In this document: one piece after another, positions 1 through 64,000 of the stretch
Layout of the letters: the number at the start of each line of letters is the position of its first letter
How positions within the stretch are numbered: position 1 is the stretch's first letter
DNA from: a virus
Length of the DNA stretch: 64,000 nucleotides
Direction: 5' to 3' (one strand)
Virus record (IMG/VR): IMGVR_UViG_3300025362_000004
Span: 59,583-123,582 of that record
Notes under the pieces: model-generated
Database searches by the model: none
What the model was told of the DNA's origin: nothing
Seen by the model: only the letters and a program-made list of their open reading frames with translations
Program-made: the position numbers and the translations under genes

Positions 1-72
1 GACAAGCCTGTATCAATGTGGAAGAAAATGCACTTTGATAAGAGTAAAATATCTTTTGTAGGCAAGAGATAA
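1..72 (+). CDS. 3' end of an unidentified gene (partial)
   Basis: An open frame runs in from the left edge and ends at TAA after 23 codons. The visible C-terminus is basic (ends ISFVGKR). Too little remains to assign a family. It is followed directly by a promoter, so it closes the upstream transcription unit. Confidence 0.6.
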   Translation, partial: DKPVSMWKKMHFDKSKISFVGKR

Positions 73-90
73 AAAACTACTAATGTAGAT

Positions 91-119
91 TTGATTTTTA
101 TATCAGTTTATGATATAAT
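91..119 (+). promoter_or_regulatory. Sigma70-type promoter of the first large ncRNA
   Basis: TTGATT (91-96), a 17-nt spacer, and an extended -10 TATGATATAAT ending at 119. It matches the recurrent promoter of this genome and drives a unit without an ORF that ends at a terminator near 1031. Confidence 0.8.
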
Positions 120-1031
120 TATATTATAAAGATAAGAAATAAATATTTTTATCTTCGGTTGAGATACCCTACGGCACAGGTCGTTAAAAGAGGCGTGTTA
201 TCCGCCATACGGCACAGGTCGTTAAAAGGAACTAAGGCGAGCCATACCCGCGTGTGGTGTAACTCCACCAAATATGGTTTCTCCATGGTAATCGCCGCCT
301 TATGAAAATGATATTTAAGTAATAAAGATACGGGTTTATACATTCTCCCAGCGATAAAAAATGTTTTGCGTTAAACTCTTATACAGAAAAGGGTGGGCTT
401 AAAGGCGGGTCAGCATAATGGTCTGGGCGTGTGGCGTCAGTAAAAATCCATGTGGCAGTTGTGGCTATGTCAATAGAAAATGTCATAAGTAGTAATACTT
501 TCATTCGAAAGACGTAAAAATTATAGTGTTACGCAAAATTAGTAGAGAACACTTAAAATAAACGATACTGACATGATTATATGTTAAATAACACAGTTCA
601 ACAGGTTAGATTCAAACCGTCGCTGAGAGTAAGAGTCGTGTCTAAGGAAGCACTCTACCTCGCTTGAAGATTAAACACTAGCGAGTAAGAAATAAGAAAA
701 GCGCTTTGGCGAAAATCCAAATGAGTCAACATAGAGGTGTTGGCCTAGAGCAAACTAGGTAGGGAAAACAACGCTGAGAGTTAGAGTTGCGTGTATTGAT
801 TAACCACTTTACTTTAAACACTCTACCGTAAGGTCTGGAAGCTGTTACCTTATGAGCAACTATATTAAAAACAGCGTATTATTTAATTGCCTGTCGAGGA
901 AAAGTAATATTAAACTATATGAGAATGACGACACGAATAAAATCCTTTCCAAAGGACTGCCCGCGATAAAGTGAACGGCGCAACGGCATGCGAAAGAAGA
1001 CATCAAGGTTGGAAACTTGGTGTTTTTTTTT
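120..1031 (+). ncRNA. Large structured non-coding RNA (~0.9 kb), GOLLD/ROOL-like candidate
   Basis: There is no credible ORF between the promoter at 91-119 and the terminator at 1000-1031. The stretch is richer in GC than its surroundings and full of local inverted repeats. A 21-nt segment beginning TACGGCACAGG is repeated exactly at 170-190 and 208-228. The word CGCTGAGAGT recurs at 621-630 and 772-781, each time followed by a complementary ACTCTACC segment, so two similar hairpin modules are present. Size, phage context and closeness to a tRNA array match the giant ornate phage RNAs GOLLD and ROOL. I cannot assign it to either without a covariance model. Confidence 0.6.
1000..1031 (+). terminator. 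Rho-independent terminator of ncRNA 1
   Basis: ACATCAAG (1000-1007) pairs with CTTGGTGT (1016-1023) around an 8-nt loop and is followed by a run of T. Confidence 0.8.
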
Positions 1032-1053
1032 ATGAGTTTTTGGAATATAAGAT

Positions 1054-1082
1054 TTGCTTTTTTTTTAAATCTATGATATAAT
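1054..1082 (+). promoter_or_regulatory. Promoter of the 1128-2501 gene group
   Basis: TTGCTT (1054-1059), 17-nt spacer, TATAAT (1077-1082) preceded by the extended TATG element. Confidence 0.8.
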
Positions 1083-1127
1083 AAAGTATAAAGATAAAAA
1101 TATACTATTTTTGTGAGGTGTTGAAAT

Positions 1128-1511
1128 ATGAATAAACGATATACATTATTCCTTGCTATGGCGGGGACATATGACCCAAACTTAATAACAAGCAATTTAG
1201 TGCCTGTGGAATATGATTTCACAAAAATAAAACGGTCTTATCGTAAAGTGAAAAAAATATTGAAATATAATAATGTTGTAATAGAAATTCACGATAGACT
1301 GTTAGGTTTTAAAATTCCATATATTTTAGTAATACCTGCAAAAGGAGTAGATAATACTCTATGGTATATGGAAAGAGGTTGGGTAGAAATAGATAAAAAA
1401 TATGCTTATTTTAATAAGCGAAAAGAATTGAAAAGAAAAGTACCAAGAGAACATATAATACAATTAGACAATAAAGAATTATTAAATGAATATTTAGAAG
1501 GGAATGATTAA
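1128..1511 (+). CDS. Hypothetical protein, 127 aa
   Basis: ATG follows a GAGGTG ribosome binding site by 9 nt and lies shortly after the 1054-1082 promoter. The product is basic, soluble, with no membrane segment and no motif I recognise. The middle is rich in Lys and aromatic residues. It is the first gene of a short early group with an XRE-type regulator immediately downstream (2-nt gap), so a role in early takeover or regulation is only a guess from position. Confidence 0.75.
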   Translation: MNKRYTLFLAMAGTYDPNLITSNLVPVEYDFTKIKRSYRKVKKILKYNNVVIEIHDRLLGFKIPYILVIPAKGVDNTLWYMERGWVEIDKKYAYFNKRKELKRKVPREHIIQLDNKELLNEYLEGND

Positions 1512-1513
1512 AA

Positions 1514-1780
1514 TTGGCAACTAAATTCAAAGAACTAATGAAATTAAAAGGTTATACACAAACACAACTAAGCAAAATTAGTGGTGTTGCTCAATCCAAT
1601 TTGAGTATTTATTGTAATCACAGAGAAACACTAGAGGTATCAACAATGGTTACTCGAGCAAGATTGGCAGGCGCTTTTAGTATGACAGTAAAAGAATTTG
1701 AAGAATATTTAGATTTAGAACCTGCAACACTAATCGCATCAAATAAACAAACAGGCAACTTTACATTACACAAAAACTAA
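1514..1780 (+). CDS. XRE/Cro-type helix-turn-helix regulator, 88 aa
   Basis: Starts at TTG 2 nt after the previous stop. Residues ~5-40 form a classic XRE helix-turn-helix (MKLKGYTQTQLSKISGVAQ then NLSIYCNHRETLEV): TQTQLSKISGV is helix 2 and turn, QSNLSIYCNHRE the recognition helix. The family binds operator DNA as dimers. Its place directly behind an early promoter suggests control of early transcription; the operator is not visible. Confidence 0.85.
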   Translation: MATKFKELMKLKGYTQTQLSKISGVAQSNLSIYCNHRETLEVSTMVTRARLAGAFSMTVKEFEEYLDLEPATLIASNKQTGNFTLHKN

Positions 1781-1792
1781 GAGGTGAAATAA

Positions 1793-2068
1793 ATGCCATT
1801 AACAACTACAAAGATTTTTGATTATCTCAACAAAAATGAATTAGCACACCAAGTACACATAAGAAACGATGAGATAATTTTTTATCATTGGAATAGGAAT
1901 ATGACAGATTTAATTAAATCTGTTGTTTTGCACAATGACAAAATAGAACAAGTATATTATTCAAGGAACATAATTCCCATGTTATATACTTTTATGAATA
2001 GTGGAATAGTAAATGATTTTACTGGAGCAGAGAAGTATGTTAGGGATAAAAGAATTTATGCAAGATAA
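1793..2068 (+). CDS. Hypothetical protein, 91 aa
   Basis: ATG is preceded by AAGAGGTGAAATAA, a good ribosome binding site. The product is small, mixed charge, with several Tyr and His and no recognised motif. Its last 32 nt overlap the start of the next gene, so the two are probably translationally coupled. Confidence 0.7.
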   Translation: MPLTTTKIFDYLNKNELAHQVHIRNDEIIFYHWNRNMTDLIKSVVLHNDKIEQVYYSRNIIPMLYTFMNSGIVNDFTGAEKYVRDKRIYAR

Positions 2069-2501
2069 AGAACAACTTGTGTGTGCTATAAAATATTTAT
2101 TAGATGTTGGACTACCTGAGAAATTAGTAGTTCTTGTTACTCAAGCAAAACAACCATACGTTAATAAAATTAAAAATGGTAAATTACATAGAAATACAAA
2201 AATAGAAGAAGGTTTTAAACTAAATTCTGAGCAACAAAATAAATATGAAATCGTTAAAAAGATATTATTTATGCCTGAATTACCTACATCAGGTATAGGA
2301 GAGCAAGATGTTATTTATATGCAATTATTAAAGTTTTTTATGATACCGAAAGACAAAATAATTGAACTTTATAATAATTTAGCAAAAGTTAAAGTTAGTA
2401 GGTTATTATTAAAAAAGAAAATTGACTTAGGAAACTTTGATTCAGAATTAATTGGAGTAGATAAAAAAGAATATCTGGAATTAATGATAGAATTTCTGTA
2501 G
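2037..2501 (+). CDS. HTH-containing hypothetical protein, 154 aa
   Basis: I chose ATG 2037 because GGAGCAGAGAAG lies just upstream; an ATG at 2013 is in frame but has no ribosome binding site. Residues ~25-55 (GLPEKLVVLVTQAKQPYVNK and IKNGK) resemble a homeodomain-like/sigma-like HTH ending in the I-K-N-G-K recognition segment common in phage regulators and homing proteins. The rest is Lys- and Leu-rich and unassigned. Likely DNA binding; target unknown. Confidence 0.7.
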   Translation: MLGIKEFMQDKEQLVCAIKYLLDVGLPEKLVVLVTQAKQPYVNKIKNGKLHRNTKIEEGFKLNSEQQNKYEIVKKILFMPELPTSGIGEQDVIYMQLLKFFMIPKDKIIELYNNLAKVKVSRLLLKKKIDLGNFDSELIGVDKKEYLELMIEFL

Positions 2502-2508
2502 TGTAGAT

Positions 2509-2537
2509 TTGATTTTTTTGTGAGTTTATGATATACT
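2509..2537 (+). promoter_or_regulatory. Promoter
   Basis: TTGATT (2509-2514), 17-nt spacer, TATACT (2532-2537) with TATG extension. It drives a 36-codon gene ending at a strong terminator. Confidence 0.8.
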
Positions 2538-2585
2538 ATATATAGAAAGATAGAAAAGACTATCTTATTAAAAGAGGTGAAATGC

Positions 2586-2696
2586 ATGAAAAAAGTAATA
2601 CGATTATTTAGTTATAATATTAGAACAGTTGGGCAAAACCCTAGTTTTTCAGCGCACCTTGATTATATGAGACAAATTTCTGTGAGTAGATACTAA
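2586..2696 (+). CDS. Small protein, 36 aa
   Basis: A GAGGTG site lies 6 nt before this ATG; a second ATG at 2582 is too close and leads to an early stop. The peptide begins MKKVIRLFSYNIRTVGQN and is basic. It is the only gene between its own promoter (2509-2537) and terminator (2718-2743), so it is a one-gene unit. No family recognised. Confidence 0.55.
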   Translation: MKKVIRLFSYNIRTVGQNPSFSAHLDYMRQISVSRY

Positions 2697-2717
2697 CACG
2701 ACCATAATAGGTCTATT

Positions 2718-2743
2718 AGTCCACAGAGATGTGGACTTTTTTT
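2718..2743 (+). terminator. Rho-independent terminator
   Basis: Perfect 8-bp stem AGTCCACA / TGTGGACT with GAGA loop, followed by seven T. Confidence 0.9.
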
Positions 2744-2766
2744 ATTAAAGAGAAGGAGAGGATAAT

Positions 2767-3531
2767 ATGAATAAATATTTTGTATTTGGTGATTCACACG
2801 GGCATTATGAAGCACTAATTTCAAGCCTCGAAGCCGCAGGTTTCGATATAGATAACCCTAATCACATGATAATTGGTTGTGGAGATTACTTTGACAGAGG
2901 AGATAGAAACGCACAGATATATAATTTTCTTACTTCTGAAAAACTGATTGGAAGGGTATATCTTGTATATGGCAACCATGACGCAATGCTAAAAGATTTC
3001 TTAAGCAAACAAAATGATGGCGTATTTAATGCGACATATAATGGCTTAAATAAAACTATTGGAAATTTTGCACAAGTAAGTTGTAATTCAAATATGTTGA
3101 TGTATGATGGCGATTTTTATATTAGTAAAATTAAACAAAATTATCCAAATCTAATGAAGTTCTTACAATCAATGGAAGATAGTTTTACATTAGATGAATA
3201 CATATTTACTCACGCGGGATTAAAGTATGAAAATATGTATGATACTTGGGCTAAACCAATTTGGGTAGTAGACCATTGGGCTAATACACCAACATTTGTA
3301 AATGAGTTTAAATCAGTTGGTAATTATTTAACTGAAGGAAAGAAATTTGTATTTGGACATTGGCATGCTAGAAGATTAAGAAGTGATTTCGGATTAGAAC
3401 CAAGTAACGAGACATTTAAGTATAAAAACTTTATTGGATTAGATGCTTGCACTAACGCAAGTGGTTTCGTAAATGTTTTAGTAATTGAAAGCGATAATTT
3501 ACCTCAAGTTAATAAAAATTTGGAATATTAG
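2767..3531 (+). CDS. Calcineurin-like Ser/Thr protein phosphatase family, 254 aa
   Basis: All metallophosphoesterase motifs are present in order: GDSHGH (res 8-13), GDYFDRGD (~39-46), GNHDAM (~69-74), THAGL (~147-151) and FGHWHARR (~196-203). This order is typical of PPP-type phosphatases and diadenosine tetraphosphatases, which use two metal ions to hydrolyse phosphoesters. Phage members such as lambda phosphatase act on phosphoproteins; the substrate here is not evident. AGAAGGAGAGG precedes the ATG. The gene sits between a terminator and the tRNA operon promoter. Confidence 0.9.
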   Translation: MNKYFVFGDSHGHYEALISSLEAAGFDIDNPNHMIIGCGDYFDRGDRNAQIYNFLTSEKLIGRVYLVYGNHDAMLKDFLSKQNDGVFNATYNGLNKTIGNFAQVSCNSNMLMYDGDFYISKIKQNYPNLMKFLQSMEDSFTLDEYIFTHAGLKYENMYDTWAKPIWVVDHWANTPTFVNEFKSVGNYLTEGKKFVFGHWHARRLRSDFGLEPSNETFKYKNFIGLDACTNASGFVNVLVIESDNLPQVNKNLEY

Positions 3532-3533
3532 AT

Positions 3534-3562
3534 TTGAAATTTTAGTTAGATTATGGTATAAT
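3534..3562 (+). promoter_or_regulatory. Promoter of the first tRNA cluster
   Basis: TTGAAA (3534-3539), 17-nt spacer, TATAAT (3557-3562) with TATGG extension. The first tRNA starts about 165 nt downstream. Confidence 0.8.
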
Positions 3563-3589
3563 AAAGTATAAAAATAAAGATATAAATAT

Positions 3590-3733
3590 AGATATATGGG
3601 AAATGAACTCCCAGTCGTGCACAGACAAACTGTTCAAGGTACGTAGTCGTTCGGACCGCCAAAAGGTAAGTGAGACAAAGGTGTAGTGGGAGCTACCGAT
3701 TGGATACCTAGAAACTAAAGTTCAATCGTATAT
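3590..3733 (+). ncRNA. Structured leader upstream of the tRNA cluster
   Basis: No ORF. It holds a short GGGA/TCCC hairpin near 3599-3615 and other GC-rich segments unlike the AT-rich protein genes. It could be a leader processed away from tRNA-Pro, or a separate small RNA. No family recognised. Confidence 0.35.
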
Positions 3734-3812
3734 TGGGATGTGGGCTAATTTGGTAAGCCACCTGCTTTGGGAGCAGGGCATCGTGAGAGTTCAAGTCTCT
3801 TCATCCCAACCA
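3734..3812 (+). tRNA. tRNA-Pro(UGG)
   Basis: Acceptor TGGGATG/CATCCCA, A73, encoded CCA, anticodon loop TTTGGGA. Confidence 0.92.
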
Positions 3813-3813
3813 T

Positions 3814-3889
3814 GGTGATATAGTAGAGTGGTTTAGAATGTCGGTTTGTCGAACCGAAGAACGGGGTTCAATTCCCCGTATCACCGCCA
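3814..3889 (+). tRNA. tRNA-Asp(GUC)
   Basis: Acceptor GGTGATA/TATCACC, G73 (Asp identity), encoded CCA, loop TTGTCGA on a perfect TCGGT/ACCGA stem. Confidence 0.92.
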
Positions 3890-3902
3890 AAAAAATGAAT
3901 AT

Positions 3903-3991
3903 GTTGTCTGTGGTGGAATGGTAAACACGCTAGGTTGTGGCCCTAGTGCCGATAATTCGGTTTGCGAGTTCAAATCTCGTCAGTCAACCCA
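3903..3991 (+). tRNA. tRNA-His(GUG) on a class II, Leu-like body
   Basis: Anticodon loop TTGTGGC on a perfect CTAGG/CCTAG stem gives GUG. A G lies at -1 opposite C73, the hallmark of tRNA-His. Yet the D-arm (TGGTGGAATGGTAAACACG) and a ~17-nt variable arm with CCGA/TCGG pairing are those of tRNA-Leu. One T-T mismatch in the acceptor. It looks like a Leu tRNA that acquired His identity elements. Confidence 0.8.
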
Positions 3992-3992
3992 T

Positions 3993-4070
3993 TCGAGTGT
4001 AGCTTATGTTTGGAAAAGCACCCACCTTATAAGTGGGAGAGCGTGGGTTCAAACCCCACCACTCGGACCA
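3993..4070 (+). tRNA. tRNA-Ile(UAU)
   Basis: Acceptor TCGAGTG/CACTCGG, A73, CCA; loop CTTATAA on CCCAC/GTGGG. Reads AUA, a common codon in this AT-rich genome, without needing lysidine. Confidence 0.88.
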
Positions 4071-4074
4071 ATTT

Positions 4075-4148
4075 GGGGATATAGTATAATGGGATTACGG
4101 GTGGTTTGCAACCACTTAATCGGGGTTCAACTCCCCGTATCTCCACCA
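4075..4148 (+). tRNA. tRNA-Ala(UGC)
   Basis: Acceptor GGGGATA/TATCTCC carries the G3-U70 wobble that defines Ala identity. Loop TTTGCAA, A73, encoded CCA. Confidence 0.88.
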
Positions 4149-4156
4149 AATGAAAT

Positions 4157-4231
4157 GGATTAGTAGCTCAGTGGTAGAGCAAGCGGCTGTTAACCGCTAG
4201 GTCGTAGGTTCAAGTCCTACTTAGTCCGCCA
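4157..4231 (+). tRNA. tRNA-Asn(GUU)
   Basis: Acceptor GGATTAG/TTAGTCC, G73, CCA; loop CTGTTAA on AGCGG/CCGCT. Confidence 0.92.
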
Positions 4232-4232
4232 T

Positions 4233-4309
4233 GCCGATTTAGTGTTAATGGCTTAACATAAATGCCTTGTAAGCATAAGATATGGGTTCAACTCCTGTAA
4301 TCGGCACCA
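4233..4309 (+). tRNA. tRNA-Thr(UGU), copy 1
   Basis: Perfect acceptor GCCGATT/AATCGGC, A73, CCA; loop CTTGTAA. One of three tRNA-Thr(UGU) genes. Confidence 0.9.
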
Positions 4310-4310
4310 T

Positions 4311-4384
4311 AGTCCTATGGTATAAAGGGAACACACCTGTTTTACAAGCAGGAATTCACGGTTCAAGTCCGTGTGGGACTACCA
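4311..4384 (+). tRNA. tRNA-Val(UAC), copy 1
   Basis: Acceptor AGTCCTA/TGGGACT, A73, CCA; loop TTTACAA on CCTGT/GCAGG. Confidence 0.9.
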
Positions 4385-4460
4385 AAAAAAAAAATAACCT
4401 AAAACAAAGAGTTTGAAGTTTAGATAGCCAGAATACTGTGTCTAAATTTGAGTTTGATAT
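4385..4460 (+). other. Structured inter-tRNA spacer
   Basis: No ORF. TTTAGA and TCTAAA flank a central loop, so this spacer folds as a hairpin. Similar hairpin spacers lie at 4612-4694 and 4847-5003. Confidence 0.35.
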
Positions 4461-4534
4461 GCACGTGTAGTTTAATGGTAGAACCTCTGCCTTCCAAGCA
4501 GACTATGACAGTTCAATTCTGTTCACGTGCTCCA
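4461..4534 (+). tRNA. tRNA-Gly(UCC), copy 1
   Basis: Perfect acceptor GCACGTG/CACGTGC, U73 (Gly identity), CCA; loop CTTCCAA. Confidence 0.92.
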
Positions 4535-4535
4535 T

Positions 4536-4611
4536 GATTGGGAAGCTCATTAGGTAGAGCGACGGACTGTTACTCCGCTGGTTAAGGGTTCAAATCCCTT
4601 CTCAATCGCCA
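4536..4611 (+). tRNA. tRNA-Asn(GUU), copy 2
   Basis: Acceptor GATTGGG/CTCAATC, G73, CCA; loop CTGTTAC on CGGA/TCCG. Confidence 0.8.
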
Positions 4612-4694
4612 ATAAAAATAACAGGATACGACTGAACACAGGCTTGATACAAGACAGTTAATCCTTATGGGTAATCAAGATAAACCCATTATAT
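4612..4694 (+). other. Inter-tRNA spacer with hairpin
   Basis: No ORF. ATGGGT (near 4658) pairs with AACCCAT (near 4682). Probably a structured spacer removed during tRNA maturation. Confidence 0.3.
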
Positions 4695-4769
4695 TCCTCA
4701 GTAGCAAAATGGCTTTGCAGGCGGCTTTTAACCGTCGAGATGCAGGTTCAAATCCTGTCTGAGGAACCA
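4695..4769 (+). tRNA. tRNA-Lys(UUU), copy 1
   Basis: Perfect acceptor TCCTCAG/CTGAGGA, A73, CCA; loop CTTTTAA. Confidence 0.92.
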
Positions 4770-4772
4770 TAT

Positions 4773-4846
4773 CCTAGGGAGAATCGGATATTCAAGCAGG
4801 TCTCATAAGCCAGCCCTCGTAAGTTCAACTCTTGCCCCTAGAACCA
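4773..4846 (+). tRNA. tRNA with CAU anticodon (Met-type)
   Basis: Acceptor CCTAGGG/CCCTAGA has a C1-A72 mismatch, as in initiators, but the anticodon stem lacks three consecutive G-C pairs. Loop CTCATAA. Met elongator, initiator or Ile2 cannot be separated by eye. Confidence 0.75.
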
Positions 4847-5003
4847 AACAAATAAAGGAATACAATATATGCCGTCCTGCAAGACGATAAAAGGCATGCC
4901 GAGTAGCTTAACAGAAGTCTGGAATTTCGAAATAAGGATGAAAATAGAGCGCCCCTGTTTGAAGGGGAATGGTAGTGTTGAGAATACACTTTCGGTTATA
5001 AAT
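4847..5003 (+). ncRNA. Structured inter-tRNA spacer, possible small RNA
   Basis: 157 nt without a convincing ORF. It contains GCCGTC...GACGATAAAAGGC, CGCCCC/GGGG and AGTGTTGAGAATACACT hairpins in succession. Several stable hairpins between tRNAs suggest a processed small RNA; no family recognised. Confidence 0.35.
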
Positions 5004-5078
5004 GGGATTATAGTGTTAATGGGAGCACATCTGTGTTGCACGCAGATAGTCAGGGTTCAACCCCCTGTAGTTCTACCA
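5004..5078 (+). tRNA. tRNA-Ala(UGC), copy 2
   Basis: Acceptor GGGATTA/TAGTTCT again has G3-U70. Loop GTTGCAC on TCTGT/GCAGA; A73, CCA. Position 32 is G, which is unusual. Confidence 0.75.
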
Positions 5079-5081
5079 AAT

Positions 5082-5157
5082 AGGAGTGTGGCCAAATGGC
5101 TAAGGCATGGGACTTTGACTCCCAGAATGGCGGGTTCAATTCCCCCCTCTCCCACCA
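5082..5157 (+). tRNA. tRNA-Gln(UUG)
   Basis: Loop CTTTGAC on TGGGA/TCCCA; acceptor AGGAGTG/CTCTCCC has two mismatches; CCA encoded. Confidence 0.85.
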
Positions 5158-5160
5158 AAT

Positions 5161-5236
5161 GCAAGCGTAGCATAATGGATAGTGCAACATCCTTCTAAGG
5201 TGTCCCGTGTGGGTTCAACTCCCGCCGCTTGTGCCA
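5161..5236 (+). tRNA. tRNA-Arg(UCU), copy 1
   Basis: Acceptor GCAAGCG/CGCTTGT, G73, CCA; loop CTTCTAA. Confidence 0.9.
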
Positions 5237-5237
5237 T

Positions 5238-5311
5238 GTGAGTATAGTTTAGTGGTAAAATAGGTGGTTTCCAACCATCGGTCGAGGGTTCAATCCCCTC
5301 TACTCACACCA
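5238..5311 (+). tRNA. tRNA-Gly(UCC), copy 2
   Basis: Perfect acceptor GTGAGTA/TACTCAC; D-arm GTTTAGTGGTAAAAT is Gly-like; loop TTTCCAA. Discriminator is A, not the usual Gly U73. Confidence 0.75.
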
Positions 5312-5566
5312 ATATTTAATTAAATGAATAGTTATTTAGACCGAAATTATATAAGTGCGCCGAATCGTAGTAGGCAACGAGTTTAGCGACTCAAGCACTT
5401 GGTTGAGAAAAGGACTTGTCCCGTTTAACGAAAATGCCGATAGGATAAGATATAGTTTTAGGAAAAGAGTAGCTCTCAATACCGAAGCAAGAAAACTTTA
5501 GAAAGGGGTCGCGACCTATCTAATGGAAACCTGTAGGTCTGAATAATTATTCATTTAATTAAAAGG
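5312..5566 (+). ncRNA. Structured ncRNA closed by a ~25-bp terminal stem
   Basis: The 5' segment around 5317-5342 (TTAATTAAATGAATA then TTTAGACC) is complementary, with few mismatches, to the 3' segment around 5540-5566 (GGTCTGAATAATTATTC then ATTTAATTA). Inside are further pairings such as AAGTGC/GCACTT and ACCTA/TAGGT. No ORF. It lies between the last tRNA of cluster 1 and the gene at 5580. No known family recognised by eye. Confidence 0.55.
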
Positions 5567-5579
5567 AAGAGGAGATAAA

Positions 5580-6269
5580 ATGCGAATTATATCAAACAAA
5601 AGAGACTATTACGATGGTTGGGCGACATATGATAAAACATATAAAACTAAAGTATGGGTTCGGAGACCACAAGAAATTGAATATAGCAAATATAAATTAG
5701 AAACTTTTACAGAAAATAGAGTTTGGATTAATAGTAGAGCTTTTCATATTGGTTATCTAATTATCGCTGGTATAGTTTATCCATATATCGAATACGAAAG
5801 TCTATGTGATGAAATTTGGTATAAAGGTAAGTGGATAAAAGAAAATAACAAAGAAGATAAATTCTTCTATGACTATGAAACTCTTATGAGTGAACATGGA
5901 GATTTCCTAAAAAAACATTGTTGGAATGATGCTAGAGATATTAAGAATTTCTTTGAACAAGACCAATTCGATATGACAGAAATGTGTTTAGAATTAGATG
6001 CACCAATCATTTTAATTGAATTTAAAAAGTTTCCTTGGAGACTTGCAGACACAACAAAAAGAGTTATTACAATAAATCCTAATCTAAAAGAAATTAGTTT
6101 AAGTAAGGTATTTAGTTCACCACAAATGTATCAAATATTAGACAGATTTGTTAGTAATGTTATGGTAGGAGATAAAACTCCAACATCAAAACAAACAGAT
6201 ATTGAAAAAGTTGAAGCACATGGCTTTGACAAGAAAATTTCCTTTAGAAAGGGGAAACAAAAAAAATGA
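5580..6269 (+). CDS. Conserved phage-type hypothetical protein, 229 aa
   Basis: ATG follows AGGAAGAGGAG. The N-terminus MRIISNKRDYYDGW resembles a phage-conserved family that begins with a similar 'II-S-x-x-x-DYYD' segment; the function of that family is not known to me. The protein has no membrane segment or catalytic motif I can identify. Its stop overlaps the next ATG by 4 nt, indicating coupling. Confidence 0.8.
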   Translation: MRIISNKRDYYDGWATYDKTYKTKVWVRRPQEIEYSKYKLETFTENRVWINSRAFHIGYLIIAGIVYPYIEYESLCDEIWYKGKWIKENNKEDKFFYDYETLMSEHGDFLKKHCWNDARDIKNFFEQDQFDMTEMCLELDAPIILIEFKKFPWRLADTTKRVITINPNLKEISLSKVFSSPQMYQILDRFVSNVMVGDKTPTSKQTDIEKVEAHGFDKKISFRKGKQKK

Positions 6270-6499
6270 AGTTAAGTGAAATTAAAAAAGGTATTCAAGA
6301 AAAGGTTAAAAATTGGGAAGACGAATTAATTGAAATAGTTAATTCTCATGCTAGAGAACTTGCTGAAGAAGGGTATAATTTTAGAGAAGACGATATTAGT
6401 GATGATTTCATGTGTGATATAGAGTGTCTAATCAATGAAAGAGTTGAAATTTATAATTTATGTTATAAGGAGAAAAATAATGAACTTAAAGAAAATTAA
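6266..6499 (+). CDS. Hypothetical acidic protein, 77 aa
   Basis: ATG overlaps the previous stop (ATGA arrangement). The product is acidic and helical in appearance, with no recognised motif. Its end overlaps the next gene's start by 20 nt, so genes 5580-6800 form one translationally coupled group lying between two tRNA clusters. Confidence 0.7.
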   Translation: MKLSEIKKGIQEKVKNWEDELIEIVNSHARELAEEGYNFREDDISDDFMCDIECLINERVEIYNLCYKEKNNELKEN

Positions 6500-6800
6500 A
6501 GAACTAGCAGATTACATGGAAGACAATCCCTATGAATTACCACAAGCACTGATGTATAATGAAATTACTTGTTATACAGATGAAGAAATTTCTGATGAAG
6601 TAATGGAATTACTATTAGATTTCGGTGAAGAAATATTATTTGATTTTGAATATTCAACAGCAATTGCAGTTGGTTGTGTAATAGGTTCATGGTATAATAC
6701 TTTTATGCAAGATAAAGTAGATATACTTAAAAGAGATAGAGATAAATTATACAAAGATTTAAGAGAGAATTATATTTTTAGTGATTGGGCTTTAGCCTAG
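6480..6800 (+). CDS. Hypothetical acidic protein, 106 aa
   Basis: ATG 6480 has AAGGAG seven nucleotides upstream. The product is acidic with one moderately hydrophobic stretch (STAIAVGCVIGSWYNTF, res ~59-75) that is short for a membrane span. No family recognised. The tRNA-Gly(GCC) gene begins 8 nt after its stop, so mRNA and tRNA appear to share one transcript. Confidence 0.7.
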   Translation: MNLKKIKELADYMEDNPYELPQALMYNEITCYTDEEISDEVMELLLDFGEEILFDFEYSTAIAVGCVIGSWYNTFMQDKVDILKRDRDKLYKDLRENYIFSDWALA

Positions 6801-6808
6801 TCATTAAT

Positions 6809-6882
6809 GTCTTGATAGTTTAAAGGTAGAACTTATCGTTGCCAACGATAGAGTGGGAGTTCAATTCTCCCTCTTGACACCA
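6809..6882 (+). tRNA. tRNA-Gly(GCC)
   Basis: Perfect anticodon stem TATCG/CGATA with loop TTGCCAA. The acceptor GTCTTGA/TCTTGAC has two adjacent T-T mismatches and A73, so function is less certain. Confidence 0.75.
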
Positions 6883-6888
6883 ATATAT

Positions 6889-6978
6889 GGGGATGCTGGG
6901 CATTGGTGAGCCTAAGAGACTGTAAATCTCCCGCATAAAAGTAAGACTGTGGCGGTTCAACCCCGTCCGTCCCCACCA
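6889..6978 (+). tRNA. tRNA-Tyr(GUA)
   Basis: Acceptor GGGGATG/CGTCCCC, A73, CCA; loop CTGTAAA; long class II variable arm, as expected for bacterial Tyr. Confidence 0.9.
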
Positions 6979-7070
6979 GAAGATAGTAAGATATTGAAAA
7001 GTATTTTATATATAAAATTTTTATAGAGACGGAGTTTTGCATTTCATTCTAAAATGCAAGACAACTCTAT

Positions 7071-7149
7071 GGTCTTGTAGCTCAGTTTTAGGTAGAGCAC
7101 GCGGTTGAAGCCCGCGGTGTCGAGGGTTCAAGTCCCTCTGAGACCACCA
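7071..7149 (+). tRNA. tRNA-Phe(GAA)
   Basis: Acceptor GGTCTTG/TGAGACC, A73, CCA; loop TTGAAGC on CGCGG/CCGCG. Confidence 0.9.
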
Positions 7150-7172
7150 TTAAAGAAACATAGCTTTAGTTA

Positions 7173-7192
7173 CGCCGCGTGCGGCGATTTGG
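7173..7192 (+). repeat. GC-rich hairpin repeat, copy 1
   Basis: Perfect palindrome CGCCGC-GT-GCGGCG followed by ATTTGG. It lies 35 nt before the promoter of a GIY-YIG gene. A partial inverted copy follows that gene at 8064-8074. Confidence 0.8.
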
Positions 7193-7227
7193 ACTAAAAA
7201 TATTCCAATAAAAATGAACTATGAAAG

Positions 7228-7256
7228 TTGACTTTTTTCGGATTTTGTGATATAAT
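7228..7256 (+). promoter_or_regulatory. Promoter of GIY-YIG gene 1
   Basis: TTGACT (7228-7233), 17-nt spacer, TGTGATATAAT ending 7256. Nearly identical to the promoter at 27390-27418. Confidence 0.85.
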
Positions 7257-7302
7257 AAATTATAAAGATAAAAAAGTAGAACTTTTTTTGAGAGGTGTTG
7301 TT

Positions 7303-8061
7303 ATGTCAATAGGTATTTATAAATACGAAAATAAAATCAATGGAAATATTTATATTGGTCAGTCAATTAATATAGAAGGAAGGCACAGTAAGCATTTATA
7401 TCGAGCTATTAGAGGCAAAGAAACAAACAGTGAATATAATACAAGTTTATCTAAAGCGATTAGAAAATATAATATAGAAAATTTTGATTTTTCAATAATT
7501 GATGAATGTAAAATTGAAGAATTAGATAAAAGAGAGATTTACTGGATTAAATATTATGATAGCTATAATAATGGTTATAATCAAACACTTGGTGGTCAAA
7601 GTGGTAATAATTATAAGTTTGACAAAGAAGTTATTATTAAAGTGAAAGAACTGTTAAAAAATACAACATTGTTATATGATACAATAAATGAATTAACTGG
7701 TGTTTCTAAAACTACTATATCAGAAATTAATACTGGAAAATATCATATTGATGAAGGTCAAGAATATCCTCTTAGGGTAACGACTAAAGAAGAAAATTAT
7801 TGCTCTAAATGCGGAAAACCAATAAGTAAAAGAAATGAAAATAATTTATGTAGGATTTGTTATAGTGAAACTACTAGAAGAGTAGAACGACCTACACCAA
7901 TAGACCTCGCTAAAATGGTTGTTGAAAAAGGTTTTAGTAGCGTTGGTAGGAATTATGGAGTGTCTCATACCAGTATAAAGAGATGGTGTAAAACATATAA
8001 AATTCCGTATATAAAGAAAGAATTAAAAGTATGGTATCAAAATCAAATAGGCTCTGAGTAG
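7303..8061 (+). CDS. GIY-YIG homing endonuclease with HTH and zinc finger, 252 aa
   Basis: The GIY-YIG nuclease is N-terminal: GIYKYENKINGNIYIGQS (res 3-20), R28 in EGRHSKH, and a conserved E (KREIYWIKYY, ~res 82-91) ending with the GYNQTLGG signature. After it come an HTH (TGVSKTTISEINTGKY), a Cys4 zinc finger (CSKCGKP...CRICYS) and a second HTH (VGRNYGVSHTSIKRW), the DNA-recognition parts. Such free-standing enzymes cut DNA near their insertion site and spread by homing. It has its own promoter and sits alone between tRNA genes, flanked by GC-rich hairpins. Confidence 0.93.
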   Translation: MSIGIYKYENKINGNIYIGQSINIEGRHSKHLYRAIRGKETNSEYNTSLSKAIRKYNIENFDFSIIDECKIEELDKREIYWIKYYDSYNNGYNQTLGGQSGNNYKFDKEVIIKVKELLKNTTLLYDTINELTGVSKTTISEINTGKYHIDEGQEYPLRVTTKEENYCSKCGKPISKRNENNLCRICYSETTRRVERPTPIDLAKMVVEKGFSSVGRNYGVSHTSIKRWCKTYKIPYIKKELKVWYQNQIGSE

Positions 8062-8063
8062 GG

Positions 8064-8080
8064 CCAATCGCCGCAAGGCG
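8064..8080 (+). repeat. Partial inverted copy of the GC-rich repeat
   Basis: CCAATCGCCGCAAGGCG. Its CCAATCGCCGC is the near-reverse complement of GCGGCGATTTGG at 7181-7192, so the two could mark the ends of the GIY-YIG unit. Confidence 0.5.
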
Positions 8081-8085
8081 TAAAT

Positions 8086-8165
8086 GCCAGTGTAGCTCAA
8101 TTAGGTAGAGCGGCCGCCCGATTAGCGGTGACACAGTAAGAGTTCGATTCTCTTCTCTGGTACCA
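8086..8165 (+). tRNA. tRNA-Ile(GAU) with C33
   Basis: Acceptor GCCAGTG/CTCTGGT, A73, CCA; stem GCCGC/GCGGT with loop CCGATTA. Position 33 is C instead of the nearly universal U. Confidence 0.7.
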
Positions 8166-8168
8166 AAT

Positions 8169-8248
8169 GCCATTAAATTAGGTCTGGGAAAACTATTGTC
8201 CTCTAAGGGTAATAGAAGTGGAAGGTTCGAATCCTTCCGTTGGCACCA
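8169..8248 (+). tRNA. tRNA-like gene with CUA anticodon (possible amber suppressor)
   Basis: T-arm GAAGG/CCTTC and CCA end are canonical. An extended 8-bp stem (CTATTGTC/GGTAATAG) closes the loop CTCTAAG, giving CUA. The acceptor GCCATTA/CGTTGGC pairs at only about five positions. It could decode UAG, or be a degraded tRNA. Confidence 0.55.
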
Positions 8249-8251
8249 AAT

Positions 8252-8326
8252 GCAACTATAGTATAACGGATAATACAACATCCTTCTAAGGTGTCCGATG
8301 GGGTTCAAATCCCTCTAGTTGTGCCA
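8252..8326 (+). tRNA. tRNA-Arg(UCU), copy 2
   Basis: Acceptor GCAACTA/TAGTTGT, G73, CCA; loop CTTCTAA, identical anticodon arm to copy 1. Confidence 0.9.
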
Positions 8327-8350
8327 TAAAAAAACAAAGGAAGTGATTAT

Positions 8351-8866
8351 ATGTCAAGATTAGATGAAGCGTTTAAATTCATGAAAACAAAACACGGAAT
8401 ACAAGAAAGAGCGACTGGTGGCTATTACTTTGAGCATCCAAGACGCGTGGCTTCGTATGTCCTAATGTATAAAGATAGTTATAGAATAGAAGATATTGTT
8501 ATAATTGCTTTATTACACGACGTAATCGAAGATACTAACGCAACATATGAGCAAGTCAAAAATGCTTTTGGAGAAATGATTGCTGATACTGTAATGGAAT
8601 TAACAAGTAATCCTTTAGATGTTAAAGAACAAGGAAAGAAAGAGTATTTAGCAGACAAAATGGTTAATATGAGTTCTTATGCGCTTGTAGTTAAATTATG
8701 CGATAGACTTGATAATGTAAGTGATTTGCATAAGATGAGCGATGGATTCAGAGAACGTTATACAAAAGAAACAAAATACATATTAGATAAGATTGATGAA
8801 GAAAGAGAAGTAATTACTATCACGCATCACAGAATTATACACCAAATCCGATTAAAATTGGAATAA
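8351..8866 (+). CDS. HD-domain small alarmone hydrolase-like protein (RelA/SpoT HD type), 171 aa
   Basis: Motifs of the SpoT/MESH1 HD hydrolase domain are in order: YFEHPRRVA (res ~26-34), LLHDVIEDT (~54-62), LADKMVNMSSYALVVKLCDRLDNV (spread ~97-120). The family removes the 3' pyrophosphate of (p)ppGpp using Mn2+. Length fits a stand-alone small alarmone hydrolase. AAGGAAGTG precedes ATG. It is embedded in the tRNA array, which suggests it keeps translation going by blunting the host stringent response; that role is inference. Confidence 0.85.
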   Translation: MSRLDEAFKFMKTKHGIQERATGGYYFEHPRRVASYVLMYKDSYRIEDIVIIALLHDVIEDTNATYEQVKNAFGEMIADTVMELTSNPLDVKEQGKKEYLADKMVNMSSYALVVKLCDRLDNVSDLHKMSDGFRERYTKETKYILDKIDEEREVITITHHRIIHQIRLKLE

Positions 8867-8867
8867 T

Positions 8868-8944
8868 GGGGATATAGGCCAATTGGAAGAGTCAATGCGC
8901 TTAAAACGCATAAAGTGCGGGTTCAACTCCCGCTATCCTTACCA
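8868..8944 (+). tRNA. tRNA with UAA anticodon (Leu codons), class I body
   Basis: Loop CTTAAAA on ATGCG/CGCAT; acceptor GGGGATA/TATCCTT, A73, CCA. The variable region is only about 5 nt, whereas bacterial tRNA-Leu normally has a long arm. Confidence 0.75.
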
Positions 8945-8962
8945 AATTCTGGAATGTCAGAT

Positions 8963-8991
8963 TTGCATATTTTTGTAATCTATGGTATAAT
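8963..8991 (+). promoter_or_regulatory. Promoter of tRNA cluster at 9.0 kb
   Basis: TTGCAT (8963-8968), 17-nt spacer, TATAAT (8986-8991), TATGG extension. Confidence 0.75.
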
Positions 8992-9075
8992 TATAATATA
9001 AAGAAGTAAAGTGACTATAACACTATAAAAGGCTCTTTTAATACATTTTGAGAGTAGAAATCAAAATAGGAACAT

Positions 9076-9152
9076 GCGTCTGTAGCCCAATGGAAGAGGC
9101 AAATGATTTAAGCTCATTACAGGTGGGGGTTCGAATCCCCCGAGACGTACCA
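9076..9152 (+). tRNA. tRNA with UAA anticodon, copy 2, class I body
   Basis: Loop TTTAAGC on a perfect AATGA/TCATT stem; T-stem GGGGG/CCCCC; short variable region; A73, CCA. Confidence 0.75.
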
Positions 9153-9155
9153 AAT

Positions 9156-9230
9156 GCGAGTATGGTATAATGGTATTACGACAGTCTCCAAAACTGCAAA
9201 ATGTGGGTTCAAATCCTACTACTCGTGCCA
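9156..9230 (+). tRNA. tRNA-Trp(CCA)
   Basis: Acceptor GCGAGTA/TACTCGT, G73 (Trp identity), CCA; loop CTCCAAA. Decodes the normal UGG codon. Confidence 0.88.
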
Positions 9231-9233
9231 AAT

Positions 9234-9361
9234 ATGCGAATGACGAAACGGTAAACGTAACCCTATTGAATAGGGCGACTGGTTAATAAGATTAACGACA
9301 ATACGTATAAAGTTAATTGAATGCCAGTTATCTGTAGGTTCAAATCCTGCTTCGCATACCA
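9234..9361 (+). tRNA. tRNA-Ser(UGA)-like with a giant variable arm
   Basis: Perfect acceptor ATGCGAA/TTCGCAT, loop ATTGAAT on CCCT/AGGG, normal T-arm and CCA. Between anticodon and T arms lie about 60 nt, closed by ACTGG/CCAGT, three times a usual class II arm. It may hold an insertion. Confidence 0.65.
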
Positions 9362-9364
9362 AAT

Positions 9365-9439
9365 GCACTTATAGTGAAATGGATATCACGAGTCGCCACG
9401 AACGATTTATTGCGGGTTCAAGTCCTGCTAGGTGTGCCA
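9365..9439 (+). tRNA. tRNA-Arg(ACG) with C33
   Basis: Acceptor GCACTTA/TAGGTGT, G73, CCA; stem AGTCG/CGATT with loop CCACGAA. C33 replaces U33. Confidence 0.7.
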
Positions 9440-9440
9440 T

Positions 9441-9518
9441 GGGAGTGTGACGCAACTGGAAAGACGTGTTAGTCTTAGAAACTAAATTTTGGGGGTTCAA
9501 ATCCCCCTACTCCCACCA
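9441..9518 (+). tRNA. tRNA with UAG anticodon (Leu CUA codons), class I body
   Basis: Acceptor GGGAGTG/TACTCCC, A73, CCA; loop CTTAGAA on TTAGT/ACTAA. Variable region about 6 nt. Confidence 0.78.
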
Positions 9519-9537
9519 AAAAAGAAAGAGGTAAATA

Positions 9538-9828
9538 ATGAAAGAAACACTTAATGAATATTGCAAAAGAGTGCATGATTGTATTGATGGAACCTGTGAG
9601 TTTTCAAAACCTTGCTGTCTTGAATTCTTTGAGAAATATAGAAATACAGATATTTCTATAATTAGAGAGGACATTCTTAGCAACACATCTGAAGAAGACA
9701 CAAGTCCGATAGTGAGAATTAGAATGAACAATCTATGGGACATATTAAAGAGAGAATTTGAAGTTCATCTTGATTTTACGAAAGAAAAAGTAGTAAAGAA
9801 ATTCGAAGAATTTTTTGAGGGAGAATAA
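9538..9828 (+). CDS. Hypothetical Cys-containing protein, 96 aa
   Basis: ATG follows AAAGAGGTAAATA. Five Cys lie in the first 30 residues (C8, C15, C20, C26, C27), suggesting a small metal-binding or disulphide-linked head followed by an acidic helical tail. No family recognised. It sits inside the tRNA array, 20 nt after a tRNA. Confidence 0.65.
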   Translation: MKETLNEYCKRVHDCIDGTCEFSKPCCLEFFEKYRNTDISIIREDILSNTSEEDTSPIVRIRMNNLWDILKREFEVHLDFTKEKVVKKFEEFFEGE

Positions 9829-9830
9829 AT

Positions 9831-9908
9831 ATGAAAATTAAATTATTTTTAATTAAACACATTCACAATTTTTTAACAGTATTTTATAGCGTTCTTAAAT
9901 TGCTTTAA
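9831..9908 (+). CDS. Possible small hydrophobic peptide, 25 aa
   Basis: ATG is 2 nt after the previous stop with GGGAGAA upstream. The peptide (MKIKLFLIKHIHNFLTVFYS then VLKLL) is almost entirely one hydrophobic/basic helix, as in small membrane peptides. Short length leaves doubt. Confidence 0.4.
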   Translation: MKIKLFLIKHIHNFLTVFYSVLKLL

Positions 9909-9917
9909 GACGCAAAT

Positions 9918-10001
9918 GAGTGAGTACCCAAGTGGTTTAAGGGGGTAGGTTGCAACCCTACTGCGAAAGCTTCGTTGGTTCAAATCCGACCTCATTCTCC
10001 A
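9918..10001 (+). tRNA. tRNA-Cys(GCA) on a class II, Ser-like body
   Basis: Perfect stem GTAGG/CCTAC with loop TTGCAAC gives GCA, and the discriminator is U73, the main Cys identity base. The D-arm (TACCCAAGTGGTTTAAG) and long variable arm (GCGAAAGCTTCG) are those of tRNA-Ser. It looks like a Ser tRNA converted to Cys identity. Confidence 0.8.
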
Positions 10002-10004
10002 AAT

Positions 10005-10081
10005 GGTCGCGTAGCTCAGTAGATAGTAGCACTTGACTTTTAATCAAGATGTCGCGGGTTTGAGTCCCGCCGCTTCCACCA
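10005..10081 (+). tRNA. tRNA-Lys(UUU), copy 2
   Basis: Perfect stem CTTGA/TCAAG with loop CTTTTAA; acceptor GGTCGCG/CGCTTCC has two mismatches; A73, CCA. Confidence 0.82.
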
Positions 10082-10177
10082 AATAATTAAATAAAGAAAT
10101 AAAAGAAGGTACGATTGTGAGGTTAGACACCAACGTTAAATTGTAGAACATGTTGTTCATCGAGAGCCTTCGAACAT

Positions 10178-10254
10178 TGGCGCGTAGCTTAGTCGGTTAA
10201 AGCCCCGAGCTCATAACTCGGTGACCAGGGGTTCAACTCCCCTCGGGCCTACCA
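10178..10254 (+). tRNA. tRNA-Met(CAU), elongator-like
   Basis: Perfect stem CCGAG/CTCGG with loop CTCATAA; D-arm TAGCTTAGTCGG is elongator-like; acceptor has mismatches; A73, CCA. Confidence 0.75.
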
Positions 10255-10479
10255 CATGACCCTTATTGATACAAGTGTATCCAAGCGTTTTGAAAATGCT
10301 TGCACTAAGAGTATGTAAATAATAATATAGAGTTATTTATAGAGGGGAGACAATACTCCCGAGGGTGCTAATCTATAACAAAAAATCATACTACCACATT
10401 CGAAACCAGTATGGTATCTTTCTAGATAAGATATTAGGTGTGGCGTTAACGGGGATTCAACGATAAAGTCCCTACCAAT
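10255..10479 (+). other. Unassigned structured stretch between tRNAs
   Basis: No ORF. Near 10293-10311 AGCGT-TTTGAAA-ATGCT looks like a Ser(UGA) anticodon arm, and the stretch ends in CCTACCA, but I could not assemble acceptor or T stems. It may be a decayed or interrupted tRNA-Ser. Confidence 0.3.
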
Positions 10480-10566
10480 GGAAGATAAATTGCACTGGCG
10501 TGTAACCTTGATTTGAAACCAAGTGGTTCCGAAAGGGATGGGGATCGATACCTCTATCTTCCGCCA
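10480..10566 (+). tRNA. tRNA-Ser(UGA)
   Basis: Perfect acceptor GGAAGAT/ATCTTCC, G73, CCA; loop TTTGAAA; long variable arm GGTTCCGAAAGGGATGGGG. Confidence 0.85.
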
Positions 10567-10585
10567 AAAAAAACTATGCTTGAAT

Positions 10586-10605
10586 CGCCGCACGCGGTGT
10601 CCTCA
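10586..10605 (-). repeat. GC-rich hairpin repeat, copy 2 (inverted)
   Basis: CGCCGCACGCGGTGTCC, the reverse complement of the GGACACCGCGTGCGGCG form; here it faces the minus strand and is followed by no homing gene. Confidence 0.75.
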
Positions 10606-10638
10606 ATCATATATAAAGTGTTGTCGAGACACATACAT

Positions 10639-10733
10639 GCGACCCTTCCTCGACGTGTTGAGGAGTATCTTGTTCATAAAGAGATACTTACAGCAAGACA
10701 TGAGAATGTCGATAAAAAATTAAAGTCGCACCA
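10639..10733 (+). ncRNA. tRNA-like structure ending in CCA
   Basis: 5' GCGAC pairs with GTCGC just before A-CCA. Inside are CTC/GAG, TATCTT/AAGAGATA (loop containing TTCATA) and CATGAGAATG hairpins in clover-leaf order, but no TTC T-loop. Ends directly before the next tRNA. Possibly a tRNA mimic. Confidence 0.4.
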
Positions 10734-10734
10734 A

Positions 10735-10811
10735 CGCTCAGAGGTCCTAATGGTTAGGACGCTCGCCTCATAAGCGAGAGGTAGTGGGTTCAATTCCCGC
10801 CTGAGCGACCA
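10735..10811 (+). tRNA. tRNA with CAU anticodon, copy 3 (Met or Ile2)
   Basis: Perfect acceptor CGCTCAG/CTGAGCG, A73, CCA; loop CTCATAA on CTCGC/GCGAG. Confidence 0.85.
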
Positions 10812-10813
10812 AC

Positions 10814-10888
10814 GGATTCATAGTTCAATGGAAGAATGGTCGGTTCTTACCCGATAAGATTAGGGTTCAAATCCCTATGAATCCACCA
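10814..10888 (+). tRNA. tRNA-Lys(CUU)
   Basis: Perfect acceptor GGATTCA/TGAATCC, A73, CCA; loop TTCTTAC on GTCGG/CCGAT. Confidence 0.85.
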
Positions 10889-10910
10889 AAAAAGTTTTCG
10901 GAGGTGTAAT

Positions 10911-11237
10911 ATGGAACATAACAGAGCATATCATCGATACCAAACAGAAGTAAAAAAAAATAGACTAATAAAAATAAACAAGCACGTTGGTTTTAATTTC
11001 GTTAATGGTCATTTTCGCAAGGGGAAACTTCATTGTAGTTGCCCAATGTGTGCAACAAAAACAAATACAAAACATGGGACATATGATGGCGGACATAAAC
11101 CATCAGAATTAAAAAGACTTTACGATATTAGTGAAGTAGTTCTTGAAGAATATAATGAAGCGTTTATAGCGTTAGCTGAGTTCGATGAATTTATGGAAGA
11201 CGAGTGCGGCGATTCATACTTAAAAACAGTAAAATAA
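10911..11237 (+). CDS. Small protein with zinc-knuckle-like cysteines, 108 aa
   Basis: ATG follows TTCGGAGGTG. A basic N-terminus contains HCSCPMCATKTNTKHG (res ~43-58), a C-x-C-x-x-C plus His arrangement likely to bind zinc; a helical acidic tail follows. Similar basic, Cys-containing small proteins occur in many Firmicutes phages near tRNA arrays without known function. It lies between tRNA genes. Confidence 0.7.
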   Translation: MEHNRAYHRYQTEVKKNRLIKINKHVGFNFVNGHFRKGKLHCSCPMCATKTNTKHGTYDGGHKPSELKRLYDISEVVLEEYNEAFIALAEFDEFMEDECGDSYLKTVK

Positions 11238-11359
11238 TTAAATATGCTGAAGTTAAAGAGTAAGATACGACCGCAAACTATATCTTACTTATGGAGAGCT
11301 CCTCCCTTTAATAGAGTCTTTTGCGGGAACTCGAGCGTGAAGCTTAGGCATTAACATAT
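11238..11359 (+). other. Structured spacer upstream of tRNA-Ser(GCU)
   Basis: No ORF. GTAAGATA (near 11260) pairs with TATCTTAC (near 11278) around a GACCGCAAAC loop region, with further GAGCTC-type pairings. Probably removed during tRNA maturation. Confidence 0.3.
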
Positions 11360-11446
11360 AGAGAGTAATCCATGATGGTGATTGGGTCCGCCTGCTAAGC
11401 GGCACGACGTGAAAGCGTTACGGTTCAAATCCGTTACTCTCTGCCA
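11360..11446 (+). tRNA. tRNA-Ser(GCU)
   Basis: Perfect acceptor AGAGAGT/ACTCTCT, G73, CCA; loop CTGCTAA; long variable arm CACGACGTGAAAGCGTTA. Confidence 0.9.
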
Positions 11447-11453
11447 AAAGAAA

Positions 11454-11762
11454 ATGACATATAAGGAAAATAGATTGGCCGCGACTGCACTGCAGAGTGG
11501 CGCGACGATTACTATTCAAGGCTTTGGTAATTCAATGACACCTATTTTATCTTCTGGACAAAAAGTGCTAGTGGCACCTATTACAGAAGAAATAAAATTA
11601 AAGAAAAGGGACATTGTTTTATGTAAAGTTAGAGGTAATTATTATTTGCATTTAATAAGTGCAAGAAAAGGAAATCAATTCCAAATTAGTAATAATCATA
11701 AGCACGTGAATGGTTGGATTACTATTAAGAACATATTTGGAGTAGTAACAGAAAGATTATAA
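11454..11762 (+). CDS. S24/S26-type peptidase-like protein, 102 aa
   Basis: The segment QGFGNSMTPILSSGQKVLVAP (res ~22-42, here split) contains the Ser of the S-M-x-P motif found in signal peptidases and LexA/CI-type peptidases, and KKRDIVLCKVRG (~50-61) matches the region of the catalytic Lys strand. At 102 residues it is only the catalytic fold, without an HTH or membrane anchor. ATG starts 8 nt after a tRNA. Substrate unknown; a self-cleaving or protein-processing role is inference. Confidence 0.65.
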   Translation: MTYKENRLAATALQSGATITIQGFGNSMTPILSSGQKVLVAPITEEIKLKKRDIVLCKVRGNYYLHLISARKGNQFQISNNHKHVNGWITIKNIFGVVTERL

Positions 11763-11773
11763 TTCTTGATACA

Positions 11774-11797
11774 CCGCGTGCGGCGATTCAAGCAATG
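11774..11797 (+). repeat. GC-rich hairpin repeat, copy 3
   Basis: CCGCGTGCGGCG within CTTGATACA...GATTCAAG; the flanks CTTGA/TCAAG extend the palindrome. No homing gene follows; a tRNA-Val does. Confidence 0.8.
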
Positions 11798-11871
11798 GGC
11801 GCGTAATTCAGCGGGAGAAATTCTGTTTTACAAGCAGAAAGTCGTAGGTTCAATCCCTACCGTGCCCACCA
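11797..11871 (+). tRNA. tRNA-Val(UAC), copy 2
   Basis: Acceptor GGGCGCG/CGTGCCC, A73, CCA; loop TTTACAA. Confidence 0.9.
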
Positions 11872-11891
11872 TTAAAAAATCGGAGGTTAAT

Positions 11892-12143
11892 ATGATACAT
11901 AAAAATATTGAGAACCAAAGAAGAATGAAAAAACAATGCAATAGTAAAGGACAAGAATATAATCCATTCTGTGCATGGTATAATGAAGATTTAGGTCGTT
12001 ATACTAGAGACGATAAATATCGCATGAGAATAAAACGGTTTTTAAAAAAAGCGAGTAATAAAAAAATTAGAAACTATAAAGGAGAATTAAGCGAAGGCTG
12101 TAATCATAGAAAATTATTTGATTACTGGTGGGAGTTATTCTAG
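11892..12143 (+). CDS. Small basic protein of a WW-ending phage family, 83 aa
   Basis: Shares with the protein at 17671-17913 the pattern KKxSNxxIRxxKxxLxxGxxxRKxxDxWW, so the two are paralogues. Both are very basic and end with a Trp pair and aromatic residues. Such small basic proteins are common in Firmicutes phages; their function is not established, and nucleic-acid binding is only suggested by charge. CGGAGG precedes ATG. It lies just after a tRNA. Confidence 0.75.
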   Translation: MIHKNIENQRRMKKQCNSKGQEYNPFCAWYNEDLGRYTRDDKYRMRIKRFLKKASNKKIRNYKGELSEGCNHRKLFDYWWELF

Positions 12144-12161
12144 ACCAGAAAGGAAAACAAC

Positions 12162-12815
12162 ATGATTACAAGATTAAAAGAAATAACAAAAGTATATACA
12201 GACCCTCATTTCGGGCATGATAGATTAAGAATTTTGGCTAGACCAGAGTTTGAAAGTCTTGAACAAATGCACGAAACAATGATAAAGGAATATAATTCAG
12301 TAGTTAAAAATACTGATGTAGTTCTTTGGCTTGGAGACCTTGGATTTAGAGATGCAGTAAAAGAAATTTTACCACAACTTAAAGGTTATAAAATCCTTAT
12401 TTTAGGTAACCACGATAACTATTCAAAAACATTCTACGCAGAGTATTTTGATGAAGTTTATGACCACCCATTATACTACAATAGAAGAATAGTATTCTCT
12501 CATATTCCTATAATGGTAAGCCCAGGCATACTAAACGTGCATGGACATACACATAACATCGTATTAAAAAGTGACCAACATTATAACATATGCGGCGAAA
12601 TTGTAGGATGGAAGCCAATCAACATTAAGAAAATTGTTTTAATGATAGGTAAAATTCCTACTGAAAATATTCACTTTTTACAAGAGTGGTATGCAGAAAT
12701 TCAAGTTCCTAATATGACTTATGATAGCAACGATGATTTAGTGTTGCGTGAAGATGGAACTATTGATGCAGAAAAAACACTAATGGCAAAATATAAGAAA
12801 AGAGCAAGCAACTAA
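12162..12815 (+). CDS. Metallophosphoesterase (calcineurin-like), 217 aa
   Basis: Motifs: TDPHFGHDRL (res ~13-22) with the D-x-H metal ligands, LGDLGF (~57-62), LGNHDNY (~82-88), FSHIP (~109-113) and HGHTHN (~124-129). This is the compact phosphoesterase type often found in phages. The DPHFGH form resembles a subgroup acting on nucleic acid or nucleotides, but the substrate cannot be read from sequence. The last ~60 residues are an extra tail. AGGAAAAC precedes ATG. Confidence 0.88.
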   Translation: MITRLKEITKVYTDPHFGHDRLRILARPEFESLEQMHETMIKEYNSVVKNTDVVLWLGDLGFRDAVKEILPQLKGYKILILGNHDNYSKTFYAEYFDEVYDHPLYYNRRIVFSHIPIMVSPGILNVHGHTHNIVLKSDQHYNICGEIVGWKPINIKKIVLMIGKIPTENIHFLQEWYAEIQVPNMTYDSNDDLVLREDGTIDAEKTLMAKYKKRASN

Positions 12816-12818
12816 AAT

Positions 12819-12847
12819 TTGATTTTTATTATAATTTGTGTTATAAT
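12819..12847 (+). promoter_or_regulatory. Promoter of the 12897 gene
   Basis: TTGATT (12819-12824), 17-nt spacer, TATAAT (12842-12847) preceded by TTGTG. Confidence 0.8.
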
Positions 12848-12896
12848 TATAGTATATAAGAAATAAGAGCCTTTAAATAGGCAAGGAGAGTGTATT

Positions 12897-13091
12897 ATGG
12901 CAGATTTATTAAAACAATCAAAACAGTATCGTGTTAATAGCGAGGCTGAAGTTGCAGACTTAATCGACTTAGCAAAAGATGAAAGTCAAGGAACTATTGA
13001 ATTTAGTAGAAAACATAAAACCAAGAAGTCAAAAGGTGAAATAGTTGACGAATGGTGAGTTGTTGAAATAACTGAAAAGTTCGTAGAATAG
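12897..13091 (+). CDS. Small protein with an in-frame UGA (Trp), 64 aa
   Basis: ATG follows GGCAAGGAGAG. Reading stops at TGA 13056-13058 after 53 codons. If UGA is Trp, the frame continues EWWVVEITEKFVE to TAG at 13089. The extension looks like a natural final beta-strand, as in small Lys-rich phage proteins ending 'KTKKxKxE...xVxIT'. I therefore annotate the long form. A short form from termination at UGA would differ by 11 residues, so both products are possible depending on tRNA-Trp(UCA) supply. Confidence 0.55.
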
Positions 13092-13104
13092 TAGAATTAT
13101 AGAT

Positions 13105-13133
13105 TTGAAATATATTGTAGTTTATGATATAAT
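13105..13133 (+). promoter_or_regulatory. Promoter of the 13175 gene
   Basis: TTGAAA (13105-13110), 17-nt spacer, TATAAT (13128-13133), TATG extension. Confidence 0.8.
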
Positions 13134-13174
13134 ATATTATAAAGGTAAGAAATATATTTAAAAAGGAGACCTCA

Positions 13175-13369
13175 ATGAAGAAATCATTAAAAGTATTTGA
13201 AGTTCATATAAAGTTTAAATATATGACAAATGATATAGGTACTGAAGTCGTGACAAAAGATGTCGTAGAGGTTGAATTCGCACAAACAAAACAAAAATTA
13301 TTAAAAATGTTAAAGAAAAAATTTAGATATTCAACAATTTTAGAATTAGAAATTATAGAACTAATATAG
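13175..13369 (+). CDS. Hypothetical small protein, 64 aa
   Basis: AAAAGGAGACC precedes ATG. The product alternates Val/Ile and charged residues as in a small beta-sheet protein with a Lys-rich helix near the C-terminus. No family recognised. Single gene behind its own promoter; a tRNA cluster follows. Confidence 0.65.
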   Translation: MKKSLKVFEVHIKFKYMTNDIGTEVVTKDVVEVEFAQTKQKLLKMLKKKFRYSTILELEIIELI

Positions 13370-13496
13370 ATTTTAACTCCTGAGTATGAGTATAAACTAT
13401 AGGGCGCCCGCAAGGGATAATTGTGAGATAATAATAACCTCTGCCCCCGTTATCGGCTCACTCGACGTTGTAGGTTTTCGTTAAACCTTCTTAAAT
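13370..13496 (+). other. Non-coding stretch upstream of tRNA-Glu
   Basis: GC-richer than the flanking genes, with GCGCCCGCAAGG and GTTATCGGCTC segments. No ORF; likely leader or processed RNA. Confidence 0.25.
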
Positions 13497-13572
13497 GTCG
13501 GCGTGGTGAAGCGGTCAACACATTGCCCTTTCAAGGCAACATGCACGGGTTCAAGTCCCGTCGTCGATACCA
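13497..13572 (+). tRNA. tRNA-Glu(UUC)
   Basis: Acceptor GTCGGCG/CGTCGAT, A73, CCA; loop CTTTCAA on TTGCC/GGCAA. Confidence 0.9.
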
Positions 13573-13581
13573 AAAAGAAAC

Positions 13582-13674
13582 TAAATGACTACTAGATAAA
13601 TACTAGTTTTGAGCGGAAGCAAGAAGAATATAAATGTGCCTTAGACGTTAAGTGGGCTGTATTAAAGTCATTTA
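13582..13674 (+). ncRNA. Small structured RNA between tRNAs
   Basis: Ends TAAATGACT (13582-13590) and AGTCATTTA (13666-13674) form a perfect 9-bp closing stem. An inner ACTAG...CTAGT hairpin follows the 5' strand. No ORF. Discrete stem-closed 93-nt unit; no family recognised. Confidence 0.5.
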
Positions 13675-13681
13675 CATATAT

Positions 13682-13758
13682 GCCGACTTAGCTCAGATGG
13701 CTAGAGCGCGTCACTTGTAATGACGATGTCGAGGGTTCAATTCCTTTAGTCGATACCA
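13682..13758 (+). tRNA. tRNA-Thr(UGU), copy 2
   Basis: Perfect stem CGTCA/TGACG with loop CTTGTAA; acceptor GCCGACT/AGTCGAT with one mismatch; A73, CCA. Confidence 0.87.
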
Positions 13759-13761
13759 AAT

Positions 13762-13836
13762 GCTCCTATGATGAAATCGGTATCATAATTGCCTTGTAAG
13801 CAATATTTCGGGGTTCAAATCCTCGTGGGAGCACCA
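13762..13836 (+). tRNA. tRNA-Thr(UGU), copy 3
   Basis: Acceptor GCTCCTA/TGGGAGC, A73, CCA; loop CTTGTAA on ATTGC/GCAAT. Confidence 0.88.
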
Positions 13837-13858
13837 TTAAAAAGAATAACTTTAGTTA

Positions 13859-13880
13859 CGCCGCGTGCGGCGACTCAAGC
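13859..13880 (+). repeat. GC-rich hairpin repeat, copy 4
   Basis: CGCCGCGTGCGGCG followed by ACTCAAGC, 42 nt before the promoter of GIY-YIG gene 2; same arrangement as copies at 7173 and 53227. Confidence 0.8.
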
Positions 13881-13913
13881 ATAGAATAAATATACCAAAA
13901 TGGTTGCACAGAT

Positions 13914-13942
13914 TTGACTTCTTTATAAGATTGTGATATAAT
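13914..13942 (+). promoter_or_regulatory. Promoter of GIY-YIG gene 2
   Basis: TTGACT (13914-13919), 17-nt spacer, TGTGATATAAT ending 13942. The following AAATTATAAAGATAAAAAA matches the leader of GIY-YIG gene 1. Confidence 0.85.
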
Positions 13943-13973
13943 AAATTATAAAGATAAAAAAGAGGTGTTTATT

Positions 13974-14648
13974 ATGTTAGGTTTTATTTATATAATTAAA
14001 AATAATATAAACGATAAGGTTTATATCGGTAAGACTTATCTTGCTGTCGAAAAAAGATTTGAAGACCATAAAAAAGATTGTTTTAGAGAACGTAATTCTG
14101 AAAGACCAATTTACAAAGCAATGAAAAAGTATGGTTTAGAAAATTTTTCAATATCAAAAATCGGAGAATATGAAGAAGGACTACTAGAAGAAAAAGAAAT
14201 AGATTTCATAAAAAAATATAATTCTTATATTGGCTTCGACAATTCCCAAGGTTATAACGCAACACTAGGTGGAGACGGAAGAAGATATCTCAACTTATCT
14301 GAAGAAGAAGTTATAGCAAAATATAAAGAGTTAAAATTTGTTAATAAAACCGCAGATTATTTTAATTGTTCTTATGACTCAATAAGAATAATACTGGACA
14401 ACAATAATGTAGAAATTAAAAAATATACTGAAATTGGTTTAGGTGGTCAATTCAAGAAAGAAAAAGTTACAATGATGGACAATAAAGGAAAATTTCTTTA
14501 TTTTGATTCAGTAATTGATGCCGCAAAATATTTAGTAGATAATGAGATTGCTAAATGTAAAGTTAATTCTGCTAGAGTTAGCATAGGAAGAGCAATATCA
14601 GGTTTAAGAAAAACATATCTAGGTTTTCATTGGTCAAAAGGCCAATAA
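13974..14648 (+). CDS. GIY-YIG homing endonuclease with NUMOD-like C-terminus, 224 aa
   Basis: N-terminal GIY-YIG domain: GFIYIIKNNINDKVYIGKT (res 3-21), R29 in VEKRFEDH, E73 region (LLEEKEIDFIKKYNSY) and the terminal GYNATLGGDG. Then an HTH (NKTADYFNCSYDSIRIIL) and a NUMOD1-type repeat (YFDSVIDAAKYLVD ... RVSIGRAISGLRKT ... YLGFHWS), typical DNA-binding modules of homing endonucleases. Own promoter; surrounded by tRNAs. It is likely mobile and free-standing, not intron-borne. Confidence 0.93.
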   Translation: MLGFIYIIKNNINDKVYIGKTYLAVEKRFEDHKKDCFRERNSERPIYKAMKKYGLENFSISKIGEYEEGLLEEKEIDFIKKYNSYIGFDNSQGYNATLGGDGRRYLNLSEEEVIAKYKELKFVNKTADYFNCSYDSIRIILDNNNVEIKKYTEIGLGGQFKKEKVTMMDNKGKFLYFDSVIDAAKYLVDNEIAKCKVNSARVSIGRAISGLRKTYLGFHWSKGQ

Positions 14649-14651
14649 TAC

Positions 14652-14730
14652 AGTGGAGTAGAGCAGTGGTCAGCTCGTCAGGTTCATACCCTGGAGGTCG
14701 CGTTTGGTTCGAATCCCGCCTCCACAACCA
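14652..14730 (+). tRNA. Initiator tRNA-fMet(CAU)
   Basis: Position 1-72 is an A-A mismatch as in initiators, the D-arm GAGCAGTGGTCAGCTCG and 3' ACAACCA match bacterial fMet, and the anticodon stem TCAGG/CCTGG closes TTCATAC. The T-stem appears to carry a TTT insertion. Confidence 0.8.
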
Positions 14731-14744
14731 AAGAAAATAAAACA

Positions 14745-14797
14745 TTAGAGCCTATACTTACTTCAAATACATTCAGCGTAGATTAGTTAGGCCTCTA
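14745..14797 (+). ncRNA. Y-RNA-like small RNA, unit A
   Basis: TTAGAG-CCTA (14745-14754) pairs with TAGG-C-CTCTAA (14788-14797), a 10-bp stem with one bulged C. Conserved CTTACTTC follows the 5' strand (14757-14764). An inner TAC/GTA hairpin completes it. Lies 20 nt before the 14818 gene. Bacterial and vertebrate Y RNAs also have a terminal stem with a bulged C. Confidence 0.55.
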
Positions 14798-14817
14798 AAA
14801 AAAAGGAGATGTTTTAA

Positions 14818-16782
14818 ATGAAAGAAAAGATTTTAATAAGACGTAATTATTTTTTAGGTAATACAAGTTATGAAGATAGCAATTACCGTAGATATTACGC
14901 AGCACAATTACTAAACAAGTTTGGTATCCTAGTTGATAGACCAAGCATGGTAACACGTAGACACGTGGAATTGACTAGTGAATTGTTTGGAGTTAATATT
15001 CCAAAGAGTTTTTATAGTAATCCACAAGATATGAGATATTTCACTTGTAGTGAATTACTTGTTGAACAAGTAATTTCATATTTTAACATTGAGTTTGTTA
15101 CAGGCGTAAGTTCTGACGATGAAAGTTCTTTTGATAGAATAGAAATCTTTAGAAAAGCCCTACCAAATTATAGAGAAGGCGATGAAGTTGTTTTTAGAAA
15201 CTTTAGAATCCTTACTGATAATGAAGCAAGTCCAATATTAGAAGAAGTTTATAGTAACTTAGCAAGTTATACAAGAAAATGGAATGAAACTGAAAATGAA
15301 GAATTTGTTTGGTTATTCAATAACCATGTCGCGAATGACACAAGAATAAAAAGCAAGGACAATGCTATTGCAATGTTCAACGCTTATCCATGCCGTTTAT
15401 TTGGTCATTCATTAGACCAAAAAGATGTTGTAAAATTAAGCGTTGAAATGATTGGTAGAGAAGAAAAACACTTTTCTTATACTCCTGAACAAAAGCAAAA
15501 ACTTGGCTATGCTTTAGAATCTTGCTATAGTGTTCCATTGACAAATAAACAAGCAAAATACTTTAATACTATTTCTAGAAAATTAGGATATAAAAGCAAT
15601 GAAACAAACGACCGTAGTCCATATAAAATGGCAACAGAGTATATGAATAAGGGTAGAGTTGTTGATGCTGCAAGAATTTTTGCAAGAAATGGTTCTTTGC
15701 TTGAAAGAAACTTAATATGGTTACTTTCAAGAGCTGATATGCAAGAAGCACAAGAAATCATGAAGTTCGTTAAAATCAAGAATCCAATTGTTGGTATTCA
15801 ATTCTTCAATGGCTTAATTGCTCAAGGAGAAAACAATGGGAGTAGAACCTTCAAATTCTACAAAAATAGATTGATTAGACAACACATTGAAACAGACGTA
15901 GAAGCAAGATACAGAAAATCTGTTCTATCTTTAGGTATGAAAAAATACTTAAAGAAAGTAATGAATGAAAAAATTGATGAATATTACAAGAATTTACCAA
16001 GTCTTGGAAAAGTATATGTTGATGATGAATTTGAAAATATTGGTTTACCAATGAATACAAGTGCATCTGGAACAGGAATTGATGTATTACCAGTAGGTAG
16101 TAGATTAATGATTACTGAAGATTACATCAGAACATTCTGTTATTGGAACGGACCAAGAGATATTGATACAAGTGTAATTTTCATACATAGAGATGGTCAT
16201 CAAGCTACATTCTATTGGGGAAATTATTACGCAAAACCATTTGGACGTAGCGCACTATATTCTGGCGATGACAGAAGTAAAAACGGTGCAGAATATGGAG
16301 ACTTTAAAATTAGTGAACTTAAAGCATTAGGTTATACACACGCTATTTATACACTAAATGGTTATAGTGATAATCTTGACGTTGGGGAAATTTATTGTGG
16401 TTATCAAAATAAAAAAGACCTACACACACAAGCTTGGGATGCTAAGAATATTCAAATGAAAATTAAAGTTCATGGAGATAGTAGAAGTTATGCTGGATTC
16501 GCTATTGATTTTGAGACAAGAGAAATCATTGTTTTAAATCAAATGGTAGACAGTAAAAATCGTGTCGTTAATCCCGAAACATTAAAATCATTTGAACCAT
16601 ATTTAAAATCTAATTTCTTAGATACATTTAATGTTGCTAGAATCGCAAGATTAAGAGGAGAAGTTGTAACAGACCCATCTAAAGCAGATTATGTATTTAG
16701 TAGAGATTATTTTGAAAATATAAAAGGTCAAAAAGTTATCAGACCATCTGATATCGAAAAGATTGTTAAGTTATTAAATTAA
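14818..16782 (+). CDS. Large protein with C-terminal TerD-like domain, 654 aa
   Basis: Residues ~440-560 carry the TerD-like pattern: RTFCYWNGPRDIDTSVIF, then YSGDDRSKNGAEYGDF, then YTHAIYTLNGYSD, resembling the Ca-binding beta-sandwich of tellurite-resistance proteins. Upstream, LPSLGKVYVDDEF (~399-411) and LPVGSRLMI match the linker of large bacterial cytoplasmic proteins of this class, whose N-terminal ~400 residues are helical repeats (for example RVVDAARIFARNGSLLERNL). Function of the class is unknown. All Trp are TGG. Five Y-RNA-like units flank the gene, one upstream and four downstream, so I infer an RNA-binding partner role comparable to Ro60/Rsr. AAAAGGAG precedes ATG. Confidence 0.75.
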   Translation: MKEKILIRRNYFLGNTSYEDSNYRRYYAAQLLNKFGILVDRPSMVTRRHVELTSELFGVNIPKSFYSNPQDMRYFTCSELLVEQVISYFNIEFVTGVSSDDESSFDRIEIFRKALPNYREGDEVVFRNFRILTDNEASPILEEVYSNLASYTRKWNETENEEFVWLFNNHVANDTRIKSKDNAIAMFNAYPCRLFGHSLDQKDVVKLSVEMIGREEKHFSYTPEQKQKLGYALESCYSVPLTNKQAKYFNTISRKLGYKSNETNDRSPYKMATEYMNKGRVVDAARIFARNGSLLERNLIWLLSRADMQEAQEIMKFVKIKNPIVGIQFFNGLIAQGENNGSRTFKFYKNRLIRQHIETDVEARYRKSVLSLGMKKYLKKVMNEKIDEYYKNLPSLGKVYVDDEFENIGLPMNTSASGTGIDVLPVGSRLMITEDYIRTFCYWNGPRDIDTSVIFIHRDGHQATFYWGNYYAKPFGRSALYSGDDRSKNGAEYGDFKISELKALGYTHAIYTLNGYSDNLDVGEIYCGYQNKKDLHTQAWDAKNIQMKIKVHGDSRSYAGFAIDFETREIIVLNQMVDSKNRVVNPETLKSFEPYLKSNFLDTFNVARIARLRGEVVTDPSKADYVFSRDYFENIKGQKVIRPSDIEKIVKLLN

Positions 16783-16786
16783 AATT

Positions 16787-16862
16787 ATATAGAGCCGATG
16801 CTTACTTCAAATTTCACAGGCCTTTAAAGCCTGTACCATACAATTCTAGCTCGGCCTTATAG
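16787..16862 (+). ncRNA. Y-RNA-like small RNA, unit B
   Basis: Stem GCCGA/TCGGC with extra C on the 3' side, conserved CTTACTTC at 16801-16808, inner ACAGGC/GCCTGT hairpin with CTTTAAA loop. Begins 5 nt after the TerD-like gene. Confidence 0.55.
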
Positions 16863-16880
16863 TAAAAATAATAAAATAGA

Positions 16881-16978
16881 ACCAATGCTTACTTCAAATT
16901 TAATCTAATCCGCTGATGAGGTTCGAATCCTCCTAGTCGTCTAATGGTAAGACCGCGGACTCTAAAAGACAGCTTGGT
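16881..16978 (+). ncRNA. Y-RNA-like small RNA with permuted tRNA-like module, unit C
   Basis: Terminal stem ACCAA (16881-16885) / TTGGT (16974-16978), then CTTACTTC (16888-16895). Inside, TCCGC (16909-16913) pairs with GCGGA (16955-16959), acting as an anticodon-type stem that opens inward. Between the strands lie a T-arm (GAGG-TTCGAAT-CCTC, 16918-16932), CTAGTC, and a D-arm (GTCT...AGAC, 16939-16953). The T-arm comes before the D-arm, so this is a circularly permuted tRNA mimic with no free acceptor end. That is the layout described for bacterial YrlA RNAs. Confidence 0.65.
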
Positions 16979-16999
16979 CATAATTAAAAAATAAATAGA

Positions 17000-17085
17000 A
17001 CCGAAACTTACTTCAAATGGATATTACAGGTTCGATTCCTGTATTAGGTCCCGAAAGGGTTGCCTGATATATAAAATAGTTCGGT
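17000..17085 (+). ncRNA. Y-RNA-like small RNA with permuted tRNA-like module, unit D
   Basis: Terminal stem ACCGAA (17000-17005) / TTCGGT (17080-17085), CTTACTTC (17007-17014). Inside are a T-arm (TACAGG-TTCGATT-CCTGTA, 17025-17043) followed by an acceptor-like hairpin TTAGG...CCTGA capped by CCC-GAAA-GGG. The acceptor is sealed by a GNRA tetraloop, so it cannot be charged. Confidence 0.65.
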
Positions 17086-17105
17086 CAAAAATAAAAATAA
17101 ATAAA

Positions 17106-17159
17106 TTAGAGCCTAAGCTTACTTCTAAAACAATTCGATGTTAATTAGCTAGGCCATCT
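17106..17159 (+). ncRNA. Y-RNA-like small RNA, unit E
   Basis: Stem GCCTA (17111-17115) / TAGGC (17150-17154), CTTACTTC (17118-17125), small ACA/TGT inner hairpin. Aligns along its whole length with unit A. Confidence 0.55.
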
Positions 17160-17179
17160 TAAAAAGAAGACTTCAGTTA

Positions 17180-17200
17180 CGCCGCGTGCGGCGACCTAAG
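17180..17200 (+). repeat. GC-rich hairpin repeat, copy 5
   Basis: CGCCGCGTGCGGCG followed by ACCTAAGCC. A degenerate GTCGCGGCGACTTGGC lies 20 nt further on. No homing gene follows. Confidence 0.8.
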
Positions 17201-17255
17201 CCTTGAATAAAAAGTCGCGGCGACTTGGCTTTAATAAAAGCCTAAAACCGCATTT

Positions 17256-17331
17256 GGTCCTAAAGTGTTAATGGTGTGCATGGTAGCTTGTCAAGCTATA
17301 GGGGCGGGATCGAAACCCGCTAGGACCGCCA
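17256..17331 (+). tRNA. tRNA-Asp(GUC), copy 2
   Basis: Perfect acceptor GGTCCTA/TAGGACC, G73, CCA; loop TTGTCAA. T-loop is ATCGAAA instead of the TTC form. Confidence 0.85.
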
Positions 17332-17405
17332 ATAAAATATGTAATTTGAAAATATAGAGTGTCATATAAATCCTCTAGTTTTATGAATTATAAGAGAGGT
17401 GTAAT

Positions 17406-17603
17406 ATGAACGGTATAGTAAAATGGTTTAATGCTGAAAAGGGTTATGGATTTATTACTGATGAAGATGGAAATGATGTGTTCGCACATTTTAGTCAAAT
17501 TCAAATTGATGGATACAGAACTTTAGAAGCAGAACAAGCAGTAACATTCGACGTAGCTGAAGGTCAACGTGGCCCACAAGCAGAAAACATTGAATTAGTA
17601 TAA
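17406..17603 (+). CDS. csp: Cold-shock protein (CspA family), 65 aa
   Basis: The whole protein is one cold-shock domain. RNP1 is KGYGFITDE (res 12-20) and RNP2 is VFAHFSQI (26-33), both with the aromatic residues that stack on single-stranded [14 protein letters not shown] precedes RNP1 as in CspA/CspB. Length is standard. It probably melts RNA structure and helps translation; its location between tRNA-Asp and tmRNA fits an RNA-chaperone role. GAGAGGTG precedes ATG. Confidence 0.95.
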
Positions 17604-17623
17604 TCTAAAAAGAGGTGTAGTAA

Positions 17624-17647
17624 ATGAGGAAATTAAGTATCTTCTAA
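17624..17647 (+). CDS. Possible leader micro-peptide, 7 aa
   Basis: ATG has its own AAGAGGTG site and encodes MRKLSIF before TAA, directly upstream of the ribosome binding site of the next gene. It may be a leader peptide or a gene remnant. Confidence 0.3.
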   Translation: MRKLSIF

Positions 17648-17670
17648 GGTTTTAATTAGAGGTGAAAGAA

Positions 17671-17913
17671 ATGATTAATGGACACAAAGAAACACAAAAA
17701 AGATTAAAAAAGGAATATAATAATTATTGGAAAAGCCAAGTTTCTTATAGAAAAGATGGCGATTATTATGTTGAATGCGGTAGTAATTATCCTAAAAGGA
17801 CTAAAAAAAGTTTAAAAAAGTTTAGTAATAGACGTATTAGACAATGTAAAAGAGATTTAGATGACGGTAATTATTATCGAAAAGTAGTAGATATGTGGTG
17901 GATTATATATTAG
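17671..17913 (+). CDS. Small basic protein of the WW-ending phage family, 80 aa
   Basis: Paralogue of 11892-12143: both contain KKFSN/KKASN, RIRQ/KIRN, a D/E-x-G turn, then RK and D-x-W-W near the end. Start ATG 17671 is chosen for AGAGGTG seven nt upstream. Strongly basic, no Cys pair. Function unknown; charge suggests nucleic-acid or ribosome contact. A tRNA-Ile follows 12 nt after the stop. Confidence 0.75.
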   Translation: MINGHKETQKRLKKEYNNYWKSQVSYRKDGDYYVECGSNYPKRTKKSLKKFSNRRIRQCKRDLDDGNYYRKVVDMWWIIY

Positions 17914-17925
17914 TTCACTACCCAT

Positions 17926-18002
17926 TGGAGTGTAGCTCAGAAGGATAGAGCGCACGCCTGATAAGCGTGAGGTCGAGGGTTCAATTCCCTCTTCTCCAAC
18001 CA
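17926..18002 (+). tRNA. tRNA-Ile(GAU)
   Basis: Loop CTGATAA on a perfect CACGC/GCGTG stem; acceptor TGGAGTG/TTCTCCA, A73, CCA. Ends 3 nt before tmRNA. Confidence 0.9.
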
Positions 18003-18005
18003 AAC

Positions 18006-18397
18006 GGGGCTGTTTATGGATTCGACAGGGTAAAAACGGATACGATTAGCATAGGTTCGATGGAACTAAAACACACGATAAAACAATCGGAAACTTATTT
18101 AACACAGTTATTTCTTGGGTAAAGGGTTTATTCTCTCCAAGAGTAGCACTTTCAGTCTAAGAAGAGACAGAACGAATTTATAACTATTACCTATAAGTTA
18201 TAATTTCGCCAGAATATAGGATACGACTACTGACTAATACAAAGTGGTAAGAGATAAATTGTATTGAACGATTCGTAATAAAGTTTGTATGTAGTAAAAA
18301 GCGAAAAGTTCTAAAACCCTCTAAAAACATACTAACTATGTAGAATATGGTATCACGAATATCGTGGACAGGGGTTCAAATCCCCTCAGCTCCACCA
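18006..18397 (+). ncRNA. ssrA: Transfer-messenger RNA (tmRNA)
   Basis: The 5' end GGGGCTGTTTATGGATTCGA and the 3' end GGGGTTCAAATCCCCTCAG plus CTCCACCA are the conserved tRNA-like ends of tmRNA. The acceptor GGGGCTG/CAGCTCC has the G3-U70 pair needed for alanylation. The tag frame probably resumes near GAT 18077 and ends at TAA 18158-18160; it begins DKTIGNLFN and ends RVALSV, a hydrophobic degradation-type tail. The tag is about 27 residues, longer than the usual 8-15 but like the long tags of some Mollicutes. The product frees stalled ribosomes together with SmpB, which I do not see in the window. Confidence 0.92.
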
Positions 18398-18415
18398 AAA
18401 AAGGAAAGAAGGAAT

Positions 18416-18790
18416 ATGATAATGATAAGAAAATTAATTTTAGGTAATACAGGCTCTGGAAAAACTACAGAATTATGCAAGATAGCCGCAAAAGGTTTGC
18501 TTGATGGTGAAAATATACTTTTTATAAAAGATGGTGAAAGTAAAGACTTCTTAGTTAATAGAGTATTACATTTCGTTGCGCCTGCTTTAGGTTTTAGTTC
18601 TAAATTACAAATAAAAGGCACAGTTTTATTCATAAATAAAAATGAACTAAATGGTATTAGAGGAATGGCTTTTGATACTATATTATTTGATAATTATGAA
18701 CGACAAGACATATTTAATATCCCTGCAAAAATAGGAATATTTACTCAACAAATGAATAATACAGAATACGCAACAACAGTAATATTATAA
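18416..18790 (+). CDS. P-loop protein, 124 aa
   Basis: Walker A motif ILGNTGSGKTTE (res ~8-19) at the N-terminus; TILFDNYER (~90-98) could be the Walker B strand. It resembles zonular-occludens/VirB4-like small P-loop ATPases of phages (GNTGSGKTT), but is short and lacks other motifs. ATG follows GAAGGAAT, 18 nt after tmRNA. Function unknown. Confidence 0.75.
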   Translation: MIMIRKLILGNTGSGKTTELCKIAAKGLLDGENILFIKDGESKDFLVNRVLHFVAPALGFSSKLQIKGTVLFINKNELNGIRGMAFDTILFDNYERQDIFNIPAKIGIFTQQMNNTEYATTVIL

Positions 18791-18801
18791 AGGAGAGCAT
18801 T

Positions 18802-19002
18802 ATGGCAAAGATATTTTTTAAACAACCAAAAGCAAAGAAGATTAGAGGCGGATATATAAAACCAAAAGGTTTGACTTATAGCCGCGAACCATTTATCAAA
18901 AAAGTATTTGGGGAAGTGCGAGAATTCGCAAATCGTCAAGAATACAAAGCTTTCTATAGACGTAACAGAAGAAATAGAAAACTAGGGATTGAAATAGTAT
19001 AA
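18802..19002 (+). CDS. Small highly basic protein, 66 aa
   Basis: AAAGGAGAG precedes ATG. About one third of residues are Lys or Arg, ending FYRRNRRNRKLGIEIV. No family recognised; the charge suggests nucleic-acid binding. Its TAA overlaps the next ATG (TAATG), so the two are coupled. Confidence 0.65.
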   Translation: MAKIFFKQPKAKKIRGGYIKPKGLTYSREPFIKKVFGEVREFANRQEYKAFYRRNRRNRKLGIEIV

Positions 19003-19373
19003 TGATACTAAGAGATGTTTTAGATGAAGCAAAAGAGGGAGATTATTTCGTATTAGACGCAGAATTGCCAGGCGATATTATCAACCAATTAGATGAAATT
19101 GAGTTAGATTACAATGAAAAATACACTTGTTGCTCAGGCGATAAAGATAAAGTATTTGATTATTGTGGCGACGAAGACCTATTAGAAGAAGAAGTTACTG
19201 GTTATAATAAAAGTGGTAACAGAATTTATATCACAATAGGAGAGTTTGGTTCATACGAAATCTATGAACATTATTTAGAAATCGTAGCAACAAAAGTTAT
19301 GAATTACGAGCAATGGCTTGATGATTATAAAGACGCATTTAAAGAATTAGAAGATTTACAGAAATACAGATAA
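19002..19373 (+). CDS. Hypothetical acidic protein, 123 aa
   Basis: Starts within the previous stop. Strongly acidic, with two Cys pairs near CCSGDKDKVFDYCGDED. No recognised family. RNase P RNA begins right after its stop, so this gene and rnpB probably share a transcript. Confidence 0.7.
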   Translation: MILRDVLDEAKEGDYFVLDAELPGDIINQLDEIELDYNEKYTCCSGDKDKVFDYCGDEDLLEEEVTGYNKSGNRIYITIGEFGSYEIYEHYLEIVATKVMNYEQWLDDYKDAFKELEDLQKYR

Positions 19374-19672
19374 AGAAATTGACCTAACGCACTAAGGTGA
19401 GGAAAGTCCGAACTACTATATCGCTTAACGCCGTATCTCTAATAAAGTATGGCAGGTATGGAACAGAGACGAGTAAATTTATTTGGCTTATTATTATATT
19501 ATTTTACACCGAGTATAACGGGTAGAATATTATACATGTGATTGTTACGACGTAAGCAAATAAATGGATATGAAACGGCTGTATCTGGCGAGGTAGCAAG
19601 TCAAACTATGGTAGACGCAAATAGGTAGATGTTAGGATAAAACAGAATTCGGCTTACTAATTTTTTTACTTC
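19374..19672 (+). ncRNA. rnpB: RNase P RNA (bacterial type)
   Basis: The universal P4 5' strand GAGGAAAGTCCG is at 19399-19410, and the conserved 3' segment ACAGAATTCGGCTTA at 19642 onward supplies the other strand and the end of P4/P1. Between them are GAAACGGCTG and AGCAAGTCAAAC-type segments, the latter followed by TAGGTAGATG, in the order of bacterial RNase P RNA. Length (~290 nt) is short of the usual 350-400, so some peripheral helices are missing. It would cut tRNA 5' leaders with the host RnpA protein; no rnpA gene is visible. Confidence 0.9.
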
Positions 19673-19697
19673 TGAAATAAAATACAAAGGAGAATAT

Positions 19698-19892
19698 ATG
19701 TTAGCAATATTTTTAGTAATGGCGCCTTTATTGGCATCAGCATTAACAATTTTAGCAATAACAATTGGAGCGGCGATATTGTTTTATATAATGTATCATA
19801 CATTCCATGGAGATTTACCATTTATAATGAAAACCGTAATAGTAATTTTACTAATAATTGGTTTTACATTATTAGGAATAGCAATTTTATAG
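19698..19892 (+). CDS. Small membrane protein, two TM segments, 64 aa
   Basis: Hydrophobic segments at res ~1-32 and ~43-64 flank a short polar loop (YHTFHGDLPF). AAAGGAG precedes ATG. Holin-like size and topology, but there is no lysis gene nearby, so I only call it a membrane protein. Confidence 0.65.
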   Translation: MLAIFLVMAPLLASALTILAITIGAAILFYIMYHTFHGDLPFIMKTVIVILLIIGFTLLGIAIL

Positions 19893-19908
19893 GGTTGAGG
19901 TTAGAACC

Positions 19909-19955
19909 GCCGCAGAAACTATCCCTTTCAAAAAAAAGTTTTAACAGCGGCACCA
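19909..19955 (+). ncRNA. Mini tRNA-like element ending in CCA
   Basis: GCCGC (19909-19913) pairs with GCGGC directly before A-CCA; AACT and AGTT form an inner stem. 47 nt. Could be a tRNA remnant or an acceptor mimic. Confidence 0.35.
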
Positions 19956-19957
19956 AT

Positions 19958-20032
19958 GAAAATATAGTGTAATGGTTAGCACACTGAGTTCCGAACTCAG
20001 GAGTAGGGGTTCAATTCCCCTTAGTTTCACCA
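19958..20032 (+). tRNA. tRNA-Arg(CCG)
   Basis: Perfect stem CTGAG/CTCAG with loop TTCCGAA; acceptor GAAAATA/TAGTTTC with one mismatch; A73, CCA. Reads CGG. Confidence 0.85.
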
Positions 20033-20034
20033 AT

Positions 20035-20127
20035 GGGACGGTGTATGGGCTACAAGAGGTCACGAGTCAACAATGTAAACTGATTGGCTTAACGTCGGAG
20101 CGGGTTCAATTCCCCTTCGTTCCACCA
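20035..20127 (+). ncRNA. tRNA-like RNA with aberrant middle
   Basis: Acceptor GGGACGG/TCGTTCC, a T-loop TTCAATT and CCA are present. The middle has a GTCAA/TTGGC stem with a 13-nt loop containing ATGTAAA, so no normal anticodon arm. It may be a modified tRNA-Tyr or a mimic. Confidence 0.45.
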
Positions 20128-20132
20128 AATAA

Positions 20133-20201
20133 TATGAAGAGAGCGTACGACATAATTGCGTCAGGGTCTTCTCGAAGGTTCAATTCCTTCCTTCATAACC
20201 A
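20133..20201 (+). ncRNA. Mini tRNA-like repeat 1
   Basis: Perfect acceptor TATGAAG/CTTCATA, T-arm GAAGG-TTCAATT-CCTTC, A73 and CCA. In place of D and anticodon arms is a single hairpin ACG-ACATAATTG-CGT. 69 nt. Confidence 0.6.
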
Positions 20202-20204
20202 TAT

Positions 20205-20272
20205 TACGAAGAGCGAGTGCGACATAATTGCGCCAGAGCTAATTGGAGGTTAAATCCCTCTCTTCGTAACCA
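20205..20272 (+). ncRNA. Mini tRNA-like repeat 2
   Basis: Perfect acceptor TACGAAG/CTTCGTA, T-arm with loop TTAAATC, CCA. Central hairpin GCG-ACATAATTG-CGC keeps the loop of repeat 1 while its stem covaries. Confidence 0.6.
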
Positions 20273-20273
20273 T

Positions 20274-20342
20274 GCTGAGGAGAGTGTGCGACATAATTGC
20301 GCCAGAGTCTAATTGAGGGTACGATGCCCTCCCTCATCACCA
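20274..20342 (+). ncRNA. Mini tRNA-like repeat 3
   Basis: Acceptor GCTGAGG/CCTCATC, T-arm GAGGG-TACGATG-CCCTC, CCA. Same central hairpin GCG-ACATAATTG-CGC. Confidence 0.6.
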
Positions 20343-20367
20343 AAAAATCTATAAGCGAGGTATAAAA

Positions 20368-20421
20368 ATGGAAAATCGGAATATAAACCTAGTTTTAAAT
20401 CAAGAGAGAACCAAGAACTAG
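20368..20421 (+). CDS. Possible micro-protein, 17 aa
   Basis: ATG follows AGCGAGGTATAAAA and encodes MENRNINLVLNQERTKN. It precedes a perfect ACATGGAAG/CTTCCATGT hairpin (20421-20442). Possibly a leader peptide for the 20470 gene. Confidence 0.35.
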   Translation: MENRNINLVLNQERTKN

Positions 20422-20442
20422 ACATGGAAGTTTACTTCCATG
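20421..20442 (+). promoter_or_regulatory. Hairpin before the 20470 gene
   Basis: Perfect 9-bp stem ACATGGAAG / CTTCCATGT with TTTA loop, without a T run, 11 nt before the GAAGAGGTG ribosome binding site. May be a processing or translational control element. Confidence 0.4.
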
Positions 20443-20469
20443 TAAAATAAATGGAAGAGGTGCAATAAA

Positions 20470-20985
20470 ATGAGCAAATTTAAAAAAATACCATTATCAA
20501 AACAAACAAAACCATACCACTCACGGACATATGGTCAATTAATTGAAGAAGATATGTTTTTCATCCTTGGCGAAAGACTAAAAATGTCTAATAATCCTTG
20601 TATATTGTTTATAGGAACAGATAGTCAAACATTCTCACAAACAAAGGTTATTAGTGTTATTGCTGTCCATGAAATTGGACACGGCGGTTTCTGGTTCCAT
20701 ACAGTAGACTGGACAGATGCATATAGAAAAGCTAGAATTGCAGAAAAAATTGCTGAAGAAACAGTTCGTTCAATCGAATTAGCTAAGAAAGTTATTAAGT
20801 TTGTTGAAGATAATAAATTAGACGTAAGTATTAAAATCCATGCAGATGTTGGGCGTGGTAAACATAGTAAAACAAAAGAAATGATTAACTGGGTAGTTGC
20901 AATGATTGAAGCCGAAGGATTTGAAGCGGAAATCAAACCAAACTCTTGGGCTGCATCAAGTATCGCAGATAGAATTTCAAAATAA
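20470..20985 (+). CDS. RNase H-like DUF458/YkuK family protein, 171 aa
   Basis: IGTDSQTFSQ (res ~49-58), IKIHADVGRGKHSKTKEM (~119-136) and IKPNSWAASSIADR (~155-168) match the conserved blocks of the YkuK/DUF458 family, an RNase H-fold group found in Bacillus. D51, D124 and D167 are candidates for metal ligands. The biochemical function is not established; nuclease activity is predicted from the fold. GAAGAGGTG precedes ATG. Confidence 0.8.
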   Translation: MSKFKKIPLSKQTKPYHSRTYGQLIEEDMFFILGERLKMSNNPCILFIGTDSQTFSQTKVISVIAVHEIGHGGFWFHTVDWTDAYRKARIAEKIAEETVRSIELAKKVIKFVEDNKLDVSIKIHADVGRGKHSKTKEMINWVVAMIEAEGFEAEIKPNSWAASSIADRISK

Positions 20986-20997
20986 AATTAAATAATG

Positions 20998-21048
20998 AAT
21001 AAAATCTAGTAATGTAGATTTTATTTTTTTTCTAATCTATGGTATAAT
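20998..21048 (+). promoter_or_regulatory. Overlapping terminator and promoter
   Basis: AATAAAATCTA / TAGATTTTATT hairpin (20998-21025) plus T-run ends the 20470 gene. The same sequence supplies a -35-like TTTATT (21020-21025), with TATAAT at 21043-21048 after 17 nt. Confidence 0.65.
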
Positions 21049-21082
21049 ATATATATAAGATAAACTTATAGAGGTGATTATT

Positions 21083-21217
21083 ATTCCAAGAAAATGGACA
21101 AATAGCAAGGGAAACTCTATATTTGTTGATAAAAGCAAAGATAGAAGATTAGACAAGTTAAGAAGAGAATTAAAAGAAAAAGAAAGACAGGAAAAGGAAG
21201 CTAAGAAACGGAGATAA
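21083..21217 (+). CDS. Small charged protein with ATT start, 44 aa
   Basis: GAGGTG (21071-21076) is followed by three ATT codons and then an open frame PRKWTNSKGNSIFVDKSKD... ending in a Lys/Arg/Glu-rich helix. No ATG, GTG or TTG is suitably placed, so an ATT start (21083, or 21077/21080) is likely. The stop overlaps the next gene's leader by design (2-nt gap to ATG 21220). Confidence 0.55.
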   Translation: MPRKWTNSKGNSIFVDKSKDRRLDKLRRELKEKERQEKEAKKRR

Positions 21218-21219
21218 AT

Positions 21220-21702
21220 ATGAAACGAAAAGTAATATTTTTAGATGTAGACGGAGTATTGAATAGCGAAAAATTTTTTATAGCAAGAAAACCAGGCTTA
21301 AATAAAGATAGCAATTATCCTTATAGCCACTTAGATAATGATGCAGTTGGAAGATTTGCATATTTTGTTGCAGAACTTAAAAATAATTTTGAAGTTAAAA
21401 TAGTTATTTCTTCGTCTTGGAGAGTAATGAATTATGATGAAATCAGACAAGTTCTTGCTAAAAACTTTATTGCGAGATATGATGAATTTACAAGAACAGA
21501 GTATAGTGATGGAGATAGAGGACAAGAAATTTTAAACTATTGTGCTTTTTATGGTATTGATGTATCTGAAATAATTGTTATTGATGATGATGATTTCGAT
21601 ATTAAAGATTATATCCCCGCAGAGAACTTCATTCATACCTCTTGGAAAAACGGATTAACCTACAAATTAGTTTCAGATTTCCTAAATAAATTAGCAGTGT
21701 AG
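21220..21702 (+). CDS. HAD-like protein of the Swiss Army Knife RNA-repair type, 160 aa
   Basis: FLDVDGVLNS (res ~7-16) is HAD motif I, SSSWR (~65-69) motif II, and IVIDDDDFDI (~120-129) motif IV. This trio with S-x-S-W-R is typical of the small HAD domains found in 'Swiss Army Knife' RNA repair proteins, likely polynucleotide phosphatases. Here it stands alone. With a ligase at 33.1 kb it might take part in tRNA or DNA end repair; that link is inference. Confidence 0.8.
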   Translation: MKRKVIFLDVDGVLNSEKFFIARKPGLNKDSNYPYSHLDNDAVGRFAYFVAELKNNFEVKIVISSSWRVMNYDEIRQVLAKNFIARYDEFTRTEYSDGDRGQEILNYCAFYGIDVSEIIVIDDDDFDIKDYIPAENFIHTSWKNGLTYKLVSDFLNKLAV

Positions 21703-21704
21703 AT

Positions 21705-21733
21705 TTGATTTTCTTTATGGTTTATGATATAAT
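21705..21733 (+). promoter_or_regulatory. Promoter of the 1.87 kb ncRNA
   Basis: TTGATT (21705-21710), 17-nt spacer, TATAAT (21728-21733), TATG extension. Confidence 0.8.
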
Positions 21734-23132
21734 TATATTATAACTAAGTGAGATATATAATATTATTTAGTTATCGGTCTTTGAAAAACAAATGAGAAAT
21801 TATCACTCATTTCATATGAAATTAATGGTGGCCTCAAAGCTGTTCGCGGCTTAAAGGTGGGTATCAACACGAACTCCAAAGGTTCGTTCGTAGTCCAAAA
21901 GACAAGGGGATATCGCTGTTATCATTAGTTGTTGTAAATTAATACCATCGGTGGTCATTTAGTAAAGTGAGAGTAGCGTCTCAAACTATACTATGGGAAA
22001 ATGATTTTACTGCTGTTGACGGGGAGAAATGCCTCTATAACACGGGTGGTAGTTGAACGTAGAAACCAGTAGAATTTTTAAATAATTAAGCAAATGCTAA
22101 ATTTGTAGGTAATCAATCCTACCTATTACACGCCTTGTGCAATATAGAGACCTTGCTAGTCAATATATGTAATAGTCGCATAATGAATAAGTTGTATATG
22201 TATTGGACTTCCTAATCAGAAGACCCTAACGTAAGTTAGTACACTAAAACCCTAACTCTTGCTTGGAGTAAGTGGCGTATAAATGAGGTTGAAATACCTT
22301 TCGAGCCTGTTGAGGCAAATTTATACGGCGAAACATATATAATTTAATTAGTGCATCGAGAAGCGACTCAGTATCTGGGGCCCGCGACCCTCCCAGGGCG
22401 TGGATGAGACCCAAGCGTAGATATGAAAACCGTTGAAACGGGTAAAACCGTGTATAATGAGTCAAGCCAATTCGAGTAAAAGCATAAAAACGGAAAAAAA
22501 TACAGATACTTTCTTAAAGTGAAAGTTGACTTGTTTAAGACAGGTAAAATAGATTAAAGCCTACGTACTTGTGAGTAATCAATCTCACTATCCTTCGGGA
22601 TATGTAATGAACCAACACAGTTAATGAATAAACTTATTGGTAAGATAATAAATCCAATCCGTTAATTTTATATGAAATGAGTGAATAACACGAGGCAGTT
22701 TAGTGTCTCTAAAGGGAAAAGGTGGGTAACCATCTGGAAGGTATTTGACAAATATCGCTATGTAATATAGCCCGTCTAAACAAAAGTAGTCAAGTGAGAG
22801 TATTAAAAATGTAGCTCACTCTTCAAGATAGTAACGAATTGTTGGAGAATAGATACTGTTATTATGTTAAAAGGAGTCAACGGCAAGTGCTTAGATTCTG
22901 TGGTTATCTCGTGGTGGGATAATCGGCATATCCAAAAATAATAGAATTGAAAGAAAACTACAAGGGTAATAAGTATGAGGTTAGCAACTAAATGCAGTTA
23001 CCCATTAAGTAAAGTAAAAATGGAGCTTTATTTAAAGTGAAAGTACCGCGAGGAAATCACAACGGAGATATTGAATATTTTGTGTCCCAAAAGGAAACGA
23101 AGTTCAGGTTGAAGTATATCTTCTGTCAAAAC

Positions 23133-23233
23133 AAACAATACATATGGGGGTTCGAGTCCCTCCCTAGCCTCCAATAAAAATTATATGGCTGGGTAGCTTA
23201 ATGGGTAAAGCAGTTGTCTAAGAAACAATACAT
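23133..23233 (+). tRNA. Circularly permuted tRNA (3' half before 5' half)
   Basis: The 3' half comes first: AAACAATACAT, T-arm GGGGG-TTCGAGT-CCCTC, acceptor strand CCTAGCC, U73, CCA (ends 23173). After 13 nt the 5' half follows: acceptor strand GGCTGGG (23187-23193), D-arm TAGCTTAATGGGTAAAGCA, and anticodon arm GTTGT-CTAAGAA-ACAAT (23213-23229). The two acceptor strands pair at all seven positions with one G-U. AAACAATACAT occurs at both outer ends, marking the joint in the anticodon arm. Read on the 5' half the anticodon is AAG. Confidence 0.7.
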
Positions 23234-23588
23234 TTGTATAAGCGAAATCTTCAAAGATTTAAGATGAAAATGCCTTAATTCCACAGAGTAATACTTAATG
23301 TGGAGCAGTAAAACTCGCAAGGTAATACTGTTTGATAAGGAAATGCACGGCGTCTCTAGCGAGACTTAGTGAGTCGCAAGCTCACACGGTAATGGAATTG
23401 TCGATTAATCTTAAATGACAGGGTGCTAAGCATCATCCTTCCAGAGATGGTAAAACAAAGCAGGCATGCTTCTAAACAGACCCGAGTCTGTGGATAAGTT
23501 AATTAACACGTGCAGATAAGCATCGCGTGGTACGATTAACTAAAGTAGGAGTATTAAAGATATAATCTCAGTCTTTAAAAACTAAACT

Positions 23589-23612
23589 AGCACTTCCGAG
23601 TGCTCTTTTTTT
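23589..23612 (+). terminator. Rho-independent terminator of the 1.87 kb ncRNA
   Basis: AGCACT-TCCG-AGTGCT stem-loop (UUCG-type loop) followed by CTTTTTTT. Confidence 0.9.
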
Positions 23613-23643
23613 ATGGAATAAAAGTAAATACATAAATTAAAAA

Positions 23644-23672
23644 TTGACTTTTGGTTTAAATTATGTTATAAT
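23644..23672 (+). promoter_or_regulatory. Promoter of the 23717-25333 operon
   Basis: TTGACT (23644-23649), 17-nt spacer, TATAAT (23667-23672), TATG extension. Confidence 0.85.
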
Positions 23673-23716
23673 TAAGTATAAAAAGATAGATATATATTTA
23701 ATATTAGGAGAGTAAA

Positions 23717-24121
23717 ATGAATAGTACTGAAGCACACATAAAATATAACGATTTAATAACTAAATTAAAATTAACTTTACCTTATGGAAATTTTAATGAT
23801 TTAAGCATTTCAGATTACTTTAAAAATCGCAAGACTGGACCAAAGCGTTGGTTATATAATCGTCATCACATCTGTGAAATAGATATAAGCGGTTCAAGAA
23901 TTATGCAATCAGGATATGCTAACTCAGAATCAATAATTGTAGATACAGATACTCATTGTGTATTACACTACTTAATTATTTTAAGTGGCAGGACTAGACC
24001 AGATTGGGGTATGCGATTACAATTCGATAACATACATGAATGGGAAGAATCAATAAGAAGAGGTTGCAGAAAATATAATATACCATTTGATTATGAATGG
24101 CAAAAAAGTATAAGGAGTTAA
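23717..24121 (+). CDS. Hypothetical protein, 134 aa
   Basis: First gene after the 23644 promoter, with TAGGAGAG before ATG. Contains a basic patch (KNRKTGPKRWLYNRHHICE) and a Trp-rich C-terminal half. No recognised motif. Next gene starts 3 nt later, so this is an operon of four genes. Confidence 0.7.
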   Translation: MNSTEAHIKYNDLITKLKLTLPYGNFNDLSISDYFKNRKTGPKRWLYNRHHICEIDISGSRIMQSGYANSESIIVDTDTHCVLHYLIILSGRTRPDWGMRLQFDNIHEWEESIRRGCRKYNIPFDYEWQKSIRS

Positions 24122-24124
24122 ATT

Positions 24125-24406
24125 ATGGGATTATTTAAAAAAAGAAAAGTACAAGCTGGATATACACGAGAAAAACCAACTCATGTAAAAGCACCACCAA
24201 AGAAAGAAGTTGAAGTGCGTGACTTTTATATAGAAGGTTTAAGCAAAGAGGAAATAATTGGCTTAATAAAAACGTCAAGAATACTACAAACTACTTGCTG
24301 GAATAATACAGGTGGACCAGCATACAAACATTACGAAACATTCTATCAGATAGATTACCGATATATTAGAGACTTGGTAAATATGATGGTGGAAGAAGAT
24401 GAATAA
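24125..24406 (+). CDS. Hypothetical protein, 93 aa
   Basis: AAGGAG precedes ATG by 7 nt. Basic N-terminus (KKRKVQAGYTREK), then an acidic helical region. No family recognised. Overlaps the following gene by 8 nt. Confidence 0.65.
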   Translation: MGLFKKRKVQAGYTREKPTHVKAPPKKEVEVRDFYIEGLSKEEIIGLIKTSRILQTTCWNNTGGPAYKHYETFYQIDYRYIRDLVNMMVEEDE

Positions 24407-24788
24407 AATAATTGAATGTTCAAGTAGAGGCGACAAAAGATTCAGTTCATTATACGCAAAGATGCCAGATGGATTTTCAATAGAACATCACTATCAAGTT
24501 AATATAAAAGGATATAATACTATTGCTGATGGAAAAAATAAAATTGGAAAATTATTTAGTTTTAAAAAGCAACTACGTAAATTTAAAGCACTTTGGATAG
24601 AATACTTAAGAGTTAATCCAGAGCTTTTTAAGTATCTTATTCAGAAGAGAAAAGAAGGGTACGACTTTAATGACTCATATGGTAAGCCCGGTGCGGCGAA
24701 CCAAGCTACAACACTAATGGAAATAATAGATGAATGGATAAGCGGAGAAGATTTTACAAGTTACGCAGACGACTATATTGAAGATTAA
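24399..24788 (+). CDS. Hypothetical protein, 129 aa
   Basis: ATG lies inside the end of the previous gene. Mixed-charge, no membrane segment, no motif I know. Translationally coupled member of the four-gene operon ending in the P-loop protein. Confidence 0.65.
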   Translation: MNKIIECSSRGDKRFSSLYAKMPDGFSIEHHYQVNIKGYNTIADGKNKIGKLFSFKKQLRKFKALWIEYLRVNPELFKYLIQKRKEGYDFNDSYGKPGAANQATTLMEIIDEWISGEDFTSYADDYIED

Positions 24789-24799
24789 AGGAGAATAGT

Positions 24800-25333
24800 A
24801 TGAGAAAACAAATGGTATTAAATTTATTCGGTGGGCCTGGGACAGGCAAATCAACAGGAGCGGCTTATATATTTAGCAAATTAAAAATTGATGGATATGA
24901 CGTAGAATTAGTTACGGAGTTTGCTAAAGATAAAGTATACGAAGATACAAAAGAAGTATGGAATAATCAACTTTATATATTCGGTAAACAGAGTTTTAGA
25001 TTATCGAGAATAGAGGGAAAAGTAGATTTGATTATAACTGATGCACCGATATTGCTTTCAGTTTATTACAATCAAGGCAAGTTAAGTTGGCACTTCGATG
25101 AAATGGTAGAAGAATTTCATAATGACTTTGATAATATAAATATATTTTTAAAAAGAGTTAAAGAATATAATCCTAAAGGAAGATTCCAGACAGAAAAGCA
25201 AGCAATACAGATTGATGATGACGTAAAACAAATGCTAAGAGATTTAAACGAATCATATATATGTTATCCTGCTGATGAAGGCGGCTATCAAAGAATATAT
25301 GAAAAAATCAAATTTGTATTAGACAACCTATAA
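24800..25333 (+). CDS. AAA/P-loop nucleotide-binding protein (NadR/Ttd14-like), 177 aa
   Basis: Walker A FGGPGTGKST (res ~9-18) and LIITDAPILLSVYY (~75-88) as Walker B-like D-A-P with nearby Arg residues (RVKEYNPKGRFQ, ~128-139), the pattern of small phage ATP-binding proteins related to the NadR kinase domain. It may phosphorylate a nucleotide or nicotinamide-type substrate, but the substrate is not evident. AAAGGAG precedes ATG; a terminator follows at once. Confidence 0.8.
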   Translation: MRKQMVLNLFGGPGTGKSTGAAYIFSKLKIDGYDVELVTEFAKDKVYEDTKEVWNNQLYIFGKQSFRLSRIEGKVDLIITDAPILLSVYYNQGKLSWHFDEMVEEFHNDFDNINIFLKRVKEYNPKGRFQTEKQAIQIDDDVKQMLRDLNESYICYPADEGGYQRIYEKIKFVLDNL

Positions 25334-25348
25334 ATGGTTGTTTTTTTA
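25323..25348 (+). terminator. Rho-independent terminator
   Basis: ACAACC-TATAAAT-GGTTGT hairpin overlapping the stop codon, followed by seven T. Confidence 0.85.
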
Positions 25349-25372
25349 TTCCATAGGCATATCAGAAAAGAA

Positions 25373-25401
25373 TTGATTTTTTTATGAAATCGTGTTATAC
25401 T
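25373..25401 (+). promoter_or_regulatory. Promoter of the InlB-repeat gene
   Basis: TTGATT (25373-25378), 17-nt spacer, TATACT (25396-25401) with TCGTGT extension. Confidence 0.8.
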
Positions 25402-25458
25402 ATATATAAGAAGTTGGAATATAGAGTTCCAATTAATAAATAAAAGAGGTGGAATAAT

Positions 25459-27345
25459 ATGGCAATACTTAATATTACCTATGGTTTATTTGGTGGAATT
25501 AATAATGTTGGGAACCCAGCATCATATGAAAGTACAACAGATTTACCAGTAACGCTACTAGACCCTACTAAGGAAGGATATACCTTTGTAGACTGGTATG
25601 ATAATGGAGATTTTATCGGAGACCCTATAACAGAGATTCCGTTAGGAACAACATCAGACGAAGCAGTTTATGCTGAGTTTACAATTAATTCTTATGCATT
25701 ACAATTTACAGACCATGATGATACCGTTCTTCAAACGGCAGATTATGAATTTGGAGCTGACACAAGTGGAGTGACAGCACCAGTAGCTCCTACAAGAACT
25801 GGATATGTATTTAGCGCATGGGATATATCAATTCCAGAAACAATGCCTGCGGCAGTAGTAACAATCCAAGCGATATATACAGCAGAACAACATGTATTAA
25901 GCTTTGAAAGCAATGGTGGTTCAGCAGTAACATCACTTACACAAGACACAGGTTCAGCAGTGGTTCAACCAGCTAACCCAACTAAAGAAGGATATGTATT
26001 CGATGATTGGTACAATGAAGTTGGATTATCAACAGCTTATGTATTTGATACAATGCCAGCAGTAGATACAGAAATCTATGCAGGTTGGACAGTAGTTCAA
26101 TATACAATTACTTTTGATAGTAATGGCGGTACAGTTGTAGCACCAATTACACAAGATTTTGGTACAGTAGTTACTGAACCTGCAGACCCAACTAAAGCAA
26201 ACCTAAACTTTAGAGTATGGTCTTCAGATGCAGAGTTGACTCAAGAATATATTTTTGATACAATGCCTGCAGAAGACATCACCGTATATGGATATTGGTA
26301 TGCCGTTTTAACTTATGATTCAAATGGTGGTAGTGCAGTAGCTCAAGAAAATGTTGGCGAAGGCAATACACCAGTAGAGCCTGATGCACCGATATTCGCA
26401 GGATATACATTTAATGGGTGGTATATAGATGATAATACATTCTTAGTGCCAGTTGATTTTGAAACTCCACTTACAGCAGATGAAGTATTTTATGCTGAAT
26501 GGGTAGCAGTTCTTTATTCAGCACAATATTTAGATTGGGACGGGGCAGTTCTTCAAACAGCTAACTATGAATTCGGAGCAGATACAAGCGGAGTAACACC
26601 TCCAGCTGAACCAACTAGAACAGGTTGGACATTTACAGCTTGGGATTCAGTAGCACCAGCGACAATGCCAGTTGACGGAATAACTATTACAGCTACTTAT
26701 ACAATAGATGTAATCACAATGACATTCGATACAGGTGTAGGTTCAGTAGTAGCACCGTATGTTCAAGACTATGGGACACCTGTAGTAGAACCTACAACTT
26801 CTGAAACTGGTTATACATTTGATGGCTGGTTCGAAGAAGCAGAGTTTACAACTCCTTACGTATTTACAACAATGCCTGCGGCGAATTTAACAATTTATGC
26901 TAAACTTACAGAGTTGGTATTTAATATTACTTACGTAAATGTATTAGGAATAGCACACACTAACCCTGCAACATACGAGTCAGATACGCCTGTCACATTC
27001 ACAGACCCAACAACAACAACAGGATATACTTTTAAAGGTTGGTATAATGCAATTAGACAAGGAACAGAAGTCTTAGGAACTACAACAGAAACTATTGGTA
27101 GTTTCACAGTATATGCTCAATGGGTTATGGTAAATAATCAAATTGCAATACCACAAGTTAATGCAGATGACACAGATTTAAGAATACCTACTTCTGCTAT
27201 CAGAATATCTGGTACAGCAAAAACACCAACAGGATATGCAATGTGGGTTGAAACAGATAGTTATAAAAACTATACGTTCCCTACTAAATATGTTACATTG
27301 GCAGAAGCAGTAGCGGCTAGAGATGCTTTCTTAGCACTATTATAA
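25459..27345 (+). CDS. InlB B-repeat (Listeria-Bacteroides repeat) protein, 628 aa
   Basis: About eight copies of the ~65-residue InlB B-repeat run through residues 1-560, recognisable by repeated DSNGGS or equivalent, then P-T-K/R-x-G-Y-x-F-x-x-W, then TMPAxDxTxYAxW. The last ~70 residues differ (IPQVNADDTDLRIPTSAIRI...). In Firmicutes these repeats occur on surface adhesins; in phages they decorate capsids or tails or bind host surfaces. There is no signal peptide. All Trp codons are TGG. It forms a one-gene unit with its own promoter and terminator, away from the tail genes. Confidence 0.88.
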   Translation: MAILNITYGLFGGINNVGNPASYESTTDLPVTLLDPTKEGYTFVDWYDNGDFIGDPITEIPLGTTSDEAVYAEFTINSYALQFTDHDDTVLQTADYEFGADTSGVTAPVAPTRTGYVFSAWDISIPETMPAAVVTIQAIYTAEQHVLSFESNGGSAVTSLTQDTGSAVVQPANPTKEGYVFDDWYNEVGLSTAYVFDTMPAVDTEIYAGWTVVQYTITFDSNGGTVVAPITQDFGTVVTEPADPTKANLNFRVWSSDAELTQEYIFDTMPAEDITVYGYWYAVLTYDSNGGSAVAQENVGEGNTPVEPDAPIFAGYTFNGWYIDDNTFLVPVDFETPLTADEVFYAEWVAVLYSAQYLDWDGAVLQTANYEFGADTSGVTPPAEPTRTGWTFTAWDSVAPATMPVDGITITATYTIDVITMTFDTGVGSVVAPYVQDYGTPVVEPTTSETGYTFDGWFEEAEFTTPYVFTTMPAANLTIYAKLTELVFNITYVNVLGIAHTNPATYESDTPVTFTDPTTTTGYTFKGWYNAIRQGTEVLGTTTETIGSFTVYAQWVMVNNQIAIPQVNADDTDLRIPTSAIRISGTAKTPTGYAMWVETDSYKNYTFPTKYVTLAEAVAARDAFLALL

Positions 27346-27354
27346 TATAGATTG

Positions 27355-27386
27355 TGCGACTTTTGAATAAAAAGTCGCATTTTTTA
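27355..27386 (+). terminator. Rho-independent terminator
   Basis: TGCGACTTTT / AAAAGTCGCA, 10-bp stem, followed by seven T. Confidence 0.9.
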
Positions 27387-27389
27387 TTA

Positions 27390-27418
27390 TTGACTTTTTT
27401 CCAATTTTGTGATATAAT
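27390..27418 (+). promoter_or_regulatory. Promoter of the secreted-protein operon
   Basis: TTGACT (27390-27395), 17-nt spacer, TGTGATATAAT ending 27418. Confidence 0.85.
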
Positions 27419-27531
27419 AAATTATAAAGATGTAAAGGTAAAGTTATTGGGAAATAACTACACAAAATTAAGAGCCTAGAACAGGTAGTCTGATTGCCAC
27501 TTTAAATCAAAAAACTTAAAGGTGGTTTAAA

Positions 27532-28005
27532 ATGAAAAATTTAAAAAGAAAACTTATTGCGACATTCACAGTAATGATGTTTGCCTTACTGGCAACAATT
27601 GGAACAACTTATGCTTACTGGAATTACTTTGTACATACAGAGTCTAGTATTACAGTAGAAGTTGGAGTAGCCGACAGAATAGTCGTAGCAATTAACACAA
27701 CAGGTGCAGGTGCTTTAGTCCCAGCAGGACAATCTACAGGTGCTGAAGTTGAATCTATTGTATTGACTTATGATGTTTCAGTTACACAAGGTGCAGTTGA
27801 CAGTGGTATTACAACATTATCTGTAACAACAGCAAATGAATCAACAGCATTAGTTAACATCTCTGTTAGCGCGCCAACAACTTTAACAGTGGCTAATCAA
27901 ACAGTTACGGTTACAGTTACATTAGATTCCCCAGCAGACCAAGCGGCTTATGATGCTTTAATTGCAGCTGGGATTACATTCGACTTAGTTTTTACTATAG
28001 CGTAA
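27532..28005 (+). CDS. Secreted camelysin/TasA-like protein, 157 aa
   Basis: A Sec signal peptide spans res 1-~28: basic MKNLKRK, hydrophobic LIATFTVMMFALLATIGTTY, then AYW. The T-Y-A-Y-W exit resembles SipW-type signals of TasA/camelysin proteins. The mature part is a Thr/Val-rich beta-sandwich with no Cys. Phages rarely encode such proteins; it may change the surface of infected cells. AGGTGG precedes ATG. A second exported protein follows 8 nt later. Confidence 0.75.
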   Translation: MKNLKRKLIATFTVMMFALLATIGTTYAYWNYFVHTESSITVEVGVADRIVVAINTTGAGALVPAGQSTGAEVESIVLTYDVSVTQGAVDSGITTLSVTTANESTALVNISVSAPTTLTVANQTVTVTVTLDSPADQAAYDALIAAGITFDLVFTIA

Positions 28006-28013
28006 GTCAGAAT

Positions 28014-28283
28014 ATGGCGAAAAGAATAGCAATCATTTGGCTTGTTATTGGAATGTTATTCCTAATGGGGATAAATCAAACTTACGCATATTCTTGGAAT
28101 ATATTACAAGAAACAAAAGCTAGTCAAATAACAGTTGGAGCATGGGATTATGCGCCTCAATGGAATTCTACAACAACTTACTTAAGGGGAGATATCGTAG
28201 AATATAATGGAATTAAATATGAGGCTAAAAAAACTAGTACAAACCAATTACCAACGAACAATAAATATTGGAGAACAGTTTAA
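28014..28283 (+). CDS. Secreted carbohydrate-binding (CBM5/12-like) protein, 89 aa
   Basis: Signal peptide (RIAIIWLVIGMLFLMGINQT then YAYSW) followed by AWDYAPQWNSTTTYLRGDIV (res ~43-62) and EYNGIKYEAKKTSTNQLPTN, ending YWRTV. W...Y-x-x-G-D-x-V-x-x-N-G-x-x-Y-x-A...P...W is the chitin-binding CBM5/12 pattern. It probably binds extracellular glycans. It shares the Y-A-Y/W signal end with its neighbour, so both may use the same peptidase. Confidence 0.8.
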   Translation: MAKRIAIIWLVIGMLFLMGINQTYAYSWNILQETKASQITVGAWDYAPQWNSTTTYLRGDIVEYNGIKYEAKKTSTNQLPTNNKYWRTV

Positions 28284-28290
28284 TACGAAC

Positions 28291-28322
28291 GCGGTTACCT
28301 TCGGGATAGCCGCATTTTGTTA
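28291..28322 (+). terminator. Probable terminator
   Basis: GCGGTTACC-TTCG-GGATAGCCGC stem-loop followed by ATTTTGTTATTT; T-run imperfect. Confidence 0.6.
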
Positions 28323-28329
28323 TTTAGAT

Positions 28330-28358
28330 TTGATTATTTTTATAATCTATGTTATAAT
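28330..28358 (+). promoter_or_regulatory. Promoter of the 28386 operon
   Basis: TTGATT (28330-28335), 17-nt spacer, TATAAT (28353-28358), TATG extension. Confidence 0.8.
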
Positions 28359-28385
28359 ATAAGTATAAGAAAGGAGAATTATAAA

Positions 28386-28685
28386 ATGAAAAAATGGATT
28401 TTAGATACTTTATTTGCTTTAACACATATCCAACATTGGGTTAGGAATCATTCAACAAGTAAAGAGTTAGACAAGTGGTTTAACAAGGAAATAGAAAAAG
28501 GAACAAAGTTTAAAAGAGTTTATATATACGATACTTTAGATGAATACTGTGCGGAATTTGCTGGAATAGACTTATGGATAAAAAATATACCTTATGCTTG
28601 TTTTGTTATTAATGGTTTTATGCCAAAAAGAAGAACAGTCAATAAACTACAAAGGTTATTAATGGAGAGTTCATTAGATGTATAA
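28386..28685 (+). CDS. Hypothetical protein, 99 aa
   Basis: AAAGGAG precedes ATG. Basic protein with several Trp near the N-terminus (MKKWILDTLFALTHIQHW). No family recognised. Its last 8 nt overlap the next gene. Confidence 0.65.
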   Translation: MKKWILDTLFALTHIQHWVRNHSTSKELDKWFNKEIEKGTKFKRVYIYDTLDEYCAEFAGIDLWIKNIPYACFVINGFMPKRRTVNKLQRLLMESSLDV

Positions 28686-29061
28686 AAATGTATTTACATA
28701 TGAACCACATAAATACACATTAGCATTTATAGACTTAAACGGAACTATCTCGGGTGACCTTATGAAACAAATTAAATACCGCCAACCAAAAGTTATAGAA
28801 AAAATGCATAATTTTATTTCTTCTGTAGAACTTTCTATAGGCGATAACTTTACTATAGATGATTATGTATTTATAATTTCTCGTAAACACTACCGTAATA
28901 AAACAAATCTAATATTAACAGAAAAGGCTCTTGAGGATTTAACTTTTAATCATATGAAAACAACTCTTGAAAATTTTCCAGAATTAAAACCATTATTAGA
29001 TAAATTCAATATTGAAATTTATGAAACTTCGGAATGGGGAGTTTGGGATAAACGTGACTAA
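28678..29061 (+). CDS. Hypothetical protein, 127 aa
   Basis: Start overlaps the previous gene; GGAGAG lies 12 nt before. Mixed-charge soluble protein, no motif recognised. Last gene before the tRNA-Trp(UCA) promoter. Confidence 0.65.
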   Translation: MYKNVFTYEPHKYTLAFIDLNGTISGDLMKQIKYRQPKVIEKMHNFISSVELSIGDNFTIDDYVFIISRKHYRNKTNLILTEKALEDLTFNHMKTTLENFPELKPLLDKFNIEIYETSEWGVWDKRD

Positions 29062-29095
29062 AATATCACATAAATATTCTTTTTTTATTCCAAAG

Positions 29096-29124
29096 TTGAC
29101 AATTTTTTAAAATCGTAGTATAAT
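29096..29124 (+). promoter_or_regulatory. Promoter of the tRNA-Trp(UCA) unit
   Basis: TTGACA (29096-29101, consensus), 17-nt spacer, TATAAT (29119-29124). The best -35 in the window. Confidence 0.85.
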
Positions 29125-29129
29125 ATTAA

Positions 29130-29285
29130 TGTAAAGATAAGAAATGCGGCGAAATTTAAACAAAAGAGCGAATATTTTATATTTCGGCAAAACACGTAAA
29201 TTTCCGTCGTACCCCCGAACTGGCAGTACCAGTTTTGGTATGGGTCAAATAGGGCGGCGCCGCAGATTTAGTCTTTATTTTTATT
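29130..29285 (+). other. Leader of the tRNA-Trp(UCA) transcript
   Basis: 156 nt without a supported gene. Contains an ACTGG-CAGT-ACCAGT hairpin near 29219-29234 and a GGGCGGCGCCGC segment. Probably removed during tRNA processing. Confidence 0.35.
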
Positions 29286-29363
29286 GGGAGTATAGTGTCA
29301 ACTGGACAGCACGTCGGCCTTCAAACCCGTACAGCCCCAGTTCAATTCTGGGTACTCCTGCCA
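29286..29363 (+). tRNA. tRNA-Trp(UCA), UGA-decoding
   Basis: Acceptor GGGAGTA/TACTCCT, G73 (Trp identity), encoded CCA, T-arm CCCAG-TTCAATT-CTGGG. Loop CTTCAAA gives anticodon UCA (29321-29323). The anticodon stem is weak: CGG/CCG with mismatches beside the loop. Mollicute tRNA-Trp(UCA) has the same CTTCAAA loop. It explains in-frame UGA in at least ten genes of this window and lies 33 nt before the first of two that depend on it. Confidence 0.82.
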
Positions 29364-29396
29364 ATATTACTGTCAAAGCGACGAGGGCGATACAAC

Positions 29397-29906
29397 ATGG
29401 ATATTTGATTAATAATAGGAACAATAACTGGGCTTTTAGTAGGTATTACAGGGCTTTTAACATACTTTGAACATAGACGAGATGCAAAAGAGAATAAAAG
29501 AAAAAAAGCTACAATTGAAAAACAAGAGGAATTTAAAAAAGAAATAATAAATGAAGTAACTCATAGAACTGCTGAAGAAAGAGAAAGTTGTTTAGAAGAG
29601 AAATTGATCGATTATCTTGATAAAAAAACATACACTGAAAGACATGAAGAAGTTATTAAAGAAATACATAAATTATCAGGACAATTAACCAAACACTACT
29701 CAGAATCAATAGAAACAGAAAGACAAAGATTGGCTTCTGAAATAATTAATTTTGCAGAAGATATAAAAAATAAATTGCCAAAATCTTCAGTCGCATATGA
29801 ACATATACATATATGTTATAAACGATATAAAGATATTGGTGGAAATCATTATATAGATAAAGTGTTTGAATATATACAAAATAGCATGGGTGAAGATGAT
29901 GTTTAA
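29397..29906 (+). CDS. Membrane-anchored coiled-coil protein with UGA at codon 4, 169 aa
   Basis: ATG 29397 follows GACGAGGGCG. Codon 4 is TGA (29406-29408), read as Trp: M-D-I-W-L-I-I-G-T-I-T-G-L-L-V-G. One N-terminal membrane segment (res ~4-24) is followed by a long Lys/Glu-rich coiled-coil region (res ~27-100). Terminating at codon 4 would abolish the protein, so expression depends wholly on UGA decoding. The tRNA for this is 33 nt upstream in the same transcript. Function unknown. Confidence 0.75.
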
Positions 29907-30300
29907 AATTATTAGTTTTATCTGACAATTACCACAGAACTTAATAGGATTATTTTTATACTTGGTATTTGGAACTGCGAAACGCTATAAATATAAAGGA
30001 AAATATGTAGCTCATGCTAAAACAAACAAATGAGGTGCAATAAGTTTAGGAATGTTTATTATTTTCTTTGCTGATTACGGCGATGGAGAATATTATACAA
30101 ATACAATAAATCATGAATATGGACATACAAAGCAATCAAAAATGTTAGGTCCATTTTATTTGTTAATAGTTGGATTACCTTCAATAATTTGAGCTAGTTG
30201 TTTTAAAGGGTATAGGGTGTCTACGGGCGCAAGCTACTACTGATTTTATACAGAGCATTGAGCTGATAAATTAGGTGGAGTTTCCCGCTGTAAAAAATAA
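29899..30300 (+). CDS. Membrane protein with HEYGH motif, all Trp as UGA, 133 aa
   Basis: ATG overlaps the previous gene's end. All five Trp are TGA: FIWQLPQN, NKWGAISL, IIWASC, YYWFYT, EHWADK. NHEYGHTKQSKMLGPFYLL (res ~67-85) contains an H-E-x-x-H metal site inside an otherwise membrane-embedded protein, and TEHWADKLGG near the C-terminus supplies a candidate third ligand (E/D). Small integral membrane proteins with this H-E-Y-G-H-T-x-Q-S pattern are known in Firmicutes; a peptidase role is probable but unproven. Confidence 0.75.
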
Positions 30301-30307
30301 CAATACG

Positions 30308-30355
30308 AAAAGCAAGTTTATGAAATTTGCTTTTTTTTATAATTTATGGTATAAT
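30308..30355 (+). promoter_or_regulatory. Overlapping terminator and promoter
   Basis: AAAAGCAA (30308-30315) pairs with TTGCTTTT (30327-30334) before a T-run. The same TTGCTT is the -35 of a promoter with TATAAT at 30350-30355 (17-nt spacer). Confidence 0.75.
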
Positions 30356-30386
30356 ATATATATAAGATATGGAAATGGAGGTATTT

Positions 30387-30962
30387 ATGTTAGTTTTATT
30401 TAAAAATATGAAACAAGATAATATACTCGTTTTCGATGCCGAATATAATGAAGGAGACTTAATTCAATTTGCTGGGATATTATTTCGGAAAATAGAAGAA
30501 GATATTTTTCAAGTTCATAAATCAATTAATTTCTATGTAAAGTTAGATGGAACAAAAATTAATTATTTTATAGAACGATTTACTGGTATTACAGACGAGT
30601 ATTTAGAAGAAGAAGGGATTAACCTTTCAGAAGCAAAAGAAAAAATAGATGAGTTATTAAGAGAATCTAATAACACATTAATAGTTAGCCACGGATTATA
30701 TAACGATAGATTAACTTTAGAGAATAATGGTATCGATTTTTATGAAATGGAAGAATGCGTTACAGGACTATGTACATATAATATGTCCAAAAGAATATTA
30801 AAAAGAGATAATCATTTAAAATTAGAAGATGTTGCAAGTGAAGCGGGGATCTTCCTTTCACGCAAGCATAATGCTTTTGATGACACCTGGGCAACGGTTG
30901 CGGTTTTTAGCCTATTGTGTAAACTTGATGCGGAGGAAACAGATGAAAAAAGTATTTTATAA
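30387..30962 (+). CDS. DEDDh 3'-5' exonuclease (DnaQ-like), 191 aa
   Basis: Exo I is LVFDAEYNEGDLIQFAGI (res ~15-32, D and E ligands), Exo II around LIVSHGLYNDRLTL (~93-106) with N-D, and Exo III is HNAFDDTWAT (~159-168), giving H and D of the DEDDh set. It could be a proofreading or DNA-processing nuclease; a second DnaQ-like protein lies at 59331. ATG 30387 is chosen because GGAGG precedes it; an upstream ATG at 30369 lacks a site. Confidence 0.85.
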   Translation: MLVLFKNMKQDNILVFDAEYNEGDLIQFAGILFRKIEEDIFQVHKSINFYVKLDGTKINYFIERFTGITDEYLEEEGINLSEAKEKIDELLRESNNTLIVSHGLYNDRLTLENNGIDFYEMEECVTGLCTYNMSKRILKRDNHLKLEDVASEAGIFLSRKHNAFDDTWATVAVFSLLCKLDAEETDEKSIL

Positions 30963-31392
30963 TTATGATAAGATGGATTTAGAACGAAGAAAATCCTATA
31001 AAAAGGTAGTTTTCAATTTGAATGTTCCGAACTTTTATGGAATGGAATTTTTTCAAGAGATTGATAAAAAGATAATAGAGTTTATAAATGAACTAGATAA
31101 AAATGAGCCAACAGTAATCCAAATAGTTGGTGATTTTAGTTTGGTTAAAAATGAAGAGCCAGCAGATATTGAGGATTTTTTAACTTCAATCGTGGCTCTA
31201 TTTATTTCTGCCATTCATATTAAAACGGAAAAATCAGATAGGGAGCATAGATTGGCAGTACCTCAAAAGTTAGCCAATATAAATCTGCCCTATACTTCAA
31301 AATTAAAAATAATAAATTATAAATTAAGACTTCCGATCTTTACGATAGAAATCTTAAATGAAAAGCAAGAAATTTTGCTAAAAATATTTTAG
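30943..31392 (+). CDS. Hypothetical protein, 149 aa
   Basis: GCGGAGG precedes ATG and the start overlaps the exonuclease gene by 20 nt. Mixed helical/beta protein (EPTVIQIVGDFSLVK), no motif recognised. Coupled to the nuclease, so a role in DNA metabolism is possible. Confidence 0.7.
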   Translation: MKKVFYNYDKMDLERRKSYKKVVFNLNVPNFYGMEFFQEIDKKIIEFINELDKNEPTVIQIVGDFSLVKNEEPADIEDFLTSIVALFISAIHIKTEKSDREHRLAVPQKLANINLPYTSKLKIINYKLRLPIFTIEILNEKQEILLKIF

Positions 31393-31400
31393 GTGATATA

Positions 31401-31892
31401 ATGAAAATATTATTATTAACAACTGTTGAGCCAACTCAAGCGGCTATAGACTATAGAGAATTAACTGATGTAATAGATATTAAAAATATTAGTTTAATTT
31501 CAATACCATTTTTTGCTGAGATTGATTCAATGAATAATGGGAGATTATATCTTCCTACTTTATTTGCAATGTATAAAGCAATGACAGATAAACCAACTCA
31601 AAAAAAGATATTTGATAAAAGGCATACATTGATTATTGGGAACTCATATAAGAGTGAGAAGTTTGATATGATTATATCTTTAGGTGATTCTTCAGAAGAT
31701 ACCTATACAAAAATGATAAGAGATTCACAAGAATATAAAGAGTTTAATTTATTAGTAGAAGCAGAAAAATTATACGACTGGCAAGATGCAGAGTTAAACT
31801 TTCCTACAATAAGACACGTCATACTATTTTTAGAAGGAGTTATAAAAGATGGAACAATTCAACGAAAAGCAAAAACTAGCAATACAATGTAA
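31401..31892 (+). CDS. Hypothetical protein, 163 aa
   Basis: TTTTAGGTGATATA precedes ATG. Soluble, no motif recognised. Its last 44 nt overlap the helicase gene, so the two are coupled. Confidence 0.65.
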   Translation: MKILLLTTVEPTQAAIDYRELTDVIDIKNISLISIPFFAEIDSMNNGRLYLPTLFAMYKAMTDKPTQKKIFDKRHTLIIGNSYKSEKFDMIISLGDSSEDTYTKMIRDSQEYKEFNLLVEAEKLYDWQDAELNFPTIRHVILFLEGVIKDGTIQRKAKTSNTM

Positions 31893-33117
31893 TGAAACAG
31901 AAATAGTTATTATCGCGCCTGCGGGAAGTGGTAAGACTACAACACTTGTTGGCGCAATTACAAGATATAAAAATGAAAATCCTGATTCAAAAGTAGTGGC
32001 TATTACATTCACCCGTAAAGCCGCAGAGGATTTATCAAATAAATTAATGGAATATACTAATATAAGAACGTCAACTATTCATAGTTGGGCTTATACAGAA
32101 TTAGATATATTATCAAAAAGAGTTTCAAAAGAGTTTCCTCAAAATACTTTTAAAGTAAAATTGTTAGAGGAAGATAGAATTAAAGAAATACTTAATAGTA
32201 TCATTAAAAATAGAGGTTATAAATACTTAAATATGTATCAATTATATAGTTATGTTATGGGTAATTATAATATTGAGGTTAATGATAAACTAAAAAGAGT
32301 ATTTCAGTCAGTAAAAGATAGTTATGTAGCGTATAAAGAAGATAATGGTTTATATGATTTCACAGATTTACCACAATACTTACTTGATAAGTTAAATGAC
32401 TACGGGTTAAACATTGAAAAAATAGATGCATTATTTGTTGATGAGTTTCAAGACGTAGATGAAACACAATTAGAATTATTTAATCGTGTTCCTGCGCAAA
32501 AGAAGTTTTATATTGGAGACCCACAGCAAGCAATTTATATTTTTAGAGGTGCTACTCCAGATGTTTTAGATAAGTTAGATGATTTTAAAACACACGATTT
32601 GAATATAAATTACAGAAGTTATCAAGAGATTGTAGACTTCGCAAGCAGTGTTCAAGATAAAGCAATGATTCAAGGAGTAAATTTCACTATTGAAAAAGAA
32701 TCATCAAGAAGTAATATTGAATGTATTAAAGGATATGGTGGAAATGTTTATACTCTTAATGCTTCTGGAGATGCATATAAAGTAAATGAGTATATAAGAG
32801 TAAAAGGCATTGATGTCATACGTGGATTTATTATGAGAAATTCAATGATATTGTGTAGAAAAAATAAAGAAGTAAGAGCAATAAAGAATTTAGGTTATGA
32901 TAATGTTTCAACAATACATCAAGCAAAAGGGTTAGAATACGAAAGTGTTATTATAACAAGTTTCGAACTAGCACCTGGTAATATGGAAGAAATAAATATT
33001 GCATATGTCGGAATGACAAGGGCTGAAGATTATCTATTAGCGGCTGACTACAACGCATTTATATATCTATTACCAAAAATTATGCCAGATTATAAAAAAG
33101 CAAATAGTTTATTTTAG
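31849..33117 (+). CDS. SF1 DNA helicase (UvrD/Rep type), 422 aa
   Basis: Helicase motifs in order: Ia/I APAGSGKTTTLV (res ~23-34), AITFTRKAAEDLS (~50-62), TSTIHSWAY (~72-80), II FVDEFQDVD (~199-207), III YIGDPQQAIYIFRGA (~220-234), IV NINYRS (~250-255), V/VI STIHQAKGLEY (~358-368) and AYVGMTRAEDY (~385-395). At 422 residues it lacks the large inserted subdomains of UvrD and is similar to compact phage Rep-like helicases. It unwinds DNA 3'-5' in the family. Confidence 0.95.
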   Translation: MEQFNEKQKLAIQCNETEIVIIAPAGSGKTTTLVGAITRYKNENPDSKVVAITFTRKAAEDLSNKLMEYTNIRTSTIHSWAYTELDILSKRVSKEFPQNTFKVKLLEEDRIKEILNSIIKNRGYKYLNMYQLYSYVMGNYNIEVNDKLKRVFQSVKDSYVAYKEDNGLYDFTDLPQYLLDKLNDYGLNIEKIDALFVDEFQDVDETQLELFNRVPAQKKFYIGDPQQAIYIFRGATPDVLDKLDDFKTHDLNINYRSYQEIVDFASSVQDKAMIQGVNFTIEKESSRSNIECIKGYGGNVYTLNASGDAYKVNEYIRVKGIDVIRGFIMRNSMILCRKNKEVRAIKNLGYDNVSTIHQAKGLEYESVIITSFELAPGNMEEINIAYVGMTRAEDYLLAADYNAFIYLLPKIMPDYKKANSLF

Positions 33118-33130
33118 AAGGAGAAAGAAA

Positions 33131-34219
33131 ATGAAGATAAGTAAAGAAGAATTTAGAACAACTTACTGGAATATGCCTGCCATGAAATACTATGAAGGAG
33201 ATTTATCAAAACAAAAAGCATTAGATATGATAGATAATAACAATAATAATTGTGTTGCTATGGTTAAGTGGGATGGCGAATGGAATATGTCTATTATTGA
33301 TGAAGATGAAACATTAATGAGAGGTCGTAATAAAACTGTTAGCGGCGACTATAAGAATCGCGCAGATTGGTTACCACATATAACTAAACAACTACAATCT
33401 ATTTTTCCTTCTGGAACAGTTTTCTTAGGAGAGGTATCATTTAATGACATAACTAAAACGTCTAAAGACGTTGGAACAATAATGAGATGTAATGTTAGTA
33501 AAGCATTAGAGCGACAACAAAGAGGCCCATTATCATTCCATATTTTTGATTGTCTATGTTATGATTATGAAGACCTTCGGAAAAAAACATTTGAAGAAAG
33601 AATCCAAGTGGTCTACGATAACTATAAGCAAGTAATAGATTATATTTATCCCGTTGCTATTGTAAAAGAAAATTTTATGGATTTTGCAGAAAAAGTTTGG
33701 GCTAAAGGTGGAGAAGGAGTTCTTGTTATTAAAAGGAACGAACCTTATAGAGCTGGCTCAAGAAAAGCTTGGTCAAGTCTAAAATTGAAAAAGAAACTTG
33801 GAGAAATTAAAGTAAAAGTAATAGACCTTATTGAACCAAATAGAGACCACGAGGGAACTAGTGGAGAAGCTTGGCAATACTGGTTAATACAAAAGAACAT
33901 TAATTTCGGTGAAGTTGGTAGAGCTATTTGGATAGATGAAGAATTTTGTAAAACACGCAAAATGATTAAAGACCCATTCCATAGAACTTTACCTGTAACT
34001 AAGCCATACTGGAATAAATGGAAAAATGGTGTTTTAGTTGAACATGAAGGAAATAGAATTAGAGTAGCGTCTGGATTAGACGATGCAACTAGAGAATGGC
34101 TAGCAACGCCTGAAGCGGCTGAATTGCTAGAGAAAGAAGAATTATTCGTAAATATAACTGGCATGGAAATTACTGACGACAGTATCAGACATCCAGTATT
34201 TTTAGGAGTTATAAAATAA
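33131..34219 (+). CDS. ATP-dependent DNA ligase, 362 aa
   Basis: VKWDGEW (res ~44-50) is motif I (K-x-D-G) with the adenylated Lys; LMRGRNK motif Ia, FLGEVSF (~97-103) motif III, FHIFDCLCYD (~136-145) motif IIIa, GGEGVLVIK (~193-201) motif IV and WSSLKLKKK (~214-222) motif V. A C-terminal OB-fold region follows. It seals nicks in DNA during replication and repair. AGAAGGAG precedes ATG; the gene is in the run leading to ribonucleotide reductase. Confidence 0.93.
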   Translation: MKISKEEFRTTYWNMPAMKYYEGDLSKQKALDMIDNNNNNCVAMVKWDGEWNMSIIDEDETLMRGRNKTVSGDYKNRADWLPHITKQLQSIFPSGTVFLGEVSFNDITKTSKDVGTIMRCNVSKALERQQRGPLSFHIFDCLCYDYEDLRKKTFEERIQVVYDNYKQVIDYIYPVAIVKENFMDFAEKVWAKGGEGVLVIKRNEPYRAGSRKAWSSLKLKKKLGEIKVKVIDLIEPNRDHEGTSGEAWQYWLIQKNINFGEVGRAIWIDEEFCKTRKMIKDPFHRTLPVTKPYWNKWKNGVLVEHEGNRIRVASGLDDATREWLATPEAAELLEKEELFVNITGMEITDDSIRHPVFLGVIK

Positions 34220-34233
34220 ATACGAGGTGTATA

Positions 34234-36747
34234 ATGCAAGTTAAAAAAAGAAATGGAGAACTTGAAGATTTTAATTTAATGAAAATCGCCAAGGCAGTAT
34301 ATAGAGCAAGGCTTGATGCGGGTTATGAAAAAGACTTAGAGCGTTGCGTTGATGAAGCAAAAATAATCATGAAAGATATTGTTAATGGTAAAACTTTAGA
34401 TATTGAAACAATTCAAGATGAGATAGAAAAGTATTTTATTAAAAATGATGATATAGAAGTATTTAAACTTTTCACTTTCTATCGTGAAAAAAGACGACAA
34501 GACAGAGCTAATCCATGAGCCAATAATGACGAGCGTCAAGATTTAATACTTCAAAAATATTTACTTCCAACAGAAACTAAAAAGGAATTTTTAGATAGAA
34601 TATCACTTGGGAGAACAGACCTTCTTAAGATTTTTAGAAATCGAGAGGGTATTTGAGGTGGAAGAAACCTTTTTGCGATAGGTAGAGACGGTAATATTAC
34701 TGGTTCTAATTGTTATGTTGCTGAAAATCCAACAGATAGTTTAGAGGATATTTATAGAGTAGCTTTTGATATTGCTAAAACTTATAGTTATGGTGGTGGA
34801 CAAGGTATGAACTTATCTAATCTTAGACCTAAGGGCGCTAAAGTAAATAATAGTAGTAATACGACACCTGGTGTCATGACTTTTGCAGAGTTATATTCAT
34901 TTATTACTTTACACACACAACAAGAAAGTAGACGTGGAGCACTAATGCTTATGTTAAATATTGACCACCCAGATATAATTGATTTTATTACTTCTAAGCT
35001 AGACTTATCTAAAATTACAGGTGCTAATATTAGCCTTGCGATTACGGATGATTTTATGGAAGCATATAATAATAATAAAGATTGAAATTTAACTTTTGAA
35101 ACGCCTTATGAGATGATAGTAAAAACTGTAAATGCAAGAGATTTAATGCATTTAATTAGTTACTCAGCTCATACAATGGGAGACCCAGGATTCATTTACA
35201 TTGATAATGTTAATAATTATCATTTATTAAGTGAATATGATGAAGTAGAATTTACAGCTACAAACCCGTGTGGTGAACTGCTTGCCTCACATTAAACATC
35301 GAGCAATATCGGTGAAGGCTTAACTGCTAATACCGAGATAAGTTACACTTTAATAGGTGTAACCATCGTAACGCATAGATAATGAAACTTTTGATACACC
35401 GCGTGCGGCGATCCGGACTGGTTCAAAAGAATATAATTTATCCACGAGTGCTCGATATATAATCCCCTACGGATTATATAAAAATATATGCTGACCTACC
35501 AGATGAATAAATCTGGAAAGCCGCGTCTAATTGTCATACGACAGTGGTTGAACGAAAGTTCTAGAAGTAGAGAATAAAAAGTCTTTACGATAACAATAAA
35601 GGAGCAACCTTTAATGGCAAATGGTTCATGCAACCTCGGAAGTATTAACTTAAATGCTTTTGTAAGAAAAAATTTTACTGAAGAGGCGTATTTTGATTCT
35701 GGAAGATTTATTGAAGTAGTTAAATCTATGATTAGTGGATTAGATGAATTATTAGATATAATGGGTGAAAGACATGCATTGGCATCTCAAAGAGAACATG
35801 TTATAGAATGGCGTGAAGTTGGATTAGGAGTTATGGGACTTGCTGATTTAGCTTTAAGTATGGGATTAGGATATGGAACATCTGAATTTATTAAAGTTCT
35901 TGATGTGATTATGTCTACAATGGCTAATGCGGCGGCGCAAGCGTCGGTTGAATTAGCGGTAGAAAAAGGAACATTCCCGAAATATGATTATGAAAAGATT
36001 TCTAGTTCAAGGTTCTTTAATGAAGTCTATTCAGAAGAAACAAAAAATATGATACAAGAGTATGGTTTAAGAAATAGTAGATTACTAAGTATTGCACCAA
36101 CTGGTAGTATATCAAATATTATTGGAGTTAGTGGCGGCGTTGAGCCTTATTTTATGCTTGGCTATCAAAGAACTATTAAGTCTATGTTCGAGGATGAAAA
36201 GACAATTTGAATTTACGAAAAAACTCCGTTAAAAATGATGAAGTATTTCAAACTTGAAAATCATTATGATTTACCTGATTGGGCTAAAATAACTTCACAG
36301 AATATTAATGTTAATTCAAGATTAAAAGTTCAAGAGACTATTCAAAAATATGTTGATACAGCAATTTCTTCAACATTTAATTTACCTAATGATGCTACAA
36401 CTGGAGATGTCGAAGGTATTTATAAAAGCGCTTGGGCTAGAGGAATTAAAGGAGTTACAGTATTTAGAGATAACTGTAAAAAAATTGGTATTCTTACAGG
36501 TGGTGGAGATAGTTTTGATAAACATCCTGCGGAAAAACCATCAATGGTTATTAAAGAGCTATGATATAATAAAGCGACTCAAGAAGAAAAACAATTTATT
36601 ACTAATATCCAAATAGGAGAAAGTGATTATCAAGTTGAAAAAATTGGTTTAGAATATTGTCCAGAGTGTGGTAGTCATTTAGTTAAAAAGAATGGCTGTA
36701 CTCAATGTAGTAGTAACGATTGCGACTACGAGAAGTGTGGAATATAA
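34234..36747 (+). CDS. nrdJ: B12-dependent (class II) ribonucleotide reductase with UGA-Trp codons and a group I intron, 728 aa after splicing
   Basis: An ATP-cone is N-terminal (KKRNGELEDFNLMKIAKAVY). Catalytic features follow: GSNCYVAENPTDS with the first active-site Cys, YGGGQGMNLSNLRP, NPCG interrupted by the intron then EQPLMANGSCNLGSINL, and SIAPTGSISNIIGVSGGVEP. The C-terminus YCPECGSHLVKKNGCTQC is the Cys-rich tail of NrdJ. Five in-frame TGA codons (34516, 34655, 35083, 36208 and 36562 region) fall where Trp fits; three Trp are TGG. It makes dNTPs for phage DNA synthesis using adenosylcobalamin. Thioredoxin, its likely reductant, overlaps the stop. Confidence 0.92.
35275..35601 (+). 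other. Group I intron in nrdJ
   Basis: The reading frame breaks after NPCG and resumes with EQPLMANGSCNLGS, the expected continuation. The 5' exon ends TGTGGT and pairs with GCCTCA inside the intron, putting the terminal U opposite G, the hallmark of the group I 5' splice site. The 327-nt insert ends in G. ATCGGTGAAGGC...ATACCGAG and TGAACGAAAGTTC provide helices. There is no homing ORF; a copy of the GC-rich hairpin repeat (35399-35410) sits in a peripheral region. Confidence 0.85.
35392..35412 (+). repeat. GC-rich hairpin repeat, copy 6 (inside the intron)
   Basis: GATACACCGCGTGCGGCGAT, identical over 20 nt to the copies at 11769 and 53221. Confidence 0.85.
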
Positions 36748-37061
36748 TGGATTTAGATAAAAGCTCTTTAAAGAGAGCCAGTCAAAATCAAAAATTTATT
36801 CTTGACTTTTATGCAGACTGGTGTAAAGGGTGTCAAAAAATAAAACCAATCCTTGAAGAAGAACAAGAAGTTAGTAAAGATATTAGATTTATTTATATTA
36901 ACGTTGATGACTTTGATAAAGAATTGTTAAAAAAACAATTTGGAGTCATAGCAATTCCTAACGTTCAATTCTGATACGAGGGCAGAAAAATGGATTTCAC
37001 TGTTGGCTCTGTCGCTGAAGAAAAGATAGTAGGAAAAATAGAGAAGTTTAAACAAAAATAA
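36747..37061 (+). CDS. Thioredoxin-like protein, 104 aa
   Basis: YADWCKGCQKI (res ~27-37) is the W-C-x-x-C redox site and IAIPNVQFW (~72-80) contains the cis-Pro. The Trp after VQF is TGA (36972-36974); ending there would delete the last beta-strand and helix (YEGRKMDFTVGS...). ATG overlaps the nrdJ stop as TAATG, so thioredoxin and reductase are made together; it probably re-reduces NrdJ. Confidence 0.9.
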
Positions 37062-37073
37062 GGAGAGCATATA

Positions 37074-37532
37074 ATGAAAATTATTAATCAAGATATTACT
37101 TTAATTGAAGAAGGGATTATTTGTCATCAAGTTAATACTTGGGGTGTAATGGGTTCGGGGTTGGCAAAGCAAATAAGAGCTAAGTTTCCTGACGTATTCG
37201 AATTCTATAATGGAGTTTGTGATAGAGCACCTAATAAAGACTCATTATTAGGGTCTGGCTTATTAGTTAACGTTAATAAAAAGTTACAAATAGCTAATTT
37301 GTTTGGACAGTCTAATTATGGAACAAAAGGGCAATTCACTGATTACAGTGCGCTTAAGGACGCTTTTGAAGGTGTACTAAGAGAAGCTAATTCAACAGGT
37401 AAAAAAGTTTATGTGCCATTAGGAATGGGTTGTGGACTTGGCGGCGGGAGCTGGATGACAGTCCAAAGAATGATAGAAAATGCCGAAAAAGAATTTAACA
37501 TTGAAGTAATAGTTTGTAGATATACAGTTTAG
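37074..37532 (+). CDS. Macro-domain protein, 152 aa
   Basis: The whole length is a macro domain: QVNTWGVMGSGLAKQIR (res ~21-37) for ADP-ribose contact, LFGQSNYG (~77-84), and VPLGMGCGLGGGSW (~113-126) for the phosphate loop. It resembles the ADP-ribose-1''-phosphatase branch. It may remove ADP-ribose 1''-phosphate from tRNA-repair products, or reverse host ADP-ribosylation defence; the sequence does not distinguish these. AAGGAGAG precedes ATG. Confidence 0.88.
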   Translation: MKIINQDITLIEEGIICHQVNTWGVMGSGLAKQIRAKFPDVFEFYNGVCDRAPNKDSLLGSGLLVNVNKKLQIANLFGQSNYGTKGQFTDYSALKDAFEGVLREANSTGKKVYVPLGMGCGLGGGSWMTVQRMIENAEKEFNIEVIVCRYTV

Positions 37533-37553
37533 AACAAAAATAAATATTACGGG

Positions 37554-38210
37554 GTGAGAATTATTAGTGTTGTAGGTGTAACAACTAAAGGCAATAATGA
37601 ACAAGCAGAATTGGTTAGATTGATATTTGAAAACAATAGACCAATTATTTTTGGAACAGGTAATGCGGGGACAGGTAAGACTTTTATAGCCTTAGCTTCA
37701 GCCTTACAGTTAGTAGCGAGAGATAGAAAGTACGGAAAAATTGTATATACTCGTGAGCCTGAAGAAGTGGGTAAGAGCCTTGGCTTTTTACCAGGGGACT
37801 TAGATGAGAAGTTCGAAGTATATATGAGAGGTCTACATGACAATATTGAGCATATTACTGCATATAGCGGCATAGGTAAAATGGAAGCTATGAAGTATAT
37901 TGAATGTGTACCAATCCAATTTCTAAGAGGCGCAAGCTTTGAGAACACTATTGTTATTGTAGATGAAGCACAGAACCTAGAAATGAATAGTATTAAAACT
38001 GTCTTAACAAGGATAGGAAAATATTGTAAAGTCATATTGTTAGGTTCACTTAAACAAATTGATAATAAAGCACAACAGAAAAAACAAAAATGTGATTTTC
38101 AAATCGCATTAGAAAAATTAAGAGGCCAGCCTTTTGCTGGAGAAGTAGAATTAATTGAGAGTATGAGAAGTCCATGGTGCTCAATCATAGATGAAATACT
38201 AAGTGAATAA
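37554..38210 (+). CDS. phoH: PhoH-family ATPase, 218 aa
   Basis: GTGNAGTGKTFIALA (res ~35-49) is Walker A; YTREPEEVGKSLGFLPGD (~66-83), FLRGASF (~124-130), VIVDEAQNLE (~135-144) Walker B, and LGSLKQID (~164-171) complete the PhoH pattern. PhoH is an RNA/DNA helicase-like ATPase common in phages. The nominal GTG (37554) lies inside the GGGGTGAG ribosome binding site, so translation may instead begin at the ATT 37563. Confidence 0.9.
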   Translation: MRIISVVGVTTKGNNEQAELVRLIFENNRPIIFGTGNAGTGKTFIALASALQLVARDRKYGKIVYTREPEEVGKSLGFLPGDLDEKFEVYMRGLHDNIEHITAYSGIGKMEAMKYIECVPIQFLRGASFENTIVIVDEAQNLEMNSIKTVLTRIGKYCKVILLGSLKQIDNKAQQKKQKCDFQIALEKLRGQPFAGEVELIESMRSPWCSIIDEILSE

Positions 38211-38244
38211 TTTTTATTTTATAAGAACTAAATAGCTCTAAAAC

Positions 38245-38294
38245 AAGTCAAATTTAAACTGAAATTTGACTTTTTTCATTATTTGTGATATAAT
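38245..38294 (+). promoter_or_regulatory. Overlapping terminator and promoter
   Basis: AAGTCAAATTT (38245-38255) pairs perfectly with AAATTTGACTT (38262-38272) before a T-run. TTGACT inside the 3' strand (38266-38271) is the -35 of a promoter with TGTGATATAAT ending 38294. Confidence 0.85.
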
Positions 38295-38331
38295 ATAAGT
38301 ATAAGAAAAGAAAAAGGAGAATTATAACATA

Positions 38332-39135
38332 ATGGAAGAGAAGAGAACAAGTTGGTCTATGTTACCATTTGAAAATTTAACAATAGCTGAAAAAATAGAA
38401 GTCTGTAGAAGAATACAGAATGATGAAGAATGTGAAAAAGGATATATTGAATTTAATGCCGTTGAGAGGTCAGGTTTTGTAAATGTATCTGATGAGCAAT
38501 ATGAAAAGTATGAAGATTATGCTGATGGGACTAGAGAATATATGTATTCAAAAATGGACTTAATCCTAGATATATTAAGAAAGAACGCTGGGACTACAAT
38601 AACGTTTAGAGATAGAATAATGCCGTTAATGAAAAAATGTGCAATATATTTATATACTGATTTGACTGATAAACAAAAAGAACTATATCATGAAAAAGAA
38701 GTGTATGGGAAAGATTTTAGTAAATTTAGAGGTTGTTGCATAGGTTGGGGACATTGCTTATTAATGTATCCTAAAGAAACTTATTATAAAGACGAGTTAA
38801 TTGAAATTTTTATTCATGACCAAAATGAAACTATAGAAAGCGCGGCTTGGATTCTTATGCACGAACTAGGTCATGCGATGATTACAAGAGATTTCTCAGG
38901 GCCTTTGGGCGGTTTTATCCATGCAATGAAATGGACACATGAAGGCCATCTTAAGGCACAGAAAATAGACAGAGTAGAATATTATAATACAGACGAAGGG
39001 CATGAAGCAGACCCCGAAGAACAATTCTGTAATATGATTGCAAATACATGGATTAATAAAAATCTAGATAGACATTGGTGGCGTAAGAATATGGCGCCAA
39101 AAGGAGAATTATATTATGAAAAGAGAAAGCACTAA
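38332..39135 (+). CDS. Zinc metalloprotease-like protein (HELGH), 267 aa
   Basis: WILMHELGHAMITRD (res ~174-188) gives the H-E-x-x-H site; DEGHEADPEEQFCN (~222-235) supplies an acidic third ligand as in gluzincin/IrrE-like peptidases. No signal peptide, so it acts in the cytoplasm. Substrate unknown. Start ATG 38332 is preceded by AAAAGGAG 12 nt upstream. The last 20 nt overlap the next gene through a segment duplicated 518 nt downstream. Confidence 0.75.
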   Translation: MEEKRTSWSMLPFENLTIAEKIEVCRRIQNDEECEKGYIEFNAVERSGFVNVSDEQYEKYEDYADGTREYMYSKMDLILDILRKNAGTTITFRDRIMPLMKKCAIYLYTDLTDKQKELYHEKEVYGKDFSKFRGCCIGWGHCLLMYPKETYYKDELIEIFIHDQNETIESAAWILMHELGHAMITRDFSGPLGGFIHAMKWTHEGHLKAQKIDRVEYYNTDEGHEADPEEQFCNMIANTWINKNLDRHWWRKNMAPKGELYYEKRKH

Positions 39136-39427
39136 AATGTTAAATATTTATATTGACGAGTATATGGCTTTTACTGAATCAGCTTTAATAAGTAATTTTA
39201 AACATGAGTATGGATTAGAATTTGATGGTTGGTTTAAAATAATAATTGAGACAGGTAGAAGCGGAAAAAGAATAGACAGTTTGTTTATAACGCATACAGA
39301 AGGATTTGGTTCTGGAACGTTCTTCTTTCTAGAAGAATCAAAAAGATGGATTGGAACAGTAGCTAACAGTTTTGGTGAGTATGAAAATGAATTAATAGAA
39401 AAAACATTAAACGAGTTGGAGGAATAA
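39116..39427 (+). CDS. Hypothetical protein, 103 aa
   Basis: AAAGGAG precedes ATG by 9 nt. Contains TGRSGKRIDS and an F/W-rich beta region; no family recognised. Begins MKRESTKM, matching MKRQSTKM of the protein at 39633: the junction sequence is duplicated. Confidence 0.65.
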   Translation: MKRESTKMLNIYIDEYMAFTESALISNFKHEYGLEFDGWFKIIIETGRSGKRIDSLFITHTEGFGSGTFFFLEESKRWIGTVANSFGEYENELIEKTLNELEE

Positions 39428-39430
39428 GGA

Positions 39431-39652
39431 ATGGACAAAAAACAAAAGGTAGTTGATTACGATAGCTATGATAATCCATATATAGCTACTTTTATAGAAA
39501 AAGAATTGGATGAGGGTTATTTTATTATTGGGGTTTCTTCTCAATTCTATTATGCTTATAGTCCTCAAACAGGGGGATCAGAAAAATTTACAGTAACAAC
39601 TGTAATATATGAAAAAAAAGGAGAATTATATTATGAAAAGACAAAGCACTAA
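39431..39652 (+). CDS. Hypothetical protein, 73 aa
   Basis: AAGGA precedes ATG. Tyr-rich small protein ending GELYYEKTKH, almost the same end as the metalloprotease (GELYYEKRKH) because both genes run into copies of a 40-bp repeat. No family recognised. Confidence 0.6.
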   Translation: MDKKQKVVDYDSYDNPYIATFIEKELDEGYFIIGVSSQFYYAYSPQTGGSEKFTVTTVIYEKKGELYYEKTKH

Positions 39653-39827
39653 AATGGAAAAGAATAAAACATTGAATAGTATATTGCAAGAAACTAATGA
39701 ACTTGATTTCCTTGTAGAAAATATCGGAAGCTTAGCGGGCTTCTATGATTCAATGGAGCACCCTCAAGTTATTAGAATGAGAGAACAATATGGAAAAAGA
39801 AAAAGAGAAATTATGAATGGAATGTAG
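39633..39827 (+). CDS. Hypothetical protein, 64 aa
   Basis: Start ATG 39633 uses AAAGGAG of the duplicated junction. Charged, helical. No family recognised. Confidence 0.6.
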   Translation: MKRQSTKMEKNKTLNSILQETNELDFLVENIGSLAGFYDSMEHPQVIRMREQYGKRKREIMNGM

Positions 39828-39838
39828 AGGTAGAAAAA

Positions 39839-40057
39839 ATGACTAAGAATAACGAATTAAAATTATTTGCTGGAGAAGAGCAAGTTATAGCTATTAAGAA
39901 TGTTTTAACAATAGACTATCAACCATATAAAGAAGAATTTGGATATATTTTATATACGAAAGAATATAATGACTTAACGGTTTATACAAGAGAAATAAAT
40001 TATACATTTAATATACCAATAACGAAAATAATATTAATCGAGGTACAAGATGAATAA
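39839..40057 (+). CDS. Hypothetical protein, 72 aa
   Basis: AGAGGTAG precedes ATG. Small mixed protein, possibly beta-barrel-like by alternating pattern. Overlaps the next gene by 8 nt. No family recognised. Confidence 0.6.
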   Translation: MTKNNELKLFAGEEQVIAIKNVLTIDYQPYKEEFGYILYTKEYNDLTVYTREINYTFNIPITKIILIEVQDE

Positions 40058-40415
40058 AGAAGGACAAAGATTACTAGAAGAGATTCATGACGAATATAAT
40101 AAATTAATGAAAAACTTTAGAAGATTTAAAAATACTGACAACCCTATAGACCGCCTTGAATTTTTCGGAGACGCCTATTCGGACATATTTGTTTGGTTAA
40201 AATCTCTTAATAAGCTTATTGAAGATTGTTTAGATAACGATTTTGGTGATACATTTTATAGATATATGTTATCTTATATAATGAGTTTTGAGGACGGGAC
40301 TGTAGAGGCAGAAACTATGTTTGAAGCAGTGCAACATCTAAGTGAAATAATACATCAGAATAAAGGTAAAGAAATATCAATAAAATTTGAGGTGGAAGAT
40401 GAGTTACACAAGTAA
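40050..40415 (+). CDS. Hypothetical helical protein, 121 aa
   Basis: ATG overlaps the previous gene, with GAGGTACAAG upstream. Predicted helical by composition; no motif recognised. Its end overlaps the topoisomerase B gene by 17 nt, so it may be co-expressed with it. Confidence 0.65.
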   Translation: MNKEGQRLLEEIHDEYNKLMKNFRRFKNTDNPIDRLEFFGDAYSDIFVWLKSLNKLIEDCLDNDFGDTFYRYMLSYIMSFEDGTVEAETMFEAVQHLSEIIHQNKGKEISIKFEVEDELHK

Positions 40416-42267
40416 AAATATAACAACACTCGAGGGCATTGAGGCGATTCGCTTAAGACCAGCTATGTATATAGCTAATGTAGATTCAAGCGGAATACAT
40501 CACTTAGCACTTGAAGTTATTTCAAATAGCATTGATGAAGCTTTAAACAGCCATGCCGATGTAATAGAAATAACAACAAAAGGAAAAACAATAACAGTAA
40601 CAGATAATGGCCGTGGAATACCTTTCGGTAAAACTAAAAATGGTAAAGAAGCGATAATTGAAATCTGCACAAGTTTACACAGTGGTGGTAAATTTGGACA
40701 AGGCGGATATTCAGTATCTGGTGGATTACATGGTATCGGACTAACAGCAGTTAATGCTTTGTCTGATTATTTTTACATTGAGTCAAGACGTGATAATAAA
40801 AAAGCAATGGTTGAAGCCAAAAAGGGAATCATTCAAGAGTTCGAAGTAGTTAATAAGGTTTCTAAAGATACTGGGACTACAATAGAATTTATTCCCGATA
40901 CAGAAATATTTAAAAACGAAACATTTAATCTTAAAGAGCTTGAGAGAATAGTTCAAGAATTGAGTTTCTTGACTTCAGAAGCCACCTTTATTTTAAATGG
41001 TAAGAAGTTTAAAAGTAAAGACGGTCTTAAGGAAATGATTAAAGACAAATCAAAGAAACCGCTTACCGATATTATTTACGTAAGAGGAGAAGAACCTGGC
41101 TTCATGGTAGAGCTTGCATTTCAATTTGAAGATAGAAGCATGGAAAGAATATATGCCTACACAAATAACATCCCCAATGAAGAGGGGGGAACTCACGTTA
41201 CTGGATTTAAAACTGCGTTCACAAATTCAATAAATAAACTTGCAAGAAAATATGGTATGTTAGAAGAGAAAGATGAAAATCTAAACGGAGATTTACTACG
41301 TATTGGATTGAATGCGGCTATCTCGATAAGGACAGCTGAAGCACCTATATTCAAAAGTCAAACAAAAAATAAACTAATGACGCCTGGAGCTCGTGGAGCA
41401 GTTAGTAGATTACTAACAGCTAACTTTGAAAATAGCATAACGAAAAAAGATTTAAAGATAATTGTAGACCGTGCTATATCTGAACAGAAAGCACTTGATG
41501 CGGCTAAACGAGCTAGAGAAGCCGCAGGTAAAGTTAAGTCAGGCGGCAAGGACATGAATTCTATTAAAGACTTACCAAGTAAGCTTGTAGATTGTAAAGA
41601 TAGAAATGGAGAAGTTTGGATTCTTGAAGGAGACTCAGCTGGTGGATTAGCTAAGATGTGTCGTAATCCAAAGAATCAAGCAATACTACCTTTAAGAGGA
41701 AAAGTATTAAATACACATGGAAAAGAACTAGCAGACATTATAAAAAATAAAGAAATCAAGGATATGATTACAGCCTTTGGAACAGGCGTTGCTAATCAGT
41801 TCAATATAAGGAACTTCAGATACAGTAAAATAATTATACTCGCAGACGCAGACCCAGATGGGAAACACATCAATGTCCTAATACTAACATTAATCGCAAT
41901 GCACCTGCCAGAACTAATCAAACAAGGTAAGGTTTATGTGGCTATACCGCCGCTATTCAAATCTACAACACCTAAATCAGTAAAATATTTCTTTTCTACT
42001 GATGAGTTAGATAAAGCTAGCGGTAAAGGACAAGTTACACGATTCAAAGGTATTGGTGAAATGAATGCCGAAGACTTATGGGATACAACAATGAATCCAG
42101 AAACAAGAAAGATTGTAAAATTAACTGCAGAAAACTTTGAAGATACATTAAAACTATTTGATACACTTATGGGTAAATCTTCAACAGCTCGTAGAAATTT
42201 TATTATCCAAAATACAGATAAATTAAACGAAGAAGATTTCTTTGGAGATGGAGAGGATAGTGAATAA
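40399..42267 (+). CDS. Type IIA topoisomerase subunit B (GyrB/ParE-like), 622 aa
   Basis: GHKL ATPase: EGIEAIRLRPAMYIA (res ~11-25), E/N region SNSIDEALN, DNGRGIPFG (~72-80), GGLHGIGLTAVNAL (~112-125). Toprim: ILEGDSAGGLAK (~410-421), PLRGKVLNTHGKE, ILADADPDGKHI (~479-490). The C-terminal domain FKGIGEMNAEDLWDTTMNP ends the protein, without the long insert of some GyrB. It makes the B half of a phage topoisomerase with the A subunit 180 nt downstream. ATG 40399 follows GAGGTGGAAG. Confidence 0.95.
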   Translation: MSYTSKNITTLEGIEAIRLRPAMYIANVDSSGIHHLALEVISNSIDEALNSHADVIEITTKGKTITVTDNGRGIPFGKTKNGKEAIIEICTSLHSGGKFGQGGYSVSGGLHGIGLTAVNALSDYFYIESRRDNKKAMVEAKKGIIQEFEVVNKVSKDTGTTIEFIPDTEIFKNETFNLKELERIVQELSFLTSEATFILNGKKFKSKDGLKEMIKDKSKKPLTDIIYVRGEEPGFMVELAFQFEDRSMERIYAYTNNIPNEEGGTHVTGFKTAFTNSINKLARKYGMLEEKDENLNGDLLRIGLNAAISIRTAEAPIFKSQTKNKLMTPGARGAVSRLLTANFENSITKKDLKIIVDRAISEQKALDAAKRAREAAGKVKSGGKDMNSIKDLPSKLVDCKDRNGEVWILEGDSAGGLAKMCRNPKNQAILPLRGKVLNTHGKELADIIKNKEIKDMITAFGTGVANQFNIRNFRYSKIIILADADPDGKHINVLILTLIAMHLPELIKQGKVYVAIPPLFKSTTPKSVKYFFSTDELDKASGKGQVTRFKGIGEMNAEDLWDTTMNPETRKIVKLTAENFEDTLKLFDTLMGKSSTARRNFIIQNTDKLNEEDFFGDGEDSE

Positions 42268-42461
42268 TGACTAAAGACGAATTAAGAAAAAAATATAGAT
42301 ATACTCACAGAGTATATAGACTGAATGAAAAAGAAGTTATGATTGAGGGGAATACACACGATACAATTATAACATATAATACAGGCGAGGAGTGTTTAGA
42401 AAACTTCTTGAGAATAAAAAATGAATTCAAGGAGGCTTGGCAATTTTATGGAGATAAATAA
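42267..42461 (+). CDS. Hypothetical protein between topoisomerase genes, 64 aa
   Basis: ATG overlaps the previous stop (TAATG). Small basic protein, no family recognised. It overlaps the start of the A subunit gene by 14 nt, so the three genes are coupled. Confidence 0.6.
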   Translation: MTKDELRKKYRYTHRVYRLNEKEVMIEGNTHDTIITYNTGEECLENFLRIKNEFKEAWQFYGDK

Positions 42462-44718
42462 AAAGATATCAGAAGATTTTCTTGAATACGCAAATGCGGT
42501 AATTACATCAAGAGCAATTCCTAAGGTTGAAGATAATCTAAAGCCTGTTCATAGACGTATTTTATATGCTATGGCAGAGAAAAAACTATGGAATAATAAA
42601 TCAATGATGAAATGCGCAAGTGTTGTTGGTGAAATAATGCACTATCATCCTCATGGAGATAAGGCAATTTACGACTCACTAATTAGATTAGGACAATCTT
42701 GGAAAATGAGATACCCTCTTATTGAAGTCGGTGGTAATAATGGTAGTATTTTAGGAGACAAACCTGCGGCTATGCGTTATACAGAGTGTAGACTTACAAA
42801 AATTGGTGAGTTAATGCTTGAAGATTTAAGTTCAGATGTTGTTTTATTCAAACCAAATTATGATGAAACCACAACTGAACCAATGATGCTACCAAGTAAA
42901 TTCCCGAATATCATTTGTAATGGCAACGCGGGAATCGCAGTAGGATTAAGTTCAAGCTTAGTTCCGCACAATTTAACAGAGGTAGTAAATGCAATTCTTG
43001 CATATTTAAAGAAACCTAATATGACAATAGAAGAATTAATGGAATACGTACCTGGTCCAGATTTCCCTACTGGGGGAGTTATAGTTGATAGCGAAAAATT
43101 AAAAGATATTTATATTTATGGTAGTGGAGCAGTAACGCTTCAGGCTAAATATGAAATAGAAAAAATTGGAACTAAACAGGCTATCCATTTCACAGAAATA
43201 CCTTATTTGATTGATGTAGAAGAAGGCGTAGTTAAAAAAATCAAGAAGCTCGTTATTGAGGATGGATTCGATTTAATCGAAGATTATGAAAATAACACTA
43301 ACAAAGATGGTATTAGTTTGAGAGTATTTTTAAAGAAAGGCGCTAATGTTTACAAAGTGCTTGACACTTTATGGAAAAATACAAGACTTCAGACAAGTCA
43401 AAGAATAAGCAATACTGTAATATATAAGGGAACACCAAAAGTATTAGGATTAATTGGTTTAATTGAACATTTTGTGAAATTTAGAAGCGAAATAATAGAA
43501 AACAAAAGTATAAAAGAGTATCAAGAAACTACAAGAAAGAGAGTTATTTCTGAAGGATTAATTAAAGCAATTGTTATTATTGATGAAATTATTGAGATGA
43601 TAAAACAATCTGATGATAAAGCTTCAGCAAAATTAACTCTAACAGAAAAATATGGATTTGTTCCAGCGCAAGCAGAAGCAATTCTTAATATAAAATTAAG
43701 TAGTTTAAGTAAATTAGATAGTGAAAAAATTCATAAAGACTTATTAGACTCTGCAAAAAGAGCGAAAGAATTAGAAAAAATATTTACTAGTGAAAAAGCT
43801 CGTTATGAAATTATAGCATCTGAATTAAAAGAAATTCAAAAGAATTTTGGAGATACAAGAAAAACTAAACTTTCAAATACTTCTATCGCAACTAACAAAC
43901 TTGCTAAGGAACCAGTGAATATCATTGTCTTTGAAAATGGGAAAGTATATACATCTCAAAATGATATAAATAAAATTCCTTTTGGTAAAAGAGGTTCAGT
44001 TTTGAACGATGCGGCTATAGCAGGAATTTTAAATGCTAAGCCAATTGATACACTTTCAACATTCTCATCAGATGGCGTTATAATTAAACATAAAATATTA
44101 AATCTAACTGTTGATGAGTTAGAAACATTAGATAATAGTATTGATGTTATTGCGGCATTTGATATAGAAAACTCAAAGAAAGATATGGCTATTTTTGTTA
44201 CAGCGAATGGAACTGTAAAAATGACAGATTTATCTGAATATGCTAAAGTAAAAACAACAACAAAAGCAATTAAACTTCGTGAAGGAGATAAATTAATTTA
44301 TGTTGGACTCGTTAGTAAAAATGATGTTCTTTATATACTTGGAGAAAAAGGAAAACTAGTTAAGTATTCTATTTCAGAAGTAACAAAAACAAGTAGGCTT
44401 ACAATTGGAACAAAAGGGATAAACGATAACGCCATTGCGGCTTTAGCGGCGAACCCAGCTGATAAAGTATTTTCTATTAATAGTGATAACCAAGCAAAAC
44501 TAACCGAAGGCAAAGATTTTAATATCACTGCTAAAGGTTCTAATGGGCAAGTAATTGCCGAAAATACAATAAAAATATTAAATGGTGAAAAAGATTATGT
44601 TATTATTTTTAGCGGGAAAAAGAATAGTTTAGTGAGTATAAAGACCCTAGCTGTTAAAAGTAAAAGTTCACTTGGAGCTAAAATAGCAAACGGCGATATT
44701 AGTAGCATAATTAACTAA
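42448..44718 (+). CDS. Type IIA topoisomerase subunit A (GyrA/ParC-like), 756 aa
   Basis: SRAIPKVEDNLKPVHRRILY (res ~19-38), HYHPHGDKAIYDSLIRLGQ (~64-82), and AMRYTECRL (~109-117) with the catalytic Tyr that forms the DNA-phosphotyrosine bond. GNAGIAVGLSSSLVPHNL follows. The C-terminal third (res ~500-756) consists of beta-pinwheel repeats with K-x-x-K-x-S/T-x-S motifs but no clear GyrA box, so decatenase (ParC-like) activity is more likely than supercoiling. Start ATG 42448 has AAGGAGG upstream. Confidence 0.95.
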   Translation: MEINKKISEDFLEYANAVITSRAIPKVEDNLKPVHRRILYAMAEKKLWNNKSMMKCASVVGEIMHYHPHGDKAIYDSLIRLGQSWKMRYPLIEVGGNNGSILGDKPAAMRYTECRLTKIGELMLEDLSSDVVLFKPNYDETTTEPMMLPSKFPNIICNGNAGIAVGLSSSLVPHNLTEVVNAILAYLKKPNMTIEELMEYVPGPDFPTGGVIVDSEKLKDIYIYGSGAVTLQAKYEIEKIGTKQAIHFTEIPYLIDVEEGVVKKIKKLVIEDGFDLIEDYENNTNKDGISLRVFLKKGANVYKVLDTLWKNTRLQTSQRISNTVIYKGTPKVLGLIGLIEHFVKFRSEIIENKSIKEYQETTRKRVISEGLIKAIVIIDEIIEMIKQSDDKASAKLTLTEKYGFVPAQAEAILNIKLSSLSKLDSEKIHKDLLDSAKRAKELEKIFTSEKARYEIIASELKEIQKNFGDTRKTKLSNTSIATNKLAKEPVNIIVFENGKVYTSQNDINKIPFGKRGSVLNDAAIAGILNAKPIDTLSTFSSDGVIIKHKILNLTVDELETLDNSIDVIAAFDIENSKKDMAIFVTANGTVKMTDLSEYAKVKTTTKAIKLREGDKLIYVGLVSKNDVLYILGEKGKLVKYSISEVTKTSRLTIGTKGINDNAIAALAANPADKVFSINSDNQAKLTEGKDFNITAKGSNGQVIAENTIKILNGEKDYVIIFSGKKNSLVSIKTLAVKSKSSLGAKIANGDISSIIN

Positions 44719-44987
44719 GAGAAAGCTTAACTAAATTTGATTTTTTGTTTAATTTAAAGTATAATATAAGTATAGAAAGTTAAAAATAAGTAAACTTTTT
44801 TACTAAGATTTTGGAATACAAAACTGGAGAAAGGTTTTATAAATTTGACTTTTTAAGAAGTTTGTAGTATAATATTTATATAAGAGAAAAAACCTAAAAT
44901 ATTATATTTTATACGAGCGGTCTTGCCCACTGTTAGTATTTAAAACAAACTATAAAAAAATAATTACCAAACGGAGGAACACAAAAC
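44719..44987 (+). promoter_or_regulatory. Intergenic region with two tandem promoters
   Basis: Promoter a: TTGATT (44737-44742) - 17 nt - TATAAT (44760-44765). Promoter b: TTGACT (44845-44850) - 17 nt - TATAAT (44868-44873). The remaining leader has a GAGCGGTC...GCCCAC segment of unknown role. Both drive the DNA-replication operon from 44988 on. Confidence 0.8.
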
Positions 44988-45269
44988 ATGCCAAATGAAA
45001 CAAAAGTAGAATTAACTGAAAAAGCTGCAGTAGTATTAGAGTTTTTACAAGGTCAAGAAGAAGCAATGACTGGAGCTCAAATTGCAGAAGCAACAGATTT
45101 AAACCCTAGAGGAATTCATGGCGTTCTTAACTCATTAGTAAAAAGATTATTTGTTGAAAAACCAGCAAAAATTACTATGAAAATTATCAATAAAGATGGA
45201 TTAGAAGAAGAACGCGCATACACTACTTACCAAGTGACAGCACTTGGAGCAGAATTCGTAGCTGAGTAA
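44988..45269 (+). CDS. Winged-helix DNA-binding protein, 93 aa
   Basis: TGAQIAEATDLNPRGIHGVLNSLVKRLFVEK (res ~28-58, split) is a winged-helix/MarR-like HTH and the YTTYQVTALGAEFV tail forms the wing. ACGGAGGAAC precedes ATG. It is the first gene after two strong promoters and directly before the SSB-like gene, so it may be an abundant DNA-organising protein or a regulator of the operon. Confidence 0.75.
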   Translation: MPNETKVELTEKAAVVLEFLQGQEEAMTGAQIAEATDLNPRGIHGVLNSLVKRLFVEKPAKITMKIINKDGLEEERAYTTYQVTALGAEFVAE

Positions 45270-45282
45270 TAATTTAACAAGC

Positions 45283-45314
45283 GATATGACTTTGTTGGGC
45301 TACTAAGTCATATC
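45283..45314 (+). promoter_or_regulatory. Long intergenic hairpin
   Basis: Perfect 10-bp stem GATATGACTT / AAGTCATATC with a 12-nt loop and no T-run; between genes 44988 and 45372. May protect mRNA ends or attenuate transcription. Confidence 0.5.
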
Positions 45315-45371
45315 ACAACATTATCTTAAAAAAACGAAAATAAAAATCTAAAAGAGGAGAAAAAGAAGAAA

Positions 45372-46220
45372 ATGGAAAAAACAAACAAGACTTATGTTAT
45401 TGGAACATTAAAAGATTTAGAAGTTAGACGTGATGAAAAAGATGGTAAAAACTATATTGCAGGTAAATTCACTGTTCACGTTTCAGAAACCAATCAAGTA
45501 GAACACAAGTTTTTCTCTTACGAGTTGACTAAGAAAGACGAACCTAACAAGCGTTATAGAAACTATAATGACTTAGAAGGATATGTTGACCGTAGAGTTA
45601 AAATTACTGGTGAAATAGGAAGTAGAGCTTTCTATAATACTACCGAAGGACAAGTAATTCCTTTTACCGAAGTTAATGCAGGATTTGTTAACTTAGCGAA
45701 AGACACTGAACCAAATGTAGCAACATTTGAACTTGGTGGATATGTAATCAAACCTATTCATGAAAGAATGAATAAAGAAGAAAAATTAATTGCATATGAA
45801 ATGGAAGTTGGTCAATCAGATTATTCTGGAAACAATTTAAGAGTTATTAAATTAACTGTTAAAATGGACAATACCAAAATGGTTAATAACATTGAAACGC
45901 ATTATACTAAAGGCACAACAATCTTTGTTAATGGAGAAATCAATTACAACACTACTATTGAAGAAGTAGTAGAAGAAGTTATGTTCGGTAAGCCGATTGT
46001 TAAACATTTCCCTAAAACTATTAAGGCATTTGAAATTGTTGGTGGAAAACAACCTATCGTTTCAGGAGAAGCTTATTCTAAAGAACAAATTAGTCAATTA
46101 GAAAAATCTTATCAAGAATACCTATTAAATGTTGAAGAAGAAGGAAAAACAAGAGTACAATCTGGCGAATCAACTGTAAATAACAATCCTGACAAATCTG
46201 GCGCAGGAAGCTTATTATAA
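45372..46220 (+). CDS. SSB-like OB-fold protein, 282 aa
   Basis: Two similar halves begin YVIGTLKDLEVRRDEKDGKN (res ~8-27) and FELGGYVIKPIHERMNKEEK (~119-138), each followed by alternating strands as in OB-folds; AFYNTTEGQVIPFTEV and IKAFEIVGGKQP end them. A Ser/Gly/Asn-rich tail follows. Position before a RecA-like ATPase, helicase and primase suggests the phage single-stranded DNA-binding protein. AAAGAGGAG precedes ATG. Confidence 0.7.
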   Translation: MEKTNKTYVIGTLKDLEVRRDEKDGKNYIAGKFTVHVSETNQVEHKFFSYELTKKDEPNKRYRNYNDLEGYVDRRVKITGEIGSRAFYNTTEGQVIPFTEVNAGFVNLAKDTEPNVATFELGGYVIKPIHERMNKEEKLIAYEMEVGQSDYSGNNLRVIKLTVKMDNTKMVNNIETHYTKGTTIFVNGEINYNTTIEEVVEEVMFGKPIVKHFPKTIKAFEIVGGKQPIVSGEAYSKEQISQLEKSYQEYLLNVEEEGKTRVQSGESTVNNNPDKSGAGSLL

Positions 46221-46231
46221 TCAAAAAATGG

Positions 46232-46258
46232 GGGTTCTTACAAAAGAACCCTATTTTT
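46232..46258 (+). terminator. Terminator or attenuator after the SSB-like gene
   Basis: GGGTTCTT-ACAA-AAGAACCC stem-loop followed by TATTTTT. Downstream genes continue in the same direction, so it may set a high SSB to helicase ratio. Confidence 0.75.
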
Positions 46259-46278
46259 AAAAATGGAGATGAAAAGAA

Positions 46279-47250
46279 ATGAGTTTATTAGATATAAAAC
46301 CTCATCAAGTTAGTAGTTCACCTTTAGACAAGGTATTTCTTATCTATGGCGAGCCTGGAACTAGAAAAACATCTGTTGCAGTTGGAGATATAGAACATAC
46401 ACTTTTACTTGCTTTTGAAGTAGGTTATAAGTTTATACCAGGCGTATACGCAAAGAATATTATGAATTGGGTTACTCTTAAACAAATTTTAAGAGAACTG
46501 GACAATGATAATGTTAGAGAAAAATTTAAAACTATTGCTATTGATACAATCGGATTGGCATACAAAGCGTGTGTTAATTATATTTGTTCACAAAAGGGTG
46601 TAGAAGAAATTGGTAAAATCCCTTATGGACAAGGATACTCAATGGCTAAAAATGAATTTGAAAAAGTGATTAACTCAATCCCACAAAGAGGATTCGGGCT
46701 TATCATGGTTGCGCATTCTGACGAAGTAACAGACGATAATGGAATTTCAGTTAAAGTAGACATCAATAAAAGGCCTTCAAGTGTTATTAAAGGTTTAGCG
46801 GACTTTATACTTTATAGTAGAAAGGAACAACTTGATGACAAACCTGAAGAATCAACAGTTTATGCTTACTCAGAAATTAGTAAAGGACATGTTGAAGTTA
46901 AAAAGAGAGCAAGATTTTTCCCGAAAAGATTTGAATTTACTTATGAAAATCTTATTAAAGGGTTAGAAGAAGCTATCAAAAAACAAGATGAATTCTTTGG
47001 AACGCAATCTATTGAAGAAGCAGACTTTAAAGTTTTTGTAGAAGAAAAGGAAGTTGATTTAAAAGCGTTGCAAGATGAAGTAGCGGCTTTAGCAAGTTCA
47101 TTATTCGAAACTGCTGAAAAAGATATAACCATAAAAACTATTAAAGAACTATTACCTAATGTTAGAATCACTAAAACCAATAGAAATCATATCTCAGCGT
47201 TATTCGCACTAAGAGAAAGATTAACTACACTTAAAAAAGGACTTAGATAA
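46279..47250 (+). CDS. RecA-like AAA ATPase (Sak4 type), 323 aa
   Basis: IYGEPGTRKTSVAVG (res ~23-37) is Walker A with Arg replacing Gly/Ser before K-T, and IAIDTIGLAYKA (~89-100) is Walker B. GFGLIMVAHSDEV and KGLADFILYSRKE follow, as in phage Sak4/AAA_24 recombinases. These single-strand annealing or strand-exchange ATPases work with SSB, the preceding gene. The C-terminal ~90 residues are Lys/Glu-rich and unlike the core. Confidence 0.85.
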   Translation: MSLLDIKPHQVSSSPLDKVFLIYGEPGTRKTSVAVGDIEHTLLLAFEVGYKFIPGVYAKNIMNWVTLKQILRELDNDNVREKFKTIAIDTIGLAYKACVNYICSQKGVEEIGKIPYGQGYSMAKNEFEKVINSIPQRGFGLIMVAHSDEVTDDNGISVKVDINKRPSSVIKGLADFILYSRKEQLDDKPEESTVYAYSEISKGHVEVKKRARFFPKRFEFTYENLIKGLEEAIKKQDEFFGTQSIEEADFKVFVEEKEVDLKALQDEVAALASSLFETAEKDITIKTIKELLPNVRITKTNRNHISALFALRERLTTLKKGLR

Positions 47251-47252
47251 AA

Positions 47253-47618
47253 ATGGAAAAAAAAGAGTTAGAACAATTTATTTGCTCTACTCTAGGAATA
47301 GAACTTATTAATGACACTATAAAAAGACAAATTAATAAATTCGTAACTAAGCGTGGGTTGGGATACGACGATATCGCCCGCGCTTTAACTTTCCATGTCG
47401 AAGTAAAGAAAGAAAAGTATGAACCGAGATATGGGATATCTTTTATAGAGTGGACAGCAGACGAAGCAAAAGAGTATTATGAAAAAGAAGAAAGAAGAGA
47501 AAAGGCTAAGTTGAATAGCCTTAAAAAAGAATCAACCAATATTATATTAAAAGCAGACAAGTTAAAAGAAAGAAAACCAATGAAAAAAATTGAAATAGGA
47601 GAATTAGGCGATGATTAA
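47253..47618 (+). CDS. Hypothetical replication-operon protein, 121 aa
   Basis: ATG follows 2 nt after the previous stop. N-terminal half compact, C-terminal half a charged coiled-coil (KEYYEKEERREKAKLNSLKK). Position between the recombinase and helicase genes is where some phages carry helicase loaders, but I see no diagnostic motif. Confidence 0.65.
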   Translation: MEKKELEQFICSTLGIELINDTIKRQINKFVTKRGLGYDDIARALTFHVEVKKEKYEPRYGISFIEWTADEAKEYYEKEERREKAKLNSLKKESTNIILKADKLKERKPMKKIEIGELGDD

Positions 47619-47638
47619 GAAATCGGGGGTAATGATTA

Positions 47639-49222
47639 ATGGCAGAAAAAACATTGTATGATTCGAATGCGATAATGTATGTGCTTGGAGTAATCATGCG
47701 TCAGCCAGATATAATCCATCAAAATGGATATATATTATCTACAACAGATTTTGAAGGATTACATGAAATTTTGTTTGGCGCCATGTACAATCTTTCGGTG
47801 GAAGGTTCAATTACACTTACGCCGGGGCAAGTAGACCTATATCTTAGACAGTTTACTAAACAATACGAGATATATACAAAAACAAACGGATACGAATATT
47901 TACAACGATTAAACACGTTAGTAGATATAAATTTTGATAAGAGTCAATTTGACTATTATTATAATAGAGTTAAGAAATTTACTATTTTAAGAGATTTTAG
48001 TAGAAGCGGTATAGACATAAGAGAATTCTATAACCCAGATGCAGATTTTCTGAAAATAGATGAAGAAAATGAAAAATTAAACAATTTAGAAGTTAAACAA
48101 ATCTTTGATAGAATTCGTGAAAGAATTGCGAATGTTGAAGATAAAAATATAAGTAAAGCAAATGTAAAAGCAATTCCTGTAGGTCAAGGACTACAAGAAT
48201 TAGTAGAAGAATTAAGTGTCCATCCTGAAGTGGGGTACCCATTAGATGGCGAGATATTAAACTTTTCTACTCGTGGTGCAAGACTTGGAAAGTATTATCT
48301 TTATAGCGCTCCGACTGGACATGGGAAGACTCGTTTTATGGTTGGTAATGCTTGTGCACTATCAATGCCATATATCAAAGATGGAAAGATTATTATTAGA
48401 GACCATTTAAGACCAATACTTTTTATTGCAACTGAAATGGAGCCTGATGAAATTCAAACATTAGTATTAGCATATGTTAGCGGAATTAATGAAGACAAGA
48501 TACTTAATGCTACTTACAGTCCAGAAGAAAAGAAAATAATTCAGATTGCGATAAGGCTAATTCAAGACTATTCAGAAAATTTTAGAATTGAAAAGATTAG
48601 TGACCCAAACATCTCATTAGTGCGTAGTAAAATAATTAAGTATATATTGTCAGATAAAATCTACAATATATTCTACGATTATATTTTCACAACGCCTTCT
48701 TTAAACATGGAATTTTCTCGTACAGGATTACGCGAGGACGTTACATTAATGATGTTATCAAATACTTTGAAAGAGCTTGCGGCTGACTATAATGTATTTA
48801 TAATGAGCGGGACTCAAGTTAATAGAGGCTGGGAAAAACGTCAATTTAGAAATGAGAATAATATCGCTGGTTCAAAAGCGATTGCAGATAAAGCAGACTT
48901 TGGTATGATTGCATTAAAACTATTAGATACAGAGTTAGAAGAAATTGCAACTTATTTAAAAGAATTAGATTTACCAATACCTAATGTGGTTATTGATATT
49001 TATAAAAACCGTAGAGGTAAAATTGTAAATGCAAAATTATTTAGAATATTTGATTATGGAACTTGTAGAGCAATAGACGTATTATTAACAGATACTAATT
49101 ATAATGTTATGCATAATCTAGGAAAAATTGAATATACTTATAAGGTAAAAGATTTATTAGAAGTTATAGTGGATAAACATAATAAGAAAAAAGATGATGA
49201 TGATGAGGGTGGTGACAAATAA
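47639..49222 (+). CDS. Replicative DNA helicase (DnaB-like), 527 aa
   Basis: A helical N-terminal domain (res 1-~180) with alternating-length helices is followed by a RecA core: SAPTGHGKTRFMVG (res ~221-234) Walker A, LFIATEMEPDEIQ (~260-272), IFYDYIFTTP (~342-351) Walker B region, MSGTQVNRGW (~391-400) and AGSKAIADKADFGM (~410-423). This is the DnaB order. It should form a hexamer unwinding DNA 5'-3' ahead of the DnaE-like polymerase and recruit the primase encoded next. Confidence 0.92.
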   Translation: MAEKTLYDSNAIMYVLGVIMRQPDIIHQNGYILSTTDFEGLHEILFGAMYNLSVEGSITLTPGQVDLYLRQFTKQYEIYTKTNGYEYLQRLNTLVDINFDKSQFDYYYNRVKKFTILRDFSRSGIDIREFYNPDADFLKIDEENEKLNNLEVKQIFDRIRERIANVEDKNISKANVKAIPVGQGLQELVEELSVHPEVGYPLDGEILNFSTRGARLGKYYLYSAPTGHGKTRFMVGNACALSMPYIKDGKIIIRDHLRPILFIATEMEPDEIQTLVLAYVSGINEDKILNATYSPEEKKIIQIAIRLIQDYSENFRIEKISDPNISLVRSKIIKYILSDKIYNIFYDYIFTTPSLNMEFSRTGLREDVTLMMLSNTLKELAADYNVFIMSGTQVNRGWEKRQFRNENNIAGSKAIADKADFGMIALKLLDTELEEIATYLKELDLPIPNVVIDIYKNRRGKIVNAKLFRIFDYGTCRAIDVLLTDTNYNVMHNLGKIEYTYKVKDLLEVIVDKHNKKKDDDDEGGDK

Positions 49223-50275
49223 ATGTCAAGCCAGATTAAAGAAATGAGAATGCAATTGACGCATACAGAAATTAAGAATATTTTAGGTCAATACGGCGTT
49301 CTACCATTTGACGAAAATGAAACAGAGATTATATTTCCTACTGCCTGTCATAATTTAAAAGGCGGCAGTCCGAAACTATATTATTATAAAAACGAAAAGA
49401 TGTTTAGATGTTATACAGAGTGTAATAAAATGTTTGATATATTTGATTTACTTATGAAGATGGACAAACTTCGTGGTATAGAAACTAATTTATCTCAGGC
49501 AATAAGAACAACTGGGGTTGATAACAACAAACCTGTTGATGTGGAAATATATAAAGATATTGAGTTTCTACGTAAAGTAACGCAAAAAACATCATATGGT
49601 CAGACTGAATTAACAGTATATGATAAAGATGTATTAAATAGATTTAGTTATGATTTAAAAGGATTAAAGTCATGGATTGATGAAGGAATTACAGAAAGGG
49701 CTATGAAGAAGTTTAACATATTATATGATAGCTTCCTTAATGCAATAGTAATACCTAATTTTGACCATGCTGGTGATTTAATAGGAATCCGAGGTAGATT
49801 TCTTAATCCAGACTCACCATATAAATACTTGCCTCTAAAGTCTTATAACACAACTTATTCTTTTCCTACTGGAAAGGTGCTATACGGACTTTATCAAAAT
49901 CAAGAGAACATAAAGAAAAAGAAAACCATAATTATATTTGAAGGAGAAAAATCAGTATTAAAAGCAGATGAATATTTAAAAGGTAATAATATTAGTGTTG
50001 CGACGCTAGGTAATAAAATCACATTAGACCATTTAAACTTATTATTATCATTAGAAGTTAATGAAGTTATGTTAGCATATGACAAAGATTTTACTAATAA
50101 GAAAGAAAGAGAAGAAACTATGGCAGAATGGGATAAATTATTAACTATATTAAAGCCATATTTTAAAGTTACATTTCTTATTGATACTGATAACCAATTA
50201 GATTTAAAGGATTCTCCTATTGATAAAGGAAAGGATGTTTTTATGGAATTAATAAAATACAGGGTGAAAAGATAA
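49223..50275 (+). CDS. DnaG-like DNA primase, 350 aa
   Basis: The N-terminus has a CHC2-like zinc finger (FPTACHNL... MFRCYTECNKMFDIFDLL, res ~33-75). The Toprim core follows: LNAIVIPNFDHAGDLIGIRG (~172-191), IIIFEGEKSVLKA (~234-246), LAYDKDF (~283-289) with acidic metal ligands. It is shorter than bacterial DnaG and lacks the helicase-binding C-domain. ATG begins immediately after the helicase stop; both are made from one mRNA. Confidence 0.9.
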   Translation: MSSQIKEMRMQLTHTEIKNILGQYGVLPFDENETEIIFPTACHNLKGGSPKLYYYKNEKMFRCYTECNKMFDIFDLLMKMDKLRGIETNLSQAIRTTGVDNNKPVDVEIYKDIEFLRKVTQKTSYGQTELTVYDKDVLNRFSYDLKGLKSWIDEGITERAMKKFNILYDSFLNAIVIPNFDHAGDLIGIRGRFLNPDSPYKYLPLKSYNTTYSFPTGKVLYGLYQNQENIKKKKTIIIFEGEKSVLKADEYLKGNNISVATLGNKITLDHLNLLLSLEVNEVMLAYDKDFTNKKEREETMAEWDKLLTILKPYFKVTFLIDTDNQLDLKDSPIDKGKDVFMELIKYRVKR

Positions 50276-52059
50276 TGAGTAGTAAAATTAGATATAGAGT
50301 GAAACCGAACACGAGCATTAATTTGAATTCAGCTAATCCAGTAAAGGATTATTTAGAAGCACTTGGTATAGAGAATGCGTTCAGTTTTATAGAGAGACCA
50401 AGATTAGAAGACCAAGAATTTTACGGAAATTTAGACAATATTGAAGAGGCAGCAGAATTATTATATAAGGGATTTAAAGAGAACAAAATATTTTTCCTAC
50501 AAGTCGATAGCGACGTGGATGGTATTACAAGTTCAGCAATATTTTATTCGTTTTTCAAAAGACTCTTTCCAGAAGCAAAAATAAGATATAGACTTCATGA
50601 AGGTAAAGAGCATGGGGTTATAGTGGATACAGTTCCGCTAGATACAGATTATGTTATTATACCAGATGCGGGAACCATGCAATATAAACAGCAACAAGAA
50701 ATGGTTGAATTAGGTTATCAAGTTATTATTATGGACCACCATAATGCTGATGAATTTATAGAAATGGAAAACGTATGTGTTGTAAATAACCAAATGTCCG
50801 AGAACTTTAATAACAAGAGTTTGAGTGGTGCTGGAGTAGTTTATAAAGTTATTCAAGCATTTAACTTTTTATATCAAGATGAATTTCCAATCATCTATCA
50901 AGATTTCGTTGATTTAGCCGCATTGGGGATTGTCGCAGATATGATGGATACTAGGAACTTAGATAACAATTATATTATTTATAAAGGTTTAAGTAATATT
51001 AAAAATCCTATGTTTAAAGCGTTATTAGAAAAGCAAGCTTATAGTGTCACAAGCACGGAGAATCCAACAAAGATAGACGTAGCATTTTATGTAGCACCAT
51101 TAATGAATGGAGTTATTAGATATGGAACTGAAAATGATAAAGCAGAATTATTTAAAGGATTCATTGATTACCATAATGAAGAAATAATTGAAACAACTTA
51201 TGCTGGCAATCTAAGAAGAGAAAAGTATTATGAGTTCGTTGCTAGAAATTCATATAATGTAAAAGAAAAACAGAATCGTGAGAAATTAAAATTCATGAAA
51301 TATCTTTGTGATAGAATTGATGCAGATAAAAGTTATGAGAATCAATTACTTATTGTAAAAGCTTCGAAAGAAGATGATGTAGCTATACCAAAAACAATCA
51401 CTGGTTTAGTGGCTATGGAATTATTAAAGAAATATAAGAAACCTACTTTACTATTAAGACCAAAAATGATAGATAACGAATTATATTATGCAGGAAGTGG
51501 TCGTGGTAAACAGAATGGAGATTTTACTTCATTAATGCATTTCTTAAGAGAAAGCGGATTAGTTGAATACGCCGAAGGGCATGGAATGGCGCATGGTGTA
51601 ATGATAAGAGAAGATAATATTGATAGACTAATTGAATACGCTAATAAAAAATTAAAACACATTGAGTTTGATGTAAACTCATTGGAAGTAGATTTTATGT
51701 TCACAGAAATGAATATTAATAGAAATTTAATAACTCAATTTGGTTCAATAAATCATATTTATGGTAATGGAATACAACAACCTAAATTTGCATTTGAATT
51801 AATGATAGATAAAATGGCAATTAATTTTATCGGTAGAGGAGAAAATACAGTCAAATTTAGAGTTAATGGGGTAGATTTTATTAAATTTAATAATAAAGCT
51901 CTAGCCACTCAGCTAAAAGAGATTGAAGAACCAACAATAAAAGCTACCGTTATAGGTAGAGCACAAGTAAACGAGTGGGGTGGAAATATAACTCCACAAA
52001 TAATGATAGATGATATAGAGGTGGAAGGATATGAGCAAGAACTCAACAAACTCTTTTAG
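50275..52059 (+). CDS. RecJ-like single-strand DNA exonuclease (DHH family), 594 aa
   Basis: QVDSDVDGITSSA (res ~76-88) is DHH motif I, VIIPDAGTM (~125-133) motif II, VIIMDHHNAD (~148-157) motif III, and LAALGIVADMMD (~219-230) motif IV. A DHHA1-type domain with GSGRGKQNGDF (~404-414) and GHGMAHGV (~433-440) follows, then an OB-like C-terminus. It degrades ssDNA 5'-3' in the family, useful for recombination or primer removal. Stop and start overlap with the primase gene. Confidence 0.93.
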   Translation: MSSKIRYRVKPNTSINLNSANPVKDYLEALGIENAFSFIERPRLEDQEFYGNLDNIEEAAELLYKGFKENKIFFLQVDSDVDGITSSAIFYSFFKRLFPEAKIRYRLHEGKEHGVIVDTVPLDTDYVIIPDAGTMQYKQQQEMVELGYQVIIMDHHNADEFIEMENVCVVNNQMSENFNNKSLSGAGVVYKVIQAFNFLYQDEFPIIYQDFVDLAALGIVADMMDTRNLDNNYIIYKGLSNIKNPMFKALLEKQAYSVTSTENPTKIDVAFYVAPLMNGVIRYGTENDKAELFKGFIDYHNEEIIETTYAGNLRREKYYEFVARNSYNVKEKQNREKLKFMKYLCDRIDADKSYENQLLIVKASKEDDVAIPKTITGLVAMELLKKYKKPTLLLRPKMIDNELYYAGSGRGKQNGDFTSLMHFLRESGLVEYAEGHGMAHGVMIREDNIDRLIEYANKKLKHIEFDVNSLEVDFMFTEMNINRNLITQFGSINHIYGNGIQQPKFAFELMIDKMAINFIGRGENTVKFRVNGVDFIKFNNKALATQLKEIEEPTIKATVIGRAQVNEWGGNITPQIMIDDIEVEGYEQELNKLF

Positions 52060-52258
52060 TCTAGAAGGGTTATTTAGAAAAAGGGGTATTTCATTATATC
52101 ACGCAGATGGTATTGAGAGAAGCCCTATAGATATAATTGAAGATTTATATATAAGACTTAACCAACGGGAATTAAGTACATTATTTTATGAAATTGGGGA
52201 AGAGGAAGATTTGGGAAATAACATTTTCCAAAGGGAGAGAGAACAGAATGAAAATTAA
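52031..52258 (+). CDS. Hypothetical protein, 75 aa
   Basis: GAGGTGGAAGG precedes ATG, inside the recJ end. Acidic C-terminus. No family recognised. Overlaps the dUTPase start by 11 nt. Confidence 0.6.
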   Translation: MSKNSTNSFSLEGLFRKRGISLYHADGIERSPIDIIEDLYIRLNQRELSTLFYEIGEEEDLGNNIFQREREQNEN

Positions 52259-52805
52259 TTTAATTGAATTAATGCCAATACAACAAGAAGTAAATGATGT
52301 TGTTATTAAAAGACTTGGTAGAAAAGTATCAATAGATGAATACATATTAGCATTTAATGTAGAGTTATTTGAATACTTTAACGCAATCGGGACTTGAAAA
52401 TGGTGAAAACAAAGCCATAAACAAGATAGAGAAAAAATACTTGACGAGCTAGCGGATTGCTTTGCGTTTTTCTTATCTGTGCTTTTAAGGTCAGATGAAG
52501 TTATGGAAGAACGAGGTAAAAATAAGATGTCTAAAACTGCCGAAAGAGAAGTTGAAGATACGCTTAATTTACTTTTAAAAGACCAAGAAAGAGACAACAT
52601 AGATACAACAAAATTAATAAATAGTTGGATTACTATGATTGCCTGTGACCATGAGACTGAAGATAATGTATTCACAACTCAAAGATTCTCAGTAGCAATT
52701 TTTTTAGCAACACAATTATTTGAAAACATAACTTGAAGTGAAATTACTGAAGCATATAAACAAAAATCAAAGGTCAATATTGACCGACAAAACGGAGGGT
52801 ATTAA
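52248..52805 (+). CDS. Dimeric dUTPase/MazG-like pyrophosphohydrolase with UGA-Trp codons, 185 aa
   Basis: Reading UGA as Trp gives EYFNAIGTWKWWKQ then DREKILDELADCFAFFLS (res ~44-76): the E-x-x-x...W-K-W-W-K and E-L-A-D-x-x-x-F metal-binding helices of all-alpha dUTPases. A second helix pair with E-x-x-D follows. In-frame TGA at 52395, 52404 and 52734; two other Trp are TGG. Stopping at the first TGA would remove the active site. It lowers dUTP and supplies dUMP. Start ATG 52248 follows GGGAGAGAGAAC. Confidence 0.85.
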
Positions 52806-52807
52806 AA

Positions 52808-53215
52808 ATGAAAAAATTTATTAATGGAATGTGGGTAGCAGATAATCTAAACGAACCAGCACCTGAACAATTATCAGGAACTTTATCAGCAACTGCAACT
52901 ATTAGCGGGACGACTCTTAATTTAACAGATTATACTACTACTGATAGTGTTGATTGGAGTGGAACCTCTATTTCTGGTACAACTACTTGCTGGCCATACT
53001 ATGACGGATATCCATACTACTGGATTCCAAATTATGGTTGGTCTTATCATTCATGTGAACAACCAGCTTATCAAGCTCTTAGTTGGAATGGAACTACTAT
53101 ACTTTATCGTTTCTTAACTAACTGTATTGAATATGCAATTATTGAAGCTGGAGAAAGTATAGAATTTGCAACAGCAGATAAGTTAGAAGAAATTTTAACG
53201 TTACTAAGAGATTAA
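52808..53215 (+). CDS. Aromatic-rich protein, 135 aa
   Basis: ACGGAGGG precedes ATG, 2 nt after the dUTPase stop. Residues ~27-65 are Thr/Ser repeats (SGTLSATATISGTTLNLTD), then a Trp/Tyr/Pro cluster (CWPYYDGYPYYWIPNYGWSY) typical of surface or structural binding loops. The C-terminus is helical. No family recognised; it looks more like a structural protein than a replication protein. Confidence 0.65.
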   Translation: MKKFINGMWVADNLNEPAPEQLSGTLSATATISGTTLNLTDYTTTDSVDWSGTSISGTTTCWPYYDGYPYYWIPNYGWSYHSCEQPAYQALSWNGTTILYRFLTNCIEYAIIEAGESIEFATADKLEEILTLLRD

Positions 53216-53220
53216 TTTCT

Positions 53221-53241
53221 GATACACCGCGTGCGGCGATT
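53221..53241 (+). repeat. GC-rich hairpin repeat, copy 7
   Basis: GATACACCGCGTGCGGCGAT, 43 nt before the promoter of GIY-YIG gene 3. Confidence 0.85.
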
Positions 53242-53252
53242 TAAGCATGGTA

Positions 53253-53313
53253 GAAAATTTTCAACATTTTGCACAACCATAAAGTTGAAAATTTTCCTAT
53301 TTTGTGTTATACT
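53253..53313 (+). promoter_or_regulatory. Promoter of GIY-YIG gene 3 with an overlapping inverted repeat
   Basis: TTGAAA (53285-53290) - 17 nt - TATACT (53308-53313). The -35 lies in the right arm of a perfect 13-bp inverted repeat GAAAATTTTCAAC (53253-53265) / GTTGAAAATTTTC (53284-53296), which could be an operator or terminator-like hairpin. Confidence 0.75.
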
Positions 53314-53333
53314 ATATGTATAGAGGTGATAAA

Positions 53334-54284
53334 ATGTTAGTTTATAAATTTATTAATACTGTTAACGAAAAATCTTACATAGGTATTACAACAAAAATTT
53401 TAGAAGAGAGAAAATTATTACATATAAGAGACGCTATGAACCATAATACTAATTCTATTTTTCATAAAGCGATAAGAAAATATGGAATAAAGTCTTTTAA
53501 AATCGAAGTCTTAGAAGATAACATAGAGGATAAAGAGGAATTAAAAGAAAGGGAAATATTTTATATATTAAAATATAATACTCATTATATTGAAGGATAT
53601 GGTTATAATATGACTCATGGAGGAGATTTAATGAATTCAGGTGAAGACCATCCAAGCTCTAAAATGACAAACGATGAAGTTAAAGAGATAAGAGAATTAC
53701 TTAAAAATACATCTTTGACGTATCCAGATATTGTTAAAAAATTAAACTTAAATGTAACAGGGAATCAAATCTATTACATAAACAACGGCGAACAATGGAA
53801 TGATTCGAATACAGAATATCCAATTAGAAAAAATCCAAAATCAATAAGTAAAACAGGGGAAAATAATCCAGCTGCAAAGTTGACAGATGAAAAAGTTTTA
53901 GAAATAATAGAGTTATTAAAAAATACTAGACTTAGCCAACAAGAAATTGCCGATAAATATAATATGCATAGGAATATGATTAACTATATAAATACCTGTA
54001 AGAGTTGGAAACATTTACATAATTTCAAAAACAATATAAGACAGGAATCTGGTATGAGTACAGAGAATAGAAAAATGCGGATAGGCGATAAAAAGACAAT
54101 AGAAATAATAGAACTTTTACAAACTAATATGTTACAAAAAGATATTTCAAAAAAAACTGGCATCGGTACTGTAACAATAAGTAAAATAAACAACTGCAAA
54201 GTAGGAAAATATTTACACAAATTTAAAAAGAACATTCGTAGAGAATGGAAAGGTGGTGGTACGGGTTATGAAAAAGATAAATAG
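53334..54284 (+). CDS. GIY-YIG homing endonuclease with repeated HTH modules, 316 aa
   Basis: N-terminal nuclease: LVYKFINTVNEKSYIGIT (res 2-19), R27, and E in KEREIFYILKY (~76-86), closing GYGYNMTHGGD. Three similar NUMOD3/HTH modules follow, each with N-P/H-x-A/S-K-x-T-D/N-x-x-V...I-x-x-L-L-K-N-T-x-L and I-N-N/T-C/G-x-x-W (res ~105-165, 185-245, 255-310). It ends 17 nt inside the reading frame of the dnaE start. Free-standing homing enzymes often sit beside the gene they target, here dnaE. Confidence 0.93.
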   Translation: MLVYKFINTVNEKSYIGITTKILEERKLLHIRDAMNHNTNSIFHKAIRKYGIKSFKIEVLEDNIEDKEELKEREIFYILKYNTHYIEGYGYNMTHGGDLMNSGEDHPSSKMTNDEVKEIRELLKNTSLTYPDIVKKLNLNVTGNQIYYINNGEQWNDSNTEYPIRKNPKSISKTGENNPAAKLTDEKVLEIIELLKNTRLSQQEIADKYNMHRNMINYINTCKSWKHLHNFKNNIRQESGMSTENRKMRIGDKKTIEIIELLQTNMLQKDISKKTGIGTVTISKINNCKVGKYLHKFKKNIRREWKGGGTGYEKDK

Positions 54285-57200
54285 TTATACTAGTTTACAT
54301 AACCATACGTAACTGATTATAGTAATTTACGTTTGATTGACTCAATAAACACGGTAGATAAACTTATAGACCGTGCTTTTGAGCTTAATCTGAAAGGTGT
54401 TGCTATAACTGACCATGATGCATTAAGCGGTCATGTAAAAGCAATTAACTATTATAACAAGAAGTATAAAGATGAAGATTTTAAACTTATACTCGGTAAT
54501 GAAATATATCTTACTCGTAGAGATTTAACTTCAGACAATCATGTAAAAGGCGAAAAGTTCTATCACCTATTACTTTTAGCAAAAGATAAAATAGGACATA
54601 AACAATTAAGAGAAATATCAAGTAAAGCTTGGGGTAGAGCATATTATAAAAACATAATGAGAGTCCCAACTTTCATAACAGACCTACAAAAGATTATAGG
54701 TAGAAGCCCAGGTCACTTAGTAGCAACTACTGCTTGTTTAGGTGGATATACTGGGCACATGTTCGCAATGAATGACTTTGATAAAATTACAGAGTTCCTT
54801 TCAACTATGGAAGGAATATTCGGTAAAGGGAATTTCTTTGTCGAATTACAACCGTCAAATAGTGAAGACCAAATAGCATACAATAAGCATATGATTATTA
54901 ATCATTGGAAAGATTATCCTTTTGTATTCACAACAGATAGTCATTATCTTAAAAAAGAAGATAGAGAAATGCATAAGAAATTCTTACATAGTAAGAGTGG
55001 AGATAGAGAAGTAGATGCTTTCTATTCAGCCGCATATCTTATGTCATATCAAGAAGTCGTATCTTATTTTAATACATATATCTCAATGCCAAAAATTGAA
55101 GATATGAAAAATAATACAAACAAAATACTTAATATGATTGAAGATTATGATTTAAACCATAGCCAAGTCGTTCCTAAAGTTAGATACGAACAAGAAAGAT
55201 TTGACCAAGAAAAATTAAGAATAGTAAAAGATTTATTCAAAGAGAACAACTTAGATAAATACAAATACCTTAACCTGTTTATTAATGGCCATTCAGCCGC
55301 GAACAGATACCTAATGGATTTAGTATTTGAAGGTTATTATGACAAGATATATTCTATTTCTTCTGAAATAACGATAGAAGAAAGAATGAAAAGACTTGAC
55401 TACGAATTAGAACAAATCTATGAAACATCAGTAAAAATCGACCAATCACTTTCAGATTACTTTATAACTATGGCAAAAATGATTGAGATTATTTGGAACG
55501 AAGCAGATAGTTTAGTTGGTCCAGGTCGTGGTTCAGCTGCGGGATTCTTAATCAATTATTTGATTGGTATTACTCAGTTAGACCCACAAACACAAATGTT
55601 ATACTTACCGCCATGGAGATTTATTCATGCCGATAGACCAGGGTTACCTGATATTGATGTTGATACTGAATCAACGAAAAGACTTAAAATATTCAATAAA
55701 CTACAAAGTTATTTCAATAGTATCGGTGCAGACTTAATTAATGTTTGTACATTTGGGACTGAAGGAAGTAAATCAGCATTAAGAACTGCTGGTAGAAGTT
55801 TAGAATTAGATGATTCATTCGTTGGATACTTAACATCAATGGTTCCTAGTGAGCGTGGGTTTGATTTAACTCTTACCCAATGTTTCTATGGTGATGATGA
55901 ACATAAACCTGTAAAACAATTTTTAGAAGAAATGAATAAGAATCCTGATTTATGGGAACTTGCAATAGCAATTGAAGGATTAATAACACGTATTGGGGTT
56001 CATGCCGCAGGTGTTTTAATCACGAATGAAGACCCAACCCTACATAGTTCAATTATGAAAACTAGTCGTGGTGTAGTTGTAAGTGCTTATAATCTTGATG
56101 ATAGTGAACAAATTGGTGGGCTTAAATATGATATGTTAACTGTGCAAGCACTTGACAAAATTCATGCGACAATGAACTACTTACTAGATGACCATTCAAT
56201 ACAATGGCAAGGAACATTAAGAGATACATATAATAAGTATCTACTTCCAGCAAATCTAAATTATACTGAACCTGAAATGTGGAAGAAACTTGGAGATGGA
56301 GATATAGTTGATATTTTCCAATTTGATACTGCTGTTGGTTCACAAGCAATTGTAAAAATTAAACCACAAAATATTGGTGAACTAGCAGTTGCAAACTCTA
56401 TAATGAGATTAATGTCGCAAGGTGAAATGGAACAACCACTTGAAACATATGTAAAATATAAAAATAATATAAGCCTTTGGTATAGAGAAATGGAAATGTA
56501 TGGTCTTTCAGAAGAAGAAATGGATTCTTTAGAGAAGTACTTGAAGCCACTTTACGGAGTAGCAGATTCTCAAGAAGCAGTTATGCAACTTACAATGGAG
56601 CCAAAAATAACAAACTTTAATCTTACTGAAGCAAACTCATTAAGAAAAGCGATTGCTAAAAAGAAAGCAGATATTCTTGCTAAAACAAAAACAATGTTTT
56701 ATGATAAAGGTAACGAATTAGGAACAAGTCTTAATCTGTTAAATTATGTATGGAATGTTCAAATTGGTAGACAAATTGGATACTCATTTAGTTTACTACA
56801 TACAATGGCTTATTCAACAATCGCATTACAACAAATGAACTTATCATATTTTTATCCAGATATCTATTGGAAAACAGCATGTCTTTCAGTTAATGCTGGG
56901 GCGATAAATGAAGAAGATTATTATAATTTAGTTGAAGAAGGAATCATTGAATTAACAGATGAAGATGATGTCAGAACACAAACTAAAATTCAATACGGAA
57001 AAGTAGCATCTGCTATTAGTAATTTCCGCGGCGACATCAACATAAAATTACCAGACATAAATTTATCAAGATTGGGATTTACTCCTGATGTAAAAGAAAA
57101 TACTATTCGTTATGGTATTAAAGGTATCTCAAGAGTTGGAGAACATATTATCCAAGAGATAATTTTGAATAGACCTTATACAAGTTTAGTTGATTTCTTA

Positions 57201-58175
57201 GATAAGTTAAATAATGGTAAAAAGAAAAAAGTTATTTCAAAAGAAAAAGTAGTTAATTTGATTAAAGCGGGAGCTTTTGATAAACTTGAGGATAAACCAA
57301 GAGGAGAGATTTTAATTAATTTTATGCATATGATTGCAGACCAAAAGAAAAATCTTACTTTATCAAACTTCTTAATGTTAATTAGAAAAAACTTAGTTCC
57401 TATCGAATACGAAGAAGAAAAGAAATGTTATATGTTCACGAAATATATTCGTAAGAGTAGATATGATAACTCTTATGTTCTTGACGAAGTAGCGCAAGAT
57501 TACTTCTTTGAGAGATTCCCTAAAGAAAAAACAAAGACTTTAATTCAAGATGAAGAAGAAGTTATTGTAATTTCAGAAAGTTGGTGGGATAGTGTTTATA
57601 ATACATTTATGAATAGAATACGTGAATGGTTAAAAATAAATAAAGAAGAATTATTAAAAAAACTAAATAATGAATTATATTTAGAAGAATATAATAAATA
57701 TGCACAAGGTGATATTTTAGATTGGGAACTTCAATCAATAAACTTCTTTTATAGTGGACATCCGCTTAAAGATATTGAAATACCAATAGAACATACAAAG
57801 CTTGCTGATGTAAATGACCCAGAAATAGTTGGATTTTTCCAAATCAAAGGTAAGCAAATTCCTGAGTTTAGACTTTATACTATAATCGGAACGGTTATAG
57901 ATAAAAATAGACAAAATGGTCATGTTACATTATCAACTCCTGATGGAGTAATTGATATTAAATTCTATAAATCACAATTCTCAAAGCTAGTTCATGAAGA
58001 CGAAGAATTAGCCGAAGAAAACTATTTTGAAAAAGGAAATCATTTAATGATAACTGGTATGAAACGTGGAGACATCTTCGTACCAAAAGCATATAAGAAA
58101 ACGGGTATTGATGCTGTTCTTTTAATGCACCTCGATGAAGATAGAAAATTTATAGGATTTAGAAAGAAAGCATAA
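54268..58175 (+). CDS. dnaE: DNA polymerase III alpha subunit (DnaE type), start out of frame with the body, 1300 aa if joined
   Basis: PHP domain: SLHNHT (54295-54309) then DYSNLRLIDS (54315 on), ITDHDALSGHV, DSHYLKKED. Polymerase core: VGPGRGSAAGFLINYLIG, PDIDVDTE with catalytic Asp pair, ADSQEAVMQL, then tandem HhH and a C-terminal OB-fold (IIGTVIDKNRQNGHVTL). All Trp are TGG. The start MKKINSYTSLHNHT meets TAA at 54310; the body is in another frame. Joining T(ACG) to D(GAT) requires moving past 5 nt. Without joining, a TTG at 54333 would start a protein lacking PHP motif 1. Confidence 0.9.
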
Positions 58176-59338
58176 TGAAAGTAACTATTTGGGATATGGA
58201 CTTTTATAATAAAAAGTCCTTCCTACCTAATCCAACATTAATGAAAATCTCTTCTTTTCATAAACAACAAGGGCACGTTGTTAATTTTGTGGAAGAGAAA
58301 CATCACCTTAGTATGGCTTATGATATTTTCTATATTATGAGAAAGAAAAGAAAAACACCTAGACCTTCGTCAAAATTAATAGACGATAATAGAGTTAGAT
58401 TACTTGGAGAAAGTTTTAAACCGTTTGATAATTATTGGGAAATAGATGCGGTTATTGCCGCTGTTCGCCCAGATTATATGCTATACCCCGATGATGACAA
58501 ACATAATCCTTACTATAACGCTAGCTTTGTTCAATTCTACCATGATGGAAAATTACTTACGATGAAACAACCATTTGAGAATACTAAGAAGTATCACAAA
58601 AAGACGGTTGTTATAGATGAAGACTTCTGGGAACATTCCGATGAAAATGTGATTTTATGTCTAACTGAGTTAACAACTTATAAAAATGTTGCGTTTTTGG
58701 CTCCAATAAAGCTTAAAAAAATAATAGATTCAGAAGAAATTAGGAAATGTTTTCTAAAAATTATTTTTTCAAAAGGAACAATTTTTAAATTTCAAAACAA
58801 TATAGGTTCTAGCTATAAAAACGCAAGCACCATGTTCGATTTTATTGAAGATTTAAAGGAAGTAAATGAGAAATGTAAGTTAGGAAGCGTACCTATCAGA
58901 ATTGTATCTTCTAATCATTGGGAAGATAAACAGAATGCAGTTGACGATTTAGAGCGATGCTTAAAGATTATGTCAGAAGCAAAAAGAAGAAAGATACATA
59001 TTATTCTTGTCTCACCTACACGAGAAGATTTTGAAACACCTTATTGGTATTATTTTGAAATCCTGCAATCTTGGAGTATAAATTTCTATGATAAAAGTTA
59101 TATCGAACTAATGCTTTATAGTAGTGTATCTAGGTTTAATTTGCCGTGGTATGCTATATTGAATGATAGTATGAAGTGGAGTTTACCTAACGCTAATCAT
59201 TTATTAGCGGTAATTACGCAAAAAAGAGAATGGATAGAAAAATATGGTTATGTACAATGGGGCGAAAAAGAGTTAGAGAAGGAATTAATAAATTGGAAAG
59301 AAATAGAAAAATTTACAGGAGGCGAGATAATTGATTAA
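58175..59338 (+). CDS. Hypothetical protein, 387 aa
   Basis: ATG overlaps the dnaE stop (TAATG). The first 40 residues (MKVTIWDMDFYNKKSFLPNP, then MKISSFHKQQGHVV) resemble the B12-binding-like start of phage radical-SAM proteins, but there is no C-x-x-x-C-x-x-C cluster, so no radical-SAM activity is expected. The rest has no recognised motif. Between polymerase and proofreading exonuclease genes. Confidence 0.7.
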   Translation: MKVTIWDMDFYNKKSFLPNPTLMKISSFHKQQGHVVNFVEEKHHLSMAYDIFYIMRKKRKTPRPSSKLIDDNRVRLLGESFKPFDNYWEIDAVIAAVRPDYMLYPDDDKHNPYYNASFVQFYHDGKLLTMKQPFENTKKYHKKTVVIDEDFWEHSDENVILCLTELTTYKNVAFLAPIKLKKIIDSEEIRKCFLKIIFSKGTIFKFQNNIGSSYKNASTMFDFIEDLKEVNEKCKLGSVPIRIVSSNHWEDKQNAVDDLERCLKIMSEAKRRKIHIILVSPTREDFETPYWYYFEILQSWSINFYDKSYIELMLYSSVSRFNLPWYAILNDSMKWSLPNANHLLAVITQKREWIEKYGYVQWGEKELEKELINWKEIEKFTGGEIID

Positions 59339-59894
59339 AGAGATGCATGTAGATATAGAAACAACAGGTTTTAGTAGAGAATGGGATTTTATTTTAGAAA
59401 TTGCGGCTATTATATATGATTCAGAAACAGATAAAGAATTGACTAGATTCCACGAATATATTAAACCAGGCAAAACTATATCAAAGAAAATTACAGATAT
59501 AACTGGTATCACAAACGACCAAGTTAAAAACTGTAGAAATGAGTTTGAAGTCCTAACTGATTACATAGAATGGGTATTTATAAATAAACCAGATGTAGAA
59601 ATAGGACACAATGTAAAAACGTTTGACCATCAATTCTTTGCAAGAAAATGTGAAAAATATAGAATAACTATGTATGATATAGAAATTATAGATACTTTAA
59701 AACTTGCAAGACAAATGAGTAAAGACGGAAAAATAAAAGTTGCTAATCATAAACAACCAACTATTGCACAGTATTTTAATATAGACTACCAAGCGCATAG
59801 TGCGATTGAAGATATATTAGCAAACAGAAAAATGTATAAAAAAATGACAGTTGAAACCGGCGTGAAAAGTAAGAGAAAAGAGCTAGGTTTTTAA
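59331..59894 (+). CDS. DnaQ-like 3'-5' exonuclease (proofreading type), 187 aa
   Basis: Exo I MHVDIETTGFSREWD (res ~5-19), Exo II IGHNVKTFDHQFF (~89-101), Exo III AHSAIEDILANRKM (~156-169) give the DEDDh set. Size and motif spacing fit the epsilon proofreading subunit. Starts at TTG with ACAGGAGGCG upstream, overlapping the previous stop. Likely edits for the DnaE-type polymerase, which lacks its own exonuclease. Confidence 0.88.
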   Translation: MIKEMHVDIETTGFSREWDFILEIAAIIYDSETDKELTRFHEYIKPGKTISKKITDITGITNDQVKNCRNEFEVLTDYIEWVFINKPDVEIGHNVKTFDHQFFARKCEKYRITMYDIEIIDTLKLARQMSKDGKIKVANHKQPTIAQYFNIDYQAHSAIEDILANRKMYKKMTVETGVKSKRKELGF

Positions 59895-59907
59895 CAGAGG
59901 TGATTAC

Positions 59908-60087
59908 ATGTCAAAATTAGATTTCACTAATATTAGTGATAAAGAATTATTAGAACTTGAGAAAAATGAAGATTCAGCGATTGGGAAAAAATTAATTAAA
60001 ATGATTTATGACCCAGAACTTGGAGAACATTATGAAAAGTTAGAAGAAATCAAGCAAGAAAAAGACCGCAGAAATTTAGATGGCTAG
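59908..60087 (+). CDS. Small acidic protein, 59 aa
   Basis: ACAGAGGTG precedes ATG. Charged helical peptide (SDKELLELEKNEDSAIGKK), no family recognised. Overlaps the RuvC-like gene by 8 nt. Confidence 0.65.
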   Translation: MSKLDFTNISDKELLELEKNEDSAIGKKLIKMIYDPELGEHYEKLEEIKQEKDRRNLDG

Positions 60088-60820
60088 GTTAAGTAAAGCT
60101 CAATTCTTAGAAGAACTTGAAAATAAAAATCTGACTTTGGATACACAGTCAGAAGAATATAAAAATATAAGTTCTCCAATTCTCGTTAACTGTAAGGAAG
60201 GACATAGAATAGAAACTAATTTGAAAACAATTAGAAGAACTAATTTTAGATGTCCAGTTTGCGAAGGAGAATCGTCTACAGGATTGAGTACACCTAATCC
60301 GCAATCAGTTCCACCTAAAAAGGGATACAGAATTATTGGGATTGATAATGCGACGCAAAGTTTTGGTTTAAGTATATTCGAGAGTGGCAAATTAATTTAT
60401 TATACGTTGTTGACTTTTAGCGGCGATACGACAGCACGATTAAATGCGATAAGAGATGCCATGGAGAATATGATTATACCAGTTTGAGAACCAGATTTTG
60501 TTCAGTTTGAAGACGTGCAATTACAAGGACAAGGATTCGGCAAAGGATTTAAAACTTATGAGGTTTTAGTTAAATTAGTTGGATTACTTGAAATGAGTTG
60601 TGCTAGATTTGGAATTAGATATAGTAAAGTAAGAAGTAATATCTGGAGAAGTAATTTCTTAATTAATGGAAAGGGTAGGACTGAAGAAAAGAAAAAATCT
60701 ATTGCAAAGGTAAAAGAAATGTATGGAGTTACACTTAATGATGATATTGCAGAAGCAATACTTATTGGGAAATACAGAGTTACATTACATGAAAAAAGTG
60801 AACGAAAAGATTTATTTTAA
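60080..60820 (+). CDS. RuvC-like Holliday junction nuclease with N-terminal zinc ribbon and one UGA-Trp, 246 aa
   Basis: An N-terminal zinc-ribbon-like part (VNCKEGHRIETN...FRCPVCEGE, res ~35-60) precedes the RuvC fold: IIGIDNATQSFGLSIF (~91-106, first Asp), VQFEDVQLQGQG (~141-152, Glu) and NDDIAEAILIGKY (~220-232, final Asp pair). TGA at 60485-60487 is Trp (IIPVWEPDFVQFE); stopping there removes the catalytic Glu and Asp. It resolves branched DNA before packaging. Last gene of the rightward block. Confidence 0.88.
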
Positions 60821-60826
60821 TAGAAA

Positions 60827-60858
60827 AAGACTTAGCAAAGGCTAAGTCTTATTTTTTT
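60827..60858. terminator. Bidirectional terminator between convergent gene blocks
   Basis: AAGACTTAG-CAAAGG-CTAAGTCTT, a perfect 9-bp stem, with an A-run on the left and a T-run on the right, so it can act on both strands. Confidence 0.9.
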
Positions 60859-61172
60859 TATACTTCTACATATTGTGACGCCTGTGCAGATATACTTTTA
60901 CCAGTTGCTGTGGCTGTAGCATAAATTGTTGTATACGGAGTCGTAGAGCCTGCAACTATTTCAATAGTTTTTGATAGATAAGTAATTCCAGTGTAGTCAC
61001 TGCCGCCGCTATTAATTGTTGCCGTCACGGTGTCATTATTTTGTACTTTTCAGTAAACGTCATAGAATCTAAATCCATCATAAACAATTGAATAGTCTGT
61101 TATTGTTGGAGTCGTAGTTGGCTCTTTTTGTTGACTTAATACTCCAAATAAGATAATACTAATTGTAATCAC
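60858..61172 (-). CDS. Small tail-region protein with UGA-Trp, 104 aa
   Basis: GTG (61172-61170) follows GTATATAGTAG and overlaps the end of the tail gene. A hydrophobic N-terminus (ITISIILFGVLSQQ) precedes a Thr/Ser-rich Ig-like region (TTTPTITDYSIVYDGFRFY then DVYWKVQNND). The Trp in VYWK is TGA on the minus strand. No family recognised; a minor structural or fibre-associated protein is likely from position. Confidence 0.65.
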
Positions 61173-63297
61173 CTACTATATACCACACTGTTGAAGTATA
61201 AGCAATTAATGTAACAGCCGCATATACAGTAGAGACGACTTTGCTTGCTGAAGAACCATTTAAAGTTACACCACTACATGCTATTGTAACATCATCACCA
61301 GAAGAATTAAATACAGTTATTTGTGTCCCAGCAGTTAGAGTCGACGGTATTGTTAATGTACATTCAGCATAGGCATTTACAAAGCCGTTATTATCTGTAG
61401 CTGCAAAATTCCTAGCTGAGCCCTGACCGTCTATGTGAGCGTATAATAGTCTGTATCCTGCCTTAACATGTGCTGTAGTTGCAATCTGTGTTGTATCTGT
61501 ACCCACTGCGGCTGTTGGGGCCGTAGGGGTTGAAGTTAAAGCTGCACTTGTAAACATCGTAGCTTTTGATTCATTCGTTACATTTTGTAAAAGTAAATCT
61601 GTTTTAAAGAGTGTTGCTGTAAGCAAACTAGCAACGCCTCCAGTTGTGATTTGAATATAACTAGTTGTAGCTGGAGTAGTTTTTGTGAATAAATCTTTTC
61701 CTACATCTGTACCGCCAAGTGACGTTCTACCTGTCGCCGCTACTAGGCCAGTACTACCACCGTCTCATTTAAGCCTATCTGTGTAGGCTGTAGACCAATT
61801 AGTCTGGTTTGTAGTCGTAGGTATACTGTATCCTGCAGTAAATGATAACGCTAATGTACCAGAACCTGTAATAGGTGAATTCGAAACTGTTAAACCGGTA
61901 GGCGCAGATAATCCCACTGAAATTACTGTACCAGTATTATCTGTAGGTGTGAATCCTAAAGCCGTAGTGACATCTAATGAAACTATAGCTGAAGTATAAG
62001 TAGGCACTCCACTATCTGTAACTTTATCATCATTAGTTTGAACTCTGTATTCAAGTTTTCTAAAACTGTCTAATATCGAATCTGTTGCAATTAAATCTGA
62101 TGCACTACCGTAAGTTGTAAAGCCAGTTAAAGCCATGGCAATTACTTGAGCATTACTTAACTGTGTGTTAGGTGGTGCAGTAAATGCACCATCTCCACGA
62201 AGATATTTAGTTGTAGCTGCTGCTGCAGGTACTAAGCCACTATTCCCTTCAGCGATTGCTGAAGAATACTGTATATTTGTAGAATTAAAAGCATTACTTC
62301 CAAAACCTGAAGTTAAAGTATAATCACCGAGTGCAGTTGTTAAGTCTGATGTTACTAAATTTCCACTTGCTGTCCCTGTTAATGCTCCTTTAAAAGTTGT
62401 TGCAGTAATACTTTTATTATCTCTATTTATAGTTATACCAGTTGTAGAATAAACAGTGTCTCCTGAATTCCATACTATATTGTATTCACCAGTTCCACTA
62501 TTACTTGCATTTACATCTACTGTGTCCGCTCATTTTACATATAAATTATCAACCATTGTCGTTGATGCCACTGTAAACGGTGCTGTTCCAGTTACTATTG
62601 ATGATTCAAGTATATTCGCTTTTAATGTACCAGTCGAACTTTGTATTTGGACATTTGTTGCTGAATATAAAGCATTCCCACTATGCCAAGGTACACTGTA
62701 AAATGTTGCATCAGTTCTACCAGTTGCAACTGCTGGGGGGAATGAGGTTCTACTATCAATTCCACTTCTTGAAACCATTGCTACATTGCCAGTTCCTGCA
62801 CCAGTTAATACATAACCATTTGTAAGTGTTGTTAATCCAGTACCACCATGAGTTACTGCAACTGTCCCAGTAACATTTGATGCGTTTCCTGTTATATTAC
62901 TAGTAGATTGAATTGGTGTAAACCCTAACCCAGCAACTACTGCTGCACTTGTAACTACTGCAGTTTTAACACTTGCCAAGCTTGTTGGTCTAACATAATT
63001 ATCTGTCCCATCTCCTGGCGTTACTTGGGTCATAAAGTGATTTGGTGTTGTGTTATTTGATGTATAAGTTGGTCTAAGCAATCTAATTTTTAAATCTCCA
63101 CTGCTATCTCTTAAAGCAATTGTATTTGCCGTATTTTCAGAAGAACTAGAATATCCGTCTAATAAATCTGCATTTAAATTAGTTACTTTTGTCGTTGAAC
63201 CAATCACAAGAGGTGCTGTTCCCGTAGAAACTAAAGAGATAATTTGTCCTGTAATTTTTTGTGCTCCGTATATTTCTGTATATCCTAATTTAGCCAT
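61159..63297 (-). CDS. Tail fibre / receptor-binding-region structural protein with UGA-Trp, 712 aa
   Basis: The reading frame is continuous once two TGA codons (LYVKWADTVD and DRLKWDGGST) are read as Trp. Repetitive Thr/Ser/Ala/Gly sequence typical of phage tail fibres: TKVTNLNADLLDGYSSS near res 37 is the 'N-A-D-x-L-D-G' fibre motif, and PTAPTAAVGTDTTQIATTAH near the C-terminus is a common phage fibre repeat. Part of a minus-strand structural block read towards the replication genes. Four other Trp are TGG. Confidence 0.85.
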
Positions 63298-64000
63298 TTA
63301 ATCAACCTCCGAGAATTCGCCTTCTATAACAAGAGTCCCATCTATTTTTATCTCTGCGGCTTGACCGTTTGAAGTGCCGCTTACTTCGTCTATATTTGTA
63401 AAATATGCGATACTTTTTTCAGAAATTCTATAATTTTCTCCATCTGTAATATCAAATACGTTTAAATCTTTTATATATAAATCTGTTCCTAAAATTCCTG
63501 TACTTGAGTATGTAAAACCAAATTTATATTGTCTATATGTATCTCAATATCTATCAGTTTTTAATACTATCCCAGTACCACTACTTGTCGCATTATTGCT
63601 TGTAGTAAAACTTACATCTGTAGTTAAACCAGTTACTGTCGTTCCATCTGGAAAATACGAATTTGGTAAAATAGTATCTCCAACTGTGACATCTGGGGCG
63701 CTTGTGTGTTTATTTGTATAAAGTACAATATTAGAACCATTTGTTATATCTGAATTTCAACTACCATTTAATCATCTACTACCGACTGTATAATAAATTT
63801 TAATTAAAATATAATCAGCAGATTCAAAATCTGTAAAATTATAAGCCATACTAGCTGTACGAGTAGCTAATCCTATTCCCATTGTACTCCAACCAACCCT
63901 ATATGCAAAATAAGAAGATGCGTTATTTGATGTTTGCCCCTTTATTTTAAAAGTCATTACATAATCATGTTCAGGTATTAAAGCATAATCATCTAAATAT
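63298..64000 (-). CDS. Structural (tail) protein, C-terminal part, with UGA-Trp
   Basis: Frame enters from the right edge and ends at TAA 63300-63298, immediately before the tail fibre ATG with GGAGGTTG upstream. Reading TGA as Trp gives GSRWLNGSWNSD and TDRYWDTYRQ, removing three stops. The product is a beta-rich, Gly/Ser/Tyr-rich region ending IDGTLVIEGEFSEVD, probably a tail or baseplate protein with a carbohydrate-binding-like domain. Partial. Confidence 0.75.

Follow-up and report, generated by a model that had tools for sequence, protein, structure and literature searches.

Whether the short repeated units that surround one gene of a tRNA-rich phage are functional RNAs, and whether they belong to a Ro60-type particle or to a particle of another kind, was the question raised by this locus. 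The analysed stretch of DNA (the window; 64,000 nucleotides) covers positions 59583-123582 of the 123,582-bp virus record IMGVR_UViG_3300025362_000004, and the phage DNA polymerase is 42-43% identical to those of SPbeta-group phages. The window contains 39 tRNA genes, a tmRNA and a GOLLD RNA (ARAGORN, Rfam), and the locus is placed between genes for tRNA-Met and tRNA-Asp (Table 1). The GOLLD RNA (RF02032, 150.4 bits; 23063-23574) adjoins the tRNA array, the tmRNA (18006-18397) has an unusual tag, SPEYRIRLLTNTKW, and a c-di-GMP-I riboswitch (49.1 bits) is located at 27427-27501. Two GIY-YIG-type (homing-endonuclease-like) ORFs lie amid the tRNA genes, at 7228-8061 and at 13977-14648, the latter supported by Pfam, and a GC-rich hairpin repeat (agttacgccgcgtgcggcgac..aag; about 13850-13895 and 17168-17210) is present on both sides of the endonuclease and unit region.

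RNA units of the phage locus

Exactly five copies of the motif AGARCCNANNCTTACTTC are present in the window (at 14747, 16791, 16878, 16997 and 17108), against an expected mean of 0.21, and no shuffle reached this number. A fuller unit pattern gave five forward and no reverse matches in the whole record, and no unit motif was found in the record outside these five places. Pattern counts and own-strand pairing thus agree with the original prediction of one unit before and four units after the TerD-like gene. The terminal stem described in that prediction is real but longer than first written: a 5' strand of CCNA, a bulged nucleotide and RC pairs with a 3' strand of GY-UNGG. Pairing thereby includes the first C of CTTACTTC and leaves UUACUUC as the unpaired motif. 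The 3' hexamers that this stem predicts (Table 1) were found in their own units in 5/5 cases and in swapped units in 0/20, and the product of the Markov-1 probabilities of the five own hexamers is about 1.7e-10. Units A and B are closed by an additional terminal stem (e.g. UUAGAG/CUCUAA in A), and the 3' strand of the inner stem is preceded by UAG, which is replaced by CAG in unit C. Single-sequence folding gave z scores of -5.16 for unit B, -1.7 and -1.8 for A and D, and near 0 for C and E. Folding alone is therefore convincing only for unit B, and the case for the units rests on comparison between sequences.

Two of the units have tRNA-like parts. In the permuted order that had been proposed, unit C has an anticodon-type stem (UCCGC/GCGGA), a T-arm (GAGGUUCGAAUCCUC) and a D-arm (GUCUAAUGGUAAGAC), without an acceptor stem, and unit D combines a T-arm with an acceptor hairpin that is sealed by a GAAA loop, without a D-arm; the minimum free energy (MFE) folds agree with both descriptions. 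The Y-RNA-like design assigned to the units, a terminal stem plus a tRNA-like module attached through an anticodon-type stem, was thus recovered in sequence and MFE folds, and the idea of several tRNA mimics alongside one TerD-like protein is supported at the locus. ARAGORN and Rfam called no complete linear tRNA in the five units, and Rfam YrlA did not match any of them. Reading unit C as an amber suppressor was rejected because the anticodon loop is never closed, and reading the units as permuted functional tRNA genes was rejected because the acceptor is sealed or missing. When viral contigs were searched, a long DNA pattern of the units gave no match, and a short one matched 118 stretches, apparently by chance, none of them with a second unit nearby.

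Table 1 Features of the locus (positions in the window)
Feature	Position	Strand	Evidence
tRNA-Met gene, directly upstream of unit A, part of the 39-tRNA/tmRNA array	14652..14730	+	ARAGORN; Rfam tRNA 49.6 bits
Unit A: Y-like RNA, short loop, 5' of gene	14745..14798	+	motif; 3' strand GTTAGG at 14786; fold
654-aa protein: helical N-terminal region and C-terminal TerD-like domain, no RING finger	14818..16782	+	NCBIfam, alignments, AF2
Unit B: Y-like RNA, simple hairpin in loop	16788..16861	+	motif; 3' strand GCTCGG at 16849; z -5.16
Unit C: Y-like RNA, permuted tRNA-like insert	16877..16982	+	motif; 3' strand GCTTGG at 16972; MFE fold
Unit D: Y-like RNA, T-arm and GAAA-sealed acceptor hairpin	16996..17086	+	motif; 3' strand GTTCGG at 17079; MFE fold
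Unit E: Y-like RNA, short loop	17106..17162	+	motif; 3' strand GCTAGG at 17148; weak covariance model score, 10.9 bits, E=7.2
tRNA-Asp gene, directly downstream of unit E	17256..17331	+	ARAGORN

The 654-aa protein and its family

Pfam (nothing above cut-offs) and PHROGs gave no domain and no TROVE for the window protein, and PADLOC had nothing for it. A partial match was obtained with NCBIfam NF041916 (RING_SCO0854; MXAN_6230/SCO0854 family RING domain-containing protein) over residues 289-576 (E=1e-14, 53.7 bits, cut-off 600). Canonical members have a RING region, which the window protein lacks. Judged by sequence, it is a divergent relative of NF041916 and, being below 600 bits and without a RING, not a member by NCBI's rule. 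Two canonical members above the cut-off also carry the RNA described below (G544:C66, G598:C82), and no paper connecting the NF041916 family with RNA was found.

The TerD-like assignment made in the original prediction stands for the C-terminal domain, and the N-terminus is a helical region. Residues D448, D450, G483, D484 and E492 are conserved in alignments with relatives. The AF2 model of the window protein (pLDDT 76.6, pTM 0.65) returned nothing usable in Foldseek. The model of a relative, L129 (pLDDT 88.8, pTM 0.86), matched the TerD structures 3IBZ and 2KXT with its C-terminus (Foldseek, E about 3e-5), and full-length fold matches were found in phage LpeD, Campylobacter virus IBB35 and others. 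The fold and the conserved acidic residues are thus shared with TerD (PF02342), but here the domain is fused to a helical region of about 400 aa, and an adjacent Ter operon was not seen.

A direct search with the window protein found no viral relative and only weak plasmid and phage matches. Starting from the tblastn matches (plasmids and one phage record), full-length homologues were identified in Niallia, Vibrio, Variovorax, Streptomyces and the gut phage MT835874, all of which match NF041916. Further loci were collected by a genome scan (70) and a viral scan (24), and the homologue set comprises 99 loci, drawn from more than ten phyla as well as from numerous phages, with bacterial genomes in the majority. 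The system is therefore not phage-specific, contrary to the original proposal of a phage system. The window protein has at most 23% identity to any relative and a very long branch in the tree; its placement was regarded as a long-branch artefact and was not used.

The core RNA and its linkage to the gene

The flanks of the homologues show the same arrangement as the phage locus, with CTTCCTTCT. The RNAs beside them run in the order outer stem, GG-CUA/UUU-CC internal loop, inner stem and C-UUCCUUCU, and the core consensus consists of an outer stem GG/CC, an internal loop with CUA over UUU, an inner stem of 8-9 bp, C-UUCCUUCUA, a variable loop and UUAG. One to nine copies are present per locus, with loops unrelated to one another, upstream of the gene in some lineages and downstream in others. 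An alignment and a covariance model (R1), which the original prediction had suggested for the five units, were built from units beside the homologues, and the family was found in both bacteria and phages.

A stem partner score of at least 9 was reached by 71.5% of the real units and by 7.0% of those with swapped partners. For the covariation analysis, an alignment of 48 units was made from sequence only; 91.1% of its cells are paired, a percentage that is inflated for the inner stem since the units were picked for a clear stem. Double changes were counted in 297 cells versus 100.8 +/- 8.2 after shuffling, and the covariation score was 0.907 versus 0.212 for shuffled alignments (0.16-0.21, at most 0.212, for slid ones). 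The outer stem, which played no part in choosing the units, pairs in 82.3% of cells and shows both-side changes in 7/8 pairs. In 14 tRNA-like units, covariation extends to all five helices, namely the core and anticodon stems, the T-arm, the D-arm and the sealed acceptor (93.7% paired; score 0.836 versus 0.223). With more copies aligned, the stem covariation seen in the five units rose and was not lost.

Homologues without RNA units, which would speak against the pairing of gene and RNA, were sought and are rare. The motif TTCCTTC lies no more than 600 nt from the gene in 89 of the 99 loci (Markov control: mean 8.6, maximum 14), and CTTCCTTCT occurs within 250 nt 136 times on the strand of the gene and never on the other strand. 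Six of the remaining ten loci were added by R1 (variant AUCCUUCU and others), which brings the count to 95/99, and R1 also detects units at three loci outside its training set (L126-L128). Among the four loci left, one (L174) is cut by the contig start, one (L219) has a UUACUUC unit and one (L216) has a possible variant; at L194 (23% identity) no RNA unit is visible beside the gene.

The same linkage was observed in genome samples of three clades. RNA and gene occur in the same 18 of 200 Bacilli genomes, and nearly all RNA matches adjoin the gene (1/32 is 1.9 kb off). Among 198 Actinomycetes genomes the RNA was found in 11, in ten of them alongside the gene, including two canonical members above the NF041916 cut-off, while the eleventh RNA lies at a contig end. 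The gene is present in 18 of these genomes, eight of which gave no R1 match under strict filters; one of the eight (G025) gave an RNA match by a slower search (L193). In 229 genomes of the class that contains Variovorax, the RNA was found in one, which also has the gene. Comparative genomics thus shows that the core RNA and the protein are inherited together, side by side. No family in Rfam 15 corresponds to the core RNA, and no report of it was found in the open-access literature searched, a scope that leaves an earlier account in a subscription journal or in work on YrlA or RNA repair possible. The core RNA turns out to be an apparently undescribed, widespread family, some members of which are tRNA mimics, found with a TerD-type protein.

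The best R1 score among the window units was 10.9 bits (E=7.2, unit E), i.e. no model match, and their membership in the family therefore rests on motif, position, gene and a bridge formed by two phages, LpeD and Weasels2. The window units have a C-UUNCUUC motif after the inner stem and are placed beside the gene. Lactobacillus phage LpeD has two units with the GC-UUACUUC of the window beside its homologue, and Rhodococcus phage Weasels2 has four UUACUUC units beside its homologue, one with a permuted tRNA-like insert. The UUACUUC variant also adjoins homologues at L217 (three units) and L219. Three standard core RNAs were located in Xanthomonas phage XacN1 (L276:1936-2324), in an unannotated gap before ORF396; this phage also encodes several RNA ligases (PMC7824862).

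Relation to the Ro60 particle and possible function

The original prediction of a new Ro-like protein does not survive as a statement of kinship, and its remark that no TROVE protein is present at the locus was borne out. Pfam detected none, and hhalign of the family profile against TROVE gave a probability of 0.1%, compared with 98.3% for a TROVE-internal positive control. Ro60 was absent from the 50 best PDB fold matches of L129 (Foldseek), in whose model a TerD fold replaces the C-terminal vWA domain of Ro60.

The RNAs share the design of those of Ro60 particles. When units were circularly permuted, with the cut placed in the acceptor hairpin, ARAGORN called 15 tRNAs, compared with none directly and none in shuffles, and in the permuted design the RNA is open precisely at the anticodon loop. 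This permuted module with sealed acceptor is complete in relatives and partial in the window (units C and D), and most units are not tRNA-like. It has the same design as the tRNA-like module of YrlA as summarised in PMC8394870. Rfam YrlA (RF02553) gave sub-threshold matches of 32-47 bits to units of four relatives (L176, 47.1; L214, 42.3; L154; L155), in the first two over positions 1-114 of 114, but these lie under the gathering score of 69, and units without a tRNA part were unmatched, as were all window units. Similar to the Ro60/Rsr-Y RNA (YrlA) particle, including RYPER, the family combines a protein gene with adjacent small RNAs, a stem formed by the RNA ends, tRNA-like T, D and acceptor arms on an anticodon-type stem, and an RNA-repair neighbourhood with RtcR or ligases. 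It differs in its protein (helical region and TerD instead of TROVE and vWA), in its core (GGCUA-stem-CUUCCUUCU...UUAG-stem-UUUCC, compared with GGUCGGUUAUC at the TROVE-linked locus L223) and in its many copies, most of them without a tRNA part. A phage-borne protein adjoining abundant short RNAs proposed as Y RNAs has been described in Listeria phage CKA15 (PMC12282133); that protein resembles Rsr by HHpred, whereas the window protein does not.

The identical RNA design and the YrlA matches could mean that the locus encodes an ordinary Ro60/Rsr-YrlA particle whose TROVE protein has diverged, the more so as, in most of the system-bearing genomes that also have TROVE, YrlA-like RNAs with this tRNA-like module are present at the TROVE loci. 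This is quite improbable in view of the hhalign result, the TerD fold in place of vWA and the sub-threshold YrlA scores; furthermore, 21 of 30 genomes with the TerD-type system have no TROVE gene, and R1 did not match any of ten TROVE loci. In one Arachnia genome, tandem YrlA-like RNAs (two by Rfam, two by eye) lie upstream of TROVE (L223:800-1370), and the TerD-type system is found elsewhere in the same genome.

It is very likely that the TerD-type protein and these RNAs form a real RNP, and this RNP is probably akin in its working to the Ro60/Rsr-Y particle without being one. It is also fairly likely that it represents a second class of Y-RNA particle of independent evolutionary origin, with a TerD scaffold unrelated to Ro60, its own core, a YrlA-like permuted-tRNA module acquired by convergence or module exchange, and interchangeable retargeting RNAs. 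One protein, with a helical N-terminal region and a TerD-like domain, would be produced along with several small RNAs. In every RNA, a constant core of stem, internal loop or bulge, inner stem and C-UUCCUUCU (C-UUACUUC in the case of this phage) is joined to a distal module that varies and takes the form of an open loop, of a hairpin or of a tRNA that is circularly permuted and has its acceptor stem sealed. The protein would bind the core, and the distal module may recruit or exclude tRNA-handling partners such as a nuclease, ligase or modification enzyme, or may imitate a tRNA substrate. Under stress, such a particle would probably process cleaved tRNAs and further kinds of structured RNA and, in this phage with its 39 tRNA genes and tmRNA, would guard or recycle tRNAs during infection.

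A job in tRNA or RNA repair or decay is slightly favoured. RtcR, a sensor of cleaved tRNA (PMC7790460), is encoded divergently to the Variovorax homologue; the Aliikangiella gene has RNA ligases, RNase T and an AAA_33+HD protein as neighbours; an RNA ligase is near the gene in Zooshikella and Vibrio; and in phage L199 the gene for Thg1 (tRNA-His guanylyltransferase, a 3'-5' polymerase; 5973-6818) directly follows the TerD-type gene and many RNA units. These neighbours come from a handful of loci with no background count, and most Bacilli loci have none. The Variovorax RtcR gene is accompanied by a DUF6283 gene and two small genes (L127:1-2391), which may be a new RtcR regulon.

Other readings of the units were weighed against the repair or decay RNP. 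With 39 tRNA genes in the window and real T- and D-arm sequence in units C and D, the units might be functionless, decayed or fragmentary tRNA genes of the phage array. This is refuted by covariation and thus extremely improbable: units without a tRNA part also have the constant core and covarying stems, sealed acceptor hairpins covary as well, and the units are strictly linked to one gene in bacteria. Cis-regulatory elements of the protein gene (leader, attenuator or processing sites) would explain why the units directly adjoin the gene on its strand, and autoregulation by binding of the protein to its own transcript is conceivable, but this reading is quite unlikely given that the units change sides of the gene among lineages, number from one to nine with loops that are not related to one another, and include permuted tRNA modules that are complete. 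The main functional rival to repair or decay is that the RNAs are decoys, tRNA mimics that shield phage and host tRNAs from anticodon nucleases as a counter-defence, with the protein as carrier. The same role has been proposed for YrlA (PMC7790460), and the exact opening at the anticodon loop, the presence in many phages with tRNA genes and the RtcR and RNA-ligase neighbours, which fit tRNA cleavage, all point to it. However, the majority of units are not tRNA-like, many members reside on bacterial chromosomes and PADLOC has nothing for the protein, and a decoy role is considered unlikely, though less so than the other alternatives.

These results would provide a predicted, function-bearing RNA partner for a protein family that public databases list only as hypothetical 'RING/TerD' and that occurs in more than ten phyla and in cultured phages. 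They also add an RNA family that is large and so far lacks annotation. The tRNA-mimic module known from bacterial Y RNAs is combined with two different core stems and with two proteins that seem unrelated, and some genomes contain both combinations, so that the old question of Y RNA function becomes testable by comparing both systems. The versions carried by phages point to a part in the contest over tRNAs.

What the first reader, a model, noticed from the sequence alone, without database searches (positions are those of the whole stretch)
19374..19672. Phage-encoded RNase P RNA
GAGGAAAGTCCG and ACAGAATTCGGCTTA are the two signature ends of bacterial RNase P RNA, in correct order about 230 nt apart. 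A phage carrying its own catalytic RNA for tRNA 5' maturation, next to more than 40 phage tRNAs, would be very unusual. It is also compact (~290 nt), so it may define a reduced RNase P RNA.
Basis: partly seen in the sequence, partly recalled or inferred. Interest (0 to 1): 0.88.

Follow-up and report, generated by a model that had tools for sequence, protein, structure and literature searches.

The report
Phage-encoded RNase P RNA
A bacterial virus carries, among its roughly 40 tRNA genes, its own copy of the RNA enzyme that trims the 5' ends of tRNAs (the RNase P ribozyme), and unrelated viruses do the same, which appears not to have been described before.

Summary
Window 19371-19672 (+) is an RNase P RNA. 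Rfam's class A model matches end to end (43.6 bits, E 2e-12), although below the curated cut-off of 100. All conserved regions are present. P1, P2, P3, P4 (with the bulged U), P5, P7, P8, P10, P12 and P15 all pair; with the motifs fixed, 0 of 5000 shuffles of the rest pair as well (z 7.4). The contig (123.6 kb) is a genuine tailed phage with portal, tape measure, SPbeta-like DNA polymerase, 39 CCA-encoding tRNAs, tmRNA and GOLLD RNA. It is not a one-off: six other viral contigs, at least three with terminase, portal or tail genes, carry RNase P RNAs inside tRNA arrays. In all six the RNA ends 1-12 nt before a tRNA. P4 covaries across the set and stays fully paired. None of the seven records encodes RnpA. 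Best explanation: the phage supplies the catalytic RNA, borrows host RnpA, and processes its own near-complete tRNA set. The RNA belongs to the bacterial RNase P RNA superfamily but fails class A features (no P6, P13, P14, P16-P18). It is not unusually small. Ten literature searches found no report of a phage RNase P RNA. Activity is untested.

The parts
19371..19672 (+). RNase P RNA gene (phage rnpB), about 300 nt
   Evidence: Rfam RF00010 43.6 bits E 2e-12, model 1-367; helix shuffle test z 7.4
19371..19380 (+). P1 5' strand (pairs 19659-19668, 10/10)
19383..19388 (+). P2 5' strand CCUAAC (pairs GUUAGG 19631-19636)
19390..19399 (+). P3, reduced to a 3-bp hairpin
19399..19412 (+). Conserved region I and P4 5' strand (AAG[U]CCGAA, bulged U)
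19413..19416 (+). P5 5' strand CUAC (pairs GUAG 19593-19596)
   Evidence: compensatory in L009
19421..19425 (+). P7 5' strand (pairs 19587-19591)
19430..19453 (+). P8 hairpin with CUAAUAA loop
19453..19459 (+). P10 5' strand (pairs 19581-19587); end positions compete with P8/P7, 6 bp safe
19463..19473 (+). J11/12 ACAGAGACGAG (pre-tRNA T-loop recognition module, by homology)
19477..19565 (+). Extended P12 (9 + 4 bp basal helix, large apical region)
19569..19578 (+). J12/11 UAUGAAACGG
19593..19600 (+). P5 3' strand and J5/15 (GUAGCAAG)
19600..19616 (+). P15/L15 with GGU, the site that pairs with the tRNA 3' CCA (by homology)
19625..19636 (+). Conserved region IV (UAGGUAGAUG) and P2 3' strand
19642..19657 (+). 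Conserved region V and P4 3' strand (ACAGAAUUCGGCUUAC)
3734..20032 (+). tRNA array: 39 tRNAs, all with encoded CCA, often 1-4 nt apart; 19 amino acids, Ser missing
18006..18397 (+). tmRNA
19002..19373 (+). ORF directly upstream (123 aa, no family), overlaps the RNA's first 3 nt
12162..12815 (+). Phosphoesterase in the array; 44% identical to one in the L009 array, which also has an RNase P RNA

Best explanation
A tailed phage, probably of Bacillota, encodes its own catalytic RNase P RNA inside its tRNA/tmRNA/GOLLD region. Shown here: the sequence and secondary structure are those of a bacterial RNase P RNA core (substrate-recognition and catalytic domains), kept by compensatory change. It sits among tRNA genes that encode CCA and often lie 1-4 nt apart. 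No rnpA lies in the record. RNase P RNAs recur in tRNA arrays of unrelated phages. Inferred: the RNA is transcribed with the array and folds. It binds the host RnpA protein through its P2-P3-P4/CR-IV-CR-V core, recognises the T loop through J11/12-J12/11 and the CCA through the GGU of L15, and cuts the 5' leaders and inter-tRNA junctions of phage pre-tRNAs. This lets the phage mature its tRNA set during infection when host RNase P is limiting, poorly matched or disabled. In the other six phages the RNA ends 1-12 nt before a tRNA, so cutting that tRNA would also free the ribozyme's own 3' end.
For: Rfam match end to end, E 2e-12, only match in the record. Conserved regions and helices found; shuffles 0/5000, z 7.4. 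P4 is 8/8 paired in all seven phage RNAs, with 9 double-changed cells, 0/500 shuffles as high, lost on any slide. P5, P8 and P15 show compensatory pairs against L009. Phage hallmarks: topoisomerase II, DnaB, primase, RecJ, DNA polymerase, tape measure, portal. 39 CCA tRNAs, spacing often 1-4 nt. Six other viral contigs; G001, G003 and G004 carry terminase, portal or tape measure. 3'-end-to-tRNA gaps 1-12 nt in six of six. No RnpA with positive controls. No HARP.
Against: The Rfam score is below the curated cut-off. P6, P9, P13, P14 and P16-P18 are absent and P3 and P15 are only 3 bp, so activity may be weak or protein-dependent. No expression or cleavage data exist. The host, and whether its RnpA binds this RNA, are unknown. 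The record is linear and may be a fragment, so a phage RnpA could lie outside it. In the window itself the next tRNA is 285 nt downstream, so the self-release layout is not seen here. The shuffle test used helices first found in this same sequence, though each shuffle was also allowed its best positions.
Confidence: 0.78

Rival explanations
1. The RNA is a decoy or regulator: it keeps the RNase P fold and binds host RnpA or tRNAs, diverting or inhibiting host RNase P instead of cutting phage tRNAs.
For: Several peripheral helices are gone and P3/P15 are minimal. No phage RnpA, so it must compete for the host protein.
Against: The catalytic core, bulged U, J5/15 GCAAG and L15 GGU are all kept. 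Loss of P13/P14/P16/P17 occurs in CPR RNAs that serve as the only RNase P RNA. Placement among CCA tRNAs suits an active enzyme.
Confidence: 0.1
2. A decaying RNase P RNA gene captured from a host with a tRNA cluster; no function.
For: Score below the Rfam cut-off; AU-rich.
Against: Every core helix pairs, with many non-consensus but complementary pairs. Compensatory changes against L009 and in P4 across phages. Its nearest relative among the RNAs compared is another phage RNA, not a cellular one.
Confidence: 0.06
3. Cellular contamination, mis-binned host DNA or a small bacterial genome (for example CPR) mistaken for a virus.
For: CPR and Mycoplasma RNase P RNAs share the CUAAUAA L8 loop and size. 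One 'phage' record in GenBank proved to be a bacterial scaffold with rnpB.
Against: One contig holds the RNA together with portal, tape measure and phage replication genes. No rnpA. A homologous array with RNase P RNA and neighbouring genes in L009. Other phages with terminase and portal show the same.
Confidence: 0.03
4. The RNA mainly processes non-tRNA targets of the phage (tmRNA, the GOLLD transcript with its permuted tRNA, leader RNAs), with tRNA maturation left to the host.
For: tmRNA and GOLLD with a permuted tRNA-Leu lie in the same region.
Against: No tmRNA was found in the other phages, but their RNase P RNAs still sit in tRNA arrays.
Confidence: 0.05

Closest known systems
Bacterial RNase P RNA class A (Rfam RF00010)
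   Same: Conserved regions I-V, P4 with bulged U, P1-P5, P7, P8, P10, P12, P15, L15 GGU
   Different: 43.6 bits against a cut-off of 100; no P6, P9, P13, P14, P16-P18; phage-encoded inside a tRNA array
Bacterial RNase P RNA class B and Mycoplasma RNase P RNAs (RF00011)
   Same: J11/12 ACAGAGACGAG, L15 AAAxUxxGGUA, CUAAUAA L8 loop, similar length
   Different: 37.3 bits, cut-off 97; no P5.1, P10.1, P15.1 or P18 seen by eye; phage-encoded
Diverged RNase P RNAs of CPR/Patescibacteria (Lui et al. 2021, PMC8172020)
   Same: Below Rfam cut-offs; many lack P13, P14, P16, P17; L035 is the nearest cellular relative in the set compared
   Different: Chromosomal there; two thirds of those lack the UGG motif that binds CCA, which this RNA keeps
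Extra rnpB homologues in Mycobacterium austroafricanum, probably horizontally acquired (PMC9569102)
   Same: Additional RNase P RNAs in a possibly mobile context next to an endonuclease gene
   Different: Reported in bacterial genomes; phage origin not shown
Phage and phage-derived tRNA arrays with GOLLD/ROOL RNA (PMC6582537, PMC12286853)
   Same: tRNA cluster with GOLLD RNA
   Different: None of the papers read reports an RNase P RNA in such a phage array

Membership tests
RNase P RNA (superfamily, Rfam clan CL00002) | Conserved regions I and V forming P4 with a bulged U | tested here: met
   P4 8/8 paired, bulged U, covarying across seven phage RNAs
RNase P RNA (superfamily, Rfam clan CL00002) | Core helices P1-P5, P7, P10 and conserved J11/12, J12/11, J5/15, CR-IV | tested here: met
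   (P11 not assigned)
RNase P RNA (superfamily, Rfam clan CL00002) | Significant covariance-model match | tested here: met
   E 2e-12 class A, 4.9e-10 class B
RNase P RNA (superfamily, Rfam clan CL00002) | 5'-leader cleavage of pre-tRNA | not testable with these tools
   needs an assay
RNaseP_bact_a (RF00010) | Score at or above the gathering score of 100 | tested here: not met
   43.6 bits
RNaseP_bact_a (RF00010) | Class A peripheral helices P6, P16/P17, P13/P14, P18 | tested here: not met
   absent from the alignment and hand fold
RNaseP_bact_b (RF00011) | Score at or above the gathering score of 97 | tested here: not met
   37.3 bits
RNaseP_bact_b (RF00011) | P5.1, P10.1, P15.1, P18, P19 | tested here: inconclusive
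   no room for P5.1 or P18 in the hand fold; the apical P12 region is not resolved
Phage rnpA + rnpB holoenzyme | RnpA (PF00825) in the same record | tested here: not met
   none in the own record or the six others, controls positive; records may be fragments
RNA-free RNase P (HARP, PF08745) | PIN_5 protein in the record | tested here: not met
   controls positive

The most novel reading that the evidence does not exclude
tRNA-rich phages have repeatedly taken up an RNase P RNA as a built-in maturase of their tRNA operons. The RNA is carried inside the primary transcript, borrows host RnpA to form a hybrid holoenzyme, and frees its own 3' end by cutting the adjacent tRNA. This would make phage tRNA supply independent of host rnpB, for example against tRNA-cleaving defences.
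Probability: 0.4. Interest if true: 0.9.

Novelty: new variant of a known kind. Interest (0 to 1): 0.82.

Why it matters
RNase P RNA is a near-universal ribozyme of cells; a virus-encoded version, recurring in unrelated phages next to near-complete tRNA sets, would be the first viral RNase P RNA that I could find any trace of. It would extend phage takeover of translation from tRNAs to the enzyme that makes them, and it offers a natural reduced RNase P RNA with a defined set of likely substrates in the same region. It also makes the question of why phages carry tRNAs testable: does the phage need its own processing because host RNase P or host tRNAs are attacked during infection?

Tried and rejected
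(1) Contamination or a small cellular genome: rejected by phage structural and replication genes on the same contig. (2) Plain thermodynamic folding of the region gives no signal (z -0.18); expected for a pseudoknotted RNA and not used as evidence. (3) Two pattern hits, L006 and L008, have no tRNAs and lack the RNase P motifs outside the pattern; judged by eye to be coding sequence. (4) blastn of the window RNA and four phage RNAs against 50,697 phage records found no phage rnpB; the two RNase P hits are a Salmonella scaffold and a scaffold labelled Bacteriophage sp. that carries bacterial genes beside rnpB; blastn is weak for such RNAs. (5) Plasmid search with the L010 RNA: no match. (6) One long-gap scan was badly designed and empty. 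(7) Relatives of the DNA polymerase gave only the same phage (L014), whose held stretch does not include the RNA. (8) L057 and L058 are the L009 phage again. (9) A tmRNA in L003, suggested by a cut-off match, was dropped: no tmRNA over the cut-off in that record, and the weak hits lie on tRNAs. (10) P1-P3 of L009 could not be assigned by hand. (11) Ten full-text searches of open-access papers found no phage RNase P RNA; subscription papers and most preprints are not covered.

Full report
Observation. With permissive filters, Rfam's bacterial class A RNase P RNA model aligns from its first to its last position to window 19371-19672 with 43.6 bits and E 2e-12; it is the only match in the 123,582-base virus record. 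Class B also matches (37.3 bits). Both scores are below the curated cut-offs (100 and 97), which is why the default scan lists the tRNAs, tmRNA, GOLLD and a c-di-GMP riboswitch but not this RNA.

Structure. By hand, following the Rfam alignment, all of P1 (10 bp), P2 (6), P3 (3), P4 (8 with the bulged U), P5 (4), P7 (5), P8 (7, loop CUAAUAA), P10 (6-7), P12 (9+4, long apical part) and P15 (3, with GGU in L15) pair. To ask whether this is chance, the conserved motifs were kept and the six variable segments shuffled 5000 times, each shuffle being allowed its best helices in the same places: observed score 47.5, shuffles 28.0 +/- 2.6, highest 38.5. The helices were first identified in this sequence, so the z of 7.4 is somewhat flattering, but P1 (0.0004), P10 (0.008) and P2 (0.016) stand out singly. 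Absent are P6, P9, P13, P14, P16, P17 and P18. P11 was not assigned.

Is it a phage? Yes. The record has phage-type topoisomerase II, DnaB, primase, RecJ and a DNA polymerase closest to the SPbeta group of Bacillus phages (43% identity), and in its other half a tape measure, a portal and a virion protein. The polymerase kinship suggests a Bacillota host; this is inference. The late, minus-strand genes contain in-frame TGA and are open as long genes only if TGA is read through (tape measure 1802 aa), while the early genes avoid TGA; a tRNA with anticodon UCA lies at 29286-29363.

Not a single case. Three of eight scans of the IMG/VR collection with degenerate RNase P RNA motifs brought in or recovered other viral contigs with such an RNA, and a fourth recovered one of them again; L006 and L008 are false. 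Six are real by Rfam: L010 (182.5 bits) and L007 (132.7) pass the class A cut-off; L005 (68.8), L003 (26.0), L009 (class B 32.8) and L004 (archaeal model 56.0) do not but are significant. All lie in tRNA arrays: 40 tRNAs for 19 amino acids in G001, 34 for 19 in G004, 23 for 16 in G003, and 16, 14 and 5 in the shorter contigs. G001, G003 and G004 have terminase, portal or tape measure genes; in the short contigs L004, L009 and L010 only phage-type replication, modification or homing genes were found. GC content ranges from 35% to 60%, so several lineages are involved. In all six the RNase P RNA ends 1-12 nt before a tRNA; in the window the gap is 285 nt with a small ORF between.

Covariation. 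In the seven phage RNAs P4 is fully paired with six different strand pairs; nine cells change on both sides, more than in any of 500 shuffles, and sliding by one column destroys the pairing. L009 is the window RNA's nearest relative among the RNAs compared (28 cellular and 6 phage), well ahead of any cellular one (score 178 against 100), and P5, P8 and P15 differ between the two by compensatory changes while J11/12, P7 and the L8 and L15 loops are kept or nearly so. The two arrays also share a phosphoesterase (44%), an 83-residue stretch (45%) and a homing endonuclease (41%). So the pair probably descends from a common phage array and has been kept while the sequence drifted.

Protein partner. 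No RnpA is found in the window's record or the six others, with controls positive, and no RNA-free RNase P of the HARP type in the window's record. The records may be fragments. Since bacterial RnpA proteins can often serve foreign RNase P RNAs (from general knowledge, not tested here), the likeliest holoenzyme is phage RNA plus host RnpA; not shown.

Substrates. All 39 ARAGORN tRNAs of the window encode CCA, and many are separated by 1-4 nt, so 5'-end cleavage is needed at each such junction. No terminator was found next to the RNA on its strand, and promoter-like sites are no more frequent than in shuffles, consistent with co-transcription. RNA-repair-like genes lie in the same region: the set scanned has a HAD domain of RNA repair proteins, and 2767-3531 is related to a phosphatase part of an RNA ligase family. 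A plausible selective reason is maintenance of a private tRNA pool when host tRNAs or host processing are attacked; this is inference.

Comparison. The RNA is a member of the RNase P RNA superfamily. It is not filed as class A or class B, because the family cut-offs and class-specific helices are not met. Motifs such as ACAGAGACGAG, the L15 loop and CUAAUAA resemble Mycoplasma and CPR RNAs, but the reference set was selected by one of these motifs, so origin is left open. Size and helix loss are within the known range: Mycoplasma RNAs fetched here are about 276-301 nt as cut out, and CPR RNAs lack the same helices and need lowered thresholds (PMC8172020). That paper reports only tRNAs and a tmRNA in its megaphages. 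Extra, probably horizontally acquired RNase P RNA genes are described in M. austroafricanum (PMC9569102). Ten searches of the open-access library gave no phage-encoded RNase P RNA.

Verdict.

Noticed in passing
window 23137-23230: Inside the GOLLD RNA lies a circularly permuted tRNA-Leu(AAG): the T arm/acceptor/CCA half comes before the acceptor/D/anticodon half; rejoined at a repeated AAACAATACATWTG it is called by ARAGORN as a 77-nt tRNA.
   Followed up: partly
window 20132-20342: Three tandem ~70-nt tRNA-like elements with acceptor stem, T arm and CCA but one short arm with a shared CGACATAATTGCG; the first was tested and not called as a tRNA, and the motif is in no other phage locus fetched.
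   Followed up: partly
window 29286-29363; L011-L012; window 61159-64000 (-): Opal-suppressor-like tRNA (anticodon UCA) and late genes with in-frame TGA, while early genes avoid TGA: code switch between early and late genes.
   Followed up: partly
L004 1287-1575: A viral contig whose RNase P RNA fits the archaeal model best (56 bits), near a UvsX-like recombinase and a DNA methyltransferase; possibly a virus of archaea.
   Followed up: no
window 27427-27501: c-di-GMP-I riboswitch just upstream of a phage ORF (27532-28005).
   Followed up: no
window 25459-27345: Phage protein of 628 aa with six Listeria-Bacteroides repeat domains.
   Followed up: no
window 2767-3531 and 21220-21702: RNA-repair-like genes near the array: a phosphatase related to an RNA ligase family, and a phrog_1818 protein in a set where one member matches the HAD domain of RNA repair proteins.
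   Followed up: no
L056 (MT835480.1): GenBank record named Bacteriophage sp. looks like a bacterial scaffold (class A RNase P RNA 249.8 bits, a folC-like ORF by eye).
   Followed up: partly
window 21730-23590: About 1.9 kb without long ORFs, of which Rfam covers only the last 512 nt as GOLLD; the 5' part is probably the rest of a very large GOLLD RNA.
   Followed up: no

What the first reader, a model, noticed from the sequence alone, without database searches (positions are those of the whole stretch)
21740..23612. 1.87 kb non-coding transcript with its own promoter and terminator
It is the longest gene-free stretch, clearly bounded by a promoter and a UUCG-loop terminator, and dense in local hairpins. 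It is longer than typical GOLLD (~0.8 kb) and ROOL (~0.6 kb) RNAs, so it may be a composite or a new class.
Basis: partly seen in the sequence, partly recalled or inferred. Interest (0 to 1): 0.78.

Follow-up and report, generated by a model that had tools for sequence, protein, structure and literature searches.

The report
GOLLD RNA fused to ROOL-like domain
This phage stretch encodes a known giant RNA that assembles into hollow cages (GOLLD), here enlarged by a second domain resembling another cage RNA (ROOL) and carrying a rearranged transfer RNA where the inside of the cage should be.

Summary
In detail: 21741-23612 has no ORF of 60 aa or more on the + strand, lies between a promoter-like and a terminator-like site, and folds far better than shuffles. 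The 3' part is a GOLLD RNA (RF02032, 23063-23574, 150.4 bits against a cut-off of 150). Three things stand out. (1) An autonomous 882-nt domain (21803-22684), closed by a 26-bp helix, sits between the boxA-like leader and GOLLD. It contains one clear and one weaker ROOL-like core, both below Rfam's ROOL cut-off. No other GOLLD record searched showed this. (2) The GOLLD linker, which lies inside the cage in the published structure, holds a circularly permuted tRNA. Read in normal order it is tRNA-Leu(AAG). A second, distant GOLLD (L108) has the same arrangement; 15 others carry normally ordered tRNAs there. (3) An rrn-type boxA marks the 5' end of 72 of 96 GOLLD loci. I read this as a new variant of GOLLD: one transcript, probably a cage subunit, tethering a tRNA by its variable arm with the acceptor end free. 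Transcription, assembly and function are inferred. No close relative was found, so covariation could not be tested.

The parts
21705..21733 (+). promoter-like site TTGATT-17-TATAAT (TG before -10); predicted start near 21741
   Evidence: consensus match only
21741..21773 (+). leader hairpin just before boxA (boxB-like position)
   Evidence: folds
21776..21788 (+). boxA-like GGTCTTTGAAAAA (one base from GTTCTTTGAAAAA)
   Evidence: the same motif marks the 5' end of 72/96 other GOLLD loci
21803..22684 (+). autonomous ROOL-like domain, 882 nt, closed by a 26-bp helix 21803-21828/22659-22684
   Evidence: pair probabilities 0.99-1.0 for 25 of 26 pairs, 0.7 for the outermost; 267 pairs inside, none crossing; z -5.67
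21935..22187 (+). ROOL-like core A (RF03087 model 185-523, 31.7 bits, below cut-off 99.1)
   Evidence: independent ROOL-core model hits 22008-22063 (21.7 bits)
22346..22635 (+). ROOL-like core B (RF03087 model 182-526, 19.7 bits, E 0.005), weaker
   Evidence: partial hairpin+GUAUAA match 22438-22457
22109..22118 (+). GTAATCAATC in hairpin loop, core A (ROOL motif)
22575..22584 (+). GTAATCAATC in hairpin loop, core B
22685..23062 (+). GOLLD 5' region (poorly conserved; extent inferred from position)
   Evidence: partial similarity of 22999-23112 to L110/L119; length from PMC12286853
23063..23574 (+). GOLLD conserved 3' region, RF02032 full model, 150.4 bits
23145..23231 (+). circularly permuted tRNA-Leu(AAG) in the GOLLD linker: T arm 23146-23162, acceptor 3' 23163-23169, T+CCA 23170-23173, spacer 23174-23186, acceptor 5' 23187-23193, D arm 23196-23211, anticodon arm 23213-23229
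23138..23239 (+). 8-bp stalk 23138-23146/23231-23239 carrying the permuted tRNA at its variable-arm position
   Evidence: fold
23589..23611 (+). intrinsic terminator

Best explanation
One 1.87-kb non-coding phage transcript, made with an rrn-like antitermination leader (hairpin plus boxA), is a GOLLD RNA extended at its 5' end by a ROOL-like domain. Like env-38 GOLLD it probably assembles into a hollow homo-oligomer, with the linker inside. Here the linker carries a tRNA-Leu rearranged so that it hangs from the cage by its variable arm while the acceptor stem points away. Trimming of the 13-nt spacer, for example by RNase P, would leave a free CCA end without releasing the tRNA. The likeliest role is to hold or bait tRNA-binding factors (synthetase, ribosome, anticodon nuclease) during infection. 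Shown from sequence: the GOLLD match, the permuted cloverleaf, the closed 882-nt domain and the boxA-like motif. Inferred: single transcript, cage, processing and function.
For: RF02032 over its cut-off. The ROOL model hits twice in this 123.6-kb record, at neighbouring places and on the same strand, and in none of about 167 other records searched apart from the positive control L125. A ROOL-core model made here ranks core A first in 64 kb (E 0.0025), and finds nothing above 16.1 bits in 599 kb of other GOLLD loci. 26-bp closing helix and autonomous domain. Permuted-tRNA model: best of 977 kb (66.1 bits, no broken pair); L108 linker second of 289 kb. ARAGORN reads the reordered halves as tRNA-Leu. 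One boxA-like motif at the start, no terminator found inside. boxA statistics in other GOLLDs. The linker is inside the cage and tRNAs are sometimes present in it (PMC12286853).
Against: The GOLLD score only just passes. Both ROOL scores are below the cut-off and lack the GTAAGAAG...GGTCGCTCC block of ROOL. No relative close enough for covariation. In the full-length fold the anticodon and D stems of the tRNA-like element are at only 0.12-0.23 probability, against 0.96 or more for the acceptor. No expression or assembly data.
Confidence: 0.6

Rival explanations
1. Two neighbouring RNAs: a ROOL-like RNA (21741-about 22690) and a separate GOLLD (about 22690-23612), each transcribed or processed on its own.
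For: ROOL and GOLLD are separate RNAs elsewhere; the upstream domain folds on its own with no pair crossing its ends; a weak promoter-like site lies at 22526-22555.
Against: No terminator-like site between them and only one boxA-like motif, at 21776; there is none at the typical GOLLD boxA distance (about 830 nt). Processing after joint transcription is not excluded.
Confidence: 0.2
2. The upstream 882-nt domain is a lineage-specific GOLLD extension with no descent from ROOL; the ROOL scores come from shared small motifs.
For: Scores 31.7 and 19.7 bits against a cut-off of 99.1; the ROOL block GTAAGAAG...GGTCGCTCC is missing; core B is found only weakly by the second model.
Against: Two hits to the same model region, a closing helix in the ROOL P1 position, two GTAATCAATC hairpins (0.26 expected in the window), and a core-A hit from an independent model.
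Confidence: 0.25
3. The permuted tRNA is a dead remnant of two tandem tRNAs, or a plain YrlA-type tRNA mimic, with no role in GOLLD.
For: It has the order that tandem tRNA junctions have; YrlA matches it weakly (28 bits, cut-off 69).
Against: All 21 model pairs are intact, unlike the high-scoring tandem junctions shown; L108 repeats it at the same place; 15 other GOLLDs keep a normal tRNA there.
Confidence: 0.15

Closest known systems
GOLLD RNA (RF02032; env-38 14-mer nanocage, PMC12286853)
   Same: Full 416-position 3' model; phage genome beside a tRNA array; variable linker; tRNA in linker known in some members; boxA-like leader as found here in other GOLLDs.
   Different: 1.87 kb instead of about 0.8-0.9 kb; extra 882-nt domain; linker tRNA is circularly permuted.
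ROOL RNA (RF03087; octamer nanocage)
   Same: Closing P1-type helix, GAGAAAU-5-UAUAACAC core (A), GUAAUCAAUC hairpin, place next to tRNAs.
   Different: Below cut-off; lacks GTAAGAAG...GGTCGCTCC; apparently two cores in one domain; joined to GOLLD.
YrlA bacterial Y RNA (RF02553)
   Same: tRNA-like module in the order T arm, acceptor, D arm.
   Different: The window element has a full anticodon arm and CCA; 28 bits against 69; it sits inside GOLLD.
Circularly permuted tRNA genes of algae and archaea (PMC3978253)
   Same: 3' half before 5' half with a short spacer.
   Different: Those are stand-alone genes matured through BHB splicing; here it is embedded in a large RNA of a bacterial virus, with the break at the variable arm.

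Membership tests
GOLLD | Conserved 3' region over Rfam gathering score | tested here: met
   150.4 against 150, full model 1-416
GOLLD | Phage or prophage setting near tRNA genes | tested here: met
   virus record; 39 tRNAs and a tmRNA by ARAGORN in the window; SPbeta-type RecJ-like exonuclease
GOLLD | Length near 0.8-0.9 kb from leader to end | tested here: not met
   boxA-like motif lies 1714 nt before the GTGGATAAG anchor instead of about 680-890; explained by the inserted domain; a usual size rather than a strict criterion
GOLLD | Homo-oligomeric cage; induced at lysis | not testable with these tools
   needs experiment
ROOL | Score over Rfam gathering score | tested here: not met
   31.7 and 19.7 against 99.1
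ROOL | Long closing helix P1 | tested here: met
   26 bp, 24 Watson-Crick and 2 G-U
ROOL | GTAAGAAG...GGTCGCTCC block | tested here: not met
   conserved in the ROOLs aligned; absent from the window sequence
ROOL | GUAAUCAAUC hairpin and GAGAAAU/UAUAACAC core | tested here: met
   (core A; core B only partly)
YrlA | Score over Rfam gathering score | tested here: not met
   28 against 69
Permuted tRNA gene | Complete cloverleaf in permuted order | tested here: met
Permuted tRNA gene | BHB motif at the junction | not tested
   break lies at the variable arm; no BHB search was made
OLE, HEARO, group I/II introns | Rfam match | tested here: not met
   no hit

The most novel reading that the evidence does not exclude
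A phage has fused two cage-forming RNA classes into one subunit and displays a tRNA, tethered by its variable arm with a free and perhaps chargeable CCA end, inside the cage. This would make it an RNA compartment built around a tRNA.
Probability: 0.2. Interest if true: 0.92.

Novelty: new variant of a known kind. Interest (0 to 1): 0.66.

Why it matters
The function of GOLLD and ROOL is unknown. If one spot of GOLLD keeps a tRNA fold in both normal and permuted order, then the folded tRNA itself matters there, not only the release of a mature tRNA; this points to a testable role with tRNA-binding partners. A ROOL-like and GOLLD composite would link two cage classes described as unrelated in sequence. 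The boxA leader suggests how such long untranslated RNAs escape early termination.

Tried and rejected
Coding region: rejected. Other Rfam classes: none. Close DNA relatives: none among phages, and protein neighbours 23717-24121 and 21220-21702 gave no relatives, so no covariation test. Pattern GAGAAATNNNNNTATAACAC mostly hit unrelated DNA. Pattern near the GOLLD 3' end hit coding-type DNA without GOLLD. GOLLD pattern in bacterial genomes mixed true and chance hits. The 12-nt complement between 22998-23009 and the tRNA D arm is of a length that chance can give and gets 0.01 probability. RNA-repair idea from the HAD_SAK_2 neighbour: the AAA_28 protein at 24800-25333 matches a thymidylate kinase family in PHROGs, and the ligase is annotated as DNA ligase, so it was not pursued.

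Full report
Identity. Rfam's GOLLD model covers 23063-23574 over its whole length at 150.4 bits (cut-off 150; E 4e-40 in 64 kb), and it is the only GOLLD in the 123.6-kb virus record. The surroundings fit GOLLD: 39 tRNA genes and a tmRNA by ARAGORN, and a RecJ-like protein whose best phage hits are SPbeta-like phages at 33-34% identity.

Anatomy. Promoter-like site 21705-21733, hairpin 21741-21773, boxA-like GGTCTTTGAAAAA 21776-21788, ROOL-like domain 21803-22684, GOLLD 5' region about 22685-23062, GOLLD 3' region 23063-23574 with the linker, terminator 23589-23611.

The upstream domain. The strongest inverted repeat is 26 nt, 830 nt apart; all 26 positions pair, two as G-U. In the fold of the whole RNA this helix has pair probabilities of 0.99-1.0 except the outermost pair at 0.7. 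All 267 pairs of 21803-22684 stay inside it and none cross. The domain folds at z -5.67. Two ROOL matches, to model positions 185-523 and 182-526, lie inside it (E 5.9e-6 and 0.005 for the record). A small model of the ROOL core made from 11 ROOLs collected here puts core A first in the window (21.7 bits, E 0.0025) and finds nothing better than 16.1 bits in 599 kb of other GOLLD loci. Core B is weaker: a partial match (8.0 bits) and a second GTAATCAATC hairpin. Among about 167 other records, most of them with the GOLLD motif, the ROOL model rang only in the positive control. Both scores are below Rfam's cut-off, so I call the domain ROOL-like and not ROOL.

The leader. In 72 of 96 GOLLD loci with at least 1 kb upstream (the window's own copies left out), GTTCTTTRA lies in the region before the GOLLD 5' end; 74 of the sense-strand matches fall in the bins 700-900 nt before the GTGGATAAG anchor, with 0-7 in the other 100-nt bins nearby and none antisense there. 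This is the rrn boxA consensus, from general knowledge of Nus-dependent antitermination; rrn boxB-boxA-boxC leaders are described in PMC10250234 (abstract). I found no paper in the library joining boxA with GOLLD. Some ROOLs have it too (L154, L171). In the window the motif is 1714 nt from the anchor, about 880 nt further than usual, which matches the length of the inserted domain.

The linker. The published GOLLD structure puts the variable linker inside the cage and notes that tRNAs are sometimes in it (PMC12286853; a pseudo-tRNA in a mycobacterial GOLLD is in PMC6582537). Here 15 of 131 loci have an ordinary tRNA there by ARAGORN. The window instead has T arm, acceptor 3' strand, CCA, 13 nt, acceptor 5' strand, D arm, anticodon arm. 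A covariance model made from 26 of the window's tRNAs put in that order ranks it first in 977 kb (66.1 bits, no broken pair); the other high scorers inspected are tandem tRNA junctions with mismatched acceptors. L108, a distant GOLLD, has the same arrangement at the same place (51.7 bits). Read in normal order ARAGORN calls tRNA-Leu(AAG), and the nearest window tRNA is a tRNA-Leu at 9441-9518. The local fold gives the cloverleaf on an 8-bp stalk at the variable-arm position. In the whole-RNA fold the acceptor and T stems stay probable (0.96-1.0 and 0.75-0.81), but the anticodon and D stems fall to 0.12-0.23. Known permuted tRNA genes are from algae and archaea (34 as of 2014, PMC3978253).

Mechanism. 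With the normal order, maturation would cut the tRNA out of GOLLD. With the permuted order it cannot leave, because both its strands join GOLLD at the variable arm; cutting the spacer would only free the acceptor end. Keeping a tRNA fold in both orders at one place argues that the folded tRNA has a role in the RNA, most likely binding tRNA-recognising partners inside the cage. This is inference; ribosome binding by GOLLD in pull-downs is reported in PMC12286853.

Limits.

Noticed in passing
L002-L120 (GOLLD loci), about -680 to -890 from GTGGATAAG: rrn-type boxA GTTCTTTRA marks the 5' end of 72 of 96 GOLLD loci, which suggests Nus-type antitermination for GOLLD in general.
   Followed up: partly
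L238, L239, L242, L244, L245, L249, L255-L257 linkers: In the GTGGATAAGTT subgroup many GOLLD linkers hold a tRNA; several have AU-rich anticodon stems or A34 anticodons, so they may not be decoding tRNAs.
   Followed up: partly
window 21220-21702: Gene just upstream encodes a HAD domain of the 'Swiss Army Knife' RNA repair type (PF18143).
   Followed up: partly
window 27427-27501: c-di-GMP-I riboswitch in the phage genome, upstream of ORF 27532-28005.
   Followed up: no
window 18006-18397: Phage-encoded tmRNA with predicted tag SPEYRIRLLTNTKW.
   Followed up: no
window 25459-27345: 628-aa protein with six Listeria-Bacteroides (Flg_new) repeats, probably a surface or tail protein.
   Followed up: no
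L041 minus strand, about 6.8 kb downstream of its GOLLD: Another permuted tRNA-like element (YrlA order) outside GOLLD in a 372-kb phage contig.
   Followed up: no
window 22998-23009 and 23197-23208: 12-nt perfect complement between the GOLLD 5' region and the D arm of the permuted tRNA; may be chance.
   Followed up: partly
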